Positions 1 through 64,000 of a stretch of DNA of 64,000 nt are shown in pieces. Source of the stretch: Nonomuraea rubra. GTDB lineage: Bacteria; Actinomycetota; Actinomycetes; Streptosporangiales; Streptosporangiaceae. Both the position numbers and the translations under genes were made by a program. The notes beneath the pieces were generated by a model that was not told the DNA's origin, did not search any database, and saw nothing but the letters and a program-made list of their open reading frames with translations. The DNA lies in assembly GCF_014207985.1 (NCBI RefSeq), contig NZ_JACHMI010000001.1, positions 12,259,001 through 12,323,000 on the forward strand, given 5' to 3'. Position 1 is the stretch's first letter; every line of letters starts with the position of its first letter.

Positions 1-968
1 CGCACCTCGGGGTCGGCGCGGAAGTTTCGGGCCTTCTCCCTGAGGATCAGGTACGTCCGCATGTTCGCCGCGGCCGAAACCCAGACATCCCCGGGATCCT
101 CGGTGCGCAAAGGTTTGTAGTCGAAGTGCCGCGGCCCGTCGTAACCACCGTGCTCCAGCAGGTCGACCAGGAAGAACGCGCTCATCACGTCACCGTGGCC
201 GAAGATCAGGTCCTGGTCGTACTTCGGGCCGTGCTGGCCGTTGAGGTCGATGTGGAAGAGCTTGCCGTGCCACAGCGCCTGGGCGATGCCGTGCACGAAG
301 TTGAGCCCGGCCATCTGCTCGTGGCCGACCTCGGGGTTGAGGCCGACCATCTCGGGGTGCTCCAGTTCGCCGATGAACGCGAGGGCGTGGCCGATGGTGG
401 GCAGGAGGATGTCGCCGCGGGGCTCGTTCGGCTTGGGCTCGATGGCGAAGCGCAGGTCGTAGCCGCGCTCGCGGACGTAGCCGCAGAGCAGGTCGATGGC
501 CTCCTTGTAGCGGCCGAGCGCGGCGCGTACGTCCTTGGCCGCGTCGGACTCGGCCCCCTCGCGGCCGCCCCAGCACACGTAGGTGGAGGCGCCCAGCGAG
601 GCGGCCAGGTCGAGGTTGCGCATGACCTTGCGCAGGGCGTACCGGCGCACGTCACGGTCGTTGCTGGTGAAGGCGCCGTCGCGGAAGACGGGGTGGGTGA
701 ACAGGTTGGTGGTGGCCATGGGCACTTTCAGCCCGGTCTCGGCTAGCGCTTTCCGGAAGGACGCGATCGCCCTCTCGCGATCGGGTTCGACGGCGAGCAG
801 GTCGTCGTCGTGGAAGGTGACGCCGTAGGCCCCCAGCTCGGCAAGCCGGTGCACGCTCTCGACCGGGTCGAGGGGCGCCCGGGTGGCGTCCCCGAACGGA
901 TCGCGCGCCTGCCAGCCGACCGTCCACAGCCCGAACGTGAACCGATCGTCAGGGGTTGGCTCGTACAT
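1..968 (-). CDS. xylA: Xylose isomerase, 3' end outside window (partial)
   Basis: Cytosolic, Mg/Mn-dependent isomerisation of D-xylose to D-xylulose. About 322 codons are present; the family is usually near 388 residues, so the C-terminal sixth lies left of the window. The protein begins [20 protein letters not shown], the typical actinobacterial N-terminus, which fixes the ATG at 968. Family active-site segments are all visible: FHDDD near residue 53, WGGREG, the [10 protein letters not shown] metal/substrate segment, the NPEVGHEQ segment, HIDLNGQ and HFDYKP. A short ORF ends 43 bp upstream on the same strand and may be co-transcribed. No xylB or ROK-type XylR is visible in the window. Confidence 0.96.
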
Positions 969-1011
969 GATTCGATGCTCCCCTGGCGATCAGTTGTTCA
1001 CAAGCGGTTGT

Positions 1012-1200
1012 TCACAAGCCCGAGGGATCGCGCCCCACGCTGATCTCCTCAGCGATTCTCCTGATGTCCGTCACCTCGACGCCCGAACCCTTGGGCAGAT
1101 GGCGCAGCAAGGCCTCCATCACCACGGGAACGGGCTGGCCGGCGAACCGCCCCGCGACCCCGTGAACCGCCCTGAACAGCGCATCTTCAGTGTCGTACAT
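1012..1200 (-). CDS. Small hypothetical protein upstream of xylA
   Basis: 62-residue protein, no function recognised. It is mostly helical-looking with no membrane segment, and its C-terminal half (VEVTDIRRIAEEISVGRD) reads like natural protein rather than a shadow frame. It lies on the xylA strand, 43 bp upstream of that start, so a small operon is plausible. Opposite-strand frames here look like low-complexity shadows. It could still be a chance ORF. Confidence 0.5.
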   Translation of the reverse strand: MYDTEDALFRAVHGVAGRFAGQPVPVVMEALLRHLPKGSGVEVTDIRRIAEEISVGRDPSGL

Positions 1201-1356
1201 CGCCTCTCCTCGGTCGGGTACCCGGAGAACGCTACGGCCTCGGCCCGACAGTTCGCGCGCTACGCCAGCCCCGCGTGTCGGTTCGTCCTCATCTGGCCAT
1301 CGCTAGATATATGCGCGTTCAACTATTTTGGAGAGGACTGATGAAAGGGGCACATC

Positions 1357-1866
1357 ATGCCGGTACAGCGGCTCAACCACGCGGTCCTCTACGTCCGCGA
1401 CGTGGAGCTAAGCGTGGCCTTCTACCGGGAGGCCCTCGGCTTCGAGGTCGTCATGGGCATGCGGGGCGCCGCCTTCCTCCAGGCCCCCGGCTCCTCCAAC
1501 GATCACGACCTGGGCCTGTTCCAGATCGGCGAGCAGGCGTCCCCCTCCTCCGCCGGACGCACCTCCGTCGGCCTCTACCACCTGGCCTGGGAGGTCGACA
1601 CCCTGGAGGAGCTGGAGCGCGTGCAGGCCAAGCTGGCCGAGCTCGGCGCCCTGGTCGGCTCCTCCGACCACAGCACCACGAAGGCGCTGTACGCCAGGGA
1701 CCCCGACGGGCTGGAGTTCGAGGTGTCGTGGCTGGTGCCCGCCTCGCTGTTGACCGACGAGCTCCTCGCCGGGCGCGCCAGCATCCGCCCGCTCGACCTG
1801 AACGCCGACAAGCAGCGGTACGGCGGGCAGACCCGGGGCGGAGTGGGCGTGTCCATCCCCGCTTGA
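1357..1866 (+). CDS. VOC superfamily protein (glyoxalase / extradiol dioxygenase fold)
   Basis: 169 residues. Two betaalphabetabetabeta modules of the vicinal-oxygen-chelate fold: the first begins LNHAVLYVRDVELSVAFY near residue 5, the second near YHLAWEVDTLEELERV (about 73). Likely metal ligands are the early His (H8), the His of GLYHLAWEV and the late Glu of GLEFEV (about 124). The family includes catechol 2,3-dioxygenase-like enzymes and glyoxalases; the substrate cannot be told. The ATG at 1357 has an AAAGGGG-type ribosome site 6 bp upstream; an ATG at 1341 is in another frame. An extra C-terminal tail (about 40 residues, basic and polar) follows the VOC core. Confidence 0.88.
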   Translation: MPVQRLNHAVLYVRDVELSVAFYREALGFEVVMGMRGAAFLQAPGSSNDHDLGLFQIGEQASPSSAGRTSVGLYHLAWEVDTLEELERVQAKLAELGALVGSSDHSTTKALYARDPDGLEFEVSWLVPASLLTDELLAGRASIRPLDLNADKQRYGGQTRGGVGVSIPA

Positions 1867-1906
1867 CGTACCGTGGGCTTGACGGCCCCTTCACGGAGAA
1901 CCGGTC

Positions 1907-2155
1907 ATGCCAAGCGATCCTGATCATGTGCTCGACGCCATCGACGGCGTCGTCGACGAGTGGGAGACGCTGAGCGCCGACGCCATGCGCTGGGCGCCTC
2001 CCGAGAACAAGAGTCCCGACCTCATGACCGAGGTGGGCGAGATCTTCGGCCCGCTCGTCAACGCGTTCTCGCAGGCGCTGCGGCCGGTGAGCGATGCCTT
2101 CGAACGGGCGCTGCGCATGCTGGACGACGAGGACGACGGCCCCCGGCCGAGCTAG
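1907..2155 (+). CDS. Small acidic hypothetical protein
   Basis: 82 residues, acidic, helical, with an Asp/Glu-rich C-terminus (MLDDEDDG). No recognised domain. Starts 40 bp after the VOC gene on the same strand, so probably co-transcribed. Its TAG stop shares the palindrome CTAG with the stop of the convergent radical SAM gene, a four-base tail-to-tail overlap. Confidence 0.65.
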   Translation: MPSDPDHVLDAIDGVVDEWETLSADAMRWAPPENKSPDLMTEVGEIFGPLVNAFSQALRPVSDAFERALRMLDDEDDGPRPS

Positions 2156-3459
2156 TCGGCGGTGCGCCTGCGGCGGGCCCTGCGGGGGTACGCCTTGGCG
2201 GTCTCGGCCAGGCGTACGGCGTGCTCGGCCTGCCTGCGCCAGTGCCCGTAGGCGTCGCCGCGCTGCGCCAGCCGGTCGAGCTCGCTCATCGTCGCCAGCG
2301 GGATGAACGCCGGCTCGGCGTCCCGCCACGGCGTGCCCGGCAGCGGCATGAACGTGTGGGTGTGGATGCGGGCCCCCAGCTCGGCCAGGTCGCTCGCGAG
2401 CCGGAGCGACTGCGCCTGATCCGACTCCGACTCCCCCGGCATGCCGAAGATGAAGTCGACGTTCGGCCGAAAGCCGTGCTCGACGGCGATCCTGACGGCG
2501 TCGCGTACGGGTGAGGTGTCGTGCCCGCGCCCCGAGGCGGCCAGCACCCGGTCGGACCCCGACTGCGCCCCGATGATCAGGTTGTCGTTGGCGACGTACC
2601 GCTTGAGCAGCCGCATGGCCTCGGGCGAGACGTGCTCGGGCCGCACTTCCGAGGGGAAGCTGCCGAAGAAGACCCGCCCGTGCGGCGGCAGCTCCTCCTT
2701 GACCCCGGCCAGCAGCTCCTCCACCGCCCCGAGATCGGGATCGGGCCCGGGCGAGCCGTACGACAGCGAGGTCGGCGTGATGAACCGCACGTCGCGCAGG
2801 CCGCGCTCGACCAGGCCGCGCACGTGCTCGCGCACGCTCGCCACCGACCGGTGCCTGAACTGCCCGCCGAACATGAACGGCGTCTGGCAGAAGCGGCACG
2901 TGTAGCGGCACCCTCGGGTGATCTCGATCGGCCCGCTCCTGCCGGCGAACGAGGGGAACGTGTCGAGCGGGAGCTGGGGCGCGGGCCTGGTGCGCAGCGC
3001 GACTCCGTCGGCGTCCTTGATCGCCAGGCCGGGTACGGCGGTGAGCGGCGTGTCCTCCTGCAGCGCCCGGACGAGGGAGATGATCGTCGACTCGCCCTCG
3101 CCGATGCCCGCCAGGTCCCAGCCCGCGTCGATGACCTGCTGCGGCTCGGCGGTGGCGTGCACGCCGCCCGCGATGTGCAGCCCGCGCTCGCCGCTGCGCG
3201 CCCTGACCTCGGCCAGCTCGGCGGCCATGGCCTCGGCGTCGGGCGAGTAGAACGACCAGAGCACGAGCACCCGGTCGGCCTCGCTGGCCAGGATGTGCCC
3301 GGCGGTCTCCTCGGGGGTGGTGCCGAGCCGCAGCTCGTGCTCGACCCCCGCGGTCTCCAGGGCGGCGAGCAGCGCGTGCACGCCGTACGTCACCGCCTTG
3401 CGATATCGGACCACCACACACACTGCCAGCGCCACGCCCCGCAGCGTAGCCCAGCCCAC
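2152..3459 (-). CDS. B12-binding domain / radical SAM protein (TIGR04013-like)
   Basis: 435 residues. The N-terminal part (about 10-135) resembles a cobalamin-binding Rossmann domain; the radical SAM core follows with the CX3CX2C cluster motif CRYTCRFC at residues 184-191, then GMPGES-type and HTHTFMPLPGTPW segments as in oxygen-independent B12/radical SAM enzymes. These use a [4Fe-4S] cluster and SAM to make a 5'-deoxyadenosyl radical; the substrate is unknown. The C-terminus is Arg-rich. The given start is a GTG; an in-frame GTG nine codons later (VALAVCVVVRY) may be the true start. Convergent with the preceding small gene, with overlapping stops. Confidence 0.85.
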   Translation of the reverse strand: MGWATLRGVALAVCVVVRYRKAVTYGVHALLAALETAGVEHELRLGTTPEETAGHILASEADRVLVLWSFYSPDAEAMAAELAEVRARSGERGLHIAGGVHATAEPQQVIDAGWDLAGIGEGESTIISLVRALQEDTPLTAVPGLAIKDADGVALRTRPAPQLPLDTFPSFAGRSGPIEITRGCRYTCRFCQTPFMFGGQFRHRSVASVREHVRGLVERGLRDVRFITPTSLSYGSPGPDPDLGAVEELLAGVKEELPPHGRVFFGSFPSEVRPEHVSPEAMRLLKRYVANDNLIIGAQSGSDRVLAASGRGHDTSPVRDAVRIAVEHGFRPNVDFIFGMPGESESDQAQSLRLASDLAELGARIHTHTFMPLPGTPWRDAEPAFIPLATMSELDRLAQRGDAYGHWRRQAEHAVRLAETAKAYPRRARRRRTAD

Positions 3460-3559
3460 CCGCTACCGCATGGCGCCGCTGTACCTGGACAGTTCGCCGT
3501 GACGTCGCCGGGTGCCAGCCGCCAGGCGACGAGTCCGACAGCACTGTTACATTGGTGTC

Positions 3560-4012
3560 GTGATCGCACTGGGCACGTTGATGCGGCACGTGCACGAGCT
3601 GATGGACGGCGCCATCGCCGGCATCTACGCCGAGCACGGCCTGCCCGACTACCGGCCGCGCTACTCGCCCGTCGTGCGCGCGCTGGTGGCGCGGGGCCCG
3701 CTCGCCATCCGCGACCTGGCCGGGGCGATCGGCGTGAGCCACTCCGCCGCCAGCCAGACGGTGGTCCAGATGCGCCGCAGCGGCTTCGTCACCCTGGAGA
3801 AGGGCGCAGACGCCCGCCACCGCATCGTCCACCTCACCGACCGGGCCCGCGCCGCGCTCCCCCTCATCGAGGCCGAGTGGGCGGCCACGGAGCGGGCCGT
3901 ACGCGAGCTGGACGCCGAGCTGCCCGTGCCGCTGGAGCAGCTCATGACGGCCACGCTCCAGGCACTGGAGCGGCGGAATTTTCGCGAGCGCATCGGGGAC
4001 GTCAACGCCTAG
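3560..4012 (+). CDS. MarR family transcriptional regulator
   Basis: 150 residues from the GTG at 3560. Winged helix-turn-helix at about residues 45-110: LAGAIGVSHSAASQTVVQM is the recognition region and EKGADARHRIVHLT the wing. The open frame extends upstream to a GTG at 3512, but that stretch lacks a ribosome site, and a TGTTACAT-like -10 lies just before 3560, so a leaderless message from 3560 is likely (inference). The MFS transporter gene follows after about 115 bp on the same strand and is a plausible target. Confidence 0.88.
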   Translation: MIALGTLMRHVHELMDGAIAGIYAEHGLPDYRPRYSPVVRALVARGPLAIRDLAGAIGVSHSAASQTVVQMRRSGFVTLEKGADARHRIVHLTDRARAALPLIEAEWAATERAVRELDAELPVPLEQLMTATLQALERRNFRERIGDVNA

Positions 4013-4128
4013 ACTCGTTCACATGACCTGGCGACATTGATCCATAACCAGGGGCCGGCGCGGGGCGCGCGGGCCTCCGAGCTGACGGCGATCACTCGGA
4101 GTCCCCACTCGTCCCCCTGGAAGGCCTC

Positions 4129-5286
4129 ATGCTTGTCGTATCGCTGTACGTCTACGCGTTCCTCAGCGAATTCATCCTGATCTACCCGGTGTACGCGCTG
4201 CTGTTCACCGACACCGGGATCTCCGTCGCCGAGGTCTCCACCCTGTTCGTCATCTGGTCGGTGACGGGCATGGTGCTGGAGATCCCCTCGGGCGCCTGGG
4301 CCGACACGGTCTCCCGGCGGCTGCTGCTGTTCCTCGGCCCGCTGCTGAGCGGCGCGGGCTTCGCTCTCTGGGTGCTCTTCCCCTCCTACTGGGTGTTCGC
4401 GGCCGGGTTCGTGTTGTGGGGTGCCGGGGAGGCGCTGGTCTCCGGCGCGTACGAGGCGCTCGCGTACGAGGAGCTGGAGCGGCGCGGCCGCTCCGGCAGG
4501 TACGCGTCCGTCATGGGCCGCGCGACCGCCCTCGGCCTGGCCGGCAGCGCGTCGGCGATCGGCCTGGCCTCTCCCGTCTTCGCCGCCGGCGGCTATCCCG
4601 CCGTGGCGGCGGCCAGCGTGCTGGCCTGCGTCCTGTGCGCGGCCACGGCGCTGACCCTCCCCGAGCACCGCGCGCCGGCCGCCGCCGGGGGCCTGGGCTA
4701 CCTGGCAGCCCTGCGCGAGGGGATCGGCCTGGCCCGGGCCGATCGAGGGGTGCTGCGCGCGATGCTGCTGGTCGCGTTCGTGACGGCGATCTGGGGCGCG
4801 CTGGAGGAGTACGTCCCGTACCTGGGGGCGGAGACGGGCGTGGCCAAGGCCACGATCCCGCTGCTGATCCTGCTGGTCTGGGTGGGCGCCACGGCCGGCG
4901 GGCTGCTGGCGGGGCCGGCCGAGCGCCTGGGGTCCCGCGGGTACGCCGCGCTGCTCGGGCTGGCGGCGCTGACCCTGGCGGCGGGCGCGCTCAGCGGGCA
5001 TCCGGCCGGGTTCGTGGCGATCGGGCTGGCCGTCGGGGCGTTCCAGCTCGCCCAGGTGCTGGCGGACGTGCGCCTGCAGGAGCGCATCACCGGCCCGGCG
5101 CGCGCCACCGTGACCTCGGTGGCCGGCCTGGGGACGAACGTGGTGACGCTCGGGGTCTACACCGCGTATGGGACGGCGTCGTCCCAGGTGTCGCACGGGG
5201 CGACGTTCGCCCTGCTGGCGCTGCCGTACGTGGTCATCGCCCTGGCGATGGCCCGCACGCGCCGGTCGGTCCGGTCATCGCCCTGA
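4129..5286 (+). CDS. MFS transporter
   Basis: 385 residues, very hydrophobic, about 11-12 predicted membrane helices. The loop between helices 2 and 3 carries a GAWADTVSRR sequence, the usual MFS motif A region (G-x-x-x-D-x-x-x-R-R). Probably an inner-membrane drug or metabolite exporter; the substrate is unknown. ATG at 4129 follows the MarR gene, suggesting local regulation. The extreme C-terminus (MARTRRSVRSSP) is encoded by the first unit of a degenerate tandem repeat that runs past the stop codon. Confidence 0.9.
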   Translation: MLVVSLYVYAFLSEFILIYPVYALLFTDTGISVAEVSTLFVIWSVTGMVLEIPSGAWADTVSRRLLLFLGPLLSGAGFALWVLFPSYWVFAAGFVLWGAGEALVSGAYEALAYEELERRGRSGRYASVMGRATALGLAGSASAIGLASPVFAAGGYPAVAAASVLACVLCAATALTLPEHRAPAAAGGLGYLAALREGIGLARADRGVLRAMLLVAFVTAIWGALEEYVPYLGAETGVAKATIPLLILLVWVGATAGGLLAGPAERLGSRGYAALLGLAALTLAAGALSGHPAGFVAIGLAVGAFQLAQVLADVRLQERITGPARATVTSVAGLGTNVVTLGVYTAYGTASSQVSHGATFALLALPYVVIALAMARTRRSVRSSP

Positions 5287-5390
5287 CGGCGGCCTGTGCG
5301 GGCCCGTCGTCGCCCTGACGGCGGCCCGCACGGGCCGGTCGGTTCGGTACCGCGCTGATGGTGGCCCCGCGCGGGCCGGTCAGTAGCGGG
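5250..5390. repeat. Degenerate ~35-bp tandem repeat after the MFS gene
   Basis: Three to four imperfect units built on GCGGCCCGCACGGGCCGGTC, separated by TCGCCC-type spacers, with starts near 5250, 5285, 5317 and 5355. Each unit holds a GC-rich dyad (GGCCCGCACGGGCC type). The first unit is coding and the others lie between two convergent genes, so the array may act in transcription termination. Confidence 0.6.
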
Positions 5391-5838
5391 ACGGGATGCG
5401 CTTGGGCAGTGGCGGCGGCTCGGGGACGGCCTCGTCCTCGGGCTCCGCCGACGGCTCGGGACGCGTGGCGCCCCGCCAGCGCGCGGGGAACACCGAGGCG
5501 GCCAGCAACACGCAGGCCAGGGGCAGGGCCCAGGTCCCCGCCAGCCTCGCGTACGGCTCGGCGTACTCGGCGGGCAGCAGGCCCGCGACCCGCACCCCCG
5601 GCACGTACGCCAGCCCCGCCACCACGGCCAGGACCAGCCCGGGCACCAGCGATCCGATGGGCGAGATCCGCGACCCTGACAGCACGCCGACCACGACCAT
5701 CGAGGCGCCGAGCGCGGCGACGGCGATCCAGGCGGCCAGGGCCCGGCCGCTCGCGAAGTAGAGAAGGCCCGCCGCGATGAGCGGTGTGGCCAGCAGTCCT
5801 GCGCCGGCGCCGAGCAGATGACGAACACCATTACGCAC
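5380..5838 (-). CDS. Membrane protein, unknown function
   Basis: 152 residues from a GTG at 5838. Four predicted membrane helices (alternating hydrophobic stretches in the first 115 residues), then a soluble Pro/Glu-rich tail ending PPPLPKRIPSRY. The frame opens at an ATG at 5871, but the GTG has a near-perfect GGAGGTG ribosome site seven bases upstream, which decides the start. No family recognised. It is divergent from the secreted protease gene, sharing an AT-rich intergenic region of about 180 bp. Confidence 0.75.
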   Translation of the reverse strand: MRNGVRHLLGAGAGLLATPLIAAGLLYFASGRALAAWIAVAALGASMVVVGVLSGSRISPIGSLVPGLVLAVVAGLAYVPGVRVAGLLPAEYAEPYARLAGTWALPLACVLLAASVFPARWRGATRPEPSAEPEDEAVPEPPPLPKRIPSRY

Positions 5839-6020
5839 AGAGAACACCTCCAGCCACGGCACCTTACCCACCCATCAGGGCCTTCGCCTTAAAGGCTGAA
5901 AATTTCATATTCGGGTCGATGGCCGTAAAGGGTCCATAACACCGAAATAGTGTCCGTTTGGTATCTAACAGGGCCCGAAGCAACCGTTAGCTTGACAGCA
6001 CCCCCACCCGAGGAGTGCAC

Positions 6021-7151
6021 ATGTTGAGTAAACGCTGTGCGCTGGTAGGCGGCGCCATCCTCGCCGTCTGCCTGGCCACCCCGCTCAGCCCGGCAGCAGC
6101 CGACACGGCGCCACAAGCCGCCGCTCCGCCCACCGCACCCCCCTCCATGATCGACGCGCTCGAGCGCGACCTGGGTCTCTCCGAGGCGCAGGTCATCACT
6201 CGCCTGGCCAACGAGGAGCGCGCGGCCGCCGCCGAGGCGAGCCTCACCCCCGCACTGGGTGACACGTTCGGCGGCGCCTGGCTGAACGACGACGCCTCCA
6301 AGCTCATGGTCGCCACCACGAATCCGGCGGCCGCACCGTCCATCGAGGCACAGGGCGCCCAGCCCGTCGTGGTCCAGCGTTCGCTGTCCCAGCTCAACGG
6401 CATCGTGCAGCAGCTCGACCGGGCCCCCAGGCGGGTCTCGGCCGGGGCCTCGCTGTGGTTCGCCGACGTCAAGACCAACACCGTCTCCGTCCAGGCTCCC
6501 ACCGTCGAGGCCGCCGAGGCCCTCGTCGCCGCGGCGGGCGTGGACAGGAACGCGGTCGTCGTGTCGGCGACGGCCGAGCGGCCGACGACGTTCATCAACA
6601 TCATCGGCGGTGCCGCGTACTACATCGGCTCCAGCCGCTGCAGCGTCGGCTTCGCCGTCACCCGCGGCACCACCCCCGGCTTCACCACCGCCGGGCACTG
6701 CGGCCGGGCCGGCTCCAGGACGACCAACCCGACCGGCACCTTCCAGGGCTCGTCCTTCCCGGGCAACGACTACGCCTGGGTCGCCGCGCCCGGCAACACC
6801 GCCACGCCGTACGTGCGCGGCTCCGGCGGCGCGAACGTGACCGTACGAGGCTCCACCCAGGCCTCCGTCGGCGCGTCCATCTGCCGCTCCGGCTCGACCA
6901 CCGGCTGGCGCTGCGGCACCATCCAGCAGCACAACGCCAGCGTCAGGTACGCCCAGGGCACCGTCTCCGGCCTGACCCGCACCAGCGCGTGCGCCCAGCC
7001 CGGCGACTCCGGCGGCTCGTTCATCTCGGGCAGCCAGGCCCAGGGCATGACCTCCGGCGGCTCCGGCAACTGCACCACCGGCGGCACCACGTACCACCAG
7101 CCGGTCAACGAAGCACTGAGCGTGTACGGCCTCACGCTCAGAACCGGCTGA
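6021..7151 (+). CDS. Secreted S1 serine protease with Al_Pro-type prodomain (streptogrisin-like)
   Basis: 376 residues. Sec signal peptide at 1-28 (MLSKRC, hydrophobic core, cut near SPAAA), pro-region about 40-190 of the alpha-lytic protease type that folds and then is cleaved, and mature chymotrypsin-fold domain beginning NIIGGAAYY near 193. Catalytic triad: His226 in TTAGHCG, Asp250 in GNDYAWV, Ser330 in PGDSGGS. Six Cys (207, 227, 288, 298, 324, 351) match the three disulfides usual in this family. The ATG at 6021 is preceded by CGAGGAG at good spacing; an in-frame GTG at 6015 is less likely. Extracellular protein degradation is the expected role. Confidence 0.95.
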
Positions 7152-7276
7152 CGCCCTGAAAATCCGCGCGGCGTGCCCTTCCCCGGGCGCGCCGCGCTCC
7201 TTTCTCCTCTCCCGCACCGATGACTTCCGGCCGGCCGCCCGGTCTGCACATCGAGAAGAAGAGAAAGGAACTCGCG

Positions 7277-7654
7277 ATGAAGCGACCCGTACTCGGCAGC
7301 CTGCTGCTGTCCAGCACCGACCCCGAGCGGCTGAGCACCTGGTACGCCGCCGCCCTCGACCCGGGCGAGACGAGCGACGTCAACGGGTACCGCCTGCTCA
7401 AGTTCGGGGAGTTCTTCCTGTTCATCGACACGCGGGCAGACGTTTCGGACAAGAATCCGGAGCCCGGCAGGGTCATACTGAACTTCGACGTCGAGGACGC
7501 CCGCGCCGTCGCCGCCCGCATGGAACGGGCGGGCACGCAGTGGCTGGCCGAGCTGGAGGACCGCGACGGCAGCCTGTTCGCCACCGCGATCGACCCGGAC
7601 GGCAACTACGTGCAGATCATTCAGCTCAGCGAGGAACACCGGCAGGGGATGTGA
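7277..7654 (+). CDS. VOC family protein
   Basis: 125 residues, single VOC/glyoxalase-like domain starting [18 protein letters not shown] and ending with the typical [12 protein letters not shown] strand. The ATG at 7277 follows a purine-rich GAAAGGAA site; the frame is open further upstream but that part overlaps a GC-rich trailer. Its stop is two bases before the next VOC gene, so the two are translationally close and probably form a heterodimer or work together. Substrate unknown. Confidence 0.85.
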
Positions 7655-7656
7655 CG

Positions 7657-8022
7657 ATGCTCGACACCGGCAAGGCGTTCAGCGGGTTCTCCGTGAACGA
7701 CGTCGAGAGCGCGAAGAAGTTCTACGGCGAGACGCTGGGCCTCAGCGTCTCGGAGGAACACGGGATGCTGACACTGCCCGTCGGGAACGGCGTGCTCGTC
7801 TACCCGAAGGGAGCCGCTCACGCACCGGCCACGTACACCGTCCTGAACTTCCCCGTCGAGGACATCGACCGGGCGGTGGACGAGCTGACGGCGCGGGGTG
7901 TGCGGTTCGAGCGTTACGACGGGATGAATCAGGACGAGCGTGGCATCGCCAGGGGCGAAGGCCCGGCGATCGCCTGGTTCACCGACCCCTCGGGGAACAT
8001 CCTGTCGGTGCTGCAGCCGTAG
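7657..8022 (+). CDS. VOC family protein, second of a tandem pair
   Basis: 121 residues. Opens [18 protein letters not shown] and ends [13 protein letters not shown], the two half-sites of the VOC fold. Starts two bases after the previous VOC gene, so the pair is one operon. The 3' end overlaps by 94 bp the antisense frame of the damaged membrane-protein gene on the other strand. No substrate can be assigned. Confidence 0.87.
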
Positions 8023-8750
8023 CGGCTCACGGGCCCGGCTCCCTGCTGTCGCGGGGAGCCGGGCGTGGTCAGCAGGGCGGCCGGGGGTCGCCGCATCTGG
8101 GCGCGTACGGGGTCGAGGAGATGGTCCAGGTGGTCGCGTACCAGGCGGGCGATGACCACGAACGGCCACACGCCCACGTACAGCGCGACGACCACCGTCA
8201 GCACCGGTAAGGCGATGACCACGTTGGCGGCCACCTCCGACTGCTGCCAGCGCGCGTACACCGCGGCCAGCACCTCGAAGACGAGCACCGTGACCGCCAG
8301 CCCGCCGGCGACGAACGCGTAGAAACGGCACAGATCCCTGATCGCCGGCGTGCTCGCCGGATCGATCCACACCATGCGCAGCCGTCCGCACCGCCGCAAC
8401 CGGCCGGGGATCAGGGCCGCCGCCGGCAGCCAGTACGGGATGTCGCCGGCCAGGAACCCCATCCAGCCGCCCATGAGAAACAGCAGGATCCGCGAGCTCC
8501 ACGACCCCCCTCGTCCCCCAGCTCGGACATGACGCCCCCGACCTTCAGCGCCGTCCCGTACGACAACCAGACCACGGACAGCATGGTCATGCAGACGACC
8601 ACCGCGCCCAGCGCGAAGACATTGCCCGGCAGGTGGCGGTAGGGGAAGTCCCACGGCCTGCCCCTCATGCTCCGCTGGGCCCCGTACGCGCTCGTCCGCC
8701 TCGACGAGCCGCTCCAGCAGCTCCTGCGGCGGCTCCGCGGCAGGCTGCAT
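7929..8750 (-). pseudogene. Membrane protein gene with two compensating frameshifts
   Basis: Natural-looking protein sequence switches frame twice. The N-terminus from the ATG at 8750 (MQPAAEPPQELLERLVEADE) is in one frame; near 8680 coding character moves to a second frame (RGRPWDFPYRHLPGNVFALG, then a membrane helix); near 8510, at a run of six G (minus strand), it returns to the first frame (SSRILLFLMGGW and three more membrane helices). One extra base at the first point and one missing G at the second explain this. Either true decay or sequencing errors. The open frame also runs 94 bp into the antisense of the VOC gene, so the original stop may be lost too. Function unknown. Confidence 0.6.
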
Positions 8751-8869
8751 GTGGCCACCCCCGGGTCATCGCGGGCGATCTCCCGCTCCACGCTAATCCC
8801 GCCCGCGGCCCACCCGCGAGTGCCTCACCCCGCTCCCTCGCGAGTTCGAGGCTCAGGCACCCAAGCTGC

Positions 8870-9532
8870 TCACCGGCCACGCCTCGCGGACCAGGCCCAC
8901 CAGCCCGCCGCCACCGCCACGGCCACCGGAGCGATCAGCGGCGCCGCGGGCTCGTACAGCCGCAGGGCCAGGGCCGCGACCACGGCCCCCACCGCGAGCG
9001 CCAGCACCACCCCGAGCGGCCGCCCGATCCCGCCGCCCTTCCCCCCATCCCTCCCAGGCCGCCACAAGGCGACGACCTGCCCCGCCAGCCCGGTCACCGT
9101 GCCCGTCACGTACGTCGTGGACAACCCGGACCCGCCGGCCCACCGCGTGACCGCGCTCTGCAACCCCATCGCCACCGCCGACGCCGCGACGAGCACCGGC
9201 CGGGGCACCTGCACGGCCCACCACCCCACGGCGATCCCGGCCAGCAGCACCAGCTCCAGGCCCAGTGCGGCGGCCGGGCCCCGCGCCGCGCCGCCGCCGG
9301 CCCCCCGTCCGACCAGGAGGAAGCCGGCAGCCAGCCCGGCGCAGAACCCGGCGAACGCCAGCCCGGACGCCATCACGTGCGCCGTACGCCCGTAGCCCAG
9401 CGCCAGGCCGAGCAGCACGACGTTCCCCGTCATGTTCGCGGTGAACACCTGTCCGAGCGCCAGAAAGCTCAGCGCATCGACGGCCCCCGCCGCGAGCGCC
9501 AGGCCGAGCATCGAGAACCGTGGCATCCGCAT
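8870..9532 (-). CDS. DUF1275 (YoaK-like) membrane protein
   Basis: 220 residues, about six membrane helices. Signature features of DUF1275 are present: AGAVDALSFLALG in the first helix, FTANMTGNVVLLG after it, and GLQSAV plus STTYVTGTVTGL in the second half. The family is of unknown transport or small-molecule function. ATG at 9532. It stands alone between the damaged membrane gene and the aldo/keto reductase. Confidence 0.9.
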   Translation of the reverse strand: MRMPRFSMLGLALAAGAVDALSFLALGQVFTANMTGNVVLLGLALGYGRTAHVMASGLAFAGFCAGLAAGFLLVGRGAGGGAARGPAAALGLELVLLAGIAVGWWAVQVPRPVLVAASAVAMGLQSAVTRWAGGSGLSTTYVTGTVTGLAGQVVALWRPGRDGGKGGGIGRPLGVVLALAVGAVVAALALRLYEPAAPLIAPVAVAVAAGWWAWSARRGR

Positions 9533-9578
9533 GCTCTACGCACTATATCGACCACTCAGGGTAATCGACCCTGAGGAG

Positions 9579-10589
9579 TCAGGCACCGGCGGTGTCGAGC
9601 CGGCTGAGCTGTTCAGCCGTGAGCTTGACGTCGAGCGCCGGCAGCGCCGCCTCGTACTGCTGGAGCGTACGCGGCCCGATCAGCGGCACGATCGCGGGCG
9701 AGGTCTGGTGCATCATCCACGCGAGGACCAGCGCGTTCGGCGTCACCCCGACCTCGGCGGCCACCTCGCCGACCGCGGCCAGCCGGGCCTCGGCATCCGG
9801 CCCCTCGTACGCCCCCATGATCCCGTGGCCCCTCCGCTTGGCCGGGTCGTCGTAGATGCCCTTGAGGATCGGGGAGTACGCCACCAGCGTCAGGTCGTCG
9901 TGCGTCTCCAGGTAGTCGAGCTGCTCGTCGTCCACGATGGACACGTGCCGCAGCCCCGCGCGGCGCCGCAGGTAGGAGTGCTGCTGCTGGAGCGCGACCG
10001 GCGCCGGCCAGCCGTGCTGCGCGCACAGCTGCCGGATCCGCTCCAGCCGCCAGGTCCGCACGTTGGACCAGCCGATGTACCTGGCCTTTCCGGCCTGGAC
10101 GATGCCGGCGAGCGCCTCCAGCGTCTCCTCCAGGGGCGTGGCCCGGTCGTCGACGTGCACGTAGTACAGATCGACGTGGTCGGTGCCGAGCCGGCGCAGG
10201 CTGCCGTCGATCGCGTCCCGCAACGTCTTCGCCCCGGCCCCGACGAAGTTCCGGTACGCGGCACTCCAGTCGGGCCGGCCGTCGGCCCAGACCGCGTCCA
10301 GGTCCCGCACAACGGCGCTGCCCTTCGTGGCCAGGAACACGTTCTCCCGTCGGCCGGGCGCCCCGGCCAGCCAGCGGCCGATCAGCTCCTCGCTGTCCCC
10401 TCCGTAACTCCCCTGGTTCTCCCACCAGCAATAGCAGTCGGCGGTGTCCAGGAAGTTCCCGCCGGCCTCCACGTACCGGTCCAGCATGGTGACGGCCTCG
10501 CCCTCCGGCGTGACGGTGCCCATGATCATGCACCCCAGGGCGAGCTGGCTGACCTGTTCGCCGGTACGGCCGAGTTGTACGGTCTTCAC
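9579..10589 (-). CDS. Aldo/keto reductase
   Basis: 336 residues, NADPH-dependent (alpha/beta)8 barrel. Catalytic tetrad visible: Asp48 and Tyr53 in FLDTADCY, Lys89 in LATKGS, His145 in YYVHVDD. The late SPILKG and IVPLIGPRTLQQ segments match the cofactor-binding loops. It is a larger, AKR-type oxidoreductase of unknown carbonyl substrate. An unusual 19-bp-spaced promoter lies about 110 bp upstream, pointing to control by a MerR-type regulator encoded elsewhere. Confidence 0.93.
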   Translation of the reverse strand: MKTVQLGRTGEQVSQLALGCMIMGTVTPEGEAVTMLDRYVEAGGNFLDTADCYCWWENQGSYGGDSEELIGRWLAGAPGRRENVFLATKGSAVVRDLDAVWADGRPDWSAAYRNFVGAGAKTLRDAIDGSLRRLGTDHVDLYYVHVDDRATPLEETLEALAGIVQAGKARYIGWSNVRTWRLERIRQLCAQHGWPAPVALQQQHSYLRRRAGLRHVSIVDDEQLDYLETHDDLTLVAYSPILKGIYDDPAKRRGHGIMGAYEGPDAEARLAAVGEVAAEVGVTPNALVLAWMMHQTSPAIVPLIGPRTLQQYEAALPALDVKLTAEQLSRLDTAGA

Positions 10590-10696
10590 GTGACTTCTCC
10601 TGTCGTCGATGGCGTCAGAAGCTGGCTGAACAGCGGTGCGCTGCAGAGTCAGATGGCCGCCGGCCCGGACGGGGACGGCGTCCCACTACGCGTTCG

Positions 10697-10727
10697 ACGC
10701 TAGGAGGTCGAGCGCACTCCAGGTCAA
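10697..10727 (-). promoter_or_regulatory. MerR-type promoter for the aldo/keto reductase
   Basis: On the minus strand: -35 TTGACC (10722-10727), 19-bp spacer, -10 TAGCGT (10697-10702). The spacer carries an imperfect dyad with GAG-N4-CTC at its centre. A 19-bp spacer with a dyad between the boxes is the hallmark of MerR-activated promoters. No MerR gene is adjacent. The -35 overlaps the 3' end of the neighbouring small gene. Confidence 0.6.
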
Positions 10728-10987
10728 GCCCGGAGTTCGCTGTCTCCCTGTGGCGTGCCCGCCGGCTTTCCGCCGAACAACCACGCACAGAGCAGGGCCG
10801 CAGGGATGAACCCGGCCACCGCCATGCTCAGCAGGAAGGGCGCCAGGGCGAACACCTGCACCAGCCTGAGCTCGGACTCCGAGTCTGAGGTCGGCCAGTG
10901 GAGCAGGAGCACCAGTAAGACCGCCACCGCGGACCCCGCCAGGGCCGACCTCAAGAGGAGACGCACGAGGTGATTGTCGGGGATCAA
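10724..10987 (-). CDS. Small membrane protein, unknown
   Basis: 87 residues with two membrane helices (about 13-30 and 44-70) joined by a short acidic loop (SDSESE). No family recognised. Its stop overlaps the -35 box of the aldo/keto reductase promoter. Confidence 0.6.
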   Translation of the reverse strand: MIPDNHLVRLLLRSALAGSAVAVLLVLLLHWPTSDSESELRLVQVFALAPFLLSMAVAGFIPAALLCAWLFGGKPAGTPQGDSELRA

Positions 10988-11019
10988 GGACCGTGGGGTC
11001 GAGGCGCCTGCCGAACCCT

Positions 11020-11661
11020 TCAGTCGATCGACCCGACCGTAGGCTCTGCCGCGTAGTGAGCCGATGTCAGGGTGACCCCGGTGGACCGCGCGGCCAGCGC
11101 GATGGCGAGAGCGAGGCGAGTCCGCGGGTCAGCCTCCCCGTCCAGCCGCATGCCCAGAACCTGCATGTGGGACAGCAGGCGATCCGGTTCACTGCCCTCT
11201 CGATCGCCAGGGAAGTACGGCTCGAAGCTCGTGATCACCACTCCGTCGGCGGAGTAGACGAAGTGCTCGTCGATGGTGTCGCCTGTGACGACCCGCGCCA
11301 TCTCCGTACCCTGGGAGAGGCTCTCTGGGAGTGGCCAGCAGTGGTAGTCGATCAGGACCGCTCCGCCGTCCGCCGCGTAGGCGGCGATGCCCACTTCCCG
11401 GGAGATGTCACCGGGCGTGGCGCCGATCCGGCGCAACGCCCCCTCAGGAGACAGGCCCCGCACGAACGTCACGCCGATCAGGTCACTGTCCCTTCGATAC
11501 TCCTCGACAAACCAGGCGTAAGACATCGGCGACGCGCTGTCCACCGGGTACCTGCTTTCGCGCATGTCCGGAACTTCGAAGGACAGGCTACGGGCAGCGG
11601 GCGTTACGCCGGAAGGGAACAGGCACGACCGGCCGGGCACTCGCAAGTGATCTTGATTCAT
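11020..11661 (-). CDS. DUF6461 family protein
   Basis: Up to 213 residues. The conserved part begins around MSYAWFVEEYRRDSDLIGVT (residue 46) and includes TFVRGLSPEGALRRIGA and the ISREVGIAAYAADGGAVLIDY segment, which match my memory of the actinobacterial DUF6461 family (unknown function, soluble). The first 32-45 residues do not look conserved, so the true start may be the Met at residue 33 or 46. Confidence 0.7.
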   Translation of the reverse strand: MNQDHLRVPGRSCLFPSGVTPAARSLSFEVPDMRESRYPVDSASPMSYAWFVEEYRRDSDLIGVTFVRGLSPEGALRRIGATPGDISREVGIAAYAADGGAVLIDYHCWPLPESLSQGTEMARVVTGDTIDEHFVYSADGVVITSFEPYFPGDREGSEPDRLLSHMQVLGMRLDGEADPRTRLALAIALAARSTGVTLTSAHYAAEPTVGSID

Positions 11662-11743
11662 CGTGCGGGGCTGTTGCAGTACCCACCCGCCGGATTGGAA
11701 GTGGGCCGCACCGACCTTGTCCTGATCGTCTACTCATGCTTAC

Positions 11744-12073
11744 GTGTTCGGAGTGAGTCGCGATCTCGATACAGCTGGGCGTCTCAAACCCCTTCCGGCG
11801 AAGGTGAACCCGGCGAGTGGAAGGGTGAACCACATCACACCGCTCCTGGTCTTGGGCGCAGTCCCCCTTCTGCTTGTCAACTGGTTCATCATCGCCATGG
11901 CCCTTGGACGCAGCTGCGCCCTCATATATGAGGGCGGCAACATAACGGAATGTGTTGGCGGGCTTTCAGAGGAAGAGACGATCACCGCATCGGGGCTGAT
12001 CGCGCTGATGCTACTTGGCATCCAGATAGGGCTGATCGTCCTAGTGCGCCGGCGCACCCGCGGATCGCAGTGA
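11744..12073 (+). CDS. Small membrane protein, unknown
   Basis: Up to 109 residues, with two membrane helices (about 33-52 and 80-101) and a short Cys-containing loop between them (CALIYEGGNITECVGG). The start is uncertain: a GTG at 11744 opens the frame, and in-frame GTGs at 11804 and 11825 would remove the basic N-terminus. The Nudix gene starts six bases after its stop. Confidence 0.55.
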   Translation: MFGVSRDLDTAGRLKPLPAKVNPASGRVNHITPLLVLGAVPLLLVNWFIIAMALGRSCALIYEGGNITECVGGLSEEETITASGLIALMLLGIQIGLIVLVRRRTRGSQ

Positions 12074-12079
12074 GGCCAC

Positions 12080-12658
12080 ATGCTCGGCGATGGAGCACCT
12101 CATCACACCATCCCGCCCGCGAGCATCCGGGCTACGCCCGTTCCCCAACCGATCCTGCGCGCGTCGGCTCGCGTCCTGCTCGTCGACGGCCGTAACCGGA
12201 TCCTGCTGTACCGGGCGCTGAGGTCCGTCCAAGATCCCTATTACGCTTGGTACACCCCTGGGGGCGGCATCCAACCTGGGGAGACGCCGCGCATGGCAGC
12301 CGCGAGAGAGCTCCATGAGGAGATCGGGCACGATGTCCGTCCCGGCGCCTTGGGACCTCTCGTTGCCACCAGCGTCGGCGACTGGACCCGTCACGACGGC
12401 ACGCCGATGCGTTCGGAGCACTCCTTCTTCTTCCTCCGCGTGCCGTCCCTGCAGGTGGACTTCTCCGGCATGGAGGAGTTCGAGCGCTCTCTCTTGGACG
12501 TCTTCCGCTGGTGGACGCCGGCCGACCTGCGTACCACGGATGAATGCGTGCTCCCCGCCGGCCTCGCCGACCTGCTGGAACTCCTACTGAGTGGAGAGAT
12601 GCCATCCGAGCCGGTGGTCCTGTCCTGGGATTCACCGGACACCGGTACCAGACCGTAA
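12080..12658 (+). CDS. Nudix hydrolase
   Basis: 192 residues. Complete Nudix box at about 62-84 (G-x5-E-x7-REL-x-EE-x-G), with YAWYTPGGGIQPGE leading into it. Hydrolyses a nucleoside diphosphate linked to some moiety; the substrate is not predictable. Six bases after the small membrane protein. It is the last intact chromosomal gene before the tRNA-Ser integration region. Confidence 0.88.
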   Translation: MLGDGAPHHTIPPASIRATPVPQPILRASARVLLVDGRNRILLYRALRSVQDPYYAWYTPGGGIQPGETPRMAAARELHEEIGHDVRPGALGPLVATSVGDWTRHDGTPMRSEHSFFFLRVPSLQVDFSGMEEFERSLLDVFRWWTPADLRTTDECVLPAGLADLLELLLSGEMPSEPVVLSWDSPDTGTRP

Positions 12659-12668
12659 GGGGCGGCCC

Positions 12669-12743
12669 GGCAATCCCCGGTCGGAGCGTTCGGTTGGTAC
12701 GACGCGGCAGGCGTACGGCGCCCGGCCCGGTGTCCCACCGCCG
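12669..12743. repeat. 75-bp direct repeat, copy 1
   Basis: Imperfect direct repeat of 17047-17120; both contain GTCGG-GCGTTCGGTTG and CCGGCCCG-TGTCCC-CCGCCG blocks. Copy 1 is just outside att1, copy 2 is inside the intact element. Confidence 0.65.
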
Positions 12744-12793
12744 CACACAGAAGATCAGAAGGCCCCCTCCCAAGATCTGGGAAATGGCCTCCT

Positions 12794-12854
12794 ACCTGCG
12801 AAGGGCCGGGGATTTGAACCCCTGATGGGCGGCAAGCCCAAACCGCATCAGCAG
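12794..12854 (-). other. att1: diverged tRNA-Ser(GCT) 3' fragment
   Basis: 61 bp aligned with 16327-16387 and 31519-31579, with several substitutions (for example AAGGGCC for GAGGATC). Similarity with att2 continues 23 bp rightwards (to 12877) into CTCGGATC-CGACCGTCCAGATC, the shared left end of both elements. It is read as the original chromosomal tRNA 3' end displaced by integration. It lacks the tRNA 5' half, so it is not a functional tRNA. Confidence 0.82.
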
Positions 12855-13087
12855 CTCGGATCCCGACCGTCCAGATCGTCTCACGCTCCGTAATCACGCC
12901 GCCTGGGCCACGACCAAGGCTCTTCGGCTTACAGCACGTGACCGTTGCGACCGAGAGATGGCCTTCCACCTGCGGCAGGAGTCGACCTCACCGCCCCTGA
13001 AACCAAGATCCTTGCGCGTCTATTGCACAATGCCGTCAGGAGTCAGCGGAGAGCGAACCAAGAAACAGCAGCAAGGGAGGGTACTAG

Positions 13088-13315
13088 TTGAGCGCGCACC
13101 TGAGTCGAGCGGAAGCGATCTCCTTGGTACAGCGGATCATGGACGGGGAGTACGGAGACGAGCGGGAACTTAACGGCTGGCTGGAGAAAATGAGCCGCGC
13201 GCTCGTGTGTCCTTCGGAATATGTCTCCGACCTGATCTTCTGGCCCGAAGGAACTGAGCTTACCGCGGAACAAGTCGTTGATCAGGCGTTGAGCTACCGC
13301 CCTATCGCACCTTGA
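13088..13315 (+). CDS. Colicin E / pyocin-type immunity protein homologue
   Basis: 75 residues from a TTG at 13088 with GGGAGG seven bases upstream. Resembles pfam01320 DNase-bacteriocin immunity proteins: acidic helix with IMDGEYGDERELNGWLEKM, then the family signature SDLIFWPEG and a final helix. Such proteins bind and block a cognate HNH nuclease toxin. No toxin gene is adjacent, so it is an orphan immunity gene within a decayed element. Confidence 0.72.
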   Translation: MSAHLSRAEAISLVQRIMDGEYGDERELNGWLEKMSRALVCPSEYVSDLIFWPEGTELTAEQVVDQALSYRPIAP

Positions 13316-13568
13316 CGTAGAGCCGGCGTCGTCGATGTACCGCGATGGATGGCGCCAACCCCATGCAGAACATCGCAATGTCGCTGACGGAGGTGAGAGT
13401 TCCTGTGCGGTGCGCGTACCTCACCCTGCCTGATCGTCCCGTCTGCCGTCGACCCGCCCAAAGGGGAAGCGGGCCAGGGCCACGGGGCAGCACCCAGGGC
13501 CCGGCGATCATCTCGGAGCCGGAGCCCCGCCGGAGGCTGGGTGCAACCATGGATGGAGCAGTCGGCGT

Positions 13569-14150
13569 ATGGACAATCTCGCGTGGGCTGATTGGCTCGC
13601 GGCTCTCGCTCCGGGTGTCCGAGCTGAGGCCATGGCGCTTCGCGACAAATTCGCAGCTCTGGGTGCGAGAGATCCCGAAGGGTTCACTCGTGCGGAGATG
13701 GATGAGGGAGTACCTCACCTCGCGAGGTTCCGGCTGCTGCGCGGCTTGTGGTCAGAGCATATCGATGCCCACCGAGACAGCGCCGCCACCTGGATAGCCA
13801 ACACGCGACGAGAGCTTCAGCGCAATCCAAGTGGGCCCTTTTCCGATGCGGGGCAGGTGCTGCTTCGCCTGGTGGACGAGTTGGGTGTCAGCCCGGAGGA
13901 GATCGGCACGTTGGCTCGATGGGTCGCCTTCGAAACCATCTTCGGGGTGCTGTATCGCCTTGATGAGCCGGATCTCACCGAGGACGATGTGTCAGAGATG
14001 CTCCAGGAGCAGCTTCCAAGCTGGCTTTTGGTCGAGGTCACCGGACGCGATCCGGTACCGACCGGCCGAACCCTTGAAGGGCTGCACGAGGACCTGCTTG
14101 GACTGGATCCAAGCGGGCAGGACGGACGTCCGGAGCTGCCGGTCGAATGA
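13569..14150 (+). CDS. Hypothetical protein in the relict element
   Basis: 193 residues, soluble, acidic, mostly helical; no recognised family. Composition and codon use look coding over the whole length (ALRDKFAALGARDPEGFTRA, LLRLVDELGVSPEEIGTLA). It lies 254 bp after the immunity gene on the same strand and just before an integrase relic. It may be cargo of the lost element. Confidence 0.65.
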   Translation: MDNLAWADWLAALAPGVRAEAMALRDKFAALGARDPEGFTRAEMDEGVPHLARFRLLRGLWSEHIDAHRDSAATWIANTRRELQRNPSGPFSDAGQVLLRLVDELGVSPEEIGTLARWVAFETIFGVLYRLDEPDLTEDDVSEMLQEQLPSWLLVEVTGRDPVPTGRTLEGLHEDLLGLDPSGQDGRPELPVE

Positions 14151-14174
14151 CGGCGGCGCGTCGCTGTCGACGGC

Positions 14175-14500
14175 GAGTTTCTTCAGCTCAAGGCACACCG
14201 CGGAATGCCAGGCGCCGGGCGAGAGAGGACGGAGGATCGCCGGCAGGACCATGACCTGGTGTTCGCGGCCAAGCTCGCCACTCCCGTCGAACGCACCGAG
14301 GACTGGAAACCGAGGATTGGAAGCTGTGGAAGACCGTCCTCAAGCAGGCCTGGCGTTCGGGACGTCCGGGTACACGACGCTCGGCACACCGCCGCGACCC
14401 TACTCATCGAGCAGGGGGTGAACCTCCGAGTCGTACAGCAAGTTCTCGGTCACACCCGTGCGACGACCACCGAGCGCTACACCAACGGCACCTTCACGAG
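14175..14500 (+). pseudogene. Integrase relic A (C-terminal part)
   Basis: Homologous to the 3' third of the intact integrase at 30092-31438. Recognisable pieces are QDHDLVFAAKLATPVERTED and, after a frameshift caused by a short internal duplication (GAGGA-TGGAA), VRVHDARHTAATLLIEQGVN and QQVLGHTRATTTERYTN. The 5' two thirds are missing and the 3' tail diverges after the catalytic Tyr. Catalytic residues survive but the protein cannot be made. Confidence 0.85.
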
Positions 14501-14536
14501 ACCGCACGGAAAGCTATCCATGGCAACTCGCATACT

Positions 14537-15655
14537 TTACGTGCACGAAGAGTCGGGAATGCGTGACAGATCAAGCACTATCCACGATTTACGGTCAGAC
14601 GAGTTCCAGTATAGGAGCGGTTCCTCTGGGTTGGCCGCACGCTCGCCTCCCGTGAACACGTCGTAAGCGGCGCTGTCCTCCAGCAGCCCGCCGATCCTCC
14701 CCGATTTCTCCGTGCATCGGTCGTACTGAACCGGCTGTGGCGCGGGATGCTTCGCCGTGTACTTCATCTCCTTGTTGTCATTAACATACGGCCCCCCGAA
14801 AAGACCGAACCGATCGTTCATCAGGGGCCCTCCGTACGACGCCACGACTTCTCGACGCTCCGTCCCGTCCTTTCGCAGCACTACGAGTTTGGTCAGTTCA
14901 TAGAGACGAGTTGGCGGCATGCCGACACACCACTCGCGCCCGCACTGCGTTCCATCCAATTCCCGCACAGCCGTCGGCGCCGTCTGCGCGGCCGACGGGA
15001 GCCGCTGAACGGGCCCTCCACCCATCGGCACACGATAGGCATGCCGATCTCCGTACCAAACGACGTCATCACCGACTATCGACAGCTTGTCCTCAAACGG
15101 CACCTCGCCATGCCCGGTCAACCAGGTCACCAATCTCATTTCACCGCCCGACCGGGGCATCGTCCACAGTTCCATGTGTCGTTTGCCCGCGTTCCACGGT
15201 TCCGAGCGGTAGACCCCTGCGCTCCACACGATCCTGGTCTCACTCGTGGCCACGCTCATGATCTCGAAGCACAAACTACATTCTGCCCACTTCGGCGCAG
15301 TGCCGAGGGCGTGAACCCCGCCAGTACGAAGGTCATAGGAGTAAAAAGTGGGACGCATCTCTGACGAGGTGACCATCAGAGCCTCGTCCTCGCTCAACAT
15401 GGCCGCCGGCTTGATGGCTGGCTCGCCCTTGGCCTTCGCAGGCACCTTGACAACAGCATCACGCCATATGTTCGCCGCCAACTCAAGTTCGGGCACTTCG
15501 GGCAGCACCTGTGGACGCGCTGGGAGAGGTGGAGTGGCATCCTGAACAGTGCACGACAACGTGAAGGGAATCAGCATCAGCACTATGGTCGCGGCCCTAT
15601 ATAAGTTGGCGTGCCGGGCTTTGGCACTGGCAGTTGGATGTTCCGGCGGGAGCAT
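14537..15655 (-). CDS. Lipoprotein with beta-propeller-like body
   Basis: 372 residues from the ATG at 15655. Signal peptide with lipobox L-S-C (Cys35), so probably membrane-anchored outside the cell. The rest is rich in short beta strands with FYSYDLRTG, IVWSAGVY and LWTMPRSGGEMRLVTWL, and resembles the propeller proteins encoded at 37396 and 39539 downstream of sigma factors, which are anchored by a membrane helix instead. No sigma gene is adjacent here. It sits between two integrase relics, so it is cargo or captured DNA. Function unknown. Confidence 0.72.
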   Translation of the reverse strand: MLPPEHPTASAKARHANLYRAATIVLMLIPFTLSCTVQDATPPLPARPQVLPEVPELELAANIWRDAVVKVPAKAKGEPAIKPAAMLSEDEALMVTSSEMRPTFYSYDLRTGGVHALGTAPKWAECSLCFEIMSVATSETRIVWSAGVYRSEPWNAGKRHMELWTMPRSGGEMRLVTWLTGHGEVPFEDKLSIVGDDVVWYGDRHAYRVPMGGGPVQRLPSAAQTAPTAVRELDGTQCGREWCVGMPPTRLYELTKLVVLRKDGTERREVVASYGGPLMNDRFGLFGGPYVNDNKEMKYTAKHPAPQPVQYDRCTEKSGRIGGLLEDSAAYDVFTGGERAANPEEPLLYWNSSDRKSWIVLDLSRIPDSSCT

Positions 15656-15762
15656 GATTTCGATCCTACGCTTCAAGGGTCGGAACTCTGATCACGGCTG
15701 AATCACCATCCACCAGGCGCGACTCCGCGCCAATGCGAAGCATCGCTAGGGGCGGGAAGCAT

Positions 15763-16255
15763 TCCCATCGCTGTTGCAAGCGTCCCTGCCCGAAGGACTG
15801 CACGGGCCACGCGGACAAGTGCCCGAGGCGTACGGGCGGCGGCCTCTTCTTTCGGCAACGCAAGGGGAAGAGTCAGGCGCACGCTCCAGTGCCCTCCGGC
15901 GCTCCTACGCGCGCACAAGAAGCTCCAGGCCGCAGAGCGGCTGAATGCCGGGCACAAGTGGACCGATCATGATCTCGTCTTCACGACGAAACTCAGCGGC
16001 CCGATCGAGCGCACGGAGGACTGGAAGCAGAGGACGTCCATCCTCAAGCAGGCTGGCGTACTTGATGCCAGGGTTCACGACGCGGGGCGCACAGCGGCGA
16101 CCCTGTTGATAGAGCAGGGTGTCCACATCCGGGTCGTGCAAGAGGTCCTCGGCCACACCCGCGTCACGGCCACCGAGCGCTACACCCATGTGGCGCCCCT
16201 CCAGATGAAGGACGCCAGCAACCGCATGGACGAGGCCCCATGGGGCACTCCCTAA
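15763..16255 (+). pseudogene. Integrase relic B (C-terminal part)
   Basis: Homologous to residues about 286-448 of the intact integrase, including the Cys-rich CPKDCTGHADKCPRR piece, with one frameshift near 15890. The catalytic HDARHT has become HDAGRT, so the active-site Arg is lost, while ERYTHV is kept. It ends at a TAA at 16253 and is followed by the same terminator-att arrangement as the living integrase, showing it is the right end of an older element. Confidence 0.87.
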
Positions 16256-16292
16256 CGGCCAACTGCAACCTTGGCCCTCTTAGAAGATCAAA

Positions 16293-16322
16293 GGCCCTCC
16301 CCCCGGTTAAGGGGAGAGGGCC
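16293..16322 (-). terminator. tRNA-Ser-type terminator copy beside att2
   Basis: Arms GGCCCTCCCCCC and GGGGAGAGGGCC (one G-T pair) with a six-base loop, followed on the minus strand by TTTGATCTT. Homologous to the hairpin at 31485-31514. Confidence 0.7.
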
Positions 16323-16326
16323 TCCT

Positions 16327-16387
16327 ACCTGCGGAGGATCGGGGATTTGAACCCCGGATGGGCGGTAAACCCAAACCGCATTAGCAG
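16327..16387 (-). other. att2 / attL of the intact element
   Basis: 61 bp identical to the 3' 56 bases of tRNA-Ser(GCT) plus five flanking bases at 31519-31579. Identity stops at the anticodon loop, where the chromosome-side tRNA sequence is replaced by element DNA (CTCGGATCTTGACC). It marks the left end of the complete AICE and was the right end of the older one. Confidence 0.92.
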
Positions 16388-16472
16388 CTCGGATCTTGAC
16401 CGTCCAGATCCGTTCAACCTGGATCAACAGACCCGCCCGGTCCATCTGGAACGAAGTGAGACGGCACTGGAT

Positions 16473-16492
16473 TGCAACTAGCACTGCAACTA
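16473..16492. repeat. Left arm-type site, TGCAACTA x2
   Basis: Two TGCAACTA copies 12 bp apart (16473, 16485), followed by an inverted CAGTTGCA at 16499. The 20-bp block matches 31443-31462 in 19 of 20 bases. Likely Int or Xis binding sites at the left end. Confidence 0.6.
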
Positions 16493-16513
16493 AGGGAGCA
16501 GTTGCACGGGCCC

Positions 16514-16831
16514 TCACAGCTCCAGTGGCGGCAGTCCCTGAGCCTCTCGGTAGCGCTGTCGCTCTGCGGTCAAGGTGTCCGATCCGTTGGGGCCACCCAT
16601 CACTACGTCAGCGTTGTGATCGTCCTGTCCGTCGTCCTCCCAACAGCACTCCTCACACATCTCGAAGCCGCCGCGGTAGTGCAGGGTGGGGAGAAAGCAG
16701 CATGGGCAGGTGTACGCCTGATCGCCTGGCGGTAGCCGAAGGAAGTCTCCGCCCTGTACCTCCATCAGAGACAGGACCCATCGCTTGCGTTCGCGGATCT
16801 CCTCCATGCTGGGATGGGTCATGACAGTCAT
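16514..16831 (-). CDS. CPCC-type cysteine-rich protein
   Basis: 105 residues. Contains the CPCC signature (YTCPCCFLPTLHYRGGFEMC) followed by EECCWEDDGQDD and GGPN, as in pfam14206; the Cys pairs probably bind zinc. Function of the family is unknown. In-frame Met codons at residues 4 and 9 are alternative starts. It is the first gene of the intact AICE, transcribed towards the left att site. Confidence 0.8.
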   Translation of the reverse strand: MTVMTHPSMEEIRERKRWVLSLMEVQGGDFLRLPPGDQAYTCPCCFLPTLHYRGGFEMCEECCWEDDGQDDHNADVVMGGPNGSDTLTAERQRYREAQGLPPLEL

Positions 16832-17495
16832 GATGCCGTACGGCTCCGAGCATCTGTAGGCATTCTGGACCTGCGTCTTCCTGGCCGTCGGGAGTTGCCT
16901 CCGACCTTCCGACGATCACTACCCGCACCCCGCAACACCGTGGGCCAGGGCTGAGGAACGAAGCTCTGGACCTTCGATCGCCCCCGATCATGCACGATGG
17001 CCAGCCATGCAGTGGCGATCGTAGGGCTGCATCTGTGCGGCGGCGTGGCAACCCTGGTCGGTGCGTTCGGTTGACACGGCGGGGGCGGCGTGCGGTGGCC
17101 GGCCCGCTGTCCCGCCGCCGTCCGGGACCGGCCCCCAGGCCGCACGCCCGGACGGCGGGCGGGCGGAGGGCCGGAGGTACGGCGGCGCGCCGCGCCGCCG
17201 CTTGATACCTGAGAGATCAATTCGGCAAGTCCTTGAGGGCGAGCGCCCAAGGGCAGCTGTCGGTGCGTTCCCCGCCGGGGTTTTATAGGTGTGGCTCGAA
17301 CTGGCCGATACCGAGCAAGATGCGCACGCTTATCGTGTTCACCTTAAGAGTCTCCGCATCGCTACAGACTGGCGTGGCCCGGCTCAACGATGGAAAGAAG
17401 GTTAACAGCCCAACGATGCCCTTTTCAAGCATACCGCGCCTTAAATTAACAGTCCGCTCAAATGCATATCCATGGTAGACGCAACATCCAAAGCC
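16832..17495. other. Gene-poor stretch at the left of the AICE
   Basis: No convincing gene. The left half is very GC-rich and holds the second copy of the 75-bp repeat and a strong GGCGGCGCG-type inverted repeat near 17184-17203. From about 17290 the composition drops abruptly to AT-rich sequence that continues into the NACHT gene, marking the border of a separately acquired segment. Confidence 0.65.
17047..17120. repeat. 75-bp direct repeat, copy 2
   Basis: Pairs with 12669-12743; see that entry for the shared blocks. It lies inside the complete element. Confidence 0.65.
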
Positions 17496-20400
17496 TTATT
17501 TGCGAGCTTGGAAATCCGAAGCGATCAGTTGAGACAGTTCTCTAGAAAATCCCAGCTCCCCCCAAGCTGCTATACGGGTGAGCACACTTTGACGCGATCT
17601 CATTTTCTCTCTAAGTATACGGATTGCAAGTCCCGTCCATCTAGTATGCAATATGCCGGACTCGTATAAATTGACTAGAATGTCCTCTTTAGCCGAACCC
17701 GACGAGCTGAAGGCCAGCAATAGTATGTGGAGAGCCTCAGACAGCTCCTTCGGGTTATCTTCCTCACATTCACGAAGCTCAGCAATCAATGATTCATTCC
17801 AATAACCGCACCTTAATAGCAGCATTATGCGCGCAAGCCGCACTTCTATTGAAATCTCAGACGTGTCGAGCTTTATAAGCTTTTCAAGGAAGAGCGCGTG
17901 GGGCTCAAGACTATTTCCAACATAGGAGAGAGCCAACAGCAGCTCTTTTTCTTGCGGGTGATCAAGCCAAGCCTGCTGCATTATATCGCCGTATCTACGC
18001 TCGTTGATATCGTGCAAGAACATGAGATGTAGACTGCTATTTCGGCGAATAGATTTCGCGATAGCTTCGACCCATCTGCTTTTTCTTAACGCATCAGGAG
18101 ACACCTGGCACAATAATTGCACCCCAAGCATCGGAGACGTCTCAAACACGCCGTCTAAGAGAGCAGCGAAACTGGCGTCGAAGACAATAGACGCCCTCCC
18201 TCTCGGCGACAAGGCCATACTGGCCAGGAATTCACGAACCCGCCCAGCAGGAGATTCGATTGCAGCATTTATAAGGTTGCGCGGATCTTTAGGGTATGGA
18301 ATATTATGCGATTCCCTCTCTAGCAGCCTTATCGGGAACCATGGCTTGCCAGCTATCCCACTCCTCATAATATCTCCATCATGAAGTTGCTGGAGATGCA
18401 CGCCACGCCCAAACCAATCCTGCTGCCAAGTCAGCCAATCATCAATGTCCCCCAAGGCACCACTGCTAGCGGCGCTTACCAAAGCTTCCGTGCTATCCGG
18501 ATCCCAAAACGCGATCAGCGCTTCTGCAAGTGGCCATGGCGCCAAAGATGCGATTTTGAATACTACGTAATAATCTGCCTCACGCGCCGCCGAGATAAGA
18601 ACCTTAGCAAGGTTGTCACTGTTAGGAGATTTCATGAAGTCGAGATATGCTCTAATAGCATCCCAGCCTTGATCTCCTCCTGGAAACGTGTCGATTGCCT
18701 CACTTAGGCGTGTCGGCAGGATTGGGGGAAATCGACCCACTAGCAGGAGTTTGCGCCCACTCGTAATCCTGATTGACTTATCTCCACTTTTGCGGCTTGG
18801 AAACCAGAGTAGATTTGCTAATGGGCCGAGCCAATCAGGAGCTGATGGCGTGCTGACCCACGTTTGACGTGCATCGTCTAGGCCCGCGACACGTATTGGT
18901 CCCTGGGCCCGAGCGAGAGCACTGGCCGGGTAATCAAGAATTCTCCCGGCCAAAAACCCGTTCAGTGATGCTGAATCGTGGTTGCCATCCACGAGGAGCG
19001 TCTGGAACAACTCCTCATCAATATTTCGACTATCGAGCAGATTCGCAAAAAGAAGCGCGAAATCTGCGTCGTGCTCTGCTAGGTAGCTAAGACATACCCA
19101 TGCATTGTTTGCAGCATTCGGATCGCTACCGCCAATTCTGCTACGTATTTCAGATAAGAAGACGTCCGAAGTTTCCTTCTGCCATACATTAGCGAGGCGA
19201 GGTGCCCAATCTGTGAACTGATCATCTAAAAGCCTCAGGGCTGTACGTGTAAGCATTCGATTCCATCGTGGCTGGCGTCGTGCGGAACCTTCCTCCAGAA
19301 CGTCAAGAGCTAGTTCAGAGCCTGCAAGCGTGTACCTAGCAACCCTGTCCTCGATATCATCATTAAGCTCGCTACAAACCGCATGAATAGTGTCACGCAA
19401 ATATTGACGGTCAAAAAAGCACTTGCCCGTGGCGAAGAGAAATACATTGCGCCAGTTGGTATTTCCCGCTATGGCCTTCAAGCGATTTTGGGTCATCTTG
19501 TCATCAGCAGCCATCAGACCTTCTGCGGCCATAAACTCTTGCAGGGAGCGAATCTCAAAACCAACCTGGCCTTGTTCGAGCCCGACAAGAAACACTAGTC
19601 GGTGTGCTGCGGCCTCGATAATGGATGCGACAAGCGTGGAAAGACTTTCGCTCTCGTGCCCCTCTTCGTGAAGGTGGCACTCCACAATCTTTTGGAATTG
19701 ACCAATTGTCAGCTTCGCATCAGTTCCGCCTGATCGTTCCGCTTCAACTTGCAGCAGGAGGCCGACCTGTCGATGAACGGTAATGATGTCAGTTTTATAC
19801 TCACGCAAGACCGCAGCGGCCGGAATATCCCTTTCGATCTCTCGATGGTAAATCAGCTTAAAATACTCGTCAAAGAGAGGCCAACGCTCCTGCGGGGGTT
19901 GTCCCATGCGGTCTAACAGTAACGTTAGAATGGTGACTTGCAAAGGACTTCGCATTAAACGCGCAGTCGCCTCGTTTTCGGCTGCACGACGAATGCGCCT
20001 TTTAATCTTCTCTACCCGGTCAACATCTCCGCTGAATCTAACCTCTGCAAGCTTACTTCCATATTCGATGGCTTGATTAGGGGAAAGGTGGGTCATCCAG
20101 TGATGGGAATAAAACTTGGGCGAGAATTCCTCATTATATCCCTGAGGCCGACTGGTGGCGACGACCAAGACGTCAATGTCGGAGCCTGTTAGCTTTGAAG
20201 AAGCTATGTCAGCCCAGAAGTCCTTAATAGCCCCTAGGACTTGGTCGCGATTTGTCGACGCGGGAACTTCGTCTAGGCCATCAAATATGAGAATACTTGG
20301 ATAGGCGGCGAGTAAGGATTGGAAGTCACGTATCCTTAGATCGCCGTCTGTTCTCATGTTGAAGACATTAGTTAGGTATCCCAAGACACTGGTAGTTTGC

Positions 20401-21518
20401 TTATCGGCAAGACTTTTAGCAAATTCGCTTAGGACTACCCGAAATGGGATTCGACGCGCTCCAGGCTTGGCAAGAAGACCGTCATCCCATTGTTTTTTAA
20501 TCGCAGCTACTATGGCTGCCGGCTCATGCTCAACAGTTCCATCTGGGAGATCAACCAACAGCGCTGCGCGAAATACTTGACATATATACTGCCCGACTGT
20601 TGTCTTTCCCTGCCCTGGTCCTCCAATGAGAACGTGCCGTCCAACTGGCCGCGCTCTTTCAGAATTATCCTGCCAATCATCCTGTCGACAGTGGAGGGAT
20701 GATTCACGGATAATGAGATCCGCAAAGTATAGGTCTTTGCTGGCTTGCATACCATGAGGGCTATCGATTGTTAGGTCAGGATGCGGCTCCGCTGCCACTG
20801 GTACGTCTACGAATACCTGCGAAAGCGGTATTGCCTCATCGGCCGAATGGCCTGCCTGCTCCAATTTGGCAAATTGGTCAACACGTAGCTCCTTCTGTAA
20901 GAACCGAGCAATTAAGTAGCGATAATCGGGTCGCTGAGACTGCAGTGTCTGGGCCAGTTCTGCCAAAACGTCACCTGGTGTCACCCATGCCATATACGCT
21001 TCACGCACATCCTTGTTATTATCGAGGAGGATGCGAAGCTTGTCATAGTCCCATACGTCTACATCTTTTAGCTGATGCTTCCTGGCAAATTGGCGAAGCT
21101 CTCTGAAAACTTTGTCCTTGCTTCCGGTACGAGAAACAGAAGTTAGAGCAACGTTGGTAGCCAAAATGTAGTAGTCCATTTGCCGGTTAGAGTCTCGCTT
21201 AGCATACTTCGCTAACTCGGCTTTGAGTTCCTTAAGTACCCATCGACCATCCGCGGTCGAATTGCTTGGGCGTTGGAGGAATTTCGCCTGAATGACGCCA
21301 TAGCCGTTCCATTGACCGGAATCGACACCATACTTGGTTGGACCGTCGAAGGTTGCCTCGCGACCTCCGTCAGGACCGTCTCCAAAAGGAGTGGTCGTCT
21401 CTGTTATCGTCTTTATGCATAGAGCCTGTACGAAGTGCTCGAAGCTACGAGGGCTTAGCCCGTCGAGACGGTAGTCGGTCACGAGCTGAGAGTATCCGAT
21501 GGGTGAGACATGTTCCAC
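17496..21518 (-). CDS. NACHT-type STAND NTPase with N-terminal PD-(D/E)XK-like domain, putative defence protein
   Basis: 1340 residues. Residues about 24-160 resemble a Mrr/Cap4-type nuclease: FEHFVQALC helix, then GDGPDGGREATF with Asp50/Glu54 and VIQAKF with Gln77-x-Lys79. The NACHT NTPase follows: Walker A GGPGQGKTT (299-307), Walker B SILIFDGLDEV (408-418), sensor VVATSRPQG (452-460), then a winged-helix-like region. The last ~700 residues are helical and repeat-like, as in sensor arms of STAND proteins. Known relatives (Avs and bNACHT) sense phage proteins and kill or degrade DNA, so anti-phage defence is inferred. Base composition is far lower in GC than all neighbours. GTG start at 21518. 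Confidence 0.85.
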   Translation of the reverse strand: MEHVSPIGYSQLVTDYRLDGLSPRSFEHFVQALCIKTITETTTPFGDGPDGGREATFDGPTKYGVDSGQWNGYGVIQAKFLQRPSNSTADGRWVLKELKAELAKYAKRDSNRQMDYYILATNVALTSVSRTGSKDKVFRELRQFARKHQLKDVDVWDYDKLRILLDNNKDVREAYMAWVTPGDVLAELAQTLQSQRPDYRYLIARFLQKELRVDQFAKLEQAGHSADEAIPLSQVFVDVPVAAEPHPDLTIDSPHGMQASKDLYFADLIIRESSLHCRQDDWQDNSERARPVGRHVLIGGPGQGKTTVGQYICQVFRAALLVDLPDGTVEHEPAAIVAAIKKQWDDGLLAKPGARRIPFRVVLSEFAKSLADKQTTSVLGYLTNVFNMRTDGDLRIRDFQSLLAAYPSILIFDGLDEVPASTNRDQVLGAIKDFWADIASSKLTGSDIDVLVVATSRPQGYNEEFSPKFYSHHWMTHLSPNQAIEYGSKLAEVRFSGDVDRVEKIKRRIRRAAENEATARLMRSPLQVTILTLLLDRMGQPPQERWPLFDEYFKLIYHREIERDIPAAAVLREYKTDIITVHRQVGLLLQVEAERSGGTDAKLTIGQFQKIVECHLHEEGHESESLSTLVASIIEAAAHRLVFLVGLEQGQVGFEIRSLQEFMAAEGLMAADDKMTQNRLKAIAGNTNWRNVFLFATGKCFFDRQYLRDTIHAVCSELNDDIEDRVARYTLAGSELALDVLEEGSARRQPRWNRMLTRTALRLLDDQFTDWAPRLANVWQKETSDVFLSEIRSRIGGSDPNAANNAWVCLSYLAEHDADFALLFANLLDSRNIDEELFQTLLVDGNHDSASLNGFLAGRILDYPASALARAQGPIRVAGLDDARQTWVSTPSAPDWLGPLANLLWFPSRKSGDKSIRITSGRKLLLVGRFPPILPTRLSEAIDTFPGGDQGWDAIRAYLDFMKSPNSDNLAKVLISAAREADYYVVFKIASLAPWPLAEALIAFWDPDSTEALVSAASSGALGDIDDWLTWQQDWFGRGVHLQQLHDGDIMRSGIAGKPWFPIRLLERESHNIPYPKDPRNLINAAIESPAGRVREFLASMALSPRGRASIVFDASFAALLDGVFETSPMLGVQLLCQVSPDALRKSRWVEAIAKSIRRNSSLHLMFLHDINERRYGDIMQQAWLDHPQEKELLLALSYVGNSLEPHALFLEKLIKLDTSEISIEVRLARIMLLLRCGYWNESLIAELRECEEDNPKELSEALHILLLAFSSSGSAKEDILVNLYESGILHTRWTGLAIRILREKMRSRQSVLTRIAAWGELGFSRELSQLIASDFQARK

Positions 21519-21727
21519 CCTATGTTCACCCGATATGCGTGGTTATCGCCCTTTCGATCAGATTGTGGCTAGATTTGCCATTGCACTTGCCGCCCTCAGC
21601 CTGAACCCACCGGGCTTCCTGTCCTGGGTGCTAGGAAGAGCTCAGAGTACAGCCTTCGGAAGGATCTACGGCGATGCCTTTTCTCGGAGTTATGTACTGC
21701 CGATCAGCAAGAAGGTAACTTCGCGGT

Positions 21728-22291
21728 GTGGCTGACGACGCTGAGCTGACGCGCTGGATAGTGCACGGAGAACGACTCGTCTACGAGAACCGGTGGGTCC
21801 GGTTGGGCCTGGCAGATGTGGAGATCCCTGGTGGGGAGCGGTTTGAGCATCATGTGGTGCACCTGGATCGGGCGGCGATCGCTGTCGTGCTGGATGAGCA
21901 GGACCGGGTGTTGATGATGTGGCGGCATCGGTTCGTGTTCGATCGGTGGGGGTGGGAGCTTCCCGGCGGGCTGATCGAGGCGGGTGAGGATCCGATGGTC
22001 ACCGCTCTCCGGGAGGTGGAGGAGGAGACCGGGTATCGGCCGAAGGGCTTGGAGCCTCTGGTCTCGTATCAGCCAATGGCGGGGATGGTCGACTCCGAGC
22101 ACATGCTGTTCGTTGGGCGTGGGGCTGAGCTGGTGGGCGAGCCTGAGGGTGAAGTAGAGGCCGACCGGATCGAGTGGGTCCCCATGAGCGAGATCCCGGG
22201 CTTGGTAGCCCGCGGGGACATCTGGACGTCGGGGACCTTGGTCGGGGTGCTGCAGGCGCAGGTGTGGCTCAACAACCAAGACCGCGGTTGA
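21728..22291 (+). CDS. Nudix hydrolase, Pif-like
   Basis: 187 residues from a GTG with an AAGGTAAC site upstream. Nudix box at 81-103 (G-x5-E-x7-REV-x-EE-x-GY) with the ADP-ribose pyrophosphatase-like lead WGWELPGG. In pSAM2 the immunity factor Pif is a Nudix protein that blocks redundant transfer, and many AICEs carry one in this position, so that role is inferred. Its last 23 bp overlap the convergent XRE-TPR gene. Divergent from the NACHT gene across a 209-bp spacer. Confidence 0.87.
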   Translation: MADDAELTRWIVHGERLVYENRWVRLGLADVEIPGGERFEHHVVHLDRAAIAVVLDEQDRVLMMWRHRFVFDRWGWELPGGLIEAGEDPMVTALREVEEETGYRPKGLEPLVSYQPMAGMVDSEHMLFVGRGAELVGEPEGEVEADRIEWVPMSEIPGLVARGDIWTSGTLVGVLQAQVWLNNQDRG

Positions 22292-23486
22292 CGGCCTTGG
22301 CCAGTTCGTTGATGCGACGGCGTTGCCGGCGGCTGCCGGTCATGGTGGCCAACTGCTGGGCTCGCTGAATGTGGGGCTGGGCGGCTTCGGCGTCTCCGGC
22401 GGCGAGCAGGGCGTGGGCGAGGTCGCAGCGGACGCCGGACTCCGCGCGGTTGTAGGTGCCGTCCATCCCGGCCAGGGCTGAGCGCAGGTCCTCGGCGGTG
22501 GCGGGGTCACCGAAGCGAACCAGGCAGTTGCCGCGCCAGCGGGCCAGGTGGTGGGTGTTGATCGACAGGTAGGGCATGTCCGGGTCGGCGTCCCCGCCGG
22601 GGAGCAGCGAGACGGCCTGATCGAGGGCTCGGCGGCAGGTGGCCTCATCGCCCAGGACAGCAGCGGCTTCCGCTTCGGCGGATGAGAGCCAGGTCCTGAG
22701 TCGGGCGGGTACGCGGGTGTGATGCTGGGCGTGCACGTGCTGAAGGAGCTCCATCGCCTCAGCAGGCCGGCCGAGTTCCATCAGGACATAGGCCTGTTCG
22801 CCGGAGACGTAGGCCAGGACAGCGGGATCCTCGGCTTCGTAGGCGGCGGCCTTGGCCTGCTCGTAGTGGTGCCAGGCGTCCTTGAGGGCCAGAGCGTTAA
22901 TGGCCTGCCAGCCGGCCAGGGACGCGGTCTCGGCGAGGAGGTGGGCGAGCTCGGCGCGCATACCGGGGCGTACGGAGTGACGGTGTGCACGCTGGATCTG
23001 CGAGATCTGCGCGAGCATCTTGTCCGCGATGGCCACTCCCCCGAGCCGCCGATCCAGAAGGCGCAGGTTGTTGGTATCGGTGCGCAGGATCATGACCGTG
23101 GTCGGGTCGATGGTCGCCGTGCTGTCCAGCAGTGCGGCGAGTTCGCGGGCCTGGTCTTCGTGCTCGTCGTCCTCTTCGTGGGCCTGGGGTGTACCGGCGA
23201 GCGGGGCCAAGCCGAGGAGCATGCGGGCGTGATCGGGCAGGCGCAGGCCGTTGGCGACGCGCTCGATGACGGCGAGCTCCTTGATACAGCCGCCCCCGTT
23301 GAGGATTTTGTTGACGCGAGGCTGGCCCAGGCCGGTGGCGGTGCCGATGCGGACCTGGCTGGCGCCGTATTTTCGGGCGATCCTGAAAAGTCCGGCAATG
23401 TCGCGGCTTTTGAGTATTTCCCGGGTTTCGTCCTGATCCCAGACGGCATCGGGTAGCTCAATTGGGTCGAACGCGCCATTTTGCAT
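22269..23486 (-). CDS. XRE-type HTH regulator with TPR-like C-terminus
   Basis: 405 residues. Start ATG at 23486 decided by GGAGGTCC just upstream; the open frame extends to 23954 but that part is a shadow. HTH at about 28-80 (IARKYGASQVRIGTATGLGQ), then a hinge rich in Asp/Glu, then helical repeats from about 150 typical of TPR signal-sensing domains (quorum or peptide sensing in relatives). It is likely an element-encoded control protein. Divergent from the small-gene operon starting at 23595. Confidence 0.83.
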   Translation of the reverse strand: MQNGAFDPIELPDAVWDQDETREILKSRDIAGLFRIARKYGASQVRIGTATGLGQPRVNKILNGGGCIKELAVIERVANGLRLPDHARMLLGLAPLAGTPQAHEEDDEHEDQARELAALLDSTATIDPTTVMILRTDTNNLRLLDRRLGGVAIADKMLAQISQIQRAHRHSVRPGMRAELAHLLAETASLAGWQAINALALKDAWHHYEQAKAAAYEAEDPAVLAYVSGEQAYVLMELGRPAEAMELLQHVHAQHHTRVPARLRTWLSSAEAEAAAVLGDEATCRRALDQAVSLLPGGDADPDMPYLSINTHHLARWRGNCLVRFGDPATAEDLRSALAGMDGTYNRAESGVRCDLAHALLAAGDAEAAQPHIQRAQQLATMTGSRRQRRRINELAKAVNRGLGC

Positions 23487-23594
23487 TTCGGACCTCCGGC
23501 TTTCCGTTGCCGGGATGATGTCGTGCTCCGCCGTGGAGCCTATATGCGCTCGTGCTATATCAGCGTGAGATAGGTCTGAAAAGCATGGACATTC

Positions 23595-24020
23595 ATGCTG
23601 ACCGGCATGACAACGCCAGTTAGATGCACAGAGTGCGAGGGACGAGGCTGGAAGATCGTCACTCGTCGCGGCCACATGACCGCCTCCGGGCTGGGCCTGG
23701 CCGCGTCCGCTCAGGAGGACTGCCTTTTCTGCACCGGCTCCCCCGAGACGCAGCGAGAGGGCTTCTCCTGGACCGTCCGCGTTCTCACCGAGAACGGCGA
23801 AGTCGCTGGTCCGAGCGGATGGAGCGGGTTCCAGGCCACCGCGATGGACGAGCTGCGCACGGCGATGCGCGCCATGCCGCGCGAAACCTCGATCCGGGGC
23901 AGCATCCGGCACACCTGCTACGACTTCGGCGCCGGTGAGAACGCCCAGGCTCACCGCGAGACCTTCCGCGCGTACGTGGATCCAGCCGGGTCCGTGCGAT
24001 TCGAGCGGGTGGAGAAATGA
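23595..24020 (+). CDS. Hypothetical protein with DnaJ-like zinc knuckles
   Basis: 141 residues (or 137 from the ATG at 23607). N-terminal CTECEGRGW and DCLFCTG resemble the paired CxxCxGxG zinc motifs of DnaJ, but there is no J domain. The rest is unassigned. First gene of a run (23595, 24017, 24349) joined by four-base overlaps, typical of AICE accessory operons. Confidence 0.68.
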   Translation: MLTGMTTPVRCTECEGRGWKIVTRRGHMTASGLGLAASAQEDCLFCTGSPETQREGFSWTVRVLTENGEVAGPSGWSGFQATAMDELRTAMRAMPRETSIRGSIRHTCYDFGAGENAQAHRETFRAYVDPAGSVRFERVEK

Positions 24021-24352
24021 TCTCCCCGGCCATGGTCACTTTGGACCCATGCCGGTCAGCGGAAACCCTCCGCGACGCTTTGCAGCGAGACGGCATCAAT
24101 TCCGACGTCCACGACGGTTACGGACTGGCGCTGGTTTCAGTCTGGGTGGGCTTGGTCGTGTGGTGCGACGGCGAACGTCTTTGGTGGCGTACCGGATGGA
24201 ATGCCGATCGCCGCCGCGTCATTTACGCCTGGCATCCGGCGTCTGATCCTCTCCGGGCGGCCCGCCGCATCGCCATGCGGTACGCCGAGCTGCGCGCCCA
24301 GCACCACCCGATCACCTCACACTGTGCCGGCACCTCGGCGGAGCCGTTGTGA
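24017..24352 (+). CDS. Hypothetical AICE protein
   Basis: 111 residues, soluble. Opens with ATGA overlapping the previous stop and ends with GTGA overlapping the next start, so it is translationally coupled on both sides. Contains a WCDGERLWWRTGW segment rich in Trp. No recognised domain. Confidence 0.65.
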   Translation: MISPAMVTLDPCRSAETLRDALQRDGINSDVHDGYGLALVSVWVGLVVWCDGERLWWRTGWNADRRRVIYAWHPASDPLRAARRIAMRYAELRAQHHPITSHCAGTSAEPL

Positions 24353-24765
24353 GCCGGATCGGCTGGCGGGCCACCATCGTGAGCACCCTGCACAGCCATG
24401 CCCGCGTCCGTGCCAACAGCGCTGCGCTGATAGGCCGTGAGGGCGTTGTGGTCGCGGTGCTCCGTAACGGCACAGCGGCTCTCGTCCAGCTCGATGAGCA
24501 CCCGTTCGGTCTGCCCTGCGGAGTCCTGCGCTGGCCACTGCAATGGGACGATCTCGATCTCAAAGAGCCGATCGAGGTGGCTTGTCCCCTGGACTACGTG
24601 GTCGGCCTCTCGGCGGGCCAGGTGCACGCGGTCATCCCCGGCACAACGGCCAGCCTCTGCTCGGCTCCAGTCCGGCCGCTGCCGTTCTGCGGCTGGTCGG
24701 TCAGGTTTTCTCCGCACGTTTCCCGGGCTTGCCCTATGTGCGCGGCCCTGGTGACGGGCTCCTGA
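24349..24765 (+). CDS. Hypothetical AICE protein
   Basis: 138 residues, GTG start overlapping the preceding stop. The central part (GREGVVVAVLRNGTAALVQL) looks like a small beta-barrel, with a C-terminal CxxC (CPMC). No family recognised. Last gene of the coupled trio before the KorSA-type promoter. Confidence 0.62.
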   Translation: MSRIGWRATIVSTLHSHARVRANSAALIGREGVVVAVLRNGTAALVQLDEHPFGLPCGVLRWPLQWDDLDLKEPIEVACPLDYVVGLSAGQVHAVIPGTTASLCSAPVRPLPFCGWSVRFSPHVSRACPMCAALVTGS

Positions 24766-24797
24766 GTTACATCCTGCTCGCTTATGAACGCGGGCCG

Positions 24798-24826
24798 CTG
24801 ACAGGCCTGAGCTCAGCCGGTACTGT
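24798..24826 (+). promoter_or_regulatory. Promoter of the GntR repressor gene
   Basis: -35-like CTGACA (24798-24803), 17-bp spacer, -10 TACTGT (24821-24826). The first operator copy begins six bases after the -10, over the likely transcription start. Confidence 0.55.
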
Positions 24827-24831
24827 GCTTA

Positions 24832-24845
24832 TGCGCACAAGTGGA
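24832..24845 (+). promoter_or_regulatory. KorSA-type operator, copy 1
   Basis: TGCGCACAAGTGGA, matching the copies at 25607 (inverted) and 25649 except one base. Placed for autorepression of the GntR gene. Confidence 0.62.
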
Positions 24846-24865
24846 AGAGTGAACGGGCGGTTGAG

Positions 24866-25582
24866 ATGGGCATGGATTTCGCCCCACCTAAATACGCGCA
24901 GGTCATGCGGACAATTCAGGACCGCATCGAGTCGGGCGAGTACGCCCCCGGCGACATGCTGCCGTCCGAAACCCAGCTCGTGCGCGAACTCGGCGTCGGC
25001 CGGACCACCGTCGTACGCGCGTTGCAGACCCTCGCCATGCAGGGATGGATCGAACGGGAGCACGGACGCGGCTCGTTCGTCAAAGGCCGCCCGCAGAGCG
25101 CGGCCGACCGTGCACACCCCAGCCTGACGACAGCAGAGCAGGGCGAGAGCCCGAACGCGGTCCTTGAAGCCGGAAGAGTTCCGGCTCCCCGCCATATCGC
25201 CCGGCTGCTCGGCGTCGCCGAGAAGACCCCCGTGGTCGTACGCAAACGGCTCGCCCGGCAAGCCGACGTGATCTCGGCGGTAGAGACCGTCTGGGTCCCC
25301 CTGGAACACGCCCTCGGCACGGACCTGGACAAGCCCGAACCCTTGCGGCACGGCATCCGCCAGCACCTCCAGGCCGTCAAACACCTGCGCTTCGACCACA
25401 TCACCGAGCGGATCAACGCCCGCCCGCCCACCAAGGAAGAGGCCGAACTGCTCGGCTCGTCCGGGCCGGTCCTCGGCGTGCTGGCCACCGTGCACGACCC
25501 TGCCGGCAACGTGCTGATGGTGGTCAGCCTGGCCCTGCCGGGGAGCCTGCACGAGCTCGAAGATGTCTTCAAGGTGAGCTAA
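24866..25582 (+). CDS. GntR-family repressor, KorSA-like
   Basis: 238 residues. GntR winged helix at about 6-76 (YAPGDMLPSETQLVRELGVG, then RTTVVRALQTLAMQGW) and a C-terminal UTRA-like effector domain from about 95. In pSAM2, KorSA represses pra and thereby replication, excision and transfer. The same order (repressor then Pra homologue) and three shared operator copies around the two promoters support that role here. ATG at 24866. Confidence 0.85.
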   Translation: MGMDFAPPKYAQVMRTIQDRIESGEYAPGDMLPSETQLVRELGVGRTTVVRALQTLAMQGWIEREHGRGSFVKGRPQSAADRAHPSLTTAEQGESPNAVLEAGRVPAPRHIARLLGVAEKTPVVVRKRLARQADVISAVETVWVPLEHALGTDLDKPEPLRHGIRQHLQAVKHLRFDHITERINARPPTKEEAELLGSSGPVLGVLATVHDPAGNVLMVVSLALPGSLHELEDVFKVS

Positions 25583-25606
25583 CTCTTACCCGCCCCTTAC
25601 CGCTTA

Positions 25607-25662
25607 TCCACTTGTGCGGACGAGTTGCGATCACCTACTCTCAACTCATGCGGACAAGTGGA
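25607..25662. promoter_or_regulatory. KorSA-type operators 2 and 3 in the pra promoter region
   Basis: TCCACTTGTGCGGA at 25607-25620 (inverted) and TGCGGACAAGTGGA at 25649-25662 (direct), inverse complements of each other in all 14 bases and with centres 42 bp apart, about four helical turns. They flank the probable pra promoter, a layout that would permit looping repression. Confidence 0.65.
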
Positions 25663-25704
25663 CGAGCGAACGAAGAGTCGTCCCCGTTGAAAGGAGGATC
25701 CCTC

Positions 25705-26121
25705 ATGGCAATTCAAGGACCGATCCCGGTCAGCTTCGAGCAGGCGTTCCCGCACGGCTGCTTCATCGTCGGCCAGGTCGAGCAGGTCAAGAATTTCGAG
25801 GCCTCGACCGGCGGCAAGACCGTCTACGCCCGGGACAAGACGACCGGCGAGCCGATCTGGCAGATCCCCGTCATGGACGGCGACCCGAACCTCAAGGCCG
25901 GACAGAAGACCATCGCGGTCAAGATCCTGTCGGAGACCGAGCCCATCGCCCCGCCCGCTCTGGCCGGCCTGCCGATCGCACCGGTCGAGTTCACCGGCAT
26001 GACCATCACGCCGTACGTGAACCCGTCCGGACGGCTGGCCTACTCCTACCGGGCCACCGGCATGAAGCCCGCCCGCCCGAAGCAGCAGGCCGCACCGGCC
26101 GGTAAGGAGGCGGCGGCGTGA
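25705..26121 (+). CDS. pra: Pra-like activator of replication, integration and excision
   Basis: 138 residues. The ATG at 25705 is chosen because AAAGGAGGATCC lies just upstream; the frame is open further left through the operator region. The sequence (MAIQGPIPVSFEQAFPHGCF, VMDGDPNL, ITPYVNPSGRLAYSYRATG) matches the actinomycete plasmid activator family named after pSAM2 Pra. It is expected to switch on rep-xis-int and to be repressed by the upstream GntR protein. Followed with a four-base overlap by a small gene. Confidence 0.82.
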   Translation: MAIQGPIPVSFEQAFPHGCFIVGQVEQVKNFEASTGGKTVYARDKTTGEPIWQIPVMDGDPNLKAGQKTIAVKILSETEPIAPPALAGLPIAPVEFTGMTITPYVNPSGRLAYSYRATGMKPARPKQQAAPAGKEAAA

Positions 26122-26432
26122 GCTCCGGGCCGTACACCTATGTCACGTTGTCGATGCGGCCGGGCTCCGAGCCCCATCTGGCCATCTCGTTCTACACGCC
26201 GGGCCTGCGCGTCAGCGCCGGGATGCTGTTCGACGACCCGCGGCCGTACCTGGAGATCCGTTCGCGTGACGCGGACCTGCACATCTCCACCACCGGAGCC
26301 GGGCCGGTCACCAGCGCCGATCTGGACACCGCCCGCGAGATCTTCAACGCCGCCGCTCGCTACCTGGCCGACTGCGAGCGCCTGCACGCCGAACAGTCGG
26401 CCACCGACCAGGCCACCCCCGGGGCGGCCTGA
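26118..26432 (+). CDS. Hypothetical AICE protein
   Basis: 104 residues, GTG start in a four-base overlap with pra. Beta-rich first half (LAISFYTPGLRVSAGMLF) and a C-terminal helix. No named domain. Ends 89 bp before the transfer gene, with a GGCCGCC hairpin between. Confidence 0.65.
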   Translation: MSSGPYTYVTLSMRPGSEPHLAISFYTPGLRVSAGMLFDDPRPYLEIRSRDADLHISTTGAGPVTSADLDTAREIFNAAARYLADCERLHAEQSATDQATPGAA

Positions 26433-26521
26433 CCAGTAAGGCGGGGCCGCCAGAAGCGGCAACTTCCGGCGGCCCCCTTGTTCTCCCGCGACTTCCACAT
26501 CAACGAGGAGGTGTCCAGCTT

Positions 26522-27940
26522 ATGTTCAAGCGCCTACCTGGCGACGAGGCACGCAACCTCGTCTCCACGACCCCGGACACGGCCGTCGTCTTCCGCCCGG
26601 CCGTGGTCACCACTCCCGCCATCCTCACCCTGATCATCCTCGCCGGGCGTGTCCTGGCCGGGCTGGTCCGGATGACCTGGCGGCACCCCATCGCCATGCT
26701 CGCCGCCGTCGCTCCCGGCGTGCTCACCATCCTGTACGGCTGGCAGACCGCGCTTCTGCTTACCGCACCCACCCCGGCCGGGCTCGCCGCCTGGGCGCTG
26801 ACCGACCGGGACTCGTTCGTCCGGCTGGTCGGGCGTCGGCTGCAAGCCTGGTGGCGGCTCATCTGGATCTACCGGCGGCACTGGCAACCGGTGATGATCG
26901 TCTCCGGCCTGGGCAGGCACATCCGGGGACGCGACTACCTGCCCCGCCTCGTCAAGGTCACCTGCACCCCATGGGCGGATCTGGTGACCGTGCGCATGCT
27001 CAAGGGCCAGGCGGTCAAGGACTGGGCCGACCGCCTCGACCACCTCGCCCAGGGCTTCGGCGCCGTCTCCTGCCGGGTCGCGCTGACTCACTCCGGGCGG
27101 CTGACACTGACCTTCCCGCGTCACGACCCGCTCGCCGTCCCGATCCCATCACGCCCGCTGCCGGACGCGGCCACCGTCGAGGCGATCGAGGTCGGCAAGC
27201 AGGAGGACGGGCGTCCCTGGCTGCTCAAGGTCCACGGGACTCACGTGCTCGTGGCAGGCGCGACCGGGGCCGGCAAGGGCTCGATCCTGTGGTCCGCGAT
27301 CCGCGGGCTTCTCCCCGCCGTGGCCGAGGGCCTGGCCGAACTGTGGGCGCTGGATCCCAAGCTGATGGAGCTGTCCTACGGCCGGGATCTGTTCGGGTCA
27401 CGCTACGCAGCCACGCCGGAAGAGTGCGCCGATCTGCTGGACGAGGCCGTGAGCATCATGCAGAAGCGGGCCGCTCGGTTCGCCGGTCTCCAGCGCAACC
27501 ACACGCCCACCGTCGATGACCCGTTCGTCCTGGTCGTGGTCGATGAGGTGGCGTTCCTGACCGCGTACCAGACGGACCGGCAGCTCAAGCACCGCATCTC
27601 CGCCGCGCTGGCCACGCTCACCACCCAGGGCCGCGCGGTGGGCGTCGGTGTCTTGGCGGCGCTCCAGGACCCCCGCAAGGAGGTCATGAACATCCGCAAC
27701 CTGTTCCCCGACAAGATCGCCCTCCGGCTGGACGAGTCGGAACAGGTGGACATGGTCCTCGGTGACGGCGCCCGCGACCGGGGCGCTCTGGCAGACCACA
27801 TCTCCCTTGTCCCCGAACTCGGCGCGGGCATCGGATACGTCCGGCTGGAGACCAGCCCCGAACCCGTCCGGGTCCGCGCGGCCTACGTCTCCGACACCGA
27901 CATCCGCGCCATGGTCGCCACCTTCGGGAGGGCGGCATGA
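26522..27940 (+). CDS. FtsK/SpoIIIE-type DNA translocase (TraB/TraSA-like)
   Basis: 472 residues. Two to three N-terminal membrane helices (about 30-90), then an FtsK-type motor: Walker A GATGAGKG (246-253), Walker B VLVVVDE (336-342), and TTQGRAVGVGVLAALQDPRK. Actinomycete conjugation uses a single such hexameric pump to move double-stranded DNA between hyphae; this is the main transfer protein. GAGGAGG ribosome site upstream. Next gene overlaps by four bases. Confidence 0.92.
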   Translation: MFKRLPGDEARNLVSTTPDTAVVFRPAVVTTPAILTLIILAGRVLAGLVRMTWRHPIAMLAAVAPGVLTILYGWQTALLLTAPTPAGLAAWALTDRDSFVRLVGRRLQAWWRLIWIYRRHWQPVMIVSGLGRHIRGRDYLPRLVKVTCTPWADLVTVRMLKGQAVKDWADRLDHLAQGFGAVSCRVALTHSGRLTLTFPRHDPLAVPIPSRPLPDAATVEAIEVGKQEDGRPWLLKVHGTHVLVAGATGAGKGSILWSAIRGLLPAVAEGLAELWALDPKLMELSYGRDLFGSRYAATPEECADLLDEAVSIMQKRAARFAGLQRNHTPTVDDPFVLVVVDEVAFLTAYQTDRQLKHRISAALATLTTQGRAVGVGVLAALQDPRKEVMNIRNLFPDKIALRLDESEQVDMVLGDGARDRGALADHISLVPELGAGIGYVRLETSPEPVRVRAAYVSDTDIRAMVATFGRAA

Positions 27941-28137
27941 GGATCTGCTTCCACGGCACCGCCGACGAGCTCGACCTGGTGGCGGGCCGCCCGCTCATGG
28001 TTCTCCTGACCGCCCATGGCCTGCCCCGGATGCGGGTCTTCGAGCTCTACCAGGCCCGCGTGCTCGCCCACCCCTACGACGGCCGGTACCGGCTGTGCGC
28101 GGAGATGGCCGAGACGGAGGTGCGTCCCGATGCGTGA
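27937..28137 (+). CDS. Small hypothetical protein, spread-type position
   Basis: 66 residues, starts in the ATGA overlap with the transfer gene. No membrane helix or known motif. Its place between tra and rep is where spd/spread genes sit in other AICEs, but nothing in the sequence proves that function. Confidence 0.65.
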   Translation: MRICFHGTADELDLVAGRPLMVLLTAHGLPRMRVFELYQARVLAHPYDGRYRLCAEMAETEVRPDA

Positions 28138-28282
28138 CGTGGCCTACCTGCTGGAGGGACTGCGCTGCTCGACCTGCCAGTCCGACAACACACTCTGGCT
28201 CGACCTGGAGCCGGGCATCGTCGAGTGCCGCGAATGCGGCCAGGGCGCGCTCATCGTCGCCGACGACGGGGAGGAGCGGTGA
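28130..28282 (+). CDS. Zinc-ribbon microprotein
   Basis: 50 residues with two CxxC pairs: CSTCQSDN near residue 13 and CRECGQG near 34, spaced like a rubredoxin-type zinc ribbon. Overlaps the previous gene by eight bases and the rep gene by four (GTGA). Possibly a DNA- or protein-binding accessory of replication; unproven. Confidence 0.7.
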   Translation: MRDVAYLLEGLRCSTCQSDNTLWLDLEPGIVECRECGQGALIVADDGEER

Positions 28283-29889
28283 CCTACGATCGCGCTCTGC
28301 CCCGGGCCGAACGGCTGCGCATGCCGTGGGCGCGTGACGTCGCTCTGGAGGTCGCCAAGCAGTACGGCGTGTGCATCCGGCCCGTCGCACTCAAGCGGAT
28401 CGACCTGCAGACCGGGCAGAGCGAGATCATCGATGTGCCCTGCGGGGCTACGCGGGAGGCCGTCTGCCCGCCGTGCGCTAAGCGCAACCGGCAGCTCCGC
28501 ATGGCCCAATGCCGGGAAGGCTGGCACCTCGACCACGAACCGGCCATCACCCCGGACGAGCCGAACGACGAACAACGCTGGCTGATCGAGTTCCGTGCTG
28601 ACATGCAAGCCCGCCGGGACGCCGCCGAGCAGGCCGGCGAGGACACCACCGACCTGGACGCCGTCCTGTCCGGCCTGGACGACGAGATCAACGCGGCCGG
28701 GATGCGCGGCAACGTCCTCGGCCGGACCACGCCCAAGCGCACCCGATCGACCCGGCGACGGCAGGATGCTCCAGACCTGCCCCGCCGCAAGATGGCCAGC
28801 ACGACACTCGGCCGGACGTTCACCAGCTCGGACGGCAAGGTCTACCGGCCCTCGCTGTTCGTCACGCTGACCCTGCCCAGCTACGGCAAGATCCGCGACG
28901 GCGTCCCGATCGATCCCGACACCTACGACTACGCTCGCGCGGTCCGCGACGCGCTGCACTTCTCCAAGCTGGTCGATCGCTTCGTGCAGAACCTCCGCCG
29001 GGTAGCGGGCTACGACGTGCAGTACTTCGCCTCCGTGGAACCTCAGAAGCGGCTCGCCCCGCACCTGCACATGGCGATCAGGGGCACCCTGCCACGCGCG
29101 GAGATCAAGCAGATCGCGGCGGCCACCTACCACCAAGTGTGGTGGCCCCCTGCCGAGCGGGTCGTCTTCGACGGCGAACACCTGCCCGTCTGGGACGACC
29201 AGACCGGTTACATCGATCCCGCCACGGGCGAGGTCCTGCCCACCTGGGACGAGGCGCTCGACCAGCTCGACACCGACGAGACGACCGAACCCCTGCACGT
29301 GATCCGCTTCGGCACTCAGGTGGACGTGCAAGGCGTGCTGGCCGGCACTCCCGACGCCGACCAGTGCATCCGCTACCTGTCCAAGTACCTGACCAAGTCA
29401 CTCGGCGAAAGCCTCGACACCGACCACCAGGCACGCCGTGATCACGCCGCCCGCCTGGCCGAAGCCCTGCGGTTCGAACCCTGCTCGCCCACCTGCGCCA
29501 ACTGGCTCCGCTACGGCATCCAGCCCAAGGACGCCAAAGCCGGGATGACCCCGGGCCGCTGCCGCGGCAAGGCCCACAAGCCCGAACACCTCGGCTACGC
29601 CGGGCGCCGCGTCCTGGTCTCCCGCAAGTGGTCCAACAAAACCCTGGCCGAACACAAGCAGGACCGCCGTACGTGGGTCCTGGAAGCCCTCGGCCAAGCC
29701 GACCAACCACCAGACCCACACCGATACGCCTGGAAGCCCTTCCCGGCCGGAGACGCCAACGTGCCGCCCCTGGCCGTCCGGCTCCTCCGCACAGTGGCCG
29801 AACGTCAACGATGGCGAGCCCACATGGCCCAACTCGAAGCCCGAGCAGCGGGCCAAGATCTTTCGGCAGTCAGAGAGGAGGCAGCGTGA
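28279..29889 (+). CDS. repSA: Rolling-circle replication initiator, RepSA-like
   Basis: 536 residues from the GTG at 28279, which has GGGGAGGAG upstream and overlaps the previous stop. HUH endonuclease motifs are visible: motif I FVTLTLP (194-200), motif II PHLHMA with His262/His264, and motif III YLSKYLTK (366-373) with the candidate catalytic Tyr. An early CPPCAK with a nearby Cys may bind zinc. This class nicks the double-strand origin and drives excised AICE replication. The double-strand origin itself was not located. Confidence 0.92.
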   Translation: MTYDRALPRAERLRMPWARDVALEVAKQYGVCIRPVALKRIDLQTGQSEIIDVPCGATREAVCPPCAKRNRQLRMAQCREGWHLDHEPAITPDEPNDEQRWLIEFRADMQARRDAAEQAGEDTTDLDAVLSGLDDEINAAGMRGNVLGRTTPKRTRSTRRRQDAPDLPRRKMASTTLGRTFTSSDGKVYRPSLFVTLTLPSYGKIRDGVPIDPDTYDYARAVRDALHFSKLVDRFVQNLRRVAGYDVQYFASVEPQKRLAPHLHMAIRGTLPRAEIKQIAAATYHQVWWPPAERVVFDGEHLPVWDDQTGYIDPATGEVLPTWDEALDQLDTDETTEPLHVIRFGTQVDVQGVLAGTPDADQCIRYLSKYLTKSLGESLDTDHQARRDHAARLAEALRFEPCSPTCANWLRYGIQPKDAKAGMTPGRCRGKAHKPEHLGYAGRRVLVSRKWSNKTLAEHKQDRRTWVLEALGQADQPPDPHRYAWKPFPAGDANVPPLAVRLLRTVAERQRWRAHMAQLEARAAGQDLSAVREEAA

Positions 29890-30092
29890 TGGAGCCCTTG
29901 TTCTATCGCCCCAAGGACGCGGCCACGCTTCTCGGCATGAGCCGCACGGCTGTCTTCCGACTCATCAAGACGGGCGAACTCAAGTCGATCAAGGAGGACG
30001 GCTATCGCCTGGTTCCGCGATGGGCGCTCGCGGAGTTCGCTCGCACGCTGGAAGCCAGAGCGGGGCTGGTACGGACCGAGGACGTGGCCTGA
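29889..30092 (+). CDS. xis: Excisionase (Xis), MerR/HTH_17-like
   Basis: 67 residues. Single winged HTH: YRPKDAATLLGMSRTAVFRL then LIKTGELKSIKEDGYRLVP. The ATG overlaps the rep stop by one base (TGATG) and its own stop overlaps the int start the same way, so rep-xis-int form one coupled unit as in pSAM2. Assists Int in excision. Confidence 0.88.
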   Translation: MEPLFYRPKDAATLLGMSRTAVFRLIKTGELKSIKEDGYRLVPRWALAEFARTLEARAGLVRTEDVA

Positions 30093-31438
30093 TGGCGAAG
30101 AAGCCGAATGGCCGCTCCTCCATCTACTTCGGCAACGACGGCTATTGGCACGGCTGGATCACGGTAGGCATCAAACCGGATGGCTCTCCCGATCGTCGTC
30201 ACCGAATGGCCAAGACCGAGGCTGAAGTGACCCGCAAGGTCGCCGAACTGGAGGGCAACCGCGAGACCGGACAGGTCACCAAGCCGGGCCGGGTGCCCAC
30301 GGTCGCCGAATGGATGACCGAATACCTCGATGTGATCTGCGAACGCCTCGTGGCCTCCGGGAGGATGGCACCGCGTACCCTGGCGGACTACCGCTCGAAG
30401 ACACGTCACTGGATCGTTCCCCTTCTCGGCCGCCATCGGCTGAACCGGCTCGCTCCTGAGCACCTCGACACCGCGTACACGGCGATGCTGGACAAGGGGT
30501 TGTCCACAAGTACCGTCCTCAAGGTGCACCGGATCATCTCCCGCGCGCTCAAGGTGGCTGTGCGGCGCGACAAGGTCACGCGGAACGTGGCGACCCTCGT
30601 TGAGGCGCCCACAGCAGCGGAGACCGAGATCGAACCGCTGTCGCGCGAGGAGGCTCGGCGCATCCTCTACGTGGCCAGGACCAAGAGGAACGGCACCCGC
30701 TGGTCGGTGGCGCTCTCGCTCGGCATCCGCCAGGGCGAGGCCCTCGGGCTCCGCTGGTCGTACATCGACATGGACACCGGCGAGATCCGCGCCTGGTTCC
30801 AGGTGCAGCGCCAGGAATGGCGTCACGGGTGCAACGACCCGCATGCCTGCGGTGAGAAGTGGCATCGCCGACCGTGCCAGAAGAAGTGCAAGATCCACGG
30901 ACATGGACCGGCGTGCAAGCCGGACTGCTCAAAGCCGGGCCATGCCTGCTACAAGCGGCCCTGTCTCAAGGACTGCACCGGCCACGCGGACAAGTGCCCC
31001 AAGCGAAGCGGTGGCGGCGTGGTCTTTCGGCAGCGCAAGGGCAAGAGCAAGCTCACCCTTCAATGCCCGCCCGAGCTCCTCGCCCAGCTCAAGGCACACC
31101 GCGAGATTCAGGACACTGAGCGAGAAAAGGCGGGAGATCGATGGCAGGATCATGACCTGGTGTTCGCGACCAAGCTCGGCACTCCCATCGAGCGCACCGA
31201 GGACTGGAAGCTGTGGAAGACCATCCTCAAGCAGGCCGGCGTTCGGGACGTCCGGGTCCACGACGCCCGGCACACCGCCGCGACCCTACTCATCGAGCAA
31301 GGGGTGAACATCCGAGTCGTACAGCAGGTTCTCGGCCACACCCGCGTGACGACCACCGAGCGCTACACCCACGTATCCACACCGCTGATGCGCGATGCGG
31401 GGGAACGGCTCGCGTCCGCTCTCTGGGGAAACTCGTAG
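30092..31438 (+). CDS. int: Tyrosine recombinase integrase with cysteine-rich insertion
   Basis: 448 residues from the ATG at 30092 overlapping xis. AP2-like arm-binding N-terminus (about 10-60), core-binding domain (70-165) and catalytic domain with Arg213 (SLGIRQGEALGLRW), His390 and Arg393 (VHDARHT), His416 (LGHTR) and Tyr425 (ERYTHV). Between the first Arg and the rest, residues 247-302 hold ten Cys and several His in CxxxC-type spacing, a likely zinc-binding insertion seen in some actinomycete integrases. Acts on the tRNA-Ser site immediately downstream. Confidence 0.95.
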   Translation: MAKKPNGRSSIYFGNDGYWHGWITVGIKPDGSPDRRHRMAKTEAEVTRKVAELEGNRETGQVTKPGRVPTVAEWMTEYLDVICERLVASGRMAPRTLADYRSKTRHWIVPLLGRHRLNRLAPEHLDTAYTAMLDKGLSTSTVLKVHRIISRALKVAVRRDKVTRNVATLVEAPTAAETEIEPLSREEARRILYVARTKRNGTRWSVALSLGIRQGEALGLRWSYIDMDTGEIRAWFQVQRQEWRHGCNDPHACGEKWHRRPCQKKCKIHGHGPACKPDCSKPGHACYKRPCLKDCTGHADKCPKRSGGGVVFRQRKGKSKLTLQCPPELLAQLKAHREIQDTEREKAGDRWQDHDLVFATKLGTPIERTEDWKLWKTILKQAGVRDVRVHDARHTAATLLIEQGVNIRVVQQVLGHTRVTTTERYTHVSTPLMRDAGERLASALWGNS

Positions 31439-31442
31439 CCGT

Positions 31443-31462
31443 TGCAACTAGGACTGCAACTA
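31443..31462. repeat. Right arm-type site, TGCAACTA x2
   Basis: Two TGCAACTA copies 12 bp apart (31443, 31455), five bases after the int stop. Matches the left site at 16473 in 19 of 20 bases and in the same orientation. Confidence 0.62.
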
Positions 31463-31479
31463 TGACGTCCCCGAAGATC

Positions 31480-31514
31480 AAAAAGGCCCTCTCCCCAACT
31501 TGGGGGAGAGGGCC
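31480..31514 (-). terminator. tRNA-Ser terminator
   Basis: Perfect 12-bp arms GGCCCTCTCCCC / GGGGAGAGGGCC with a six-base loop, followed on the minus strand by five T. Rho-independent terminator for the tRNA; it may also stop int transcription from the other side. Confidence 0.85.
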
Positions 31515-31518
31515 TCTC

Positions 31519-31579
31519 ACCTGCGGAGGATCGGGGATTTGAACCCCGGATGGGCGGTAAACCCAAACCGCATTAGCAG
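31519..31579 (-). other. att3 / attR within tRNA-Ser(GCT)
   Basis: 61-bp core identical to att2. It covers the tRNA from the anticodon loop to the 3' end plus five bases, so integration rebuilds an intact tRNA next to int. Confidence 0.92.
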
Positions 31580-31613
31580 TGCGGCGCCATAGACCTGACT
31601 AGGCGAATCCTCC
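31524..31613 (-). tRNA. tRNA-Ser(GCT)
   Basis: 90 nt. Acceptor GGAGGAT pairs with ATCCTCC, discriminator G, long variable arm typical of tRNA-Ser, anticodon stem CCGCA/TGCGG with loop CTGCTAA (anticodon GCT, serine AGC/AGT codons), T loop GGTTCAAATCC. CCA is not encoded. Attachment target of the integrative elements. Confidence 0.96.
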
Positions 31614-31694
31614 CGGAGCCACCGCGGCTCAGCACAGCGTACCGGCCTTCTGGCGAGGCGGCAAAGCGATAACCGCGGCGCTCTTCACCAAGAG

Positions 31695-31770
31695 TTATCA
31701 ACAGCCTGTGGGTAACCCCCTGTGGACGAAGCCCGTCCAGAGCTGGGACGGGCTTCAGGCCTGTGGATAA
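31695..31770. repeat. Cluster of four DnaA-box-like 9-mers
   Basis: TTATCAACA (31695), TGTGGGTAA (31707), TGTGGACGA (31721) and a perfect inverted consensus TGTGGATAA (31762) within 76 bp, between tRNA-Ser and the yceI-like gene. Confidence 0.5.
31728..31756 (-). terminator. Hairpin downstream of the YceI gene
   Basis: Perfect 11-bp arms GAAGCCCGTCC / GGACGGGCTTC, seven-base loop, 32 bp after the YceI stop. There is no clear T run. Confidence 0.6.
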
Positions 31771-31787
31771 CCCATCACGAAAGGCGG

Positions 31788-32351
31788 TCAGGCGGCCGGG
31801 TTGGCCTCGCCCTCGATCTCGATCTTGATCTTCTTGCCCACGAGCACCCCGCCGGTCTCCAGCGCCTGGTTCCAGGTCAGGCCGAACTCCTCGCGGTCGA
31901 TCTCCGTCTTGATCGAGAAGCCCCAGACCTGCTGGCCCCAGGGGTTCGTGCCCACGCCGCCGTACTCGACCGCGAGCTCGACCTCCTTGGTGACGTCGCG
32001 GATGGTCAGGTTGCCGGCGACGACGAACTCGTCACCGGAGTGGCCGACGACGCGGGTGCTCTTGAAGGTGATCTGCGGGAACTTCTCGGCGGACAGGAAG
32101 TCGTCGCTGCGCAGGTGGCCGTCGCGGTCGGGCGCGCCGGTCGAGATGCTGTCGGCCTGGATCGAGAGCTCGGCGGCGGACTCGAGCGGGTTCTCCGCGA
32201 CCGTGACCGAGCCGCTGAAGGTGCCGAAGTGGCCGCGGACCTTGCTGACCATCATGTGCTTGACGACGAAGCCGATGGTGGTGTGGGCGGCGTCGAGGTT
32301 GTACGTGCCGGCGGCCGGGATGGTCAGGGACTCCCAGGTGCGGGTGGTCAT
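31788..32351 (-). CDS. YceI family protein
   Basis: 187 residues from the ATG at 32351 (GAGGAGAA upstream). Lipocalin-like YceI barrel: YNLDAAHTTIGFVVKHMMVS at the start, VRGHFGTFSG, and ITFKSTRV later. Members bind polyprenoids or amphiphiles; no signal peptide is seen, so it is cytosolic here. Divergent from a MarR regulator with a palindromic intergenic region, so regulation by it is likely. Confidence 0.92.
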   Translation of the reverse strand: MTTRTWESLTIPAAGTYNLDAAHTTIGFVVKHMMVSKVRGHFGTFSGSVTVAENPLESAAELSIQADSISTGAPDRDGHLRSDDFLSAEKFPQITFKSTRVVGHSGDEFVVAGNLTIRDVTKEVELAVEYGGVGTNPWGQQVWGFSIKTEIDREEFGLTWNQALETGGVLVGKKIKIEIEGEANPAA

Positions 32352-32379
32352 CGGGGTTCTCCTCAGAGAGTAGCTGTTG

Positions 32380-32430
32380 TGCGGATGTCTGCGGCAACAA
32401 CTTTCTACATGAGGAATATTCCGCACGTCA
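32380..32430. promoter_or_regulatory. Probable MarR operator region
   Basis: The 97-bp divergent spacer has the perfect 10-bp palindrome GGAATATTCC (32413-32422) flanked by TGCGG/CCGCA and GTTG/CAAC elements, a typical dyad operator for the adjacent MarR protein. Confidence 0.5.
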
Positions 32431-32448
32431 ACTAACGTCGGCTAAGCT

Positions 32449-32961
32449 ATGAACGTGACGAACTTCGACGACCCCCGGCTGACGGCGATCGGACTGCTGA
32501 CCGAGGTCCACTCCGGGTTGATGAGCCGGCTCCAGCCGGTGCTGAGCGGCGCGGGGTTGTCGGAGATCGACTTCGAGACGGTGATCCGGTTGGCACGTTC
32601 CCCGCACCAGCGGCTGCGCATGAGCGATCTCGCCGCGCAGACGCAGCTGTCCACGAGCGGGGTGACCCGGGTCGTCGACCGGCTCGAACGCGAGGGGCTG
32701 GTCAGGCGCGAGTCGTGCGCCACCGACCGGCGGGCCTCGTACGCCGCCCTCACCGACGCGGGCCGGGAGCGGCTGGAGTCGGTGCTGCCCGATCACCTGC
32801 GCGACATCGAGGAGTGCTTCACCGGGCTGCTGGGCTCCGACGAGCTGGAGGCGTTCCTCAAGAGCCTGCGCAAGATCAGGGACGTCGTGCGCCCCTGCGC
32901 CACCGCCGGATCCACGGAGAGCTCGTTCCCTACTGAGAGGGAAGCGCCAGCGCGGCCCTGA
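32449..32961 (+). CDS. MarR family transcriptional regulator
   Basis: 170 residues. Winged HTH at about 50-115 with MSDLAAQTQLSTSGVTRVVD as helix-turn-helix and CATDRRASYAALTDAG as wing; C-terminal dimerisation helices and a short disordered tail. Divergent from the YceI gene. Its 3' end overlaps the convergent sigma-factor gene by 32 bp. Confidence 0.92.
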   Translation: MNVTNFDDPRLTAIGLLTEVHSGLMSRLQPVLSGAGLSEIDFETVIRLARSPHQRLRMSDLAAQTQLSTSGVTRVVDRLEREGLVRRESCATDRRASYAALTDAGRERLESVLPDHLRDIEECFTGLLGSDELEAFLKSLRKIRDVVRPCATAGSTESSFPTEREAPARP

Positions 32962-33427
32962 GCTTGGCCATCGCGCGCGACACCGTGCTCTTGACCGTGC
33001 CCACGCTGATCCCGAGCTTCTTGGCGATCTCCGGCTCGGTCATGTCCTCGTAGTACCGCAGCACGATCGCCGCCCGCATGCGCTCCGGCAGCTCCCTGAG
33101 CGCCTGTTCGAGCGCCTCGTGCACCTCGGAGGACCCGGCCGGCTCGAAGGTCACCGGCTCGGGCAGCTCGTCCGACGGGTACTCCTCCAGCTTGCGCCGC
33201 CGCCACTGCGAGATGTTGATGTTCACCATGGCCCGCCGCACGTAGCCGTCCAGGGCGCCCCGGTCCTCGATGCGCTCCCAGGCCTGGTACGTCTTGGTCA
33301 GCGCGCTCTGCAACAGATCCTCCGCGTCCAGCGGATGCCCGGTGAGCTGATGGGCCGCACGCAGCAGCGCGGGACCGCGGGCCATGACGTACTCGCGGAA
33401 CTCGTCTTCCCAGCTGGTGGTCTGCAT
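32930..33427 (-). CDS. SigE-family ECF RNA polymerase sigma factor
   Basis: 165 residues. Sigma region 2 at about 8-72 (LLRAAHQLTGHPLDAEDLLQ, ALTKTYQAWERI) and region 4 at about 105-160 (LPERMRAAIVLRYYEDMTEP then EIAKKLGISVGTVKSTVSRA). No anti-sigma gene is adjacent. Same subfamily as the factors at 36848 and 39075. Confidence 0.92.
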   Translation of the reverse strand: MQTTSWEDEFREYVMARGPALLRAAHQLTGHPLDAEDLLQSALTKTYQAWERIEDRGALDGYVRRAMVNINISQWRRRKLEEYPSDELPEPVTFEPAGSSEVHEALEQALRELPERMRAAIVLRYYEDMTEPEIAKKLGISVGTVKSTVSRAMAKLRAALALPSQ

Positions 33428-33645
33428 CGTGGCCAGAATCGCAGCCTGATGCCCTATTCGGCCTGAACCGCAATTCAGGTTTCGGCCCGCCGAGGATAAA
33501 GGTCCGTCAAGGTCGGTGGTGGTTTGTATGCCGCCGTAGGTGAAGGCACTTCCCCGAGGATGCGTATTTTGCTCTGTTCTGGACCACTACGGTGTGAGCC
33601 GCCCTCAAGTCATGTGAATCTAGTACCCGAGCGAGGGAGGGGCGG

Positions 33646-34587
33646 ATGGGGTATCCGAGCGTTGAGCGCCGCCGGGTGCTCGCCGCGGCCGCGCTCGGAC
33701 GCGCGAGCGGCGTTCCCGGCCCCGATCCGGCCGACGGCGACCCGCTGCGGGCCGTGGTGGGCGAGGTGCTGGACGTCAGCCCGCATCTGATCACCATCGA
33801 GACCCCCTCGGGCGCCGAGGAGCGGCTGGTGATCGCCCCGTGGGCCACCGCCTGGCACGGCGCCGAGCTCGCCCCCGCAGACCTGCCCATCGGCGCCATG
33901 GTGCTGATGCGCGCGCTGCGCGACGGCCGGGTGGTCGAGCGGATCTGGGCCGACACCACCCGGATCACGGGGACGATCCTGTCCATCCAGGGCCGCAAGG
34001 ATCTGACGGTCGAGCTCGACTGCGGGCCGCACCGCGGCCACCGTACGGTCGTCGTCCCCTACCGCTCGTCGGGACGGCTGCAGGTGCGGCATCCCAAGTT
34101 CGAGCCCGGTTACCTCTTCGACGCGATCGGCGTCAGACGCGACGGGGCGAGCCTGGCCCTGCTGCCCGCGACCTCGCAGCCGGCGTATCCCGCGCGCTCC
34201 GTGCCGCCGCCGTCGCCGGCGTACAAGCAGGCGCGCATCGCCGGGACGGTCACCTGGTCGGACACGTTCGACGAGGAGGAGCGGGGCGCGGCCTACCCGA
34301 TGCTGGAGCGTGCCGACACCGGCTGCACCCAGACGGGGGTGTCGTGCGCGGGCCTGCCGTACCTCTCGGTGGGGTCGTTGCTGCAGGTCAGGAACGTGTG
34401 CTCGAACCGCTCCTCGAACGTCCCGGTGGTCGCGTGCGGGTGCGTGGCGGGGCGGTTCTGCGACCGGTGCGTGGAGTGCGACACCTCGCCGCGCGGCCGG
34501 ATCGCGGAGCTGTCGCCGTCCTCCTACGTGGAGCTCGGCGGCGAGCTGGTCAAGGGATGCTTCAACGCGCAGATCGGATTGGGGTGA
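33646..34587 (+). CDS. Protein with OB-like repeats and a Cys-rich RlpA/barwin-like C-terminus
   Basis: 313 residues. N-terminal VERRRVLAAAALG looks like a weak Tat-type or regulatory sequence; residues about 30-175 form two beta-barrel-like repeats (EVLDVSPHLITIETPSG; ITGTILSIQGRKDLTVELDC). From about 195 the pattern (GCTQTGVSCAGLPYLSVGSL, RNVCSNRSSNVPVVACG, RIAELSPSSYVELGGEL) fits a double-psi beta-barrel like RlpA, with nine Cys suggesting disulfides. Possibly extracellular or redox-maintained by the MauE-like protein whose gene overlaps its stop. Function unknown. Confidence 0.68.
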   Translation: MGYPSVERRRVLAAAALGRASGVPGPDPADGDPLRAVVGEVLDVSPHLITIETPSGAEERLVIAPWATAWHGAELAPADLPIGAMVLMRALRDGRVVERIWADTTRITGTILSIQGRKDLTVELDCGPHRGHRTVVVPYRSSGRLQVRHPKFEPGYLFDAIGVRRDGASLALLPATSQPAYPARSVPPPSPAYKQARIAGTVTWSDTFDEEERGAAYPMLERADTGCTQTGVSCAGLPYLSVGSLLQVRNVCSNRSSNVPVVACGCVAGRFCDRCVECDTSPRGRIAELSPSSYVELGGELVKGCFNAQIGLG

Positions 34588-35384
34588 GGCTCGTGCTCGA
34601 ATCGCAGCTCCCGCTCCTGATCGTCATGCTCGTCCTGGGCACGGCGGCCAAGGCGGTCACCGTCGCCACGAAGGGTGAGCCAGGGGGCCTGTCGAGGCTG
34701 GGGCCCGCGGTGCTGGTGCCCGAGCGAGTCCAGGCCGCGGCCCTGCTGGTGTGCGCTGCGGGCGAGCTGGTGCTGGCCGCGGGGCTGCTGCTCACGACGC
34801 ATCCGCTGTTCCGCTGGGGCACGGTGGCGTTCTTCGCGCTGTCCACGTACGTGCTGCTCGAACTGCGCAGGCGGCGGCCCGACGCGGGGTGCGGCTGCTT
34901 CGGCGAGGTGAGCTCGGCGCCGGTCGGGCTGCGCTCGATCGGCAGGACGGTGGCGCTGACCGGGATGGCAGGGGTGTCGGTGTGGGCGCCGGTGCCGGGC
35001 TGGGCGGCGGCGCTCGCGCCGTCGTGGCTGCTCGCCGCTGGGGTGGCGGTGCTCGTGGCGCTGTCGCCCGAGATCGAGGAGCTGATCGACCGCGTACGGC
35101 ACCGCGCCCCCTGCGAGCAGCGCCGCGGCCCCGCCGAGTCGGTCGTCCTGTCGCGGCTCAGGTCGAGCGGCACCTGGCGGGCGCATCAGGGCGAGCTGGC
35201 CTCGGCCGAGCCGTACGACAGCTGGCGCGAGCTGTGCTGGCGCTTCTTCGCCTTCCGCAACCACGACGAGGACGACGTCGTCTTCGCCGTCTACCTGACC
35301 GGACGGCGCCCGGCGGTGCGGATGGCCGTGGTCAGCACGGAGGGCAGCGGGTCTCTGCCGGAATATACGGCAGTATCGGCCTGA
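34584..35384 (+). CDS. MauE/DoxX-like redox-associated membrane protein
   Basis: 266 residues from the GTG overlapping the previous stop. Four membrane helices in the first 150 residues with the CGCFG motif typical of MauE, which supports disulfide formation in partner proteins. The C-terminal 100 residues are soluble and unassigned (SYDSWRELCWRFFAFRNHDE). Translational coupling to the Cys-rich protein argues for a joint role. Confidence 0.82.
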   Translation: MRLVLESQLPLLIVMLVLGTAAKAVTVATKGEPGGLSRLGPAVLVPERVQAAALLVCAAGELVLAAGLLLTTHPLFRWGTVAFFALSTYVLLELRRRRPDAGCGCFGEVSSAPVGLRSIGRTVALTGMAGVSVWAPVPGWAAALAPSWLLAAGVAVLVALSPEIEELIDRVRHRAPCEQRRGPAESVVLSRLRSSGTWRAHQGELASAEPYDSWRELCWRFFAFRNHDEDDVVFAVYLTGRRPAVRMAVVSTEGSGSLPEYTAVSA

Positions 35385-35428
35385 CGCTATAGAGCCGTAT
35401 ACAACCCTCGACAGGCATGGCGATATGA

Positions 35429-35472
35429 CTCTATTGGGCTGTCTAGCTTCCCCACTAGACAGCCCAATAGAG
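35429..35472. terminator. Perfect 18-bp inverted repeat between convergent genes
   Basis: Arms CTCTATTGGGCTGTCTAG and CTAGACAGCCCAATAGAG, eight-base loop CTTCCCCA. Likely bidirectional terminator; arms are AT-richer than the surroundings. Confidence 0.75.
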
Positions 35473-35487
35473 GTCTAGGGGCGTCGC

Positions 35488-36669
35488 TCAGATCGGCTGA
35501 GCGCGCAGGAACTTCCCGAAGTGCGGCACCGTGAACGCGATCAGGCCGCGCTCGGCGCTGTAGATGAGACCCTTCTTGATCAAGCTGTCGCGGGCGGGCG
35601 AGAGGCTGGACGGCTTGCGCCCGAGCGCGTCGGCCACCTCGGCGGTCGGCACCGGCTCGTCGCCGATCTGCGCCATGGCGTGCATGTAGTCGCGCTCGGC
35701 CGGGGTGGCCCGCTCGTAGCGGCTGCCGAAGAACCCGACCGCCAGCTCCTCCTCGGCCTCCGGCGCGGAGACCTTGACGTCGTCGAGCGTGATCGGGCTG
35801 CGCGGGGCGAGATCCCAGGCGACCTTGCCGTAGGCCTGCACGAAGTACGGATAACCGTCGGCGGCCTCGTAGAGCGCGTCGAGCGCCTCCTGGGTGAACT
35901 CGACCTCCTCCTCGCGCGCCGGCAGGATCAGCGCGAGGTCGGCCGCCTCCCGGTCGAGCTTGTCGATGCGCGCGTAGCGGAAGAGCCGCTCGGAGTAGCT
36001 CTTGCTGGCCGACAGCACGCTCGGCAGGTGCGGCAGCCCGGCGCCCACCACGATCAGCGGCCCGCCCGTCTGCGACAGCTCGTGGCAGGCGGCGCAGAGC
36101 GCGGAGACGTCGGCGGGCTGCACGTCCTGCATCTCGTCGATGAACAGGGCGATGCCCACCGCCAGGTCGGTGGCCACGCTCGCGGCGTCGACGAACAGCT
36201 CGGTGAGGTCGATCTCCAGGTCGCCCGAGTCGGCGCGCCCGCGGCTGGCCGGCACCTCGATCCCGGGCGACCAGTGGGAGGTGCCCTTGGCCGCGGCCGG
36301 GTCGCGCATCGCGAACGCCTTGAGCACGCCGAGGAACTCCTCGATGCGCTCGGGCGCGCGGTGCCGCGGCGCCAGCTCGCGAATGGCCATGTGCAGGGCG
36401 GCGGCCACCGGCCGCCTGATCGACTGGTCGGGCCGGGCCTCGATCTTGCCCGTGCCCCACAGCCGCTGCATGGCCATCGACTTGAACGTGTTGAGCAGGA
36501 CGGTCTTGCCCACTCCCCGCAGGCCGGTCACGACCATGCTGCGCTCGGGACGGCCGCGGGCCACCCGCTCCAGCACGACCTCGAACTGCTGCAGCTCGCG
36601 ATCGCGCCCGGCGAGCTCCGGCGGGCGCTGCCCGGCGCCTGGAGCGTAGGGGTTTCGCACAGGGTCCAC
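35488..36669 (-). CDS. AAA-type ATP-binding protein
   Basis: 393 residues from the GTG at 36669, chosen because VDPVRNPYAPGAGQRPPELA is the usual N-terminus of this actinobacterial family; the frame stays open to 36774. P-loop GLRGVGKT near residue 48, Walker B ALFIDEMQD near 175, and a C-terminal winged helix (about 315-390, TAEVADALGRKPSSLSPARD). ORC/Cdc6-like or MalT-like NTPase architecture; role unknown. Confidence 0.8.
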   Translation of the reverse strand: MDPVRNPYAPGAGQRPPELAGRDRELQQFEVVLERVARGRPERSMVVTGLRGVGKTVLLNTFKSMAMQRLWGTGKIEARPDQSIRRPVAAALHMAIRELAPRHRAPERIEEFLGVLKAFAMRDPAAAKGTSHWSPGIEVPASRGRADSGDLEIDLTELFVDAASVATDLAVGIALFIDEMQDVQPADVSALCAACHELSQTGGPLIVVGAGLPHLPSVLSASKSYSERLFRYARIDKLDREAADLALILPAREEEVEFTQEALDALYEAADGYPYFVQAYGKVAWDLAPRSPITLDDVKVSAPEAEEELAVGFFGSRYERATPAERDYMHAMAQIGDEPVPTAEVADALGRKPSSLSPARDSLIKKGLIYSAERGLIAFTVPHFGKFLRAQPI

Positions 36670-36847
36670 GCTCTCGGACTTTATTGCCGGATATAGCGGC
36701 CGTCTTAGATTTGGGAAGAAAGTGCTACGGCGTGTCCGAGCAGGGGCGGGCGCAAGCACCGTCATCGGACACACCCCCTCTCACCAGGCCGAACCTCTGT
36801 TCGATTGCGGTACCTAGAACTGTAGCGCGGACTCGAACACTCATGCG

Positions 36848-37399
36848 ATGGTTTCGAGTAAAGATCTTTGCAACAGGCCGGAGCCCCCGGTGCGTCCAGG
36901 AGATGTGGAGTTCGACGATTTCGTACGGGCGCGGGGCCCGGCCCTGCTCCGGTACGGCTACGTGCTCACCGGCAACGCCGACGACGCGGCAGACCTGGTG
37001 CAGGAGGCGCTGCTCAAGCTGAGCGACTCCTGGAAACGGGTCCGCAACAAGGACAACCCGGAGGCGTACGTCCGCACGACCATGGCCAGGCAGCACATCA
37101 GCTGGTGGCGCGGGCGGCGCAGGGAGCACCTGACCGACGACCTGCCCGAAGGCTCGTACACCGACGTGCACACGTTCGGCGAGCTGTGGAAGGAGCTGGC
37201 CACGCTGCCGCGCAGGCAGCGGGTCGTCCTCGTGCTGCGGTACTACGAGGACCTGTCCGACCAGGAGATCGCCGAGATTCTCGGCATCTCGCGGGGAACC
37301 GTGCGCAGCCAGGCGTTCCACGCACTCAACGCGCTGCGCGTCAAACCGTCGGTACGCGAGTCCCTGAGCGGGTCTGTTCGGAAGGGGGAGCGGTCATGA
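36848..37399 (+). CDS. SigE-family ECF RNA polymerase sigma factor
   Basis: 183 residues. Region 2 at about 22-85 (ALLRYGYVLTGNADDAADLV) and region 4 at about 115-170 (LPRRQRVVLVLRYYEDLSDQ, EIAEILGISRGTVRSQAFHA). The stop overlaps the start of the following propeller-protein gene (ATGA), so the two are co-translated; that partner is a candidate anti-sigma factor. Confidence 0.92.
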   Translation: MVSSKDLCNRPEPPVRPGDVEFDDFVRARGPALLRYGYVLTGNADDAADLVQEALLKLSDSWKRVRNKDNPEAYVRTTMARQHISWWRGRRREHLTDDLPEGSYTDVHTFGELWKELATLPRRQRVVLVLRYYEDLSDQEIAEILGISRGTVRSQAFHALNALRVKPSVRESLSGSVRKGERS

Positions 37400-38565
37400 G
37401 AAGCGAGGACGAGCTGATCGGCGCGCTGCGGGCGGCCGGCGAGCACGCTCCCGACGACGGGGGCGACCTGCTGGCGGGCGTGGCGCTGCGCAGGCGGCGC
37501 AGGACCCGCCGGAGGGTGCGCGTGCTGGCGGCGGCGGCCGCCGTGGTGGTGCTGAGTGTAGGGATCAGGGGCGTCCTCCTGTCCGGCGGGGGCGAGGGCG
37601 ACCTGGCCACGACGCCGGCTCCGGAACCACCCACCCCGCGATCGGCCCCCGTGGAGGAGCTGTGGCCGGGCGCCGTCTTCACCCTGCCCATGGAGGCGCC
37701 CGACGGCGCGCGCCGCGTCCCGATGACCGGCATCAGCCCGACGGAGGTGCTGGTCCTGGCCTGGATGCCGAGGGAGAAGGCCCGGAGCAGGCTGGAGGTG
37801 TACGACTCCGCGGCGGGAAGGAGCCGGCTGGTCGCCGAGCTGCCGCGGTCACGGCAGTTCGTGATCCCGTCCGTGGCCGCCGACGGCAGGAACGTGGTCT
37901 GGCAGGTGTCCGCCGGCAAGTCCGTACGGGAGATCTGGACGGCACCGCTGGCAGGCGGCGAGGCCAGGCTGGTCACCGAGCTGACCGGCGGCCGCTCCGA
38001 CCTCGACGCGATCTCGGTCAACGACGACCAGGTCATCTGGTCGGAGCGGAGCGGCGGCGTCTGGCGGGTCCCCCTGGCCGGCGGCGCGCCCGACCGGATC
38101 GCCGCCGCGGACGGCCTGCACCTGCTGAGATGGCCCTGGGCGAGCGACGCCCCCGCCGGGCCCGACCTCGATGACCGCAACCAGACGGTGCTGGTCGACC
38201 TCACCCTCATCACCTCCCACGAGGTCGACAGCCTGCCGGAGGCCAAGGGGGTGCGCTGCGGCCCGCACTGGTGCCTCGGCCGCCGCGCGGGGGGCAGCTT
38301 CCTGCAGCGGATCAACGGAAGCGACCTGCGGGCCATCGACGGCGTTTTCGGGCATCCGAAGCCACTGTCGATGGCGCCGCTGCTCAACCGCTTCGTACCG
38401 CTGAAGAACGGCGTCCACGACGTCGCGACCGGCTCGACGGCCACGATCGAGGCCAGGACACTGGCCCTCGGCGCTGCGGGCGAGCCCAGCACGGTCATCT
38501 ACTGGAGCGAGCGGCGGGGCGCGTACGAGGTGCTGAACTTGGCAGCCGTCCCGTCCGCGCAATAG
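37396..38565 (+). CDS. Membrane-anchored beta-propeller protein, candidate anti-sigma factor
   Basis: 389 residues. Short cytosolic N-terminus (MRSEDELIGALRAAGEHAP) with an Arg cluster, one membrane helix at about 43-63, then an extracytoplasmic beta-strand body (IWTAPLAGGEARLVTELTGG, VWRVPLAGGAPDRIA) like a TolB/WD40 propeller. Its layout and coupling to the sigma gene fit an anti-sigma factor, though no ZAS zinc motif is present. Paralogue of the 39539 protein. Confidence 0.78.
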   Translation: MRSEDELIGALRAAGEHAPDDGGDLLAGVALRRRRRTRRRVRVLAAAAAVVVLSVGIRGVLLSGGGEGDLATTPAPEPPTPRSAPVEELWPGAVFTLPMEAPDGARRVPMTGISPTEVLVLAWMPREKARSRLEVYDSAAGRSRLVAELPRSRQFVIPSVAADGRNVVWQVSAGKSVREIWTAPLAGGEARLVTELTGGRSDLDAISVNDDQVIWSERSGGVWRVPLAGGAPDRIAAADGLHLLRWPWASDAPAGPDLDDRNQTVLVDLTLITSHEVDSLPEAKGVRCGPHWCLGRRAGGSFLQRINGSDLRAIDGVFGHPKPLSMAPLLNRFVPLKNGVHDVATGSTATIEARTLALGAAGEPSTVIYWSERRGAYEVLNLAAVPSAQ

Positions 38566-38576
38566 CGTTCGGGGCC

Positions 38577-39035
38577 ATGCGGACCTTCGCGAACATCGAT
38601 GAACTCAAGGCGGCCGTCGGCGAGAAGTTCGGCCCGACCGAGTGGCGCACGGTCACTCAGGAGCAGGTCAACACCTTCGCCGACGCCACCGACGACCATC
38701 AGTGGATCCACGTGGACGTGGAGCGGGCCAAGGAGGGGCCGTTCGGCGGCACGATCGCCCACGGGTACCTGACGTTGTCGTTGCTGCCGTCGTTCATGTT
38801 CTCCCTGATCAAGGTGGAGGGCATCGCGATGGGCGTCAACTTCGGCCTCAACAAGGTCCGCTTCCACACGCCCGTCCCCGTCGGCGCCCGGATCAGGGCC
38901 GTCGGCGAGCTCATCGACGTCAAGAACTCCCCCGCCGGCCACCTGTCCAGCCTGAAGATGACGATCGAGATCGAGGGCGAGAAGCGGCCCGCCTGCGTCG
39001 CGGAAACCCTCAGCCTGTACGTGCGCGCCCAATAG
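38577..39035 (+). CDS. MaoC family (R)-hydratase
   Basis: 152 residues, hot-dog fold. Catalytic hydratase motif FADATDDHQWIHVD with Asp/His dyad near residues 38-45, then GGTIAHGYLTLSLLP. Hydrates enoyl-CoA or similar thioesters. ATG at 38577 lies 11 bp after the propeller gene, between two sigma/propeller pairs. Confidence 0.92.
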   Translation: MRTFANIDELKAAVGEKFGPTEWRTVTQEQVNTFADATDDHQWIHVDVERAKEGPFGGTIAHGYLTLSLLPSFMFSLIKVEGIAMGVNFGLNKVRFHTPVPVGARIRAVGELIDVKNSPAGHLSSLKMTIEIEGEKRPACVAETLSLYVRAQ

Positions 39036-39074
39036 GCGTGCAACAGCCGGCAGCGTAAGACGCTCCCTGGGTTC

Positions 39075-39542
39075 GTGGAGGAATTCGACGAGTTCGTCCG
39101 GGCCCGGGGCGACGCCCTTCTCCGGTACGGCTACGTGCTGGCCGGCAACTCCGAGGACGCCGCCGATCTCGTCCAGGAGGCGCTGGCCCGCCTGGGTGAC
39201 GCCTGGCCCCGCGTACGGCAGAAGCACGACCCCGAGGGGTACGTCCGGACGACCATGGTCCGGCTGCACATCAGGTCGTGGCGGCGGCGGCACCGGGAGG
39301 ACCTGGTGGCCGCCGTGCCCGACCGCGGCGTGCCCGACCGCTACGGCGACGCCGACCTGTGGGCCGAGCTCCAGGAACTGCCCCGCAAGCAGCGGGCCGT
39401 ACTCGTGCTGCGGTACTACGAGGATCTGCCCGACCAGGAGATCGCCGCCATACTCGGCGTCTCCCGGGGGACCGTGCGCAGCCAGGCGGCCCGTGCCCTG
39501 GACAAGCTCCGGATCAACCGAGAGGCACGGGTGCTGCGATGA
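39075..39542 (+). CDS. SigE-family ECF RNA polymerase sigma factor
   Basis: 155 residues from a GTG at 39075. Region 2 (ALLRYGYVLAGNSEDAADLV) and region 4 (RAVLVLRYYEDLPDQ, EIAAILGVSRGTVRSQAARA) are close to those of the 36848 factor, pointing to recent duplication. Four-base overlap with the next propeller gene. Confidence 0.92.
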   Translation: MEEFDEFVRARGDALLRYGYVLAGNSEDAADLVQEALARLGDAWPRVRQKHDPEGYVRTTMVRLHIRSWRRRHREDLVAAVPDRGVPDRYGDADLWAELQELPRKQRAVLVLRYYEDLPDQEIAAILGVSRGTVRSQAARALDKLRINREARVLR

Positions 39543-40687
39543 GAAGCGAAGACGATCTCGTACTGACCATGCGGGCGGCGGCGCGGCAGGCCGCGCTTCC
39601 GGCGGATCTCGCGAGCGGGGTGGCAGGGCGGCGGCGCGCCCGGCGTACCAGGAAGCGTCTGGGCGTGGCGGTGGCGGCCGCGGCGGTGGTCGCCGTCGCG
39701 GGCGGCACGACGGCGGTGACGACGGCTCAGGAACGCGAGGTCGCCCCCGCCGTCATCAGTCCCGCCACCGAGGTGTGGCCCGAGGCCGTGCTGAAGGTGC
39801 CCGCGGACAGGCTGCCCATGACCGCGCTGAGCGCGCGCGAAGTGCTGACGTTCCGGAACAAACGGTTCGAGGTGTACGACGCCGCGACGGGCGGCACGCG
39901 CGTGCTCGGCCAGGTGCCGGCCGATCCGGTACGGGTGGCGGTGGGCGCCCGGCACCTCGCCTGGGCCGGGCCGGACCACACACTGTGGGTCATGCCCAGG
40001 GAGGGTGGCGAGGCCAGGCGCGTGGGCCGGGCCGCGTCCGACGTGTACGAGCTCGCGGTCACCGACGGCTTCCTCGCCTGGTCGGGCGAGCGGAGCGGCG
40101 TCCACCGGCTGCCGCTCGCGGGCGGCACACCGGAACTGATGCCCGGCGCGGAGAACCTGCGCCTGGCCTCCTGGCCGTGGGCCCACGAGTGGGACGCCGC
40201 CGGCAACGTGACCAGGATCGTCAACCTCGAAACGGGCGGCTCCACCGGCGTGGCGGTGCCCCCGGGCGCCGAACGGTGGCAGTGCGGCACCGAGTGGTGC
40301 ACGGGCCTGCTGGACGACCGCCTGATCGTCCAGCGGGTGGACGGGTCCGGGCGGCGGACGCTGCCGCCCATGCTGATGGGGTACGGCGTCTGGTGGCTGC
40401 TCGACGACCGGCACGCCCTGTTCCGCGTCTACGAACCGGACGTGCACAAGGCCGGCGTGCCGCTCGCCGCCGTGTACGACCTCGCCACCGGCGAGCTGGC
40501 CGGGGTCGGCGAGCGCACCCCGGGGGTCGAGGGCGGCGACGTGGGCCGCATCCAGGACTTTTCCCTGCTCTTCTGGGACGCCGGCGCGCGGTTCTACCAG
40601 CACTGCGCGGACCGGGCCTGCGAGATCAGGACGCGGGGCGGCGGCGAGGAGTACACCGTGCTCGACCCCGGGGCGATCAGAGAATGA
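39539..40687 (+). CDS. Membrane-anchored beta-propeller protein, paralogue of 37396
   Basis: 382 residues. Same plan as its paralogue: MRSEDDLVLTMRAAARQAAL, Arg-rich linker, one membrane helix (about 40-60), propeller-like body (HTLWVMPREGGEARRVGRA, VHRLPLAGGTPELMPG). Cys pair WQCGTEWCTG matches CGPHWCLG of the paralogue. Probably regulates the adjacent sigma factor. Ends overlapping the convergent small membrane gene by 11 bp. Confidence 0.78.
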   Translation: MRSEDDLVLTMRAAARQAALPADLASGVAGRRRARRTRKRLGVAVAAAAVVAVAGGTTAVTTAQEREVAPAVISPATEVWPEAVLKVPADRLPMTALSAREVLTFRNKRFEVYDAATGGTRVLGQVPADPVRVAVGARHLAWAGPDHTLWVMPREGGEARRVGRAASDVYELAVTDGFLAWSGERSGVHRLPLAGGTPELMPGAENLRLASWPWAHEWDAAGNVTRIVNLETGGSTGVAVPPGAERWQCGTEWCTGLLDDRLIVQRVDGSGRRTLPPMLMGYGVWWLLDDRHALFRVYEPDVHKAGVPLAAVYDLATGELAGVGERTPGVEGGDVGRIQDFSLLFWDAGARFYQHCADRACEIRTRGGGEEYTVLDPGAIRE

Positions 40688-40931
40688 TCGCCGCCAGGGC
40701 GGCCAGCCCGATCAGGCCGAGGTAGGCCAGCACGAGCCGGGTGTCCCGGAGGAAACACCTGCTCCGGGTCAGCCCCGCCCGCCGCGCCTTCCAGTACCCC
40801 GCGAACCCGAGCGCCGCGAACCCCAGCACCGCCCACGGCCCGAGCAGCCACCCCAGCAGCGCGACGGTCGCGTACACGCACAACCGGAGCGGATCGTACG
40901 GCTCCTTCTCCGGCGGGGGCGCGGCCGTCAC
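40677..40931 (-). CDS. Small membrane protein in the Lgt-like/radical SAM operon
   Basis: 84 residues from a GTG that overlaps the radical SAM stop (GTGA). Two or three membrane helices (about 18-45 and 64-84) with a basic loop between (ARRAGLTRSRC). No family recognised; probably an accessory of the two upstream genes. Confidence 0.7.
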   Translation of the reverse strand: MTAAPPPEKEPYDPLRLCVYATVALLGWLLGPWAVLGFAALGFAGYWKARRAGLTRSRCFLRDTRLVLAYLGLIGLAALAAIIL

Positions 40932-42445
40932 CGGGCCACCGCCGAGAGCCGCTGCCTGGACAGCTCCGGCCACGCCTGCACGGCGCAGAACGGCGCGCAC
41001 TGGTCCTGCTCGGCGCGGGTGCCCACGTGCACGCAGCACTGCGTGAGCCGCTCCTCGATCATCGTCGAGATGTCCATGAACGGTTTCACCGTGATCCGCA
41101 CGACCCGCTCGCCGAGCATCCTGCGCAGCTTCCTGCGCCGTCCGGGCAGCGCCGACGACGCGAGCGAGAGCAGGGTGGAGACGCCGAGGTCGCAGTTCTC
41201 GCAGATGGTCCGCCACAGGTCCCCGACCTGCGGGTGCGACAGCGACGACTGCTCGGAGAGCAGCCCGAGCAGCGACTCCTGTACGGCCAGGCGCAGCTCC
41301 TTCGGCAGCTCGCTGTCGGCGATGCGGTTGGAGACCAGGCCGAGGTTCTCCTTGAGCCGGTCGTGGCCGATCAGCGCGGTGAGCGAGCGCCACTGGCGGG
41401 CGTCGTCGCGGATGAGGTAGCCGACCGAGCAGCAGTGGGGGTGGGAGCAGGGCAGGGCGGTCAGGTCGCGCCAGGTCACCAGGCCGCCGGTCTGCGGGCC
41501 GAGGCGCTTGAGCACGCCGGTGTGGGTGAGGCGGTCGTTCGGGTCGATGGTGCCCGACCTGCCCGAGCCGAACTGGGGTTGCAGGGACACGCCGCCGACG
41601 TACGGGGTGTCGAGCGCGAGGCGTACGACGTCGCCGATCTCGCCGTCGTTCACGCCGAGGGCGGCGGTCATGACGAGGGTGGTGAAGATCTCGCGCTCGG
41701 ACAGGCGCTCGACGGCCTCCGCCTTGATCCTGGTCAGGTCGCCGCCCCGGTGGTGCCTGGAGGCGTCGGCCGATGTGCCGTCGTACTGGAGGTAGACCTC
41801 GACGCGCTCCCTGTGCTCGGTGAGGAGGTCGAGCAGGGAGTCGTCCCTGGCGAGGAGGACGCCGTTGGTGTTGATCAGGATGCGGGTGATCGGGCGGGCG
41901 CTCAGCTCGGCGAGCAGCGTCTTCAGCTCGGGGTGAAGGGTGGGCTCGCCGCCGCTCAGCATGAGGACGTCGAGCTTGCCGTTCTCCCGCCGCAGGCGCT
42001 GGTCGACGTTGGCCAGCACGTCCGGGACCGGGACGACGCCGGTCAGGTCGGGCGAGCTGCCGGCGAAGCAGGTGGGGCAGCGCAGGTTGCAGGTCTCTGC
42101 GATGTCCTCGAGGAGGATGCAGGTGTGCTGGGTCTGGAGCTCGGGCAGGCCATGGAGGTAGGCGGAGGGAATCGGCGCGAAGTTGCCGGTGGTGTCGGGG
42201 ATGTGCTGCTTGGTGGGGGCGGTCCATTCCTCCAGGTACTTCAGGATTTCCGGGTCTTCGTCGTACAGAGTCCGGATGAATCCGTGTTCGCGGCATCCGC
42301 GCTCCAGCCACACGCGGCCGTCGCGCTCGGCCAGATAGCCGCTCAGCCGCTCGACCTTGTCGAGGGCGCGGCCGTGGCAGCTCGGGCAGAACGCGTTGAC
42401 GTACCTGAGGATGCGGTCGCCCCGCAGGTTCATCCCTGCGCTCAT
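40928..42445 (-). CDS. Radical SAM protein, Tes-like
   Basis: 505 residues. N-terminal FCPSCHG (Cys20, Cys23) and CREHG (Cys51) look like a small metal site, then the radical SAM CX3CX2C motif CNLRCPTCFA (Cys119, 123, 126) and SGGEPTLHPE. Further Cys groups (CSHPHCC, CENCD, CCVHVG, CAPFC) suggest extra Fe-S clusters. This layout resembles archaeal tetraether lipid synthase (MJ0619 family), which couples lipid chains; a lipid role is inferred. An upstream ATG at 42466 overlaps the previous stop and is an alternative start. Confidence 0.78.
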   Translation of the reverse strand: MSAGMNLRGDRILRYVNAFCPSCHGRALDKVERLSGYLAERDGRVWLERGCREHGFIRTLYDEDPEILKYLEEWTAPTKQHIPDTTGNFAPIPSAYLHGLPELQTQHTCILLEDIAETCNLRCPTCFAGSSPDLTGVVPVPDVLANVDQRLRRENGKLDVLMLSGGEPTLHPELKTLLAELSARPITRILINTNGVLLARDDSLLDLLTEHRERVEVYLQYDGTSADASRHHRGGDLTRIKAEAVERLSEREIFTTLVMTAALGVNDGEIGDVVRLALDTPYVGGVSLQPQFGSGRSGTIDPNDRLTHTGVLKRLGPQTGGLVTWRDLTALPCSHPHCCSVGYLIRDDARQWRSLTALIGHDRLKENLGLVSNRIADSELPKELRLAVQESLLGLLSEQSSLSHPQVGDLWRTICENCDLGVSTLLSLASSALPGRRRKLRRMLGERVVRITVKPFMDISTMIEERLTQCCVHVGTRAEQDQCAPFCAVQAWPELSRQRLSAVAR

Positions 42446-42462
42446 GTCGTGACCTTTCGCTT

Positions 42463-43200
42463 TCATTCGAAGAGGGGGGTCTTTCGTGCGAAGAGGGGGG
42501 TGTAGTAGCCGCGCCGCCAGCCGTACCCGAGCCTGGCGGCGAGCAGCAGCATGCCCGGGATCAGGAACCACTGGGGTCTGGTCAGGTCCAGCCACACCGT
42601 CTCGTTGGCCCTGGTGAACTCGACGAGGAAGCGGAAGGCGGCGTACGCGGCGACGTACAGGGTGAACAGCTCGCCCGGACGGGTCAGCCGCTTGCGCGCC
42701 CACATGAGCGCGGCGAACGCGGCGAGCTGGAAGATGATCTCGTAGATGAACGACGGGTGCATCGCCTGACCCGTCAGGCAGCCCGGGCATTCCGGGGTCG
42801 TCGGCGGGGCGTGCACGCCCCAGGGCAGGTCGGTGGGCCTGCCGGGCGCCTCCGTCAGGTGGCATCCGATCCTGCCCACCGCCATGCCGAGCGCCACCGC
42901 CGGGGCGAACAGGTCGCCGGTCCGCTCCCGGTAGCCGATGATCCGCTTGGCCACCAGGACCCCGATGTACGCGCCGGTCAGGCCGCCCAGGATGCTTCGC
43001 GAGCCGTACAACCAGAGGGTCTCCAGCTCCAGCGTCTCCAGCCAGCCCGCCAGCCGCATCCCGATCGCGCCGCCCACCAGCGCGCCGGTGACGGCTATCA
43101 GGGACTGCTCGTTGAGCGCGCCCCGCCTGCGGGCCTCCCGTACGAAGACGACGGCCGCCACCGCCACGCCGAGGCCGACGAAGATCTCGTGATAGGGCAT
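42463..43200 (-). CDS. Divergent Lgt-like membrane protein
   Basis: 245 residues, about seven membrane helices. Overall prolipoprotein diacylglyceryl transferase fold: RSILGGLTGAYIGV, GMAVGRIGCHLTEAPGRPTD, LPWGV, HPSFIYE, FRFLVEF. However, the catalytic-region His of Lgt (SFHGG) is Leu here (SILGG), and the invariant Asn of GRxGN is Cys. So it may not be a classical Lgt. Stop overlaps an alternative start of the Tes-like radical SAM gene. Starts five bases after the upstream Pro/Gly-rich gene. Confidence 0.75.
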   Translation of the reverse strand: MPYHEIFVGLGVAVAAVVFVREARRRGALNEQSLIAVTGALVGGAIGMRLAGWLETLELETLWLYGSRSILGGLTGAYIGVLVAKRIIGYRERTGDLFAPAVALGMAVGRIGCHLTEAPGRPTDLPWGVHAPPTTPECPGCLTGQAMHPSFIYEIIFQLAAFAALMWARKRLTRPGELFTLYVAAYAAFRFLVEFTRANETVWLDLTRPQWFLIPGMLLLAARLGYGWRRGYYTPLFARKTPLFE

Positions 43201-43205
43201 GGCGG

Positions 43206-44381
43206 TCAGGCGTACAGGCCCGGGTTGAGACCGGTGCAGAACCCTGCGGACAGGATCGACCACAGCGCCCAGCCGATCATGAGGCCCAGCCCCAGGCCCC
43301 TGCTCCAAGGCCGGCGCACGAAGCACAGCCCGATCCCTGCCCCCAGGCCGACCAGGGCCAGGAAGGCCGCGCCGGCGGCCAGGTAGGGGGTGGCGCTGCC
43401 GCTGGCGTCCATGGCGGCGACGAAGATGAAGAAGCCGACCACGGTGTTGAGGATGCTGTAGATGCCCAGGCCGGCGAAGAGCATGCCGATGAGCATGCCT
43501 GTCGAGCTGGTGACCGGGGGTGGGGGTGGGGGTGGGCCGTAGCCGCCCGGGTGGAGGTGCGGCGGGGGGCTGCCGTAGGGTGGCCGGCCTCCGGGGGGCG
43601 GCTGCTGGTTGTAGGGCTGGCCTCCGTACGGCTGCTGTCCTTGGGGCGGGGCACCTTGCGGTCCGTTCCCGTACGGCGGCTGCCCCTGCGGCCCTCCACC
43701 TTCGTACGGCGGCTGCCCCTGCGGCCCTCCACCTTCGTACGACGGCTCGCCACCCTGAGACCCGCCACCCCCGAACGACGGCTGACCCCCCTGAGGCGAG
43801 GCACCTCCGTAGGACGGCTGTGACGCGCCATCCCCATACGACGGCTGACCGCCCTGGGACGTGCCGCCCTCGTACGACGGCGGGCCGCCCTGGGACGGCG
43901 GCTCGCCTTGGGCGGACCGACCGGACGGCGGCTCCCACGAGAAGGTGCTCCCACGAGGCGGTTCCTCGCGGGAGGGCTGCTGCCCGGGCCCGGCGTCCGG
44001 CGGCAGGAACGCCGGCCGACCGACATGCCCACGACCTTGCTCCCCAGAACCGGCCCCAACGCCCTGATCCGGCACCGACCTGGGCCCCGGCCCACCGGAC
44101 GGGGGCGGCATGATCTGCGGCTCCCCACGCGGAGGCGGCTCGGCGACCGGCTCTCCACCCGGAGGCGGCACCTGAACCTGCTCCCCACTCGCAGGAGGCA
44201 TGATGACCGGCTCCCCCTGTGGAGGCGGCATGCTGCCCCGCTCCCCACCCGCAGACGGCATGCTGCCCCGCTCCCCGTCCGGAGGCGGCGGCGGGGACGC
44301 CGATCCCTCTTCCGGCACCGCCTCCGCCCCTGATCCGTTCTCAGGCTCCTCGGACGGCGGAGGTGGTGGCGTTGTACTCAT
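43206..44381 (-). CDS. Pro/Gly-rich protein with C-terminal membrane domain
   Basis: 391 residues. The first ~280 are low-complexity: MPPP-x-GE repeats, then GGPQGQPPYE and GGSQGGEPSY units, unusually rich in Pro, Gly and Gln. The last ~110 residues contain three or four membrane helices (from LIGMLFAGLGIYSI). The disordered part probably faces the cytoplasm. Two 33-bp DNA copies are tandem near 43673-43738. Function unknown; it heads the operon with the Lgt-like gene. Confidence 0.78.
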   Translation of the reverse strand: MSTTPPPPPSEEPENGSGAEAVPEEGSASPPPPPDGERGSMPSAGGERGSMPPPQGEPVIMPPASGEQVQVPPPGGEPVAEPPPRGEPQIMPPPSGGPGPRSVPDQGVGAGSGEQGRGHVGRPAFLPPDAGPGQQPSREEPPRGSTFSWEPPSGRSAQGEPPSQGGPPSYEGGTSQGGQPSYGDGASQPSYGGASPQGGQPSFGGGGSQGGEPSYEGGGPQGQPPYEGGGPQGQPPYGNGPQGAPPQGQQPYGGQPYNQQPPPGGRPPYGSPPPHLHPGGYGPPPPPPPVTSSTGMLIGMLFAGLGIYSILNTVVGFFIFVAAMDASGSATPYLAAGAAFLALVGLGAGIGLCFVRRPWSRGLGLGLMIGWALWSILSAGFCTGLNPGLYA

Positions 44382-44516
44382 TGGCTTGGTCTACCCCTCT
44401 AGTCATGATCAGACTAGGCACCCACGATTGCCATCGGATCAACACCTCACCACACCCGGCCGCACACCGCACTTCGTAAACCGCCCCACCCGGTCAGACC
44501 TCACTCCACCGACGGT

Positions 44517-45158
44517 CTACACCCCCTCCGAGTAATAGATCGCCGCCTGCACCCGGCTCTTCAACCCCAGCTTGTTCAACACCCGGCTGACATGCGTCTT
44601 GGTCGTGGCCTCCGCCATGTCCAGCTCCTTGGCGATCTCAGCGTTGGACAACCCCCGCCCGATACAAGCCAGCACCTCCTTCTCCCGAGGCGTCAGCCCA
44701 GCCGGCCCAGCCGCTTCCTCGCCCACCGCCCGGCGCACCGGCATCTGCTCGGCGAACGCGGCGATCAGCCTCCGCGTGACCCCCGGCGAAATCAGCCCAT
44801 CTCCCCGGGCCACCACCCGGACCGCCTCGATCAGAGCTTCCGCGTCAGCGTTCTTGAGCAGAAAGCCAGCCGCCCCGGCCCGCAACGCCCCGAACACGTA
44901 CTCATCGACGTCGAACGTCGTAAGAATCAGCACATCACAAACACCCGCCAGCTCCCGGGTGGCGGAGATCCCGTCGAGCCGAGGCATCCGTACATCCATC
45001 AGCACCACGTCGGGCCGCAACTCCCGCGCCATGACCACGGCCTGCTCGCCATCACCCGCCTCCCCCACGACCTCGATGTCATCCGCCCCACCCAGGATCA
45101 GCACGATCCCGCCCCGAACCGCCGCATGATCGTCAGCCACCAGCACCCTGATGGTCAC
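44517..45158 (-). CDS. NarL/LuxR-type response regulator
   Basis: 213 residues. Receiver domain 1-120 with phosphorylatable Asp in VVLMDVRMP (about 55), Thr/Lys at LTTFD and LLKNA; LuxR HTH at about 150-205 (LTPREKEVLACIGRGLSNAE). Pairs with the histidine kinase 114 bp upstream on the same strand. Confidence 0.95.
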   Translation of the reverse strand: MTIRVLVADDHAAVRGGIVLILGGADDIEVVGEAGDGEQAVVMARELRPDVVLMDVRMPRLDGISATRELAGVCDVLILTTFDVDEYVFGALRAGAAGFLLKNADAEALIEAVRVVARGDGLISPGVTRRLIAAFAEQMPVRRAVGEEAAGPAGLTPREKEVLACIGRGLSNAEIAKELDMAEATTKTHVSRVLNKLGLKSRVQAAIYYSEGV

Positions 45159-45272
45159 CAGCCACCTCCACCAAGCCCACTACACCTGTCACCACCGGCC
45201 CGCCGAAGACCTACCTCAGCCCGAAGCCGCCTCACTCACCACACCACTCATCCGCCCGACCCACCGAGCCCC

Positions 45273-46571
45273 TCACCCGGACCAAGCCCCTCTCGCCGCA
45301 CCGCCATCCCCCACCCCGAACCAAGCCCCTCTCCCCGCACCACCCTCGCCATGCCGGGACCCGGCACCACCGCCGCCCTCCCCCTCACCGGAAATCCCCG
45401 AACGAGTCACGTCCACAGCCGTAGGAAGAACCGCCAGAACACGCCACCGCCCCACACCACCGTCCCCCCGCTCCCCGTCCCACACCTCACCCGCATCGAA
45501 GAACCCTCCAACGAGCGAAACCCGCTCCCGCATGCCGATGAGCCCCGCCCCGGCCCCCGGCAGCTCTGCCCGCCGCCCCCGTTCTCCAAGAGCGTTCTCG
45601 ACGCTCAGGCAGACCCGCTCGCCCTCATGAACGACAGCGACCGACACCGGAGAATCCCCGTGCTTGAGCGCGTTGGTGAGCGCCTCCTGCAAGATCCGGT
45701 ACCCCGCGAGATCAACGGCCGCCGGCAGCTCCCGAGCCTCCCCCTCCACCCGCATCTCCACCGTCATCCCGGCCCGCCGCACCCGTTCGAGCAGGGTCTC
45801 CGCGTCGGCCAGCCGCGGCCGGGTGGCCTCGTTCTCCCCCTCGTCGCCTTCCTGCCGCAACAGCCCGATCATGGTCCGCATCTCGGCCATGCCCTTGACG
45901 CTGTTCTCCCGTACGGACTCCATCACCTTCCGCACGGTCTCCCGATCCAGGTCCTTACGCGAGAGCGCGGCAGTGGACTGGATGGCGATGGCGCTGAAGT
46001 GGTTGGCGATCATGTCGTGCAGCTCGCGCGCCATCCGCGTACGTTCGGCGGCCACGGCCGCCTGCCGGTCCAACTCCGCGAGGTGAGCCACCTGCTCGGC
46101 CCGTGCCCTCTCGGCCGCGGCCCGATCACGCTGCTCCCGCAGCACCACCGCGGTGGTGACAGGCGTGATGAGCACCAGCCCGGCCTGCACCCCCATGACG
46201 GCCAGCACCCGCCAATCCTCCGCCAGGAACCCCGCCACGGCCCCCGCCACCACCGCCAGCACCCCGGTGACCCCGAGCAGCACCCGGGAGAATCGAGCCG
46301 GCCCGTACAGAGCGGCGGCGTAGAGATTGTCGGTGAAGACCAGAACCGTCCCCAGCGACGGCCCCACGAACCCGTCGATCACGATCCCGACCACCCCCAG
46401 CCCCAGACAGGCCAGCGGCGCCCGCTGCCGCACCAGAACCCCCGCACAGGTGAACGCCAAGGGCACGGCCAGCACCCACGTGGGCACACCCCGTTCGAGA
46501 TGGGCTTCGCCCGCGATCAGCACCAGCCCCACCGCGAAGGCGAGCCCGGCCCCCAGCACCACCTGTTTCAT
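45273..46571 (-). CDS. Sensor histidine kinase, NarX-like (HisKA_3)
   Basis: 432 residues. Five to six membrane helices in the first 145 residues, a coiled linker, HisKA_3 with phospho-His in ARELHDMIANHF (about 184), and HATPase with EALTNALKHG and AGLIGMRERV. The C-terminal ~50 residues are Gly-rich and disordered, unusual for the family. Phosphorylates the response regulator at 44517. Confidence 0.93.
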   Translation of the reverse strand: MKQVVLGAGLAFAVGLVLIAGEAHLERGVPTWVLAVPLAFTCAGVLVRQRAPLACLGLGVVGIVIDGFVGPSLGTVLVFTDNLYAAALYGPARFSRVLLGVTGVLAVVAGAVAGFLAEDWRVLAVMGVQAGLVLITPVTTAVVLREQRDRAAAERARAEQVAHLAELDRQAAVAAERTRMARELHDMIANHFSAIAIQSTAALSRKDLDRETVRKVMESVRENSVKGMAEMRTMIGLLRQEGDEGENEATRPRLADAETLLERVRRAGMTVEMRVEGEARELPAAVDLAGYRILQEALTNALKHGDSPVSVAVVHEGERVCLSVENALGERGRRAELPGAGAGLIGMRERVSLVGGFFDAGEVWDGERGDGGVGRWRVLAVLPTAVDVTRSGISGEGEGGGGAGSRHGEGGAGRGAWFGVGDGGAARGAWSG

Positions 46572-46957
46572 GCCCTCATCCCACCACCTCCCGCCCGCCC
46601 CTCCCTCCTACGAAGGTCCTCCTGTGGATACACCCTTCGATGTATCCACAGGCGGCGAGTTATCCACAGCAGCAAGCGCCCAAGTTCCAGCAGCCATGCC
46701 CAAGAACGCGCCGGTTACGGCACTACAAGCCCTTCAGCCCTGAACCGCGCCCTTCGCCCTCAGCCCATCGAGGAGAGATCTCACTCCGGCGCGGATCCAA
46801 TAACACCGAGGGGGCATAAATCTCCACCCGCACCCCGCCAAGGGTTTCCACAACCGCACACTCGTTGCGACGATGTGCTCACAGTTCGTGGGACCACCCG
46901 GGCCCGACCACTCTCGGGACAAGGGGTCCCTTCCAGCTACCGCAAGGGTAGGGGTTC
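46572..46957. other. Regulatory spacer upstream of the kinase gene
   Basis: No convincing gene. Contains the DnaA-box-like dyad at 46621-46652, another TTATCCACA at 46660, and about 280 bp of ordinary GC-rich sequence before the coiled-coil gene. Confidence 0.6.
46621..46668. repeat. Dyad of DnaA-box-like sequences plus a third box
   Basis: Perfect 11-bp arms CCTGTGGATAC / GTATCCACAGG separated by 10 bp, and a consensus TTATCCACA at 46660-46668. 50 bp upstream of the histidine kinase start. Confidence 0.6.
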
Positions 46958-47359
46958 GTGGACATAGAGGCGGAGATTCGCAAGCTGAAACTCCGTGTAG
47001 ACGCCCTCGAAGCAAGCGTGCGCTCCGGCAGCAGAGCCTCCGGCCGCCGCACGAGGGTACGACGCCGGCGCATGAGCATCCCGGCCCAGAACTGCACCCC
47101 ACCGGAGGACATACAACCCGAAACCCCACCGACCCCGACGGACGTCACCCGCCTGAACACCACCATCAAGGGCCTTCAGTCCGAGCTGTCCCAGGACCTC
47201 TCCGCCCTGAACGACGAGATCGGAGGCTTCAGAAGGCACTCGGACGACCACTTCACCAAGTTCCGCTCCCAGATCCAGGACCAGCACCACACCGTCTACC
47301 GCAGACTCACCGACCTGGCGCTGGTGGTCGAACGCCTGGCGAAGAAGCTCGACGCCTAG
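46958..47359 (+). CDS. Coiled-coil protein, unknown
   Basis: 133 residues from a GTG. Short N-terminal coiled coil (EIRKLKLRVDALEASV), Arg-rich patch (RRTRVRRRRM), then a long heptad region (about 65-130, LNTTIKGLQSELSQDLSALN). Might bind nucleic acid through the Arg patch. No family recognised. Followed by a GC hairpin. Confidence 0.65.
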   Translation: MDIEAEIRKLKLRVDALEASVRSGSRASGRRTRVRRRRMSIPAQNCTPPEDIQPETPPTPTDVTRLNTTIKGLQSELSQDLSALNDEIGGFRRHSDDHFTKFRSQIQDQHHTVYRRLTDLALVVERLAKKLDA

Positions 47360-47366
47360 ATCACCC

Positions 47367-47397
47367 GTGGGCCCCCCACCCCTCTCCAGGGGCCCAC
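47367..47397 (+). terminator. Hairpin after the coiled-coil gene
   Basis: 9-bp arms GTGGGCCCC / GGGGCCCAC with a 13-base loop, eight bases after the stop. No T run. Confidence 0.55.
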
Positions 47398-47521
47398 CCG
47401 CCCCAGCTCAACGCCACACCACCACCCCTTCAACCACCCCCGGCTGGAACCCGCGGCCCCATGATTGCCGATTCTGGTTCGAGGCACTCCTCGAAACCCG
47501 CTATGCTTGCTTACGCAGCGA

Positions 47522-47594
47522 GCGGCCGTAGCTCAATGGATAGAGCATCTGACTACGGATCAGAAGGTTAGGGGTTCGAGTCCTCTCGGCCGCG
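47522..47594 (+). tRNA. tRNA-Arg(ACG)
   Basis: 73 nt. Acceptor GCGGCCG/CGGCCGC, discriminator G, D arm GCTCAATGGATAGAGC, anticodon stem TCTGA/TCAGA with loop CTACGGA (anticodon ACG), T arm AGGGGTTCGAGTCCTCT. No encoded CCA. Confidence 0.96.
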
Positions 47595-47606
47595 CTTCAG
47601 GTCAAA

Positions 47607-47638
47607 GGCCCTCTGGGATCATCCCGGAGGGCCTTTTT
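47607..47638 (+). terminator. tRNA-Arg terminator
   Basis: Arms GGCCCTCTGGGA / TCCCGGAGGGCC (one G-T pair), three-base loop, then five T. Classic Rho-independent terminator. Confidence 0.9.
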
Positions 47639-47645
47639 CGTGGCC

Positions 47646-47666
47646 TTACAGCAGCGTCGTACAGCA
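47646..47666. repeat. Arm-like sites beside tRNA-Arg (TTACAGCA / GTACAGCA)
   Basis: TTACAGCA at 47646 and GTACAGCA at 47659, 13 bp apart. The same words with the same spacing recur at 49349/49362, with a further pair at 50453/50465. Confidence 0.55.
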
Positions 47667-47788
47667 ACGCAGCCCGACACCGCCGATCCCACGCGTGCAG
47701 CTCAGGCCATCGGGACGCCGGCCGCTCTACTCAGGCACCGTGGAGACCCTCTCGTAGGCGGCGGACCCAATCCGCAGGGAAGACCTGC

Positions 47789-48388
47789 TCAAGCCGCTCC
47801 CTGCTGGTCTCCAGCAGTCCCTCCTTCGCCAGGGGAAGAAGGGCGCCGTCCTGGACGGCCTTGTGCGTCGAGGAGAGCGCTTCGGCCCTCGGCCTTCCGG
47901 GACTGCAGGATGACCGTTGTCACGTACTCCGGGATTCGGTCGATGGCTTTCGAAAACTTTTCGATGGCCTCGGCTACGGCGACGAGAAGATCGCACCAGA
48001 AATGACTGTTAAGTTGTCTTCTGGCCTCTCGCGGCTTGCTACCGCCGAACCTCTCATCGAGCTCCTGGATTACGGGGCCAGCAAGGATGTCTCCGATTTC
48101 CTGGATGCGGTTGATGGTGTCCGGGTTTTCGGATAGCCAGTCAACGAGGTCGACTGTGGCGCTATCGGTGGCTGCCGCCTGTCTGTCCTTGGATGGCTTA
48201 CGTCGCCCTATCGGAGGCCTAGTTCCGGCCCAGGCAAGGTCACTGTCATCTCTCGCCTTTTGACGAGCAACGGGAGAGGGGTCTCGGGCCAACGAGAGAC
48301 CGTTGGTCCAGCCGTGCTGCGCCCCTCCGCAGGCGGAGCATCCGCAGTAATGCCCCTTGGCCCGCTCACAGATCACAGGGTGCGTCAT
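47789..48388 (-). CDS. Hypothetical protein with N-terminal Cys cluster
   Basis: 199 residues. N-terminus MTHPVICERAKGHYCGCSAC followed by GGAQHGW gives four Cys and His suited to a zinc site. The middle (TVDLVDWLSENPDTINRIQE, IGDILAGPVIQELDERFGG) is helical, and the composition is less GC-rich than the chromosome. No known family. Located between tRNA-Arg and an integrase relic, so probably accessory cargo. Confidence 0.65.
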   Translation of the reverse strand: MTHPVICERAKGHYCGCSACGGAQHGWTNGLSLARDPSPVARQKARDDSDLAWAGTRPPIGRRKPSKDRQAAATDSATVDLVDWLSENPDTINRIQEIGDILAGPVIQELDERFGGSKPREARRQLNSHFWCDLLVAVAEAIEKFSKAIDRIPEYVTTVILQSRKAEGRSALLDAQGRPGRRPSSPGEGGTAGDQQGAA

Positions 48389-48530
48389 TCGCCCTCCGCC
48401 TCGTCCGGCCTAGTGCACTGGCGCCTCGCCGGAAGCCCCATTCTTTTGAACCACAAGCAGCGAAAAGCGAAATGACCACCGTAGCCAGTCCGGTGTATCC
48501 CTTCGGTTATGACGAGATCCTGAGCACACG

Positions 48531-48565
48531 CTTAGGCCCTCTGGGATACCCCCAGAGGGCCTAAG
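48531..48565 (-). terminator. Perfect 15-bp hairpin after the integrase relic
   Basis: Arms CTTAGGCCCTCTGGG / CCCAGAGGGCCTAAG, five-base loop. Shares GGCCCTCTGGGA with the tRNA-Arg terminator; placed where the integrase message would end. Confidence 0.75.
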
Positions 48566-48584
48566 TGTGGGACCGAGAGATTAG

Positions 48585-49118
48585 TTATGTCTCGCTTGAG
48601 CGGTCGAGGCTCTGATTGAGCCGGTCAAGGGGCTTACGGGTTTCGGGACTGGGGATCTGAGTGTAAATGTCCACGGTCATCGAGATAGATCTGCGAGTGG
48701 CGCAGGATGCGCATGGCCACAGTGGGTGGACGTCGAGGGCGGCCAGGAGCGAGGCGCAGGTGTGCCGGATATCGTGCACACGGATGCGCGGGACACCCGC
48801 TCGGCGGCAGTGGCTTTCGAAGGTCGGTTGAAGTTCCGCGGCTCGATCGGCGTGCCTGTTGGGGTCGTGAACGTCAAGTCCGAGGTCTTCCACTCGTCCC
48901 CTGCCACCTTCCGTGCCTCCTCCTGGACGCGCTGACGGTGCTTGAGCGCCGAAACGCTCAGGCCGAAGAGCGGCAGAGAGACGGTCGAGTCCTCCGTCAT
49001 GGTCGTCTGCCAGCGCAGCAGTTGACCTCCGACTCTGGTGAGCTGCCGGGAGATCCGGAGTTGCTCCTCTAGGCTTATCGAGGAAGGAAGGTCTTCGATG
49101 CCCACCTTCCAGGATCAT
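48585..49118 (-). pseudogene. Tyrosine recombinase relic near tRNA-Arg
   Basis: Pieces of a phage-type integrase in changing frames: LFGLSVSALKHRQRVQEEAR and SDLTFTTPTGTPIEPRNFNR in one frame, then RIRVHDIRHTCASLLAALDV and SISMTVDIYTQIPSPETRK in another, with a further disrupted stretch between (the LRHSQ region is out of frame). Active-site Arg (HDIRHT) and Tyr (DIYTQ) are still readable. The N-terminal two thirds are gone. Different family from the tRNA-Ser integrase. Confidence 0.85.
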
Positions 49119-49520
49119 GACCTCAAGGCCCTACTGCCCAGTGCACGCCTCCACATCAAGCCTCAGTAGCCGGCCGGTGACGGCAACGCCGGCTGCCGAT
49201 CACACATGGTCGGCGCCATGAGCGACCACATGCCGCCTGGTCACCGCTCAGGAACAGGCTGATTGACGCACTTGAAAGCGAAAGGTGAGCAGTTCGACCG
49301 GATCGTGGCGTCGGCTGGATGAGGAAGACCGCTGACGAGGTGGTTGCTGTACAGCAGAGGGTTACAGCAACAGGGCCGTACAGCGCCTCGTGTTGACGCC
49401 CGTCATCACATGCCGGAGCAGGGAGGAAGCCCCTACAGCTCCTGACCGGCTCCCGTCTGCAAGCAGGAAGTCAGGGGTGCCAGTTACAGGAGAAGAGCGC
49501 TCACCGCTCGGCGCGGAGGT
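49119..49520. other. Gene-free stretch with arm-like repeats
   Basis: No gene seen. Holds GTACAGCA (49349), TTACAGCA (49362) and GTACAGCG (49378), the same words found beside tRNA-Arg. Otherwise featureless remnant DNA of the decayed element. Confidence 0.6.
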
Positions 49521-50324
49521 TCAGGATGGAGAATTCCTCCAATCGTCCGGTCCCGCTGTCTCATCTGCGGAGGGAACTGCGATGTCGGTCTTGGCACCCC
49601 AGCCAGTTAGGCGGGCGTCGACGACGTGGGAAATCGAGCGCTTGCCGAGCTGTTCGGACCAGGAGGTCCGGACTCTGCGTACCAGTTGGTCCTCTCCGAG
49701 CCAGAGCTGCCACGAGAGGTTTGTCTTCGCATACTTCCCAGTGGGCGTCCCATCGTGTTGGTCGCGGAACGCGGGTGACACCTTGTAGAGGTCGCCGAAG
49801 GCGATTGTTCCCTGGTAGATGGTGGTGCGGGTGTTGTCGTAGGTGCCTCCACGACGTTTGGACTCAGTCGTGGCCAGTACCGCGTTCAGCGCTGCCGGAT
49901 GAGCGAGGTCGATCCCGCCGGACTCCAGGAAGGGACGGATCTTCTCGTTCTCGGAGAGGAGGACCCAGGTCTTTCCCTCGGGAGCGGGGCAGATCCAGCC
50001 TTGGCAGTACCTCCGGCCCTTGAGCGTGAGGAACCGTGGCGCAGGTTGAGGGAAGTCGGGGCTGGCGACGTCCCTGACGTCGGTAGCCGTCACCGTGCCC
50101 TTGCCGAACTGGACGCGGGTCTTCTTGCGGTAACTCCTACTTTCCCCGGTTTCCCTCGAAGTGAAGACCTCTGACATGGTCACGCCACGGCTCTCGACCA
50201 GTTGACGCCTGAGTGCGTCGGCCGGGCCGGCAGGGGTCGTCTGAGCATGCGCGGCTGTGCTGAGTTCGGTGACCGCGACGGACACGGTCATCGCGACGGT
50301 CAACGTGGCGGCCCATCGTCTCAT
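49521..50324 (-). CDS. Secreted protein, unknown function
   Basis: 267 residues from the ATG at 50324. Sec signal peptide (MRRWAATLTVAMTVSVAVTE, cut near AHAQ). Body with YCQGWICPAPEGKTW (a likely disulfide), KRRGGTYDNTRTTIYQGTIA and a final VPSADETAGPDD, as in LppX/LprG-like or sensor-type secreted proteins of actinobacteria. Could be chromosomal or cargo; it lies between the integrase relic and the candidate distal att site. Confidence 0.72.
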   Translation of the reverse strand: MRRWAATLTVAMTVSVAVTELSTAAHAQTTPAGPADALRRQLVESRGVTMSEVFTSRETGESRSYRKKTRVQFGKGTVTATDVRDVASPDFPQPAPRFLTLKGRRYCQGWICPAPEGKTWVLLSENEKIRPFLESGGIDLAHPAALNAVLATTESKRRGGTYDNTRTTIYQGTIAFGDLYKVSPAFRDQHDGTPTGKYAKTNLSWQLWLGEDQLVRRVRTSWSEQLGKRSISHVVDARLTGWGAKTDIAVPSADETAGPDDWRNSPS

Positions 50325-50452
50325 CCGAGCGTCCTCTCTCGATCCTCCCCCATACCGGGTCGGCACTCCAGACGATCTCGTCTCAAGGTCTCTTTTGGAT
50401 CACCGCTGATGGGGGCCATGCCCCACGTTCGTGCATTTCGTGGAGGAGTGCT

Positions 50453-50472
50453 GTACAGCAGGGCGTAAAGCA
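50453..50472. repeat. Arm-like sites at the distal end of the tRNA-Arg relic
   Basis: GTACAGCA at 50453 and GTAAAGCA at 50465, 12 bp apart, related to the pairs at 47646 and 49349. Confidence 0.45.
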
Positions 50473-50558
50473 ACACCGCCTCACGCGATCACATGGCATC
50501 AACTCGCGTCCCCCGCTTCAGCAGGGCAGGAGGCTGCGAACGTGGTTGCTGCCGTTCC

Positions 50559-50581
50559 CTACAGATCAGATGGTCAGGTGT
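50559..50581 (+). other. Candidate distal att site matching tRNA-Arg anticodon arm
   Basis: CTAC-GATCAGA-GGT-AGG-GT pattern, matching 47553-47575 of tRNA-Arg in about 19 of 23 bases, same orientation. The match does not continue well into the T arm, so the assignment is tentative. Confidence 0.35.
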
Positions 50582-51029
50582 CGTACATGCCGTCCCATGG
50601 TTCGTAGAAGCCGATGTTGTTCGGGTAGAACTCGGCGTGTTCTTCGCCTTCGAAGGTTTCGATGACCAGGCCGAACAGCACCCCGTCGAACGTGTGCTGG
50701 AAGGGCCGGATGGCGATGTCGTCGAAGCGAAGTCCCGGAAGCGCGTCGAGCCAGTGCTTCAGTCTCTCGCGGGCGAGGTCGACGCTTGCCCGATGGTCGT
50801 CCTCGGCACCGGTGTGCTCGATGCGAGAGTCCAGGTGGTGGCCGGCGGCGTCGAAGGTGTGCAGAACGGCGTACCAGCGTTTGTGCGTCCGCCAGTCGTC
50901 GGTGCGGGTGTAGCCCTCACGGAAGGCGGCGATGACGGATCCGAAGAACTGGCCGCCTTCCCAATGGCCGATCGTGCCGGTGTGATAGTCCGGTTCGTAA
51001 ACGATGGGGATGATCTCGGGGACTGCCAT
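50574..51029 (-). CDS. HycA-like protein
   Basis: 151 residues from the Met at 51029 (MAVPEIIPIVYEPDYHTGTI). The sequence GGQFFGSVIAAFREGYTRTD, WYAVLHTFDAAGHHLDSRIE and a C-terminal YEPWDGMYDT matches a family often labelled formate hydrogenlyase regulatory protein HycA in actinobacteria, where no formate hydrogenlyase exists; real function unknown. Soluble. Confidence 0.7.
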   Translation of the reverse strand: MAVPEIIPIVYEPDYHTGTIGHWEGGQFFGSVIAAFREGYTRTDDWRTHKRWYAVLHTFDAAGHHLDSRIEHTGAEDDHRASVDLARERLKHWLDALPGLRFDDIAIRPFQHTFDGVLFGLVIETFEGEEHAEFYPNNIGFYEPWDGMYDT

Positions 51030-51071
51030 ACGCGGGAGAGTAGCCATGAGGACCGACAACACTCCGGACTG

Positions 51072-51416
51072 TCATGATCTTGCTGACGCCGACGCCAAGG
51101 CGGCGGCCTCCTCCACGATGGCGCGCCGCTCGGCGTCGTCGTCGGCGAGCAGGTCGAGCGCCATGCGTGCGAGCGCGGCCTGCTCCTGGTAGGGCGATGC
51201 GGAGAAGCCCTTGGGCTCCAGTGCCCTGGGGTCGAGGCTGACGTGGTCGACCCGTTGACCCGCCGAGCGGAAGCGGCGCACGGCGTTGTGGCCGGCCAGC
51301 AGCGTGACCGCGCCGGTGATCGCGCTGCGGCCGGCGAGCAGCGCCTCGCTCAGTTGCGCGATCGTCTGCTGGGGCGGCCTGCAGTTGAGCAGGTAGCCGA
51401 GCACCCGGCCGGCCAC
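51072..51416 (-). pseudogene. GbsR/MarR-type regulator, N-terminally truncated
   Basis: 114 residues. Begins abruptly at VAGRVLGYLLNCRPPQQTIA, which in intact relatives follows about 25-30 residues of N-terminal helix. The HTH (LSEALLAGRSAITGAVTLLA) and C-terminal part are present. An in-frame stop lies a few codons upstream and there is no ribosome site, so the 5' end is lost or it starts leaderless at the GTG. Divergent from the AfsR-like gene. Confidence 0.6.
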
Positions 51417-51521
51417 GGGCGGAAAGTCGTGTCATCTGTGGCATCAGGCAGGGCGTGAGATCGCCGCGGCATCCAGGGCGAGCCGGGCCACCGGCTGCGG
51501 GCCGGTCCGTAAGCTGATGGT

Positions 51522-54500
51522 GTGTCCCCCGAACTGGTCCTGCTCGACGGCGTCCGCTGGCAGGGTGTCCGCGTGGTCGGCGATCGCGCGCACACCCTGC
51601 TGGCCGTGCTCGCCCTGAACGGCCGGGCGGGGGTCGGTGACGAGCGGCTGGTCGAGGAGCTGTGGCCCGACGAGGCGCCGGCCAACCCGACGAAGGCGCT
51701 GCAGGTGGTCGTCTCGCGGACCAGGGCGGCGACCGGCGCCGGCGTCGTGGAGCGGATCCCGCGGGGGTACCGGCTCGGGCTGGCGGCGCAGCAGGTGGAC
51801 GCGTTGCGGCTGGGCCTGCTGGTGGAGGAGGCGCGGGCGGCGCTGGGCGCGGACGACGTGGCGGGGGCGCGGAGCCGCGCCGAGGAGGCCATGGGGCTGG
51901 CGGCGGGCGGGATGGACGGCGCCACGGGCGCGCTGGCCGAGCTGAGGAGCGTCGCGGGCGAGTGGGCGGCCGAGGCGCGGCGGGTGGCGGCGGTCGCGCG
52001 GGGGCGGAGCGGCGCGCACGAGAGCGCGTTGCCGCTGCTGGAGGAGGCCGCCGGCGAGCGCCCGCACGACGAGGAGCTGCTGGCCTGCCTGCTGCGCAGC
52101 GAGGCGGCGGTGCGAGGCGCCGCCGCGGCGCTGGAGCGCTACGAGCGGTACCGCGCGGGGCTGGTCGCGCGGCTCGGCACGGAGCCGGGGCCCGAGCTGG
52201 CCCGCGTGTACGGCGAGCTGCTGGTCGCCGATCGGCCGGTGCGCCAGGGCATCCTGTTCGACGGCTCGTCGCTGCTCGGCCGCGACGACGACATCCGGGC
52301 GGTGCACGCCCTGCTGCAGTCCCATCGGGTGGTCTCCATCATCGGCCCGGGCGGGCTGGGCAAGACGCGGCTGGCCCACGTGGCCGGCAGGAGGGCGGCG
52401 CAGCCCGTCGCCCACTTCGTGGAGCTGGTCGGCGTCTCCTCGCCCGAGGGGGTGGTGGGCGAGGTGGGCTCGGCGCTGGGGGTGCGGGACTCCGTACGGG
52501 GACGTCACGCCCTGACCGCCGAGCAGCGGGCCGACGTGCGCGCGCGGATCGCCCAGCAGCTCGACCAGGCGCCGGCGCTGCTGATCCTGGACAACTGCGA
52601 GCACGTGATCGACGCGGTGGCCGATCTGGTCGGGTTCCTGACCGTGACGACGCGGGATCTGCGGGTGCTCACCACCTCGCGCGCCCCCCTGTCGATCCCC
52701 GCCGAACGGGTCTACCTGCTCGGCGAGCTGCCCGAGGGCGACGCCGTCGAGCTGTTCCGGCAGCGGGCCACGGCCGCCCGGCCCGGGGTGCGGCTCCACG
52801 ACGGGGTGATCGGGAAGGTCGTCGCCCGCCTCGACGGGCTGCCGCTCGCGATCGAGCTGGCGGCGGCCAAGGTGCGGGTGATGTCGGTGGAGGAGATCGC
52901 GCGGCGGCTGGCGGACCGGTTCGCGCTGCTGCGCGGCGGGAACCGTACGGCTCCCGACCGGCACCAGACGCTGCTGGCGGTCATCGACTGGTCGTGGAAC
53001 CTGCTGGCGGAGCCGGAGCGGCGCGCGTTGCGGTGGTTGTCGCTGTTCGGCGACGGATTCACGCTGGAGGCGGCCGAGCACGTGCTCGGCCCGGACGCCC
53101 TGCACGTCGTGGACGCGTTGACCGAGCAGTCGATGCTGAGCGTCCGCGAGACCGCGTACGGCCTGCGCTACCGGATGCTGGAGACCGTCAGGGAGTTCGG
53201 CCGGATGCGGCTGGAGGAGGCGGGCGAGCAGGAGCCGGCCAGGGCGGCGCAGCGGGCCTGGGCGACGGAGTACGCGCTCCGGCACGCCTCCCTGCTGTTC
53301 AGCCCGGCGCAGCTGGAGGCGGCCGACGCGCTGCGCGCCGAGGAGGGCAACCTCGCGGACCTGCTCCGGCAGGCTCTCGGCGAGTGCGACCAGGTCACGA
53401 CGGTCCAGTTGCTGGCCGGGGTCGGCGCGCTGTGGTCGATCCGCGGCGACCATCTCCGGATCATCGCCCACCGGGATGCGATCATCCAGGTGATCACGGG
53501 CTGGTGGCCGCCGGAGCACCTCGTCGAGGTGACCAGGGTCGCCATGCTGATCACGTTGATGAACGTCATCGTCACCACCGACCGCCGCGACGACGCGCTG
53601 CGCGACCTGCTCCGCAAGCTGCCCACCAGCGACGCGACGGATGCCCGCATCGCGGCGATGGCCCAGGTGGCGCTCGCCAGCCACGCGACCGACGGCGCCG
53701 AGATGCACCGCCGGCTGGCGGAGCTGCGCCGCAGCCCCGACCCGGACGTGGCCAGGGCGACGACGTACGCGAGTGTGCACGTCCTGGAGAACGCGGGGGA
53801 CGTGCACGGCGCGATCGAGGCGGCCGAGCGGATGCTGACGCTGGTCTCGAAGGACGAGGGGCCGTGGTTCGCGGCGATCATGCACTCCGTGCTGGCCCAC
53901 CTGGTCATGCAGCTCGGCGACCGGCGGCGGGCGGTGGAGCACGCGCGGGTCGCCATCCCGGTGCTGAGCCGGCTCGGCGCCGCCGACGACGAGACGCAGC
54001 TCCGCGCGCTGCTGCTGACGTCCGCGCTGGCCGACGGCGATCTCGGCACCGCGCAGGCCGAGCTGGCCGCGATCGAGCGGATCACCGACAGGGAGGTCGT
54101 GCTCGGCGGGGTGGCGATGGTCTCGTTGTGCGCGGCCGAGGTTGCGCTCGCCCGCGGGGAGACGGCCGCCGCGCTGGAGGAGTACCGCACGGCCGTCCGC
54201 CGGGCGCGCGGCCTGCGCCTGCCCGGGGTGCCGATGACGGAGTTCACGCCGTGGATGCTCGTGGCCGAGTCGGCCACCCTGACGGCGTACGCGTACCACG
54301 CCCAGCCGGAGGACGTCCGGTACGGCGCGGAGCTGTTCGCCACCATCTGCGGCTACAACGCGCTGGACGTGAACGATCCCGCCCTCGACTACCCGCTGTG
54401 CGGTGCGATGCTCTTCGCGCTCGGCGCCTGGGGGCTGCTGCGGGAGGCCATGCCTCCCGGCGACGCGATCGGGCTGCTGGTGCTGGCCGAGCGGTTCGCG

Positions 54501-54809
54501 TACAACAGCACCACGCCGAGCATGGCGTTCGAACGGATCGAGCCGTACGCGGAGCGGGCCGCGCCGGGGGCGATCGACGCCAGGCGGGCCGAGTACGGCG
54601 ACCGGCGCGGCTCGGACCTGCTCGGCGAGGCACGCGAGCTCGTCGAGCAGGTACGCGACAGGGGCGGGTCACATGTGCCGCTTGTAGCTGCGCACCGACA
54701 GCGGCGCGAAGATCGCGATGACGATCAGCGACGCCAGGAGCGTCCAGGCCACCTCGCCGCTGACGACCGCGCTGTTGGCGAGGTCCCGGGCGGCCGTGAC
54801 CAGGTGTGA
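51522..54809 (+). CDS. AfsR/SARP-like regulator with NB-ARC-type ATPase and TPR-like tail
   Basis: 1095 residues from a GTG. N-terminal winged helix and BTAD-type domain (about 1-245), STAND ATPase with Walker A GPGGLGKTR (near 275), Walker B ALLILDNCEHV (near 350) and TTSRAPLSIP, then helical repeats. Such proteins control secondary metabolism or export genes. The last ~47 codons run antisense to the end of the ABC permease gene, so the natural stop may have been lost. The DrrAB-type exporter convergent to it is a plausible target. Confidence 0.85.
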   Translation: MSPELVLLDGVRWQGVRVVGDRAHTLLAVLALNGRAGVGDERLVEELWPDEAPANPTKALQVVVSRTRAATGAGVVERIPRGYRLGLAAQQVDALRLGLLVEEARAALGADDVAGARSRAEEAMGLAAGGMDGATGALAELRSVAGEWAAEARRVAAVARGRSGAHESALPLLEEAAGERPHDEELLACLLRSEAAVRGAAAALERYERYRAGLVARLGTEPGPELARVYGELLVADRPVRQGILFDGSSLLGRDDDIRAVHALLQSHRVVSIIGPGGLGKTRLAHVAGRRAAQPVAHFVELVGVSSPEGVVGEVGSALGVRDSVRGRHALTAEQRADVRARIAQQLDQAPALLILDNCEHVIDAVADLVGFLTVTTRDLRVLTTSRAPLSIPAERVYLLGELPEGDAVELFRQRATAARPGVRLHDGVIGKVVARLDGLPLAIELAAAKVRVMSVEEIARRLADRFALLRGGNRTAPDRHQTLLAVIDWSWNLLAEPERRALRWLSLFGDGFTLEAAEHVLGPDALHVVDALTEQSMLSVRETAYGLRYRMLETVREFGRMRLEEAGEQEPARAAQRAWATEYALRHASLLFSPAQLEAADALRAEEGNLADLLRQALGECDQVTTVQLLAGVGALWSIRGDHLRIIAHRDAIIQVITGWWPPEHLVEVTRVAMLITLMNVIVTTDRRDDALRDLLRKLPTSDATDARIAAMAQVALASHATDGAEMHRRLAELRRSPDPDVARATTYASVHVLENAGDVHGAIEAAERMLTLVSKDEGPWFAAIMHSVLAHLVMQLGDRRRAVEHARVAIPVLSRLGAADDETQLRALLLTSALADGDLGTAQAELAAIERITDREVVLGGVAMVSLCAAEVALARGETAAALEEYRTAVRRARGLRLPGVPMTEFTPWMLVAESATLTAYAYHAQPEDVRYGAELFATICGYNALDVNDPALDYPLCGAMLFALGAWGLLREAMPPGDAIGLLVLAERFAYNSTTPSMAFERIEPYAERAAPGAIDARRAEYGDRRGSDLLGEARELVEQVRDRGGSHVPLVAAHRQRREDRDDDQRRQERPGHLAADDRAVGEVPGGRDQV

Positions 54810-55505
54810 GACGGGGTTGATCCGGACGAACGCCGCCAGCCAGCCGGGCAGCGTCTCGACGGGCACGAACGCGTTCGACAGGAACGTCAGCGGGAACAGG
54901 ATCATCATGGAGATGCCCTGGACGGCCTGCGCGCTGCGGGCGATCGTGCCGACCCAGGTGAAGACCCACGCCAGCGACCAGCCGGTGAAGATGGCGAGCA
55001 GGATCGCGGCGAGCACGCCGCCCATCCCGCCGCCCGGGCGGTAGCCCATCACCAGGCCCATGCCGAAGGTCAGCGTGGCCGCGATCGTGTACCGCAGCAG
55101 GTCGGCCACCATCGGCCCGGCGAGCGGCGCGATCCGGGCGATCGGCAATGACTTGAACCGGTCGAAGACGCCCTTCTCCATGTCCTCGCGCAGCTGGGTG
55201 CCCGTGGCCATGCACGTGGTCAGCACGGTCTGGGCGAGGATGCCGGGGATCATCAGGGGCAGGTAGCTCTCCACGTCACCCGCGATGGCGCCGCCGAAGA
55301 TGAAGGCGAACATCGCGGTGAACAGGATGGGCTGCAACGCCACGTCGAAGAACTGCTCGGGGTTCCTGCGCATCTTCTTCAGCGCCCGCCACGCCATCGT
55401 CAGCGTCTGGCCGACGGTCTCGCCCGGGGAGACGCGCCGCCGGGCGGCGGCCACGCGGTCGGCGGCTCTGACGGTCTCGCGCTCGGGTGCGATCGTGGTG
55501 GTCAT
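54669..55505 (-). CDS. ABC-2 type permease, DrrB-like
   Basis: 278 residues with six membrane helices and the ABC-2 features RNPEQFFDVALQPILFTAMF, DMEKGVFDRFKSLPIAR and FPLTFLSNAFVPVETLPGWL. Partner of the upstream ATPase gene, which it overlaps by four bases. Likely exports a hydrophobic drug or lipid. Confidence 0.93.
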   Translation of the reverse strand: MTTTIAPERETVRAADRVAAARRRVSPGETVGQTLTMAWRALKKMRRNPEQFFDVALQPILFTAMFAFIFGGAIAGDVESYLPLMIPGILAQTVLTTCMATGTQLREDMEKGVFDRFKSLPIARIAPLAGPMVADLLRYTIAATLTFGMGLVMGYRPGGGMGGVLAAILLAIFTGWSLAWVFTWVGTIARSAQAVQGISMMILFPLTFLSNAFVPVETLPGWLAAFVRINPVSHLVTAARDLANSAVVSGEVAWTLLASLIVIAIFAPLSVRSYKRHM

Positions 55506-56506
55506 CGGCTCTCCTCCGTACCGTTCTGGCCGTCCCCGTCGGTCTCGTGGCCGGTGAGGACCAGGAACACCTCGTCCAGGCTGGGCTTGGCCACGCTCAC
55601 CGAGGAGATCGACACCCCGGCGGTACGCAGCGCGATCAGCACGTCGGCGGCCAGGTCGGCCTGTTCGAGCGCGACGTTGAGCCGGCCCTGCTCCGGGCTG
55701 AGCACCGGCTCGGAGCCGAGCACGCGCCGCACGACCTCCATGGCGGCGGGCACCTCGCCCGGCTCGGCGAGGAGTAGTTGGAGGGTGGAGTTGCCGACCG
55801 CGGCCTTCAGCTCGTCAGGAGTGCCCTCGGCGACCTTGCGGCCGTGGTCGATGACGGCGACGCGGTCGGCGAGCTGGTCGGCCTCGTCCAGGTACTGCGT
55901 GGTCAGCAGCACCGTGCAGCCGCCGGCGACCAGGCCGCGGATGGTGTCCCACATCTGGCCGCGCGTCCGCGGGTCGAGGCCGGTGGTGGGCTCGTCGAGG
56001 AAGATCAGCGGCGGCCTGGTGATCAGGCTGGCCGCCAGGTCGAGGCGCCTGCGCATGCCGCCGGAGAACTGCGCGATGGGCTTGTCGGCGGCCTTCTCCA
56101 GGCCGAACTGGCCCAGCAGGTCGATGGCGATGCTGCGGGCACGCGGCGCGGCGATGCCCTGGAGGCGGCTGAAGAGCCAGAGGTTCTCGCGGGCGGTCAG
56201 GTTCTCGTCGACCGAGGCGTACTGTCCGGTGACGCCGACGAGCTGGCGGATCACGTGCGGGTTGCCGGCCACGTCCACGCCGAAGATCTCGGCGCGGCCC
56301 GCGTCGATCGTCAGGAGGGTGGCGAGCATCCGTAGGGTCGTGGTCTTGCCGGCGCCGTTCGGGCCGAGGACGCCGAAGATCTCACCGGGGCGTACGTGCA
56401 GGTCGATCCCGTCGACGGCACGGTGCTCGCCGAACGACTTCGCCAGCCCTTCCGTACGTACGGCCAGATCGCCGCCCCCGGTGCGTCCGAGTTCTGCGAT
56501 GTTCAT
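55502..56506 (-). CDS. ABC transporter ATP-binding protein, DrrA-like
   Basis: 334 residues. Walker A GPNGAGKTTT (about 49-58), Q-loop TGQYASVDENLT, signature FSGGMRRRLDLAAS, Walker B LIFLDEPTTGLDPRT, and a C-terminal DrrA-type extension (about 225-325) ending SLDEVFLVLTGHE. Energises the permease encoded next. Confidence 0.95.
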   Translation of the reverse strand: MNIAELGRTGGGDLAVRTEGLAKSFGEHRAVDGIDLHVRPGEIFGVLGPNGAGKTTTLRMLATLLTIDAGRAEIFGVDVAGNPHVIRQLVGVTGQYASVDENLTARENLWLFSRLQGIAAPRARSIAIDLLGQFGLEKAADKPIAQFSGGMRRRLDLAASLITRPPLIFLDEPTTGLDPRTRGQMWDTIRGLVAGGCTVLLTTQYLDEADQLADRVAVIDHGRKVAEGTPDELKAAVGNSTLQLLLAEPGEVPAAMEVVRRVLGSEPVLSPEQGRLNVALEQADLAADVLIALRTAGVSISSVSVAKPSLDEVFLVLTGHETDGDGQNGTEESR

Positions 56507-56581
56507 GGCTCCACTGTCGGGGGCGGCGGTTTCACGGCGCCCTCACCTGGTTTCACCAGCCCTCACGACCCGGCCAGGGGG

Positions 56582-56800
56582 CTATGACATCGCTGCCACA
56601 CGCGCCTGGTCCTCCAGGAGGTCGACGACCGTCTCCACGTCGTTCGCACTCACCGTCTGATGCAGGCCCTTGAGGATGTCGGTGTCGTCGAGCCGGACTC
56701 CGCGCCTGGTCGCGTAGAGCACCCCCTCGTCGCTGAAGAAGAACGACCAGTCGGGGAACGCGGTGCGGAGCGCTTCTACATCGTGACCCACTGTAGTCAT
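56582..56800 (-). CDS. Small hypothetical protein
   Basis: 72 residues, soluble (AFPDWSFFFSDEGVLYATRR). Resembles small actinobacterial proteins of unknown role. Upstream of the DrrA gene by 76 bp on the same strand; may head that operon. Confidence 0.6.
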   Translation of the reverse strand: MTTVGHDVEALRTAFPDWSFFFSDEGVLYATRRGVRLDDTDILKGLHQTVSANDVETVVDLLEDQARVAAMS

Positions 56801-56905
56801 ACGGTCACTCTAACGAGCCTGCCCGCAGCCGGTCCAGCCCCCGTTGTCGTGCGATAACGGCGCATCCTAGGATCACCTGGGAACGATGCCACACCAGGGG
56901 AGCTC

Positions 56906-59353
56906 ATGACCGGCGTTACCGTTCTCGACCAGGGATGGGAGCTTCGGGGCTTCCTCGGCGACGACTGGCAACTGCATCGGGCCCAGCTGCACGCCCGCGA
57001 AGGAGCCGGTCACGGAGGGTGGTCGCCCGCCCGGGTGCCCGGCAGCGTGCTGGCCGACCTGCTGGCCGCCGGCCAGGTGCCGGACCCGTACGTCGGCACG
57101 CAGAGCCTGCTCTCGGAGTGGGTGCCGCAGCGGACCTGGGTGTACCGCACCCGGCTGCGCCCGCCCGCGCTCGCGCCGGGGGAACGGGCGTTCCTGGAGT
57201 TCGACGGCATCGACTACGCGGCGGCCGTCTACCTCGACGGGCACCTCCTCGCCACCCACGAGGGCACGTACGTCCCCCTCGTCGTCGAGGTCACCGGGCA
57301 CCTGGGGGACGGCGAGCACACGCTGGCCGTCGTCGTCGAGCCGGCCCCGGTCAGCGAGCCGCAGGTCGGCTACACGGACAAGGTCCGCGTGCACAAGGGC
57401 CGCATGGGGTACGGCTGGGACTTCTGCCCCCGCCTCGTCCACCAGGGCTTGTGGGGCCAGGTCCGGCTGCGTACGACGGGCCCGTCCCGCCTGGCCGGCG
57501 TGTGGGCCCGCCCCGCACCCGGCGGCCGCGTCACCGTCGAGCTGGACGTGGACGGACCGGACGGCACCGCCGAATGCGTTTTGCGCGCCCCGGACGGCTC
57601 GATCGCCGCCAAGGCCACGGTCCCCCGCCACGGCGCCGTGCTCCAGGTGGACGACCCTCGGCCCTGGCACCTCAACGGCACGGGCCGCCCGGACCTCTAC
57701 ACGCTCACCACCACCCTCCCCACCGGCGACGAGCACCGCCTCCGCCTCGGCTTCCGCGACGTCCGCTTCACCGGCGACCCGGGCACCCTCCCCTACCGCC
57801 TGACCGTCAACGGCACCCCCACCGCCATCAAGGGCTGGAACTGGGTCCCCGCCGACGCCCTCTACGGCGCCACCGGCCGGGCCAAGCTCCGCCACCTGCT
57901 CACCCTGGCCCGCGACGCCGGCGTGAACATGCTGCGGGTCTGGGGCGGCGGCCTCATCGAGACGGAGGACTTCTACGACCTGTGCGACGAGTACGGCATC
58001 CTCGTCTGGCAGGAGTTCGCCCAGTCCAGCTCCGGGATGCGCAGCCTGCCCAGCGACGACGCGGCGTTCGTGGCCCGGATGGCGGCCGAGGCCGAGCGCA
58101 TCGTCCCGGCCCGCCGCAACCATCCGAGCCTGGCCATCTGGTGCGGCGGCAACGAGTTGCAGCGCGCCGACGGCGTGCCGCTGGCGGACGCCGACTCCCC
58201 GGTGCTGGCCGCCCTGCACGAGGTGGTGGCCCGGCTCGACCCGGACCGGCACTGGCTGCCGACGTCCCCGTCGGGCCCGGTGTTCGGCAACACCCTGGAG
58301 AGCGTGCGTACCGGGCCCGAGCACCACGACGTGCACGGCCCCTGGGAGCACCAGGGCCTGGACGACCACTACCGGCTCTACGACGAGGGCCGCGCCCTGC
58401 TGCTGAGCGAGTTCGGCGTGGAGGGCATGAGCAACCTGCGGGCGATCGAGTCCGTCGTGCCCGCCGCCGCCCGCCGGCTCCCCACCCACCGCGACCCCGT
58501 CTGGAACCACCTGGGCCGCTGGTGGAACAACGAGCCGCTGGTCCAGGAGGCGTTCGGCGGCGGCATCGGCGATCTGGCCACGATGTCCAGGGCCAGCCAG
58601 CTCCTGCAGGCCGACGGGCTGCGGTACGCGATCGAGGCCGGCCGGCGCCGGTCGCGGAGCCGCGGCGTGCTGCCCTGGCAGCTCAACGAGTCCTTCCCCA
58701 ACGGGTGGTGCACGGCGGCCGTGGACTACTTCGGCGAGCCGAAGGCGGCCTACCACTACGTGCGGCGCGCGTACCGGCCGATGCACGTGTGCGCGGCGCT
58801 CGGGGCGCCGCGCGTCACCGACCTCGACGCGACCGTCTGGGCCTGGTGGGGCCCGGGAGCGGCGCAGGTCAGCGCGCGCGTGCTGCGCCTCGACGGTGGC
58901 GTGGTGGCCGAGCGGAGCTGGACCGCGCCCGCCGAGGGCCGGATCGGGGAGCTGCGCCGCCCGGGCCTGACGGGCCTGTTCCTGCTCGACCTGTCCGTAC
59001 GCGCGGGCGACCGCACCGCCTCGAACCGGTACCTGCTGACCGCGGACGCCGGCTTCGGCGACCTGCTCACCCTGCCGCCCGCCAGGGTGACGACCACCTT
59101 GGAGACCACGGGCCCGACCTGGACGCTGCGCCTGCGGCACGAGGAGGGGCCGGCGGCCGTGTTCCTGCGCCTGCTCGACGCCCGCCCGGCCGCGGAGCCG
59201 GGCTGGGTGCGGTGGGACGACAACGCCTTCGACCTGCTGCCCGGCGAGGAACGGGTGGTACGCGGCGAGTGGGACGGTGTGCCGGAGGACCGGCGCCGCG
59301 TGCGGATCGACGGCTGGAACGTCTCCGTCGAGACAACCACCCGCCAAAGCTAA
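56906..59353 (+). CDS. Beta-mannosidase, glycoside hydrolase family 2
   Basis: 815 residues. Sugar-binding jelly roll (about 1-180, ending YGWDFCPRLVHQGLWG), immunoglobulin-like domain, and TIM barrel with MLRVWGGGLIETEDFYDLCD and LVWQEFAQ. Acid/base Glu417 in IWCGGNELQ; nucleophile Glu502 in LLSEFGVEG. The WNWVPADALYG segment is typical of GH2 mannosidases. No signal peptide, so intracellular cleavage of manno-oligosaccharides is likely. Convergent/divergent neighbours are unrelated. Confidence 0.94.
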   Translation: MTGVTVLDQGWELRGFLGDDWQLHRAQLHAREGAGHGGWSPARVPGSVLADLLAAGQVPDPYVGTQSLLSEWVPQRTWVYRTRLRPPALAPGERAFLEFDGIDYAAAVYLDGHLLATHEGTYVPLVVEVTGHLGDGEHTLAVVVEPAPVSEPQVGYTDKVRVHKGRMGYGWDFCPRLVHQGLWGQVRLRTTGPSRLAGVWARPAPGGRVTVELDVDGPDGTAECVLRAPDGSIAAKATVPRHGAVLQVDDPRPWHLNGTGRPDLYTLTTTLPTGDEHRLRLGFRDVRFTGDPGTLPYRLTVNGTPTAIKGWNWVPADALYGATGRAKLRHLLTLARDAGVNMLRVWGGGLIETEDFYDLCDEYGILVWQEFAQSSSGMRSLPSDDAAFVARMAAEAERIVPARRNHPSLAIWCGGNELQRADGVPLADADSPVLAALHEVVARLDPDRHWLPTSPSGPVFGNTLESVRTGPEHHDVHGPWEHQGLDDHYRLYDEGRALLLSEFGVEGMSNLRAIESVVPAAARRLPTHRDPVWNHLGRWWNNEPLVQEAFGGGIGDLATMSRASQLLQADGLRYAIEAGRRRSRSRGVLPWQLNESFPNGWCTAAVDYFGEPKAAYHYVRRAYRPMHVCAALGAPRVTDLDATVWAWWGPGAAQVSARVLRLDGGVVAERSWTAPAEGRIGELRRPGLTGLFLLDLSVRAGDRTASNRYLLTADAGFGDLLTLPPARVTTTLETTGPTWTLRLRHEEGPAAVFLRLLDARPAAEPGWVRWDDNAFDLLPGEERVVRGEWDGVPEDRRRVRIDGWNVSVETTTRQS

Positions 59354-59376
59354 CTATATGCATTAATCTAGCGACC

Positions 59377-60129
59377 GTGAGTAACGGAGTCCTGGCGCGC
59401 GTCCTGCACCGCATCGGCCGCCGCGGCGCCTCGCTGGCCTTCGTGGGCCTGCTCTGCTTAGCCATCGCCGCCTCCCTGGCTTTCGCTCCTCCCGGCCAGC
59501 GCGCGGCCCCGGGTTACGCCGTGCTCGCCGCCATCGCCCCGCTCGAGGTCTGGGCGGTGGCCTGGTGCGCCACGGGCACGTTGTGCCTGGTGCAGATGTT
59601 CCTGCGCTCCGACCGCCTCGCCTTCGCGGCCGCCACGGCGCTGCTCATGCTGTACGGCCTGGTGTACCTGATCTCGACCTTCACCGGCGACAACCCGCGC
59701 GGCTGGGTGGGCGCCGCGGTCTGGCTGGCGTTCGGCGGCTGGATCGCGCTGATCGCGACCTGGCCCGAGGCCGTCACGGCGGACCGGCCGACGGGCGGCG
59801 CGGCGGTCGTCGTCGCCGACGCCGACGGGCTCATCCAGTCGTGGAACCCGCAGGCCGCCAAGCTGTTCGGGTGGAGCACCGAGGAGGCGGTGGGCCGGCC
59901 GCTGACCATCCTCATGCCGCCGCGCCTGCGCGACCGGCACGTGGAGGGCCTGGCCAGGGTACGCGTCACCGGCGTGTCCGAGCTGGCGGGCCACATCATC
60001 CCGCTGGTCGGGCTGCGGCGCGACGGCAGCGAGTTCCCCATCGCGCTGACCGTCAACGCCTGGCACGGCGACGACGGCATCGCCTACACCGGAGTGATCA
60101 GGCCCATGCGGGGCGGCGATGCTGACTGA
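59377..60129 (+). CDS. Membrane protein with C-terminal PAS domain
   Basis: 250 residues. GTG at 59377 with TATGCATTAATCT just upstream, suggesting a leaderless message. Four to five membrane helices (about 15-130), then a PAS domain (about 140-245: VVADADGLIQSWNPQAAKLF, GWSTEEAVGRPLTILMP, FPIALTVNAW). No kinase or cyclase output domain, so it would signal through a partner. Overlaps the following coiled-coil gene by 11 bp. Confidence 0.8.
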   Translation: MSNGVLARVLHRIGRRGASLAFVGLLCLAIAASLAFAPPGQRAAPGYAVLAAIAPLEVWAVAWCATGTLCLVQMFLRSDRLAFAAATALLMLYGLVYLISTFTGDNPRGWVGAAVWLAFGGWIALIATWPEAVTADRPTGGAAVVVADADGLIQSWNPQAAKLFGWSTEEAVGRPLTILMPPRLRDRHVEGLARVRVTGVSELAGHIIPLVGLRRDGSEFPIALTVNAWHGDDGIAYTGVIRPMRGGDAD

Positions 60130-60568
60130 CATCCTCATCCAGGTGGCCATCGGCGCCGTACCGCTCGGGGTGGCCTACCTCGCCTTCCGTTCGGCCACCG
60201 ACGCCAACAGGAAGACCCACCAGACCGCGCTGCTCCAGGTCGAGCGGCAGGCGGAGCTGGAACGTTCGAAGGTGGACGCCGAGGCGTTCCTGCGGGCCAA
60301 GACGATCTACGAGGACGCGCTCGACCAGCTGGAGAAGCAGCTCACCCGCATGCAGAGCCAGGCCGCCCAGGTGAGCACCGACCTGGCAGAGGAGCAGAAC
60401 GCCTCCACGGCGATGCGCGACCAGATCCGCCGCCTGCAGGCGCAGATCAGGGCGCTCGACCGGACGGTGGTCACGCTGCGGACCCAGCTCCTGGCCGCGG
60501 GCCTGTCACCCGCGCCGACCTCCGAGACCACGGGCCCGTACCAGCTCCGGCACCCGCCGCAGGAGTGA
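60119..60568 (+). CDS. Membrane-anchored coiled-coil protein
   Basis: 149 residues. One N-terminal helix in the membrane (about 4-23), then a long coiled coil from about 30 to 125 with heptads (LQVERQAELERSKVDAEAFL; MRDQIRRLQAQIRALDRTVV). Start overlaps the PAS gene, so coupled; a natural candidate partner of the PAS protein. Confidence 0.75.
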   Translation: MLTDILIQVAIGAVPLGVAYLAFRSATDANRKTHQTALLQVERQAELERSKVDAEAFLRAKTIYEDALDQLEKQLTRMQSQAAQVSTDLAEEQNASTAMRDQIRRLQAQIRALDRTVVTLRTQLLAAGLSPAPTSETTGPYQLRHPPQE

Positions 60569-60650
60569 ACGGGGGTGGACAGCGGCCCGGGCCGTCTGTC
60601 ACCATCGGTCACATGATCATGCGAAGGGAGGGCGCCACCGCCCTCGATCG

Positions 60651-61727
60651 GTGAGCGCTCACGCGCAGCGGGAAGCTGCCGAGATCCGCGAGCAATGGCT
60701 GGGCCGAGCGCTTTCGACGCTGCCCGCCGACCGTCCGGCCGCCGAGGCGGCCATCTCCTCCCTGTACGACCTGATCGGGCTGCCGCCGCCCCGCTTCCAC
60801 TGGGCCGCCTCACCCCTCACCGCGCTGGCGACCGTGCCACCGGGGCTGGGCCGCGCGGAGAGCCTGGAACGGGTGGCCGAATGGCCGCTGCCGCCCCGGC
60901 TCATCGCGCTCAGGAACGAGCTGCGCCGCGGCCTCGACGCCAAGGTGCGAGGGCTGCAGCAACCGCTCGACCAGCTCATCAGGCGTACGGTCCAGTCCCC
61001 GCTGCTCACCAGCACCGGCGCCTGCCTGCTCCAGCCGCTCCAGCGGGCCCACACCGGGGAGTTCTCCTGGAGCAACCGCTGGTACGAGAGCCAGCTCGTC
61101 CCCTGGATCGCCCACTACGACGCCCTGCGCCGGGTCGCCGGGGTGGTGTTCACCGCCGAGCAGCTCCGGCAGTGGGAGCTGTGGGCGACGGTGGCGGCGT
61201 CGTGCCACTGGTGGTGGCCGGCCGAGCACGTGTGCGTCGTGTCCGAGCGGCCCGTCGCCCTGCACACGGAGGTGTCGGGCGATGAGGGCCAGGTGCGGCT
61301 GCACCACGCGGACGGCCCGGCCCTGCGCTACGCCGACGGCTGGGCCCTGCACTCCTGGCACGGCACCCGCGTACCGGCCTGGGTGATCGCCGGCCCGACC
61401 GCCGAACGCATCGCGGCCGAGACCAACGTCGAGGTCAGGCGGTGCGCCATCGAGCGCCTCGGCTGGCCCGAGTACGTCGAGCAGGCCGGGCTGAGGCTGG
61501 TCGGCACGGCGCCCGACCCCGGCAACCCCGGCTCCGAGCTGCGGCTCTACGACATGCGGCGGGAGACGAAGGTGCTCGTCGCGGTGAACGGCTCCGTCGA
61601 GCGCGACGGCCGGCGCCGCCGGTACGGGCTGACCGTGCCCGGCCACTTCACCGACCCGCTCGCCGCCGCCGGCTGGACGTACGGGCTGTCCGCCGAGCAG
61701 TACTCCCGACTCCTGCGCAGAACCTGA
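60651..61727 (+). CDS. DUF6745 family protein
   Basis: 358 residues from a GTG. The C-terminal half carries the family pattern RLHHADGPALRYADGWALHS, WHGTRVPAWVI and NVEVRRCAIERLGWPEYVEQ. Function unknown. Gene 61739 starts 11 bp later, and I recall such pairs in other actinobacteria. Confidence 0.78.
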   Translation: MSAHAQREAAEIREQWLGRALSTLPADRPAAEAAISSLYDLIGLPPPRFHWAASPLTALATVPPGLGRAESLERVAEWPLPPRLIALRNELRRGLDAKVRGLQQPLDQLIRRTVQSPLLTSTGACLLQPLQRAHTGEFSWSNRWYESQLVPWIAHYDALRRVAGVVFTAEQLRQWELWATVAASCHWWWPAEHVCVVSERPVALHTEVSGDEGQVRLHHADGPALRYADGWALHSWHGTRVPAWVIAGPTAERIAAETNVEVRRCAIERLGWPEYVEQAGLRLVGTAPDPGNPGSELRLYDMRRETKVLVAVNGSVERDGRRRRYGLTVPGHFTDPLAAAGWTYGLSAEQYSRLLRRT

Positions 61728-61738
61728 AGGTGATCCAG

Positions 61739-62170
61739 ATGAACATGACCCTTGCCGAGCTCACCAGCAGAACCGGGCTCACCGTCCTCGACCACCTCGA
61801 ACAGTCCGTACGGATCCCCGTCCTGGACGGCCTCCAGGCCCAGGGCGACCTGATCGTCATCCCGATGCGCGAGGTCGACGTCACCGTGTGGGGCGACGCC
61901 AGGTGGCAGCCCGTCCCCGCCGAGGGCGTGGAGCTGCTGCGCGGCGCCGCCGGTGGCAACCCGCACACGCTCGTCGCCGAGCCGGGCACCTGCCGCTGGA
62001 CCAGGCTCGTCCGGGACGGGCAGGGCCTGGCGATCGGCGTGTTCGACGCCACCGCTCCCGTCTACCTGCTGCATCCCGAACACGGGGGCTCGGGATGCGC
62101 GCCCGGTACGTACGTGGTGCGGCGGCAGCGCGAGCACGAGGGCAGCCGCTCCCGCCTGGTCGCGGACTGA
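61739..62170 (+). CDS. Partner protein of DUF6745, unknown
   Basis: 143 residues. Beta-rich soluble protein (LDGLQAQGDLIVIPMREVDV, TCRWTRLVRDGQGLAIGVFD), without known motif. Eleven bases downstream of the DUF6745 gene, so the two are one operon. Its stop is directly followed by the convergent stop of the LLM oxidoreductase. Confidence 0.72.
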   Translation: MNMTLAELTSRTGLTVLDHLEQSVRIPVLDGLQAQGDLIVIPMREVDVTVWGDARWQPVPAEGVELLRGAAGGNPHTLVAEPGTCRWTRLVRDGQGLAIGVFDATAPVYLLHPEHGGSGCAPGTYVVRRQREHEGSRSRLVAD

Positions 62171-63154
62171 CTAGTCGCTGATCAGCACGTCGGCCAGCAG
62201 TTCAGCCGAGCGCATCCAGGCCTTCCTGTCGGGCGCCGAGAACGCCACGATCAGCTCGTCGGCCCGGGCGTGCTCGGCGAACCGCTCCACGTACGCCTTC
62301 ACCTCGGCGGGGTTCCCGACCGCCGAGTACTTGGCCATCTGCACGAGCTGCTGCCCGGCCGGGGAGTCGAGGATCATGTCGGCCTCCTCGGTGGTGAACG
62401 TGCGCCCCCGCCCGAGGAACCTGCTCACCCTGAGCCGCTTGGAGTCCAGGAACTGCTCCTCGGCCTCCTCGGTGGTCTCGGCCGCGATCACGTTCAGCGC
62501 GGCGATCACGTACGGCTCGGCGAGCTGTGCCGACGGCTTGAACTCCTGCCGGTAGACCGCGACGGCCTCCTCCAGCGCGGCGGGCGCGAAGTGCGAGGCG
62601 AACGCGTACGGCAGGCCCAGCATGGCGGCGAGCTGGGCGCCGAACAGGGAGGAGCCGAGGATGTAGAGCGGCACGTCCGTGCCCTTGCCCGGCGTGGCGT
62701 GCACGCCGGGGATGCGGGTCTCGCCCGTCAGGTAGCCCTGCAGCTCCAGCACGTCCTGCGGGAAGGAGTCGGCGGAGGCGGGGCTGCGGCGCAGCGCCCG
62801 CATCGTCTGCTGGTCGCTGCCCGGCGCCCGGCCGAGCCCGAGGTCGATGCGCCCCGGGTGCAGCGTCTCCAGCGTGCCGAACTGCTCGGCGATGGTGAGC
62901 GGCGAGTGGTTCGGCAGCATGACGCCGCCCGCTCCCAGGCGGATCGTCCGGGTGTGGGCGGCGACGTGGGCGATGAGCACGCTCGTGGCCGAGGAGGCGA
63001 TGCTGTCCATGTTGTGGTGCTCGGCGTACCAGATGCGCCGGTATCCGAGCTCCTCGGCCCGCTGGGCCAGGGCGACGCTGGCGGCGAAACTGTCCGCCGC
63101 GGTCTCGCCCTCGCCTATGTGCGCCAGATCCAGGATGGACAGCGGCAGAGCCAT
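62171..63154 (-). CDS. LLM class flavin-dependent oxidoreductase
   Basis: 327 residues, luciferase-like TIM barrel: [60 protein letters not shown] and [11 protein letters not shown]. Uses FMN or F420 supplied by a partner; the substrate is unknown. ATG at 63154. Confidence 0.94.
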
Positions 63155-63219
63155 AAGTACGCGCCTTTCGCAGACCGGTTGACCTGGCAGTGGACAACAG
63201 CCGCGAAAGGCGCGTTATT

Positions 63220-64000
<781 letters not shown>

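Follow-up and report, generated by a model that had tools for sequence, protein, structure and literature searches.

A predicted nuclease-NACHT-solenoid defence protein carried in the cargo slot of a RepSA-type conjugative element of Nonomuraea rubra

In the 64,000-nucleotide stretch of Nonomuraea rubra DNA analysed here (the window), a single gene (17496..21518, minus strand) encodes a predicted N-terminal Mrr-like nuclease domain, a central NACHT module and a predicted C-terminal helical solenoid. The product is probably a self-contained bacterial defence protein of the NLR (STAND) type, carried as exchangeable cargo by an actinobacterial conjugative element (AICE) of the RepSA type, and abortive-infection STAND nuclease is the most likely function predicted from its sequence. 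This reading draws on the way the domains are ordered, on motif conservation and predicted folds, on how quickly the solenoid diverges and on the richness in defence-type genes of the slot in which the gene lies.

The open reading frame of 1340 codons far exceeds the longest stop-free run obtained when its bases were shuffled 200 times (227 codons), and the frame, motifs and features quoted in the preliminary description are real. Its GC content is 0.505, and the abrupt fall reported there from about 17.29 to 21.6 kb was confirmed, with 0.509 in 17229-21664, flanked within the element by values of 0.655 (left) and 0.676 (right). The product is listed with 1340 aa and a GTG start; the gene probably begins at residue 12-13, near 21482, because relatives begin there: M13 is near-invariant in their alignment and the first residue of the Klebsiella relative aligns to query residue 12. 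With this start the protein would have about 1328 aa and residue numbers would drop by about 12.

The predicted nuclease domain, of PD-(D/E)XK type, occupies residues about 13-200 (20919..21482, minus strand), with D50, E54, Q77 and K79. The motifs by which it had been recognized (GPDGGREA and QAKF) are present and conserved across 112 aligned sequences, as G48-P-D50-G-G-R53-E54-A and Q77-A-K79; D50 and Q77-x-K79, corresponding to the catalytic D...(D/E/Q)xK motif, are invariant in 110 rows. In a more distant set (A7), the D and K are missing in one of the 11 members (L017), and six of the 11 match the Mrr_cat profile at E<=10, weakly (best E 0.005), a search in which the window protein gave no match at that threshold. 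The predicted order of elements (H23-37, E54-57, E74-79, H87-107, E116-121, H133-148, E152-156), seen for this domain only within the larger model, fits the restriction-endonuclease core fold.

The module that follows, NBD-HD1-WHD-HD2, covers residues about 198-765 (19224..20927, minus strand). Its Walker A (299-307, G299-G-P-G-Q-G-K305-T-T) and its Walker B (413-417, D413-G-L-D-E417), which is of the NACHT type (DGxDE), are invariant or nearly so in the 112 sequences. The Pfam NACHT profile falls under its cut-off for the window protein (E 0.018) and for relatives L015-L017, exceeds it for L014, and does not appear for L018 at E<=0.01. Structure comparison of the model recovers the NBD-HD1-WHD-HD2 fold of NLRs; fold and motifs, the DGLDE included, thus support the original assignment to the NACHT STAND NTPases.

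The long helical C-terminus noticed at the outset is borne out in the structure model, where it is almost wholly helix, confidently modelled, and predicted to form a HEAT/ARM-like solenoid of about 575 residues (residues about 766-1340; 17499..19223, minus strand), a putative sensor. In the alignment of 112 sequences it diverges fast apart from a conserved island at residues about 950-1040, and among 14 distant relatives this island is the sole part of the tail found by BLAST, in L088 alone. Members of the nearer family keep this tail and do not exchange it; of the 120 relatives listed, 107 align over 73-99% of the query. A search with residues 760-1340 gave three proteins at E<=1e-3, two close relatives and one frame-broken near-identical copy; the sensor-sharing search scored 7989 candidates with words drawn from one sequence and is insensitive.

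Relatives occur in actinobacteria, cyanobacteria, Proteobacteria and Priestia, as well as on a Klebsiella plasmid; the searches of family, class and phylum covered samples of 337, 394 and 396 genomes. Eighteen records of the plasmid collection, one of chromosome size, contain them, and none of 50,697 phage records does. The near-identical copy (P0121), on a 12.93-Mb contig, has only 760 aa and runs out of frame near the C-terminus, which may point to a dispensable gene or to a faulty assembly. Solved structures gave no meaningful sequence match to the protein, a 44-row profile, the nuclease domain of a relative or the Klebsiella relative, and scans with short peptide patterns returned one distant fragment from the genome collection and nothing from the viral one. 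That the family is generally AICE-borne was considered and rejected: in flanking sequence reaching at most about 8-11 kb on each side, and less in some cases, similarity to pif, RepSA or Tra was found in none of the 14 distant relatives, two having partial integrase similarity and two GntR similarity.

In the window the gene is cargo of a predicted RepSA-type AICE, known here from its genes and att repeats. The left end of this youngest element is attL (16327..16387, plus strand), 61 bp identical to the 3' part of tRNA-Ser(gct) and repeated exactly as attR (31519..31579, plus strand) within the tRNA gene at 31523-31613; Rfam found nothing besides the tRNA over 12000-32000. Between them lie a pif-like NUDIX hydrolase (21728..22291, plus; PF00293, E 7.5e-21), matched at E<=1e-60 in 70 of the 337 genomes sampled from the family (this one among them), HTH-TPR (22269..23954, minus) and GntR-UTRA (24866..25582, plus) backbone regulators, an FtsK/SpoIIIE-type transfer protein (26522..27940, plus; PF01580, E 3e-9), the RepSA replication initiator (28225..29889, plus; PF20199, E 9.5e-110) and a tyrosine integrase (30020..31438, plus; PF00589, E 8.8e-26). 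The set of integrase, RepSA, FtsK-type Tra, NUDIX, GntR and tRNA att repeats is complete, as such sets are described in the part of PMC11706625 that treats them. The proposed placement of the gene between the left att site and pif therefore holds.

Furthermore, the suspicion that this place is a cargo hotspot was supported and sharpened by the comparison with other AICEs that had been suggested. In elements with the same backbone, the cargo is bounded on the left by a palindromic block of about 290 bp, non-coding, rich in GC and conserved (16940..17228, plus strand), and on the right by a partly conserved edge 60-63 bp before pif (63 bp here; 21665..21727, plus strand). The block has stretches 78-91% identical in sister AICEs; nhmmer recovers it at 16 of the 20 loci, and its DNA folding z is -3.6. 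Seven of the 20 sister loci are empty and 10 filled, while three have cargo near pif but no block in the part fetched. PADLOC models match 13 of the 14 in-slot ORFs scanned, versus two of 10 control ORFs. Five of the 14 come from those three loci (L058, L060, L071), where the 4.2 to 9.4 kb at hand may stop short of the block, and were assigned by closeness to pif alone. The controls, which were the 10 longest of 30 ORFs, had been selected for high GC and the cargo ORFs for low GC, so that the two sets are not matched. The models matched are of antiphage classes (DRT, Lamassu-like, NsnA/PD-T4-2-like and AbiU), with weak matches in L056 (4e-4), L057 (2e-6) and L070 (9e-5); the scan passed over six of the 26 low-GC ORFs, two of them in-slot (L055, L059), as well as in-slot ORFs of L064 and L066. 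Outside the strict slot, three of six scanned low-GC ORFs match (L065, L066, L069; p 0.06 against the in-slot proportion), which indicates that defence genes are enriched near the slot, not exclusively in it. By profile, then, conserved edges enclose different defence-type genes in sister elements, as in a defence hotspot. No direct repeats of at least 6 or inverted repeats of at least 7 bases were found between 17201-17290 and 21641-21728, so that no transposon-like ends are visible; as the sister elements share one insertion point, a separate transposon was rejected as the origin of the low-GC segment.

In the uninfected cell, the NACHT module would rest as an ADP-bound monomer. Upon phage infection, or when a different mobile element enters the cell, the solenoid would bind a foreign or infection-altered protein, and the module would then swap its nucleotide and oligomerise, gathering the nuclease domains, which would cut DNA without much specificity and halt or kill the cell before phage release. 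The benefit for the element would be the survival of the host lineage. Counted against this reading were the weak nuclease profile, the NACHT profile below cut-off, the broken P0121 copy, the lack of a sequence match to any solved structure and a sensor not swapped within the nearer family.

It is rather unlikely that the protein guards against conjugative plasmids and rival AICEs instead of phages, detecting incoming transfer or replication proteins, cutting DNA and adding to the action of Pif. The gene does adjoin pif, whose product, a block to redundant transfer of the same element, acts in pSAM2 as an immunity factor (PMC3218068), and the distribution of relatives between plasmid and phage records would suit such a guard; nevertheless, the other slot contents match antiphage-class models, and phages are what bNACHT25 and bNACHT32, similarly laid out, respond to (PMC12169576). 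A similarly low probability attaches to a solenoid that binds a host protein and reports its disturbance, with no direct phage ligand: bNACHT25, dependent on DnaJ, offers a precedent, and the island at about 950-1040, the part of the tail recovered in L088, could be a constant binding face, whereas the rapid change of the rest is better explained by phage proteins that it contacts directly and that themselves change. Least probable of all is decaying or selfish cargo (an addiction gene or a pseudogene in waiting) devoid of present defence function, for which speak the frequent pseudogenisation of Streptomyces AICE cargo, according to the relevant part of PMC9513070, and the broken P0121 frame; against it, the copy in the window has no break in its 1340 codons and has kept all the motifs listed, and relatives extend to cyanobacteria, Proteobacteria and Priestia.

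Returning to phage defence by abortive infection, one may tentatively, and with more doubt than confidence, imagine that the palindromic block anchors an exchange of defence modules, cargo being exchanged at a single precise site through the element's own replication or recombination and helical sensors of the nuclease-NACHT chassis being exchanged between lineages, in a two-level modular repertoire with new phage triggers. In any case, a concrete, testable nuclease-NACHT family emerges, with a confidently modelled tail, no listed Avs model matched and relatives as far from the actinobacteria as the Klebsiella plasmid, together with the precise boundaries of a slot for defence cargo in a lineage of AICEs. 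Some of its cargo (e.g., L056, L057, L070) only weakly matches known models, and a survey of the slot across more genomes would be a cheap route to new antiphage systems in actinobacteria.

Among known systems, Avs1-5 (AVAST) have a tripartite nuclease-STAND-sensor layout, and the window protein has the same order. PADLOC and NCBIfam include Avs models; none is listed here at E<=1 or E<=0.1, respectively. Avs chains are absent among the matches listed by VIA-align (50 rows), which is no evidence against kinship, and Avs3 (8dgc) comes 24th when residues 1-780 are compared by Foldseek (E 1.2e-4), outranked by animal NLRs. The latter (NLRC4, NOD2, NLRP3; 11-15% identity) have CARD/PYD and LRR where the window protein has a predicted nuclease and helical solenoid. 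PDC-S73, a PADLOC candidate on which nothing appears among the literature matches listed, shares the N-terminal nuclease profile, weakly here (E 2.2e-6), and in two relatives, L014 and L016, also aligns at the Walker A, its model having 752 aa versus 1340. Argonaute-associated REase-TIR proteins are alike in that profile and differ by their TIR/Argonaute-associated parts.

A layout of the same kind is that of bNACHT25 and bNACHT32 (clade 6), likewise single genes, for a protein with an N-terminal PD-(D/E)XK DNase that requires its Asp 48 (D50 here, as listed), a central NACHT and a C-terminal putative sensor (PMC12169576). Our protein resembles bNACHT25 but has a different tail: compared by description, the clade has an NCH1 domain where a HEAT/ARM-like solenoid is predicted here, and no NACHT-associated Pfam domain, NCH1 included, is listed for the window protein at E<=0.1. 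For AICEs, the relevant portions of PMC3218068 and PMC9513070 report RM and AIPR among Frankia and Streptomyces cargo, name a Nacht-domain NTPase in a Frankia figure legend, and describe no fixed defence slot. The P2 phage and P4 satellite hotspots, as presented in part of PMC9122126, likewise combine a backbone with a variable locus of different antiphage systems; the slot described here differs in belonging to an actinobacterial conjugative element and in having a palindromic non-coding block as one of its edges.

The 61-bp exact repeats of the tRNA-Ser(gct) 3′ part (16327-16387 and 31519-31579) enclose genes for a NUDIX (pif-like) protein, an HTH-TPR regulator, a GntR-UTRA protein, an FtsK-type transfer protein, RepSA (E 9.5e-110) and a tyrosine integrase, the gene set of AICEs as it appears in the available text of PMC11706625 (cf. 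PMC3218068). To the left of this active element lie integrase-like fragments (14184-14487 and 15765-16387) and a third, older and diverged att-like copy (12749-12877), which together suggest tandem accretion of elements at one tRNA. Between attL and the palindromic block, a Cys-rich ORF of 105 aa (16514-16831, minus strand) carries what we take to be a CPCC-like motif.

The nuclease-NACHT ORF (17496-21518, minus strand) spans 1340 codons; in 200 shuffles of its bases the longest stop-free run was 227 codons. The GC drop claimed for it in the preliminary description is borne out, with 0.505 in the ORF against 0.655 (16388-17228) and 0.676 (21728-31518) in the remainder of the element. Translation probably starts some 12 residues further into the protein than listed, and the gene is present in a single copy in its own genome. 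P0121, an almost identical protein from a contig of 12.93 Mb, is shortened to 760 aa, its frame being lost after a G run close to the C-terminus through sequencing error, decay or phase variation.

A pif search at E<=1e-60 matched 70 of 337 family genomes, own included, and 20 pif loci from 18 of these 70 were compared, 19 of them from the same genus. Within the fetched parts, pif, the HTH-TPR gene, gntR and tra are all present in 18 loci; L066 gave no tra match, and L072 neither gntR nor tra. The window cargo begins after a non-coding palindromic block of 289 bp (16940-17228). Of the 20 loci, 16 contain this block by nhmmer, in constant orientation. From its 3′ end to pif there are 60-63 bp in seven loci (L063, L065, L067, L068, L069, L072 and L073; two of them identified by the block's last bases), 1509-5504 bp in ten (L054-L057, L059, L061, L062, L064, L066 and L070), and 4499 bp in the window, whose flanks, once joined, give the arrangement of the empty sites. 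The earlier idea of a cargo slot between the left att site and pif is upheld by a gap that is short in 7/20 and filled in 10/20 sister loci. The block was not found in the 4.2, 9.4 and 5.6 kb of upstream sequence of L058, L060 and L071, where the distance between low-GC cargo and pif is 4, 1831 and 18 bp, respectively. In the fetched parts, the same tRNA-Ser att sequence occurs upstream of pif only in L056, L057, L062 and L072. The block can fold strongly (z -3.6) and its 3′ part also exists on an FtsK-encoding plasmid of Actinomadura (NZ_CP059573.1), from which we infer that the block may serve in transfer or as an origin. L054, L057, L061 and L062 contain it, whole or in part, a second time.

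Upstream of pif there are 26 low-GC ORFs, 20 of which were scanned with PADLOC (E<=1e-3), and 16 of these gave a match. Within the slot the proportion is 13/14, a count that includes the three loci without the block (L058, L060, L071): HerA (1.7e-20), two Lamassu-like LmuB ORFs (2e-19 and 2e-20), DRT class RT_UG23 (1e-185), PDC-M68B (6e-139), NsnA (3e-70), DzbB (2e-8), AbiU (1e-28), two methyltransferases, and three weak matches in L056, L057 and L070. Outside it, 3/6 low-GC ORFs match (NsnA, caspase, Pycsar cyclase; p 0.06 against in-slot ORFs), and of the high-GC ORFs in these loci, whose longest 10 of 30 served as control, 2/10 match TPR and transporter models (p 0.0005 against in-slot ORFs, the control GC being unmatched to the cargo). 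Pfam agrees for many cargo ORFs (RVT_1, GmrSD_N, AIPR, HNH, N6_Mtase, and DUF2326 with an ABC-3C domain). The SMC-like proteins of L055 (7383-9356) and L060 (5360-7555) are weakly like LmuB (about 2e-19 and 2e-20), and a type II methyltransferase-like gene adjoins the latter, the pair being a candidate new system. Near the slot but outside it, L066 encodes a caspase-domain protein with a DUF6119-like region (8722-10062).

The predicted nuclease domain of the window protein comprises residues ~13-200. PADLOC models of Argonaute-associated REase-TIR proteins match this region in 35/36 family members and PDC-S73 in 32/36 (both at E<=0.01). In a diverse set of 11 members, six match Pfam Mrr_cat when E<=10 is allowed, with 0.005 as the best E value, the window protein giving no match. 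D50, R53, Q77 and K79 are invariant in 110/110 alignment rows, and E54 is kept in at least 90%. The accessible part of PMC6299218 places the Mrr-type nucleases that occur in Argonaute systems, among them DUF4365, with the relatives of PD-(D/E)XK enzymes. With 38-41% identity, the same domain opens an NB-ARC-TPR protein of ~1530 aa (L021, 4395-8981) and another of equal length (L022, 5774-10357), and is internal to proteins of 646-682 aa (L020, 5721-7766; L023, 6260-8197). Because proteins of other kinds carry it, the domain would be, judging from sequence, a shuffled effector. The L020 and L023 proteins, which have no Pfam match at E<=0.01, possibly represent a further defence family.

Among 7993 candidates scored, 1468 proteins match the window protein at E<=1e-3. 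The best seven are 45-61% identical to the query over 99% of its length, and five of them are named (Streptosporangium, Microbispora, Sphaerisporangium, Spirillospora and Nonomuraea). In the nearer family, the best 120 of the 1468, the tail has diverged but is retained, with 13 relatives aligning across 58-63% of the query and 107 across 73-99%; farther out it is not retained. Searches at E<=1e-60 in 345, 394 and 396 genomes, samples overlapping in part, added 14 genomes; the alignment stops at residue 759-803 in 13 of these distant relatives and reaches 1038 in the other, and the tail behind the NACHT module measures 185-238 aa in 11 and 506-569 aa in three. Five more order-level genomes gave a nuclease-only match. 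In the plasmid collection 18/72,556 records match, none covering 80% of the query or passing residue 814; one of them, of 11.85 Mb, is probably a chromosome. No match was found among 50,697 phage records. The Klebsiella variicola plasmid relative (L098, 6013-9975), a long form of 1320 aa, aligns to query residues 12-763 at 28% and to the family profile by hhalign at E 3.2e-74; megablast of its gene against 5,426 E. coli genomes gave no match. Near it are a TerB-domain gene and, ~2.6 kb away, a phage exclusion gene of the Lit family.

In animal NLRs, the WHD His belongs to the motif F-x-H-x-S-F-Q-E-F. When this motif is aligned by eye, Ile656 stands in place of the His, flanked by E655 and R657, both invariant in 110/110 rows, so that the resting-state lock may differ. 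As reported in the available text of PMC12169576, bNACHT25/32 combine NACHT with PD-(D/E)XK nucleases and degrade DNA upon phage infection, the active-site Asp being required. To the observed anatomy and context of the window protein, this analogy would add a trigger, oligomerisation and cutting: the solenoid would bind a ligand, the NACHT module would then oligomerise, and the assembled protein would cleave DNA, leading to abortive infection.

In the accessible portions of the open-licence literature on AICEs and defence, anti-phage or NACHT, neither the nuclease-NACHT family nor the slot was found described. The layout of the window protein is already known; a figure legend of 2011 mentions a Frankia AICE with a Nacht-domain NTPase (PMC3218068), and restriction-modification and AIPR genes have already been reported among the cargo of AICEs (PMC9513070).
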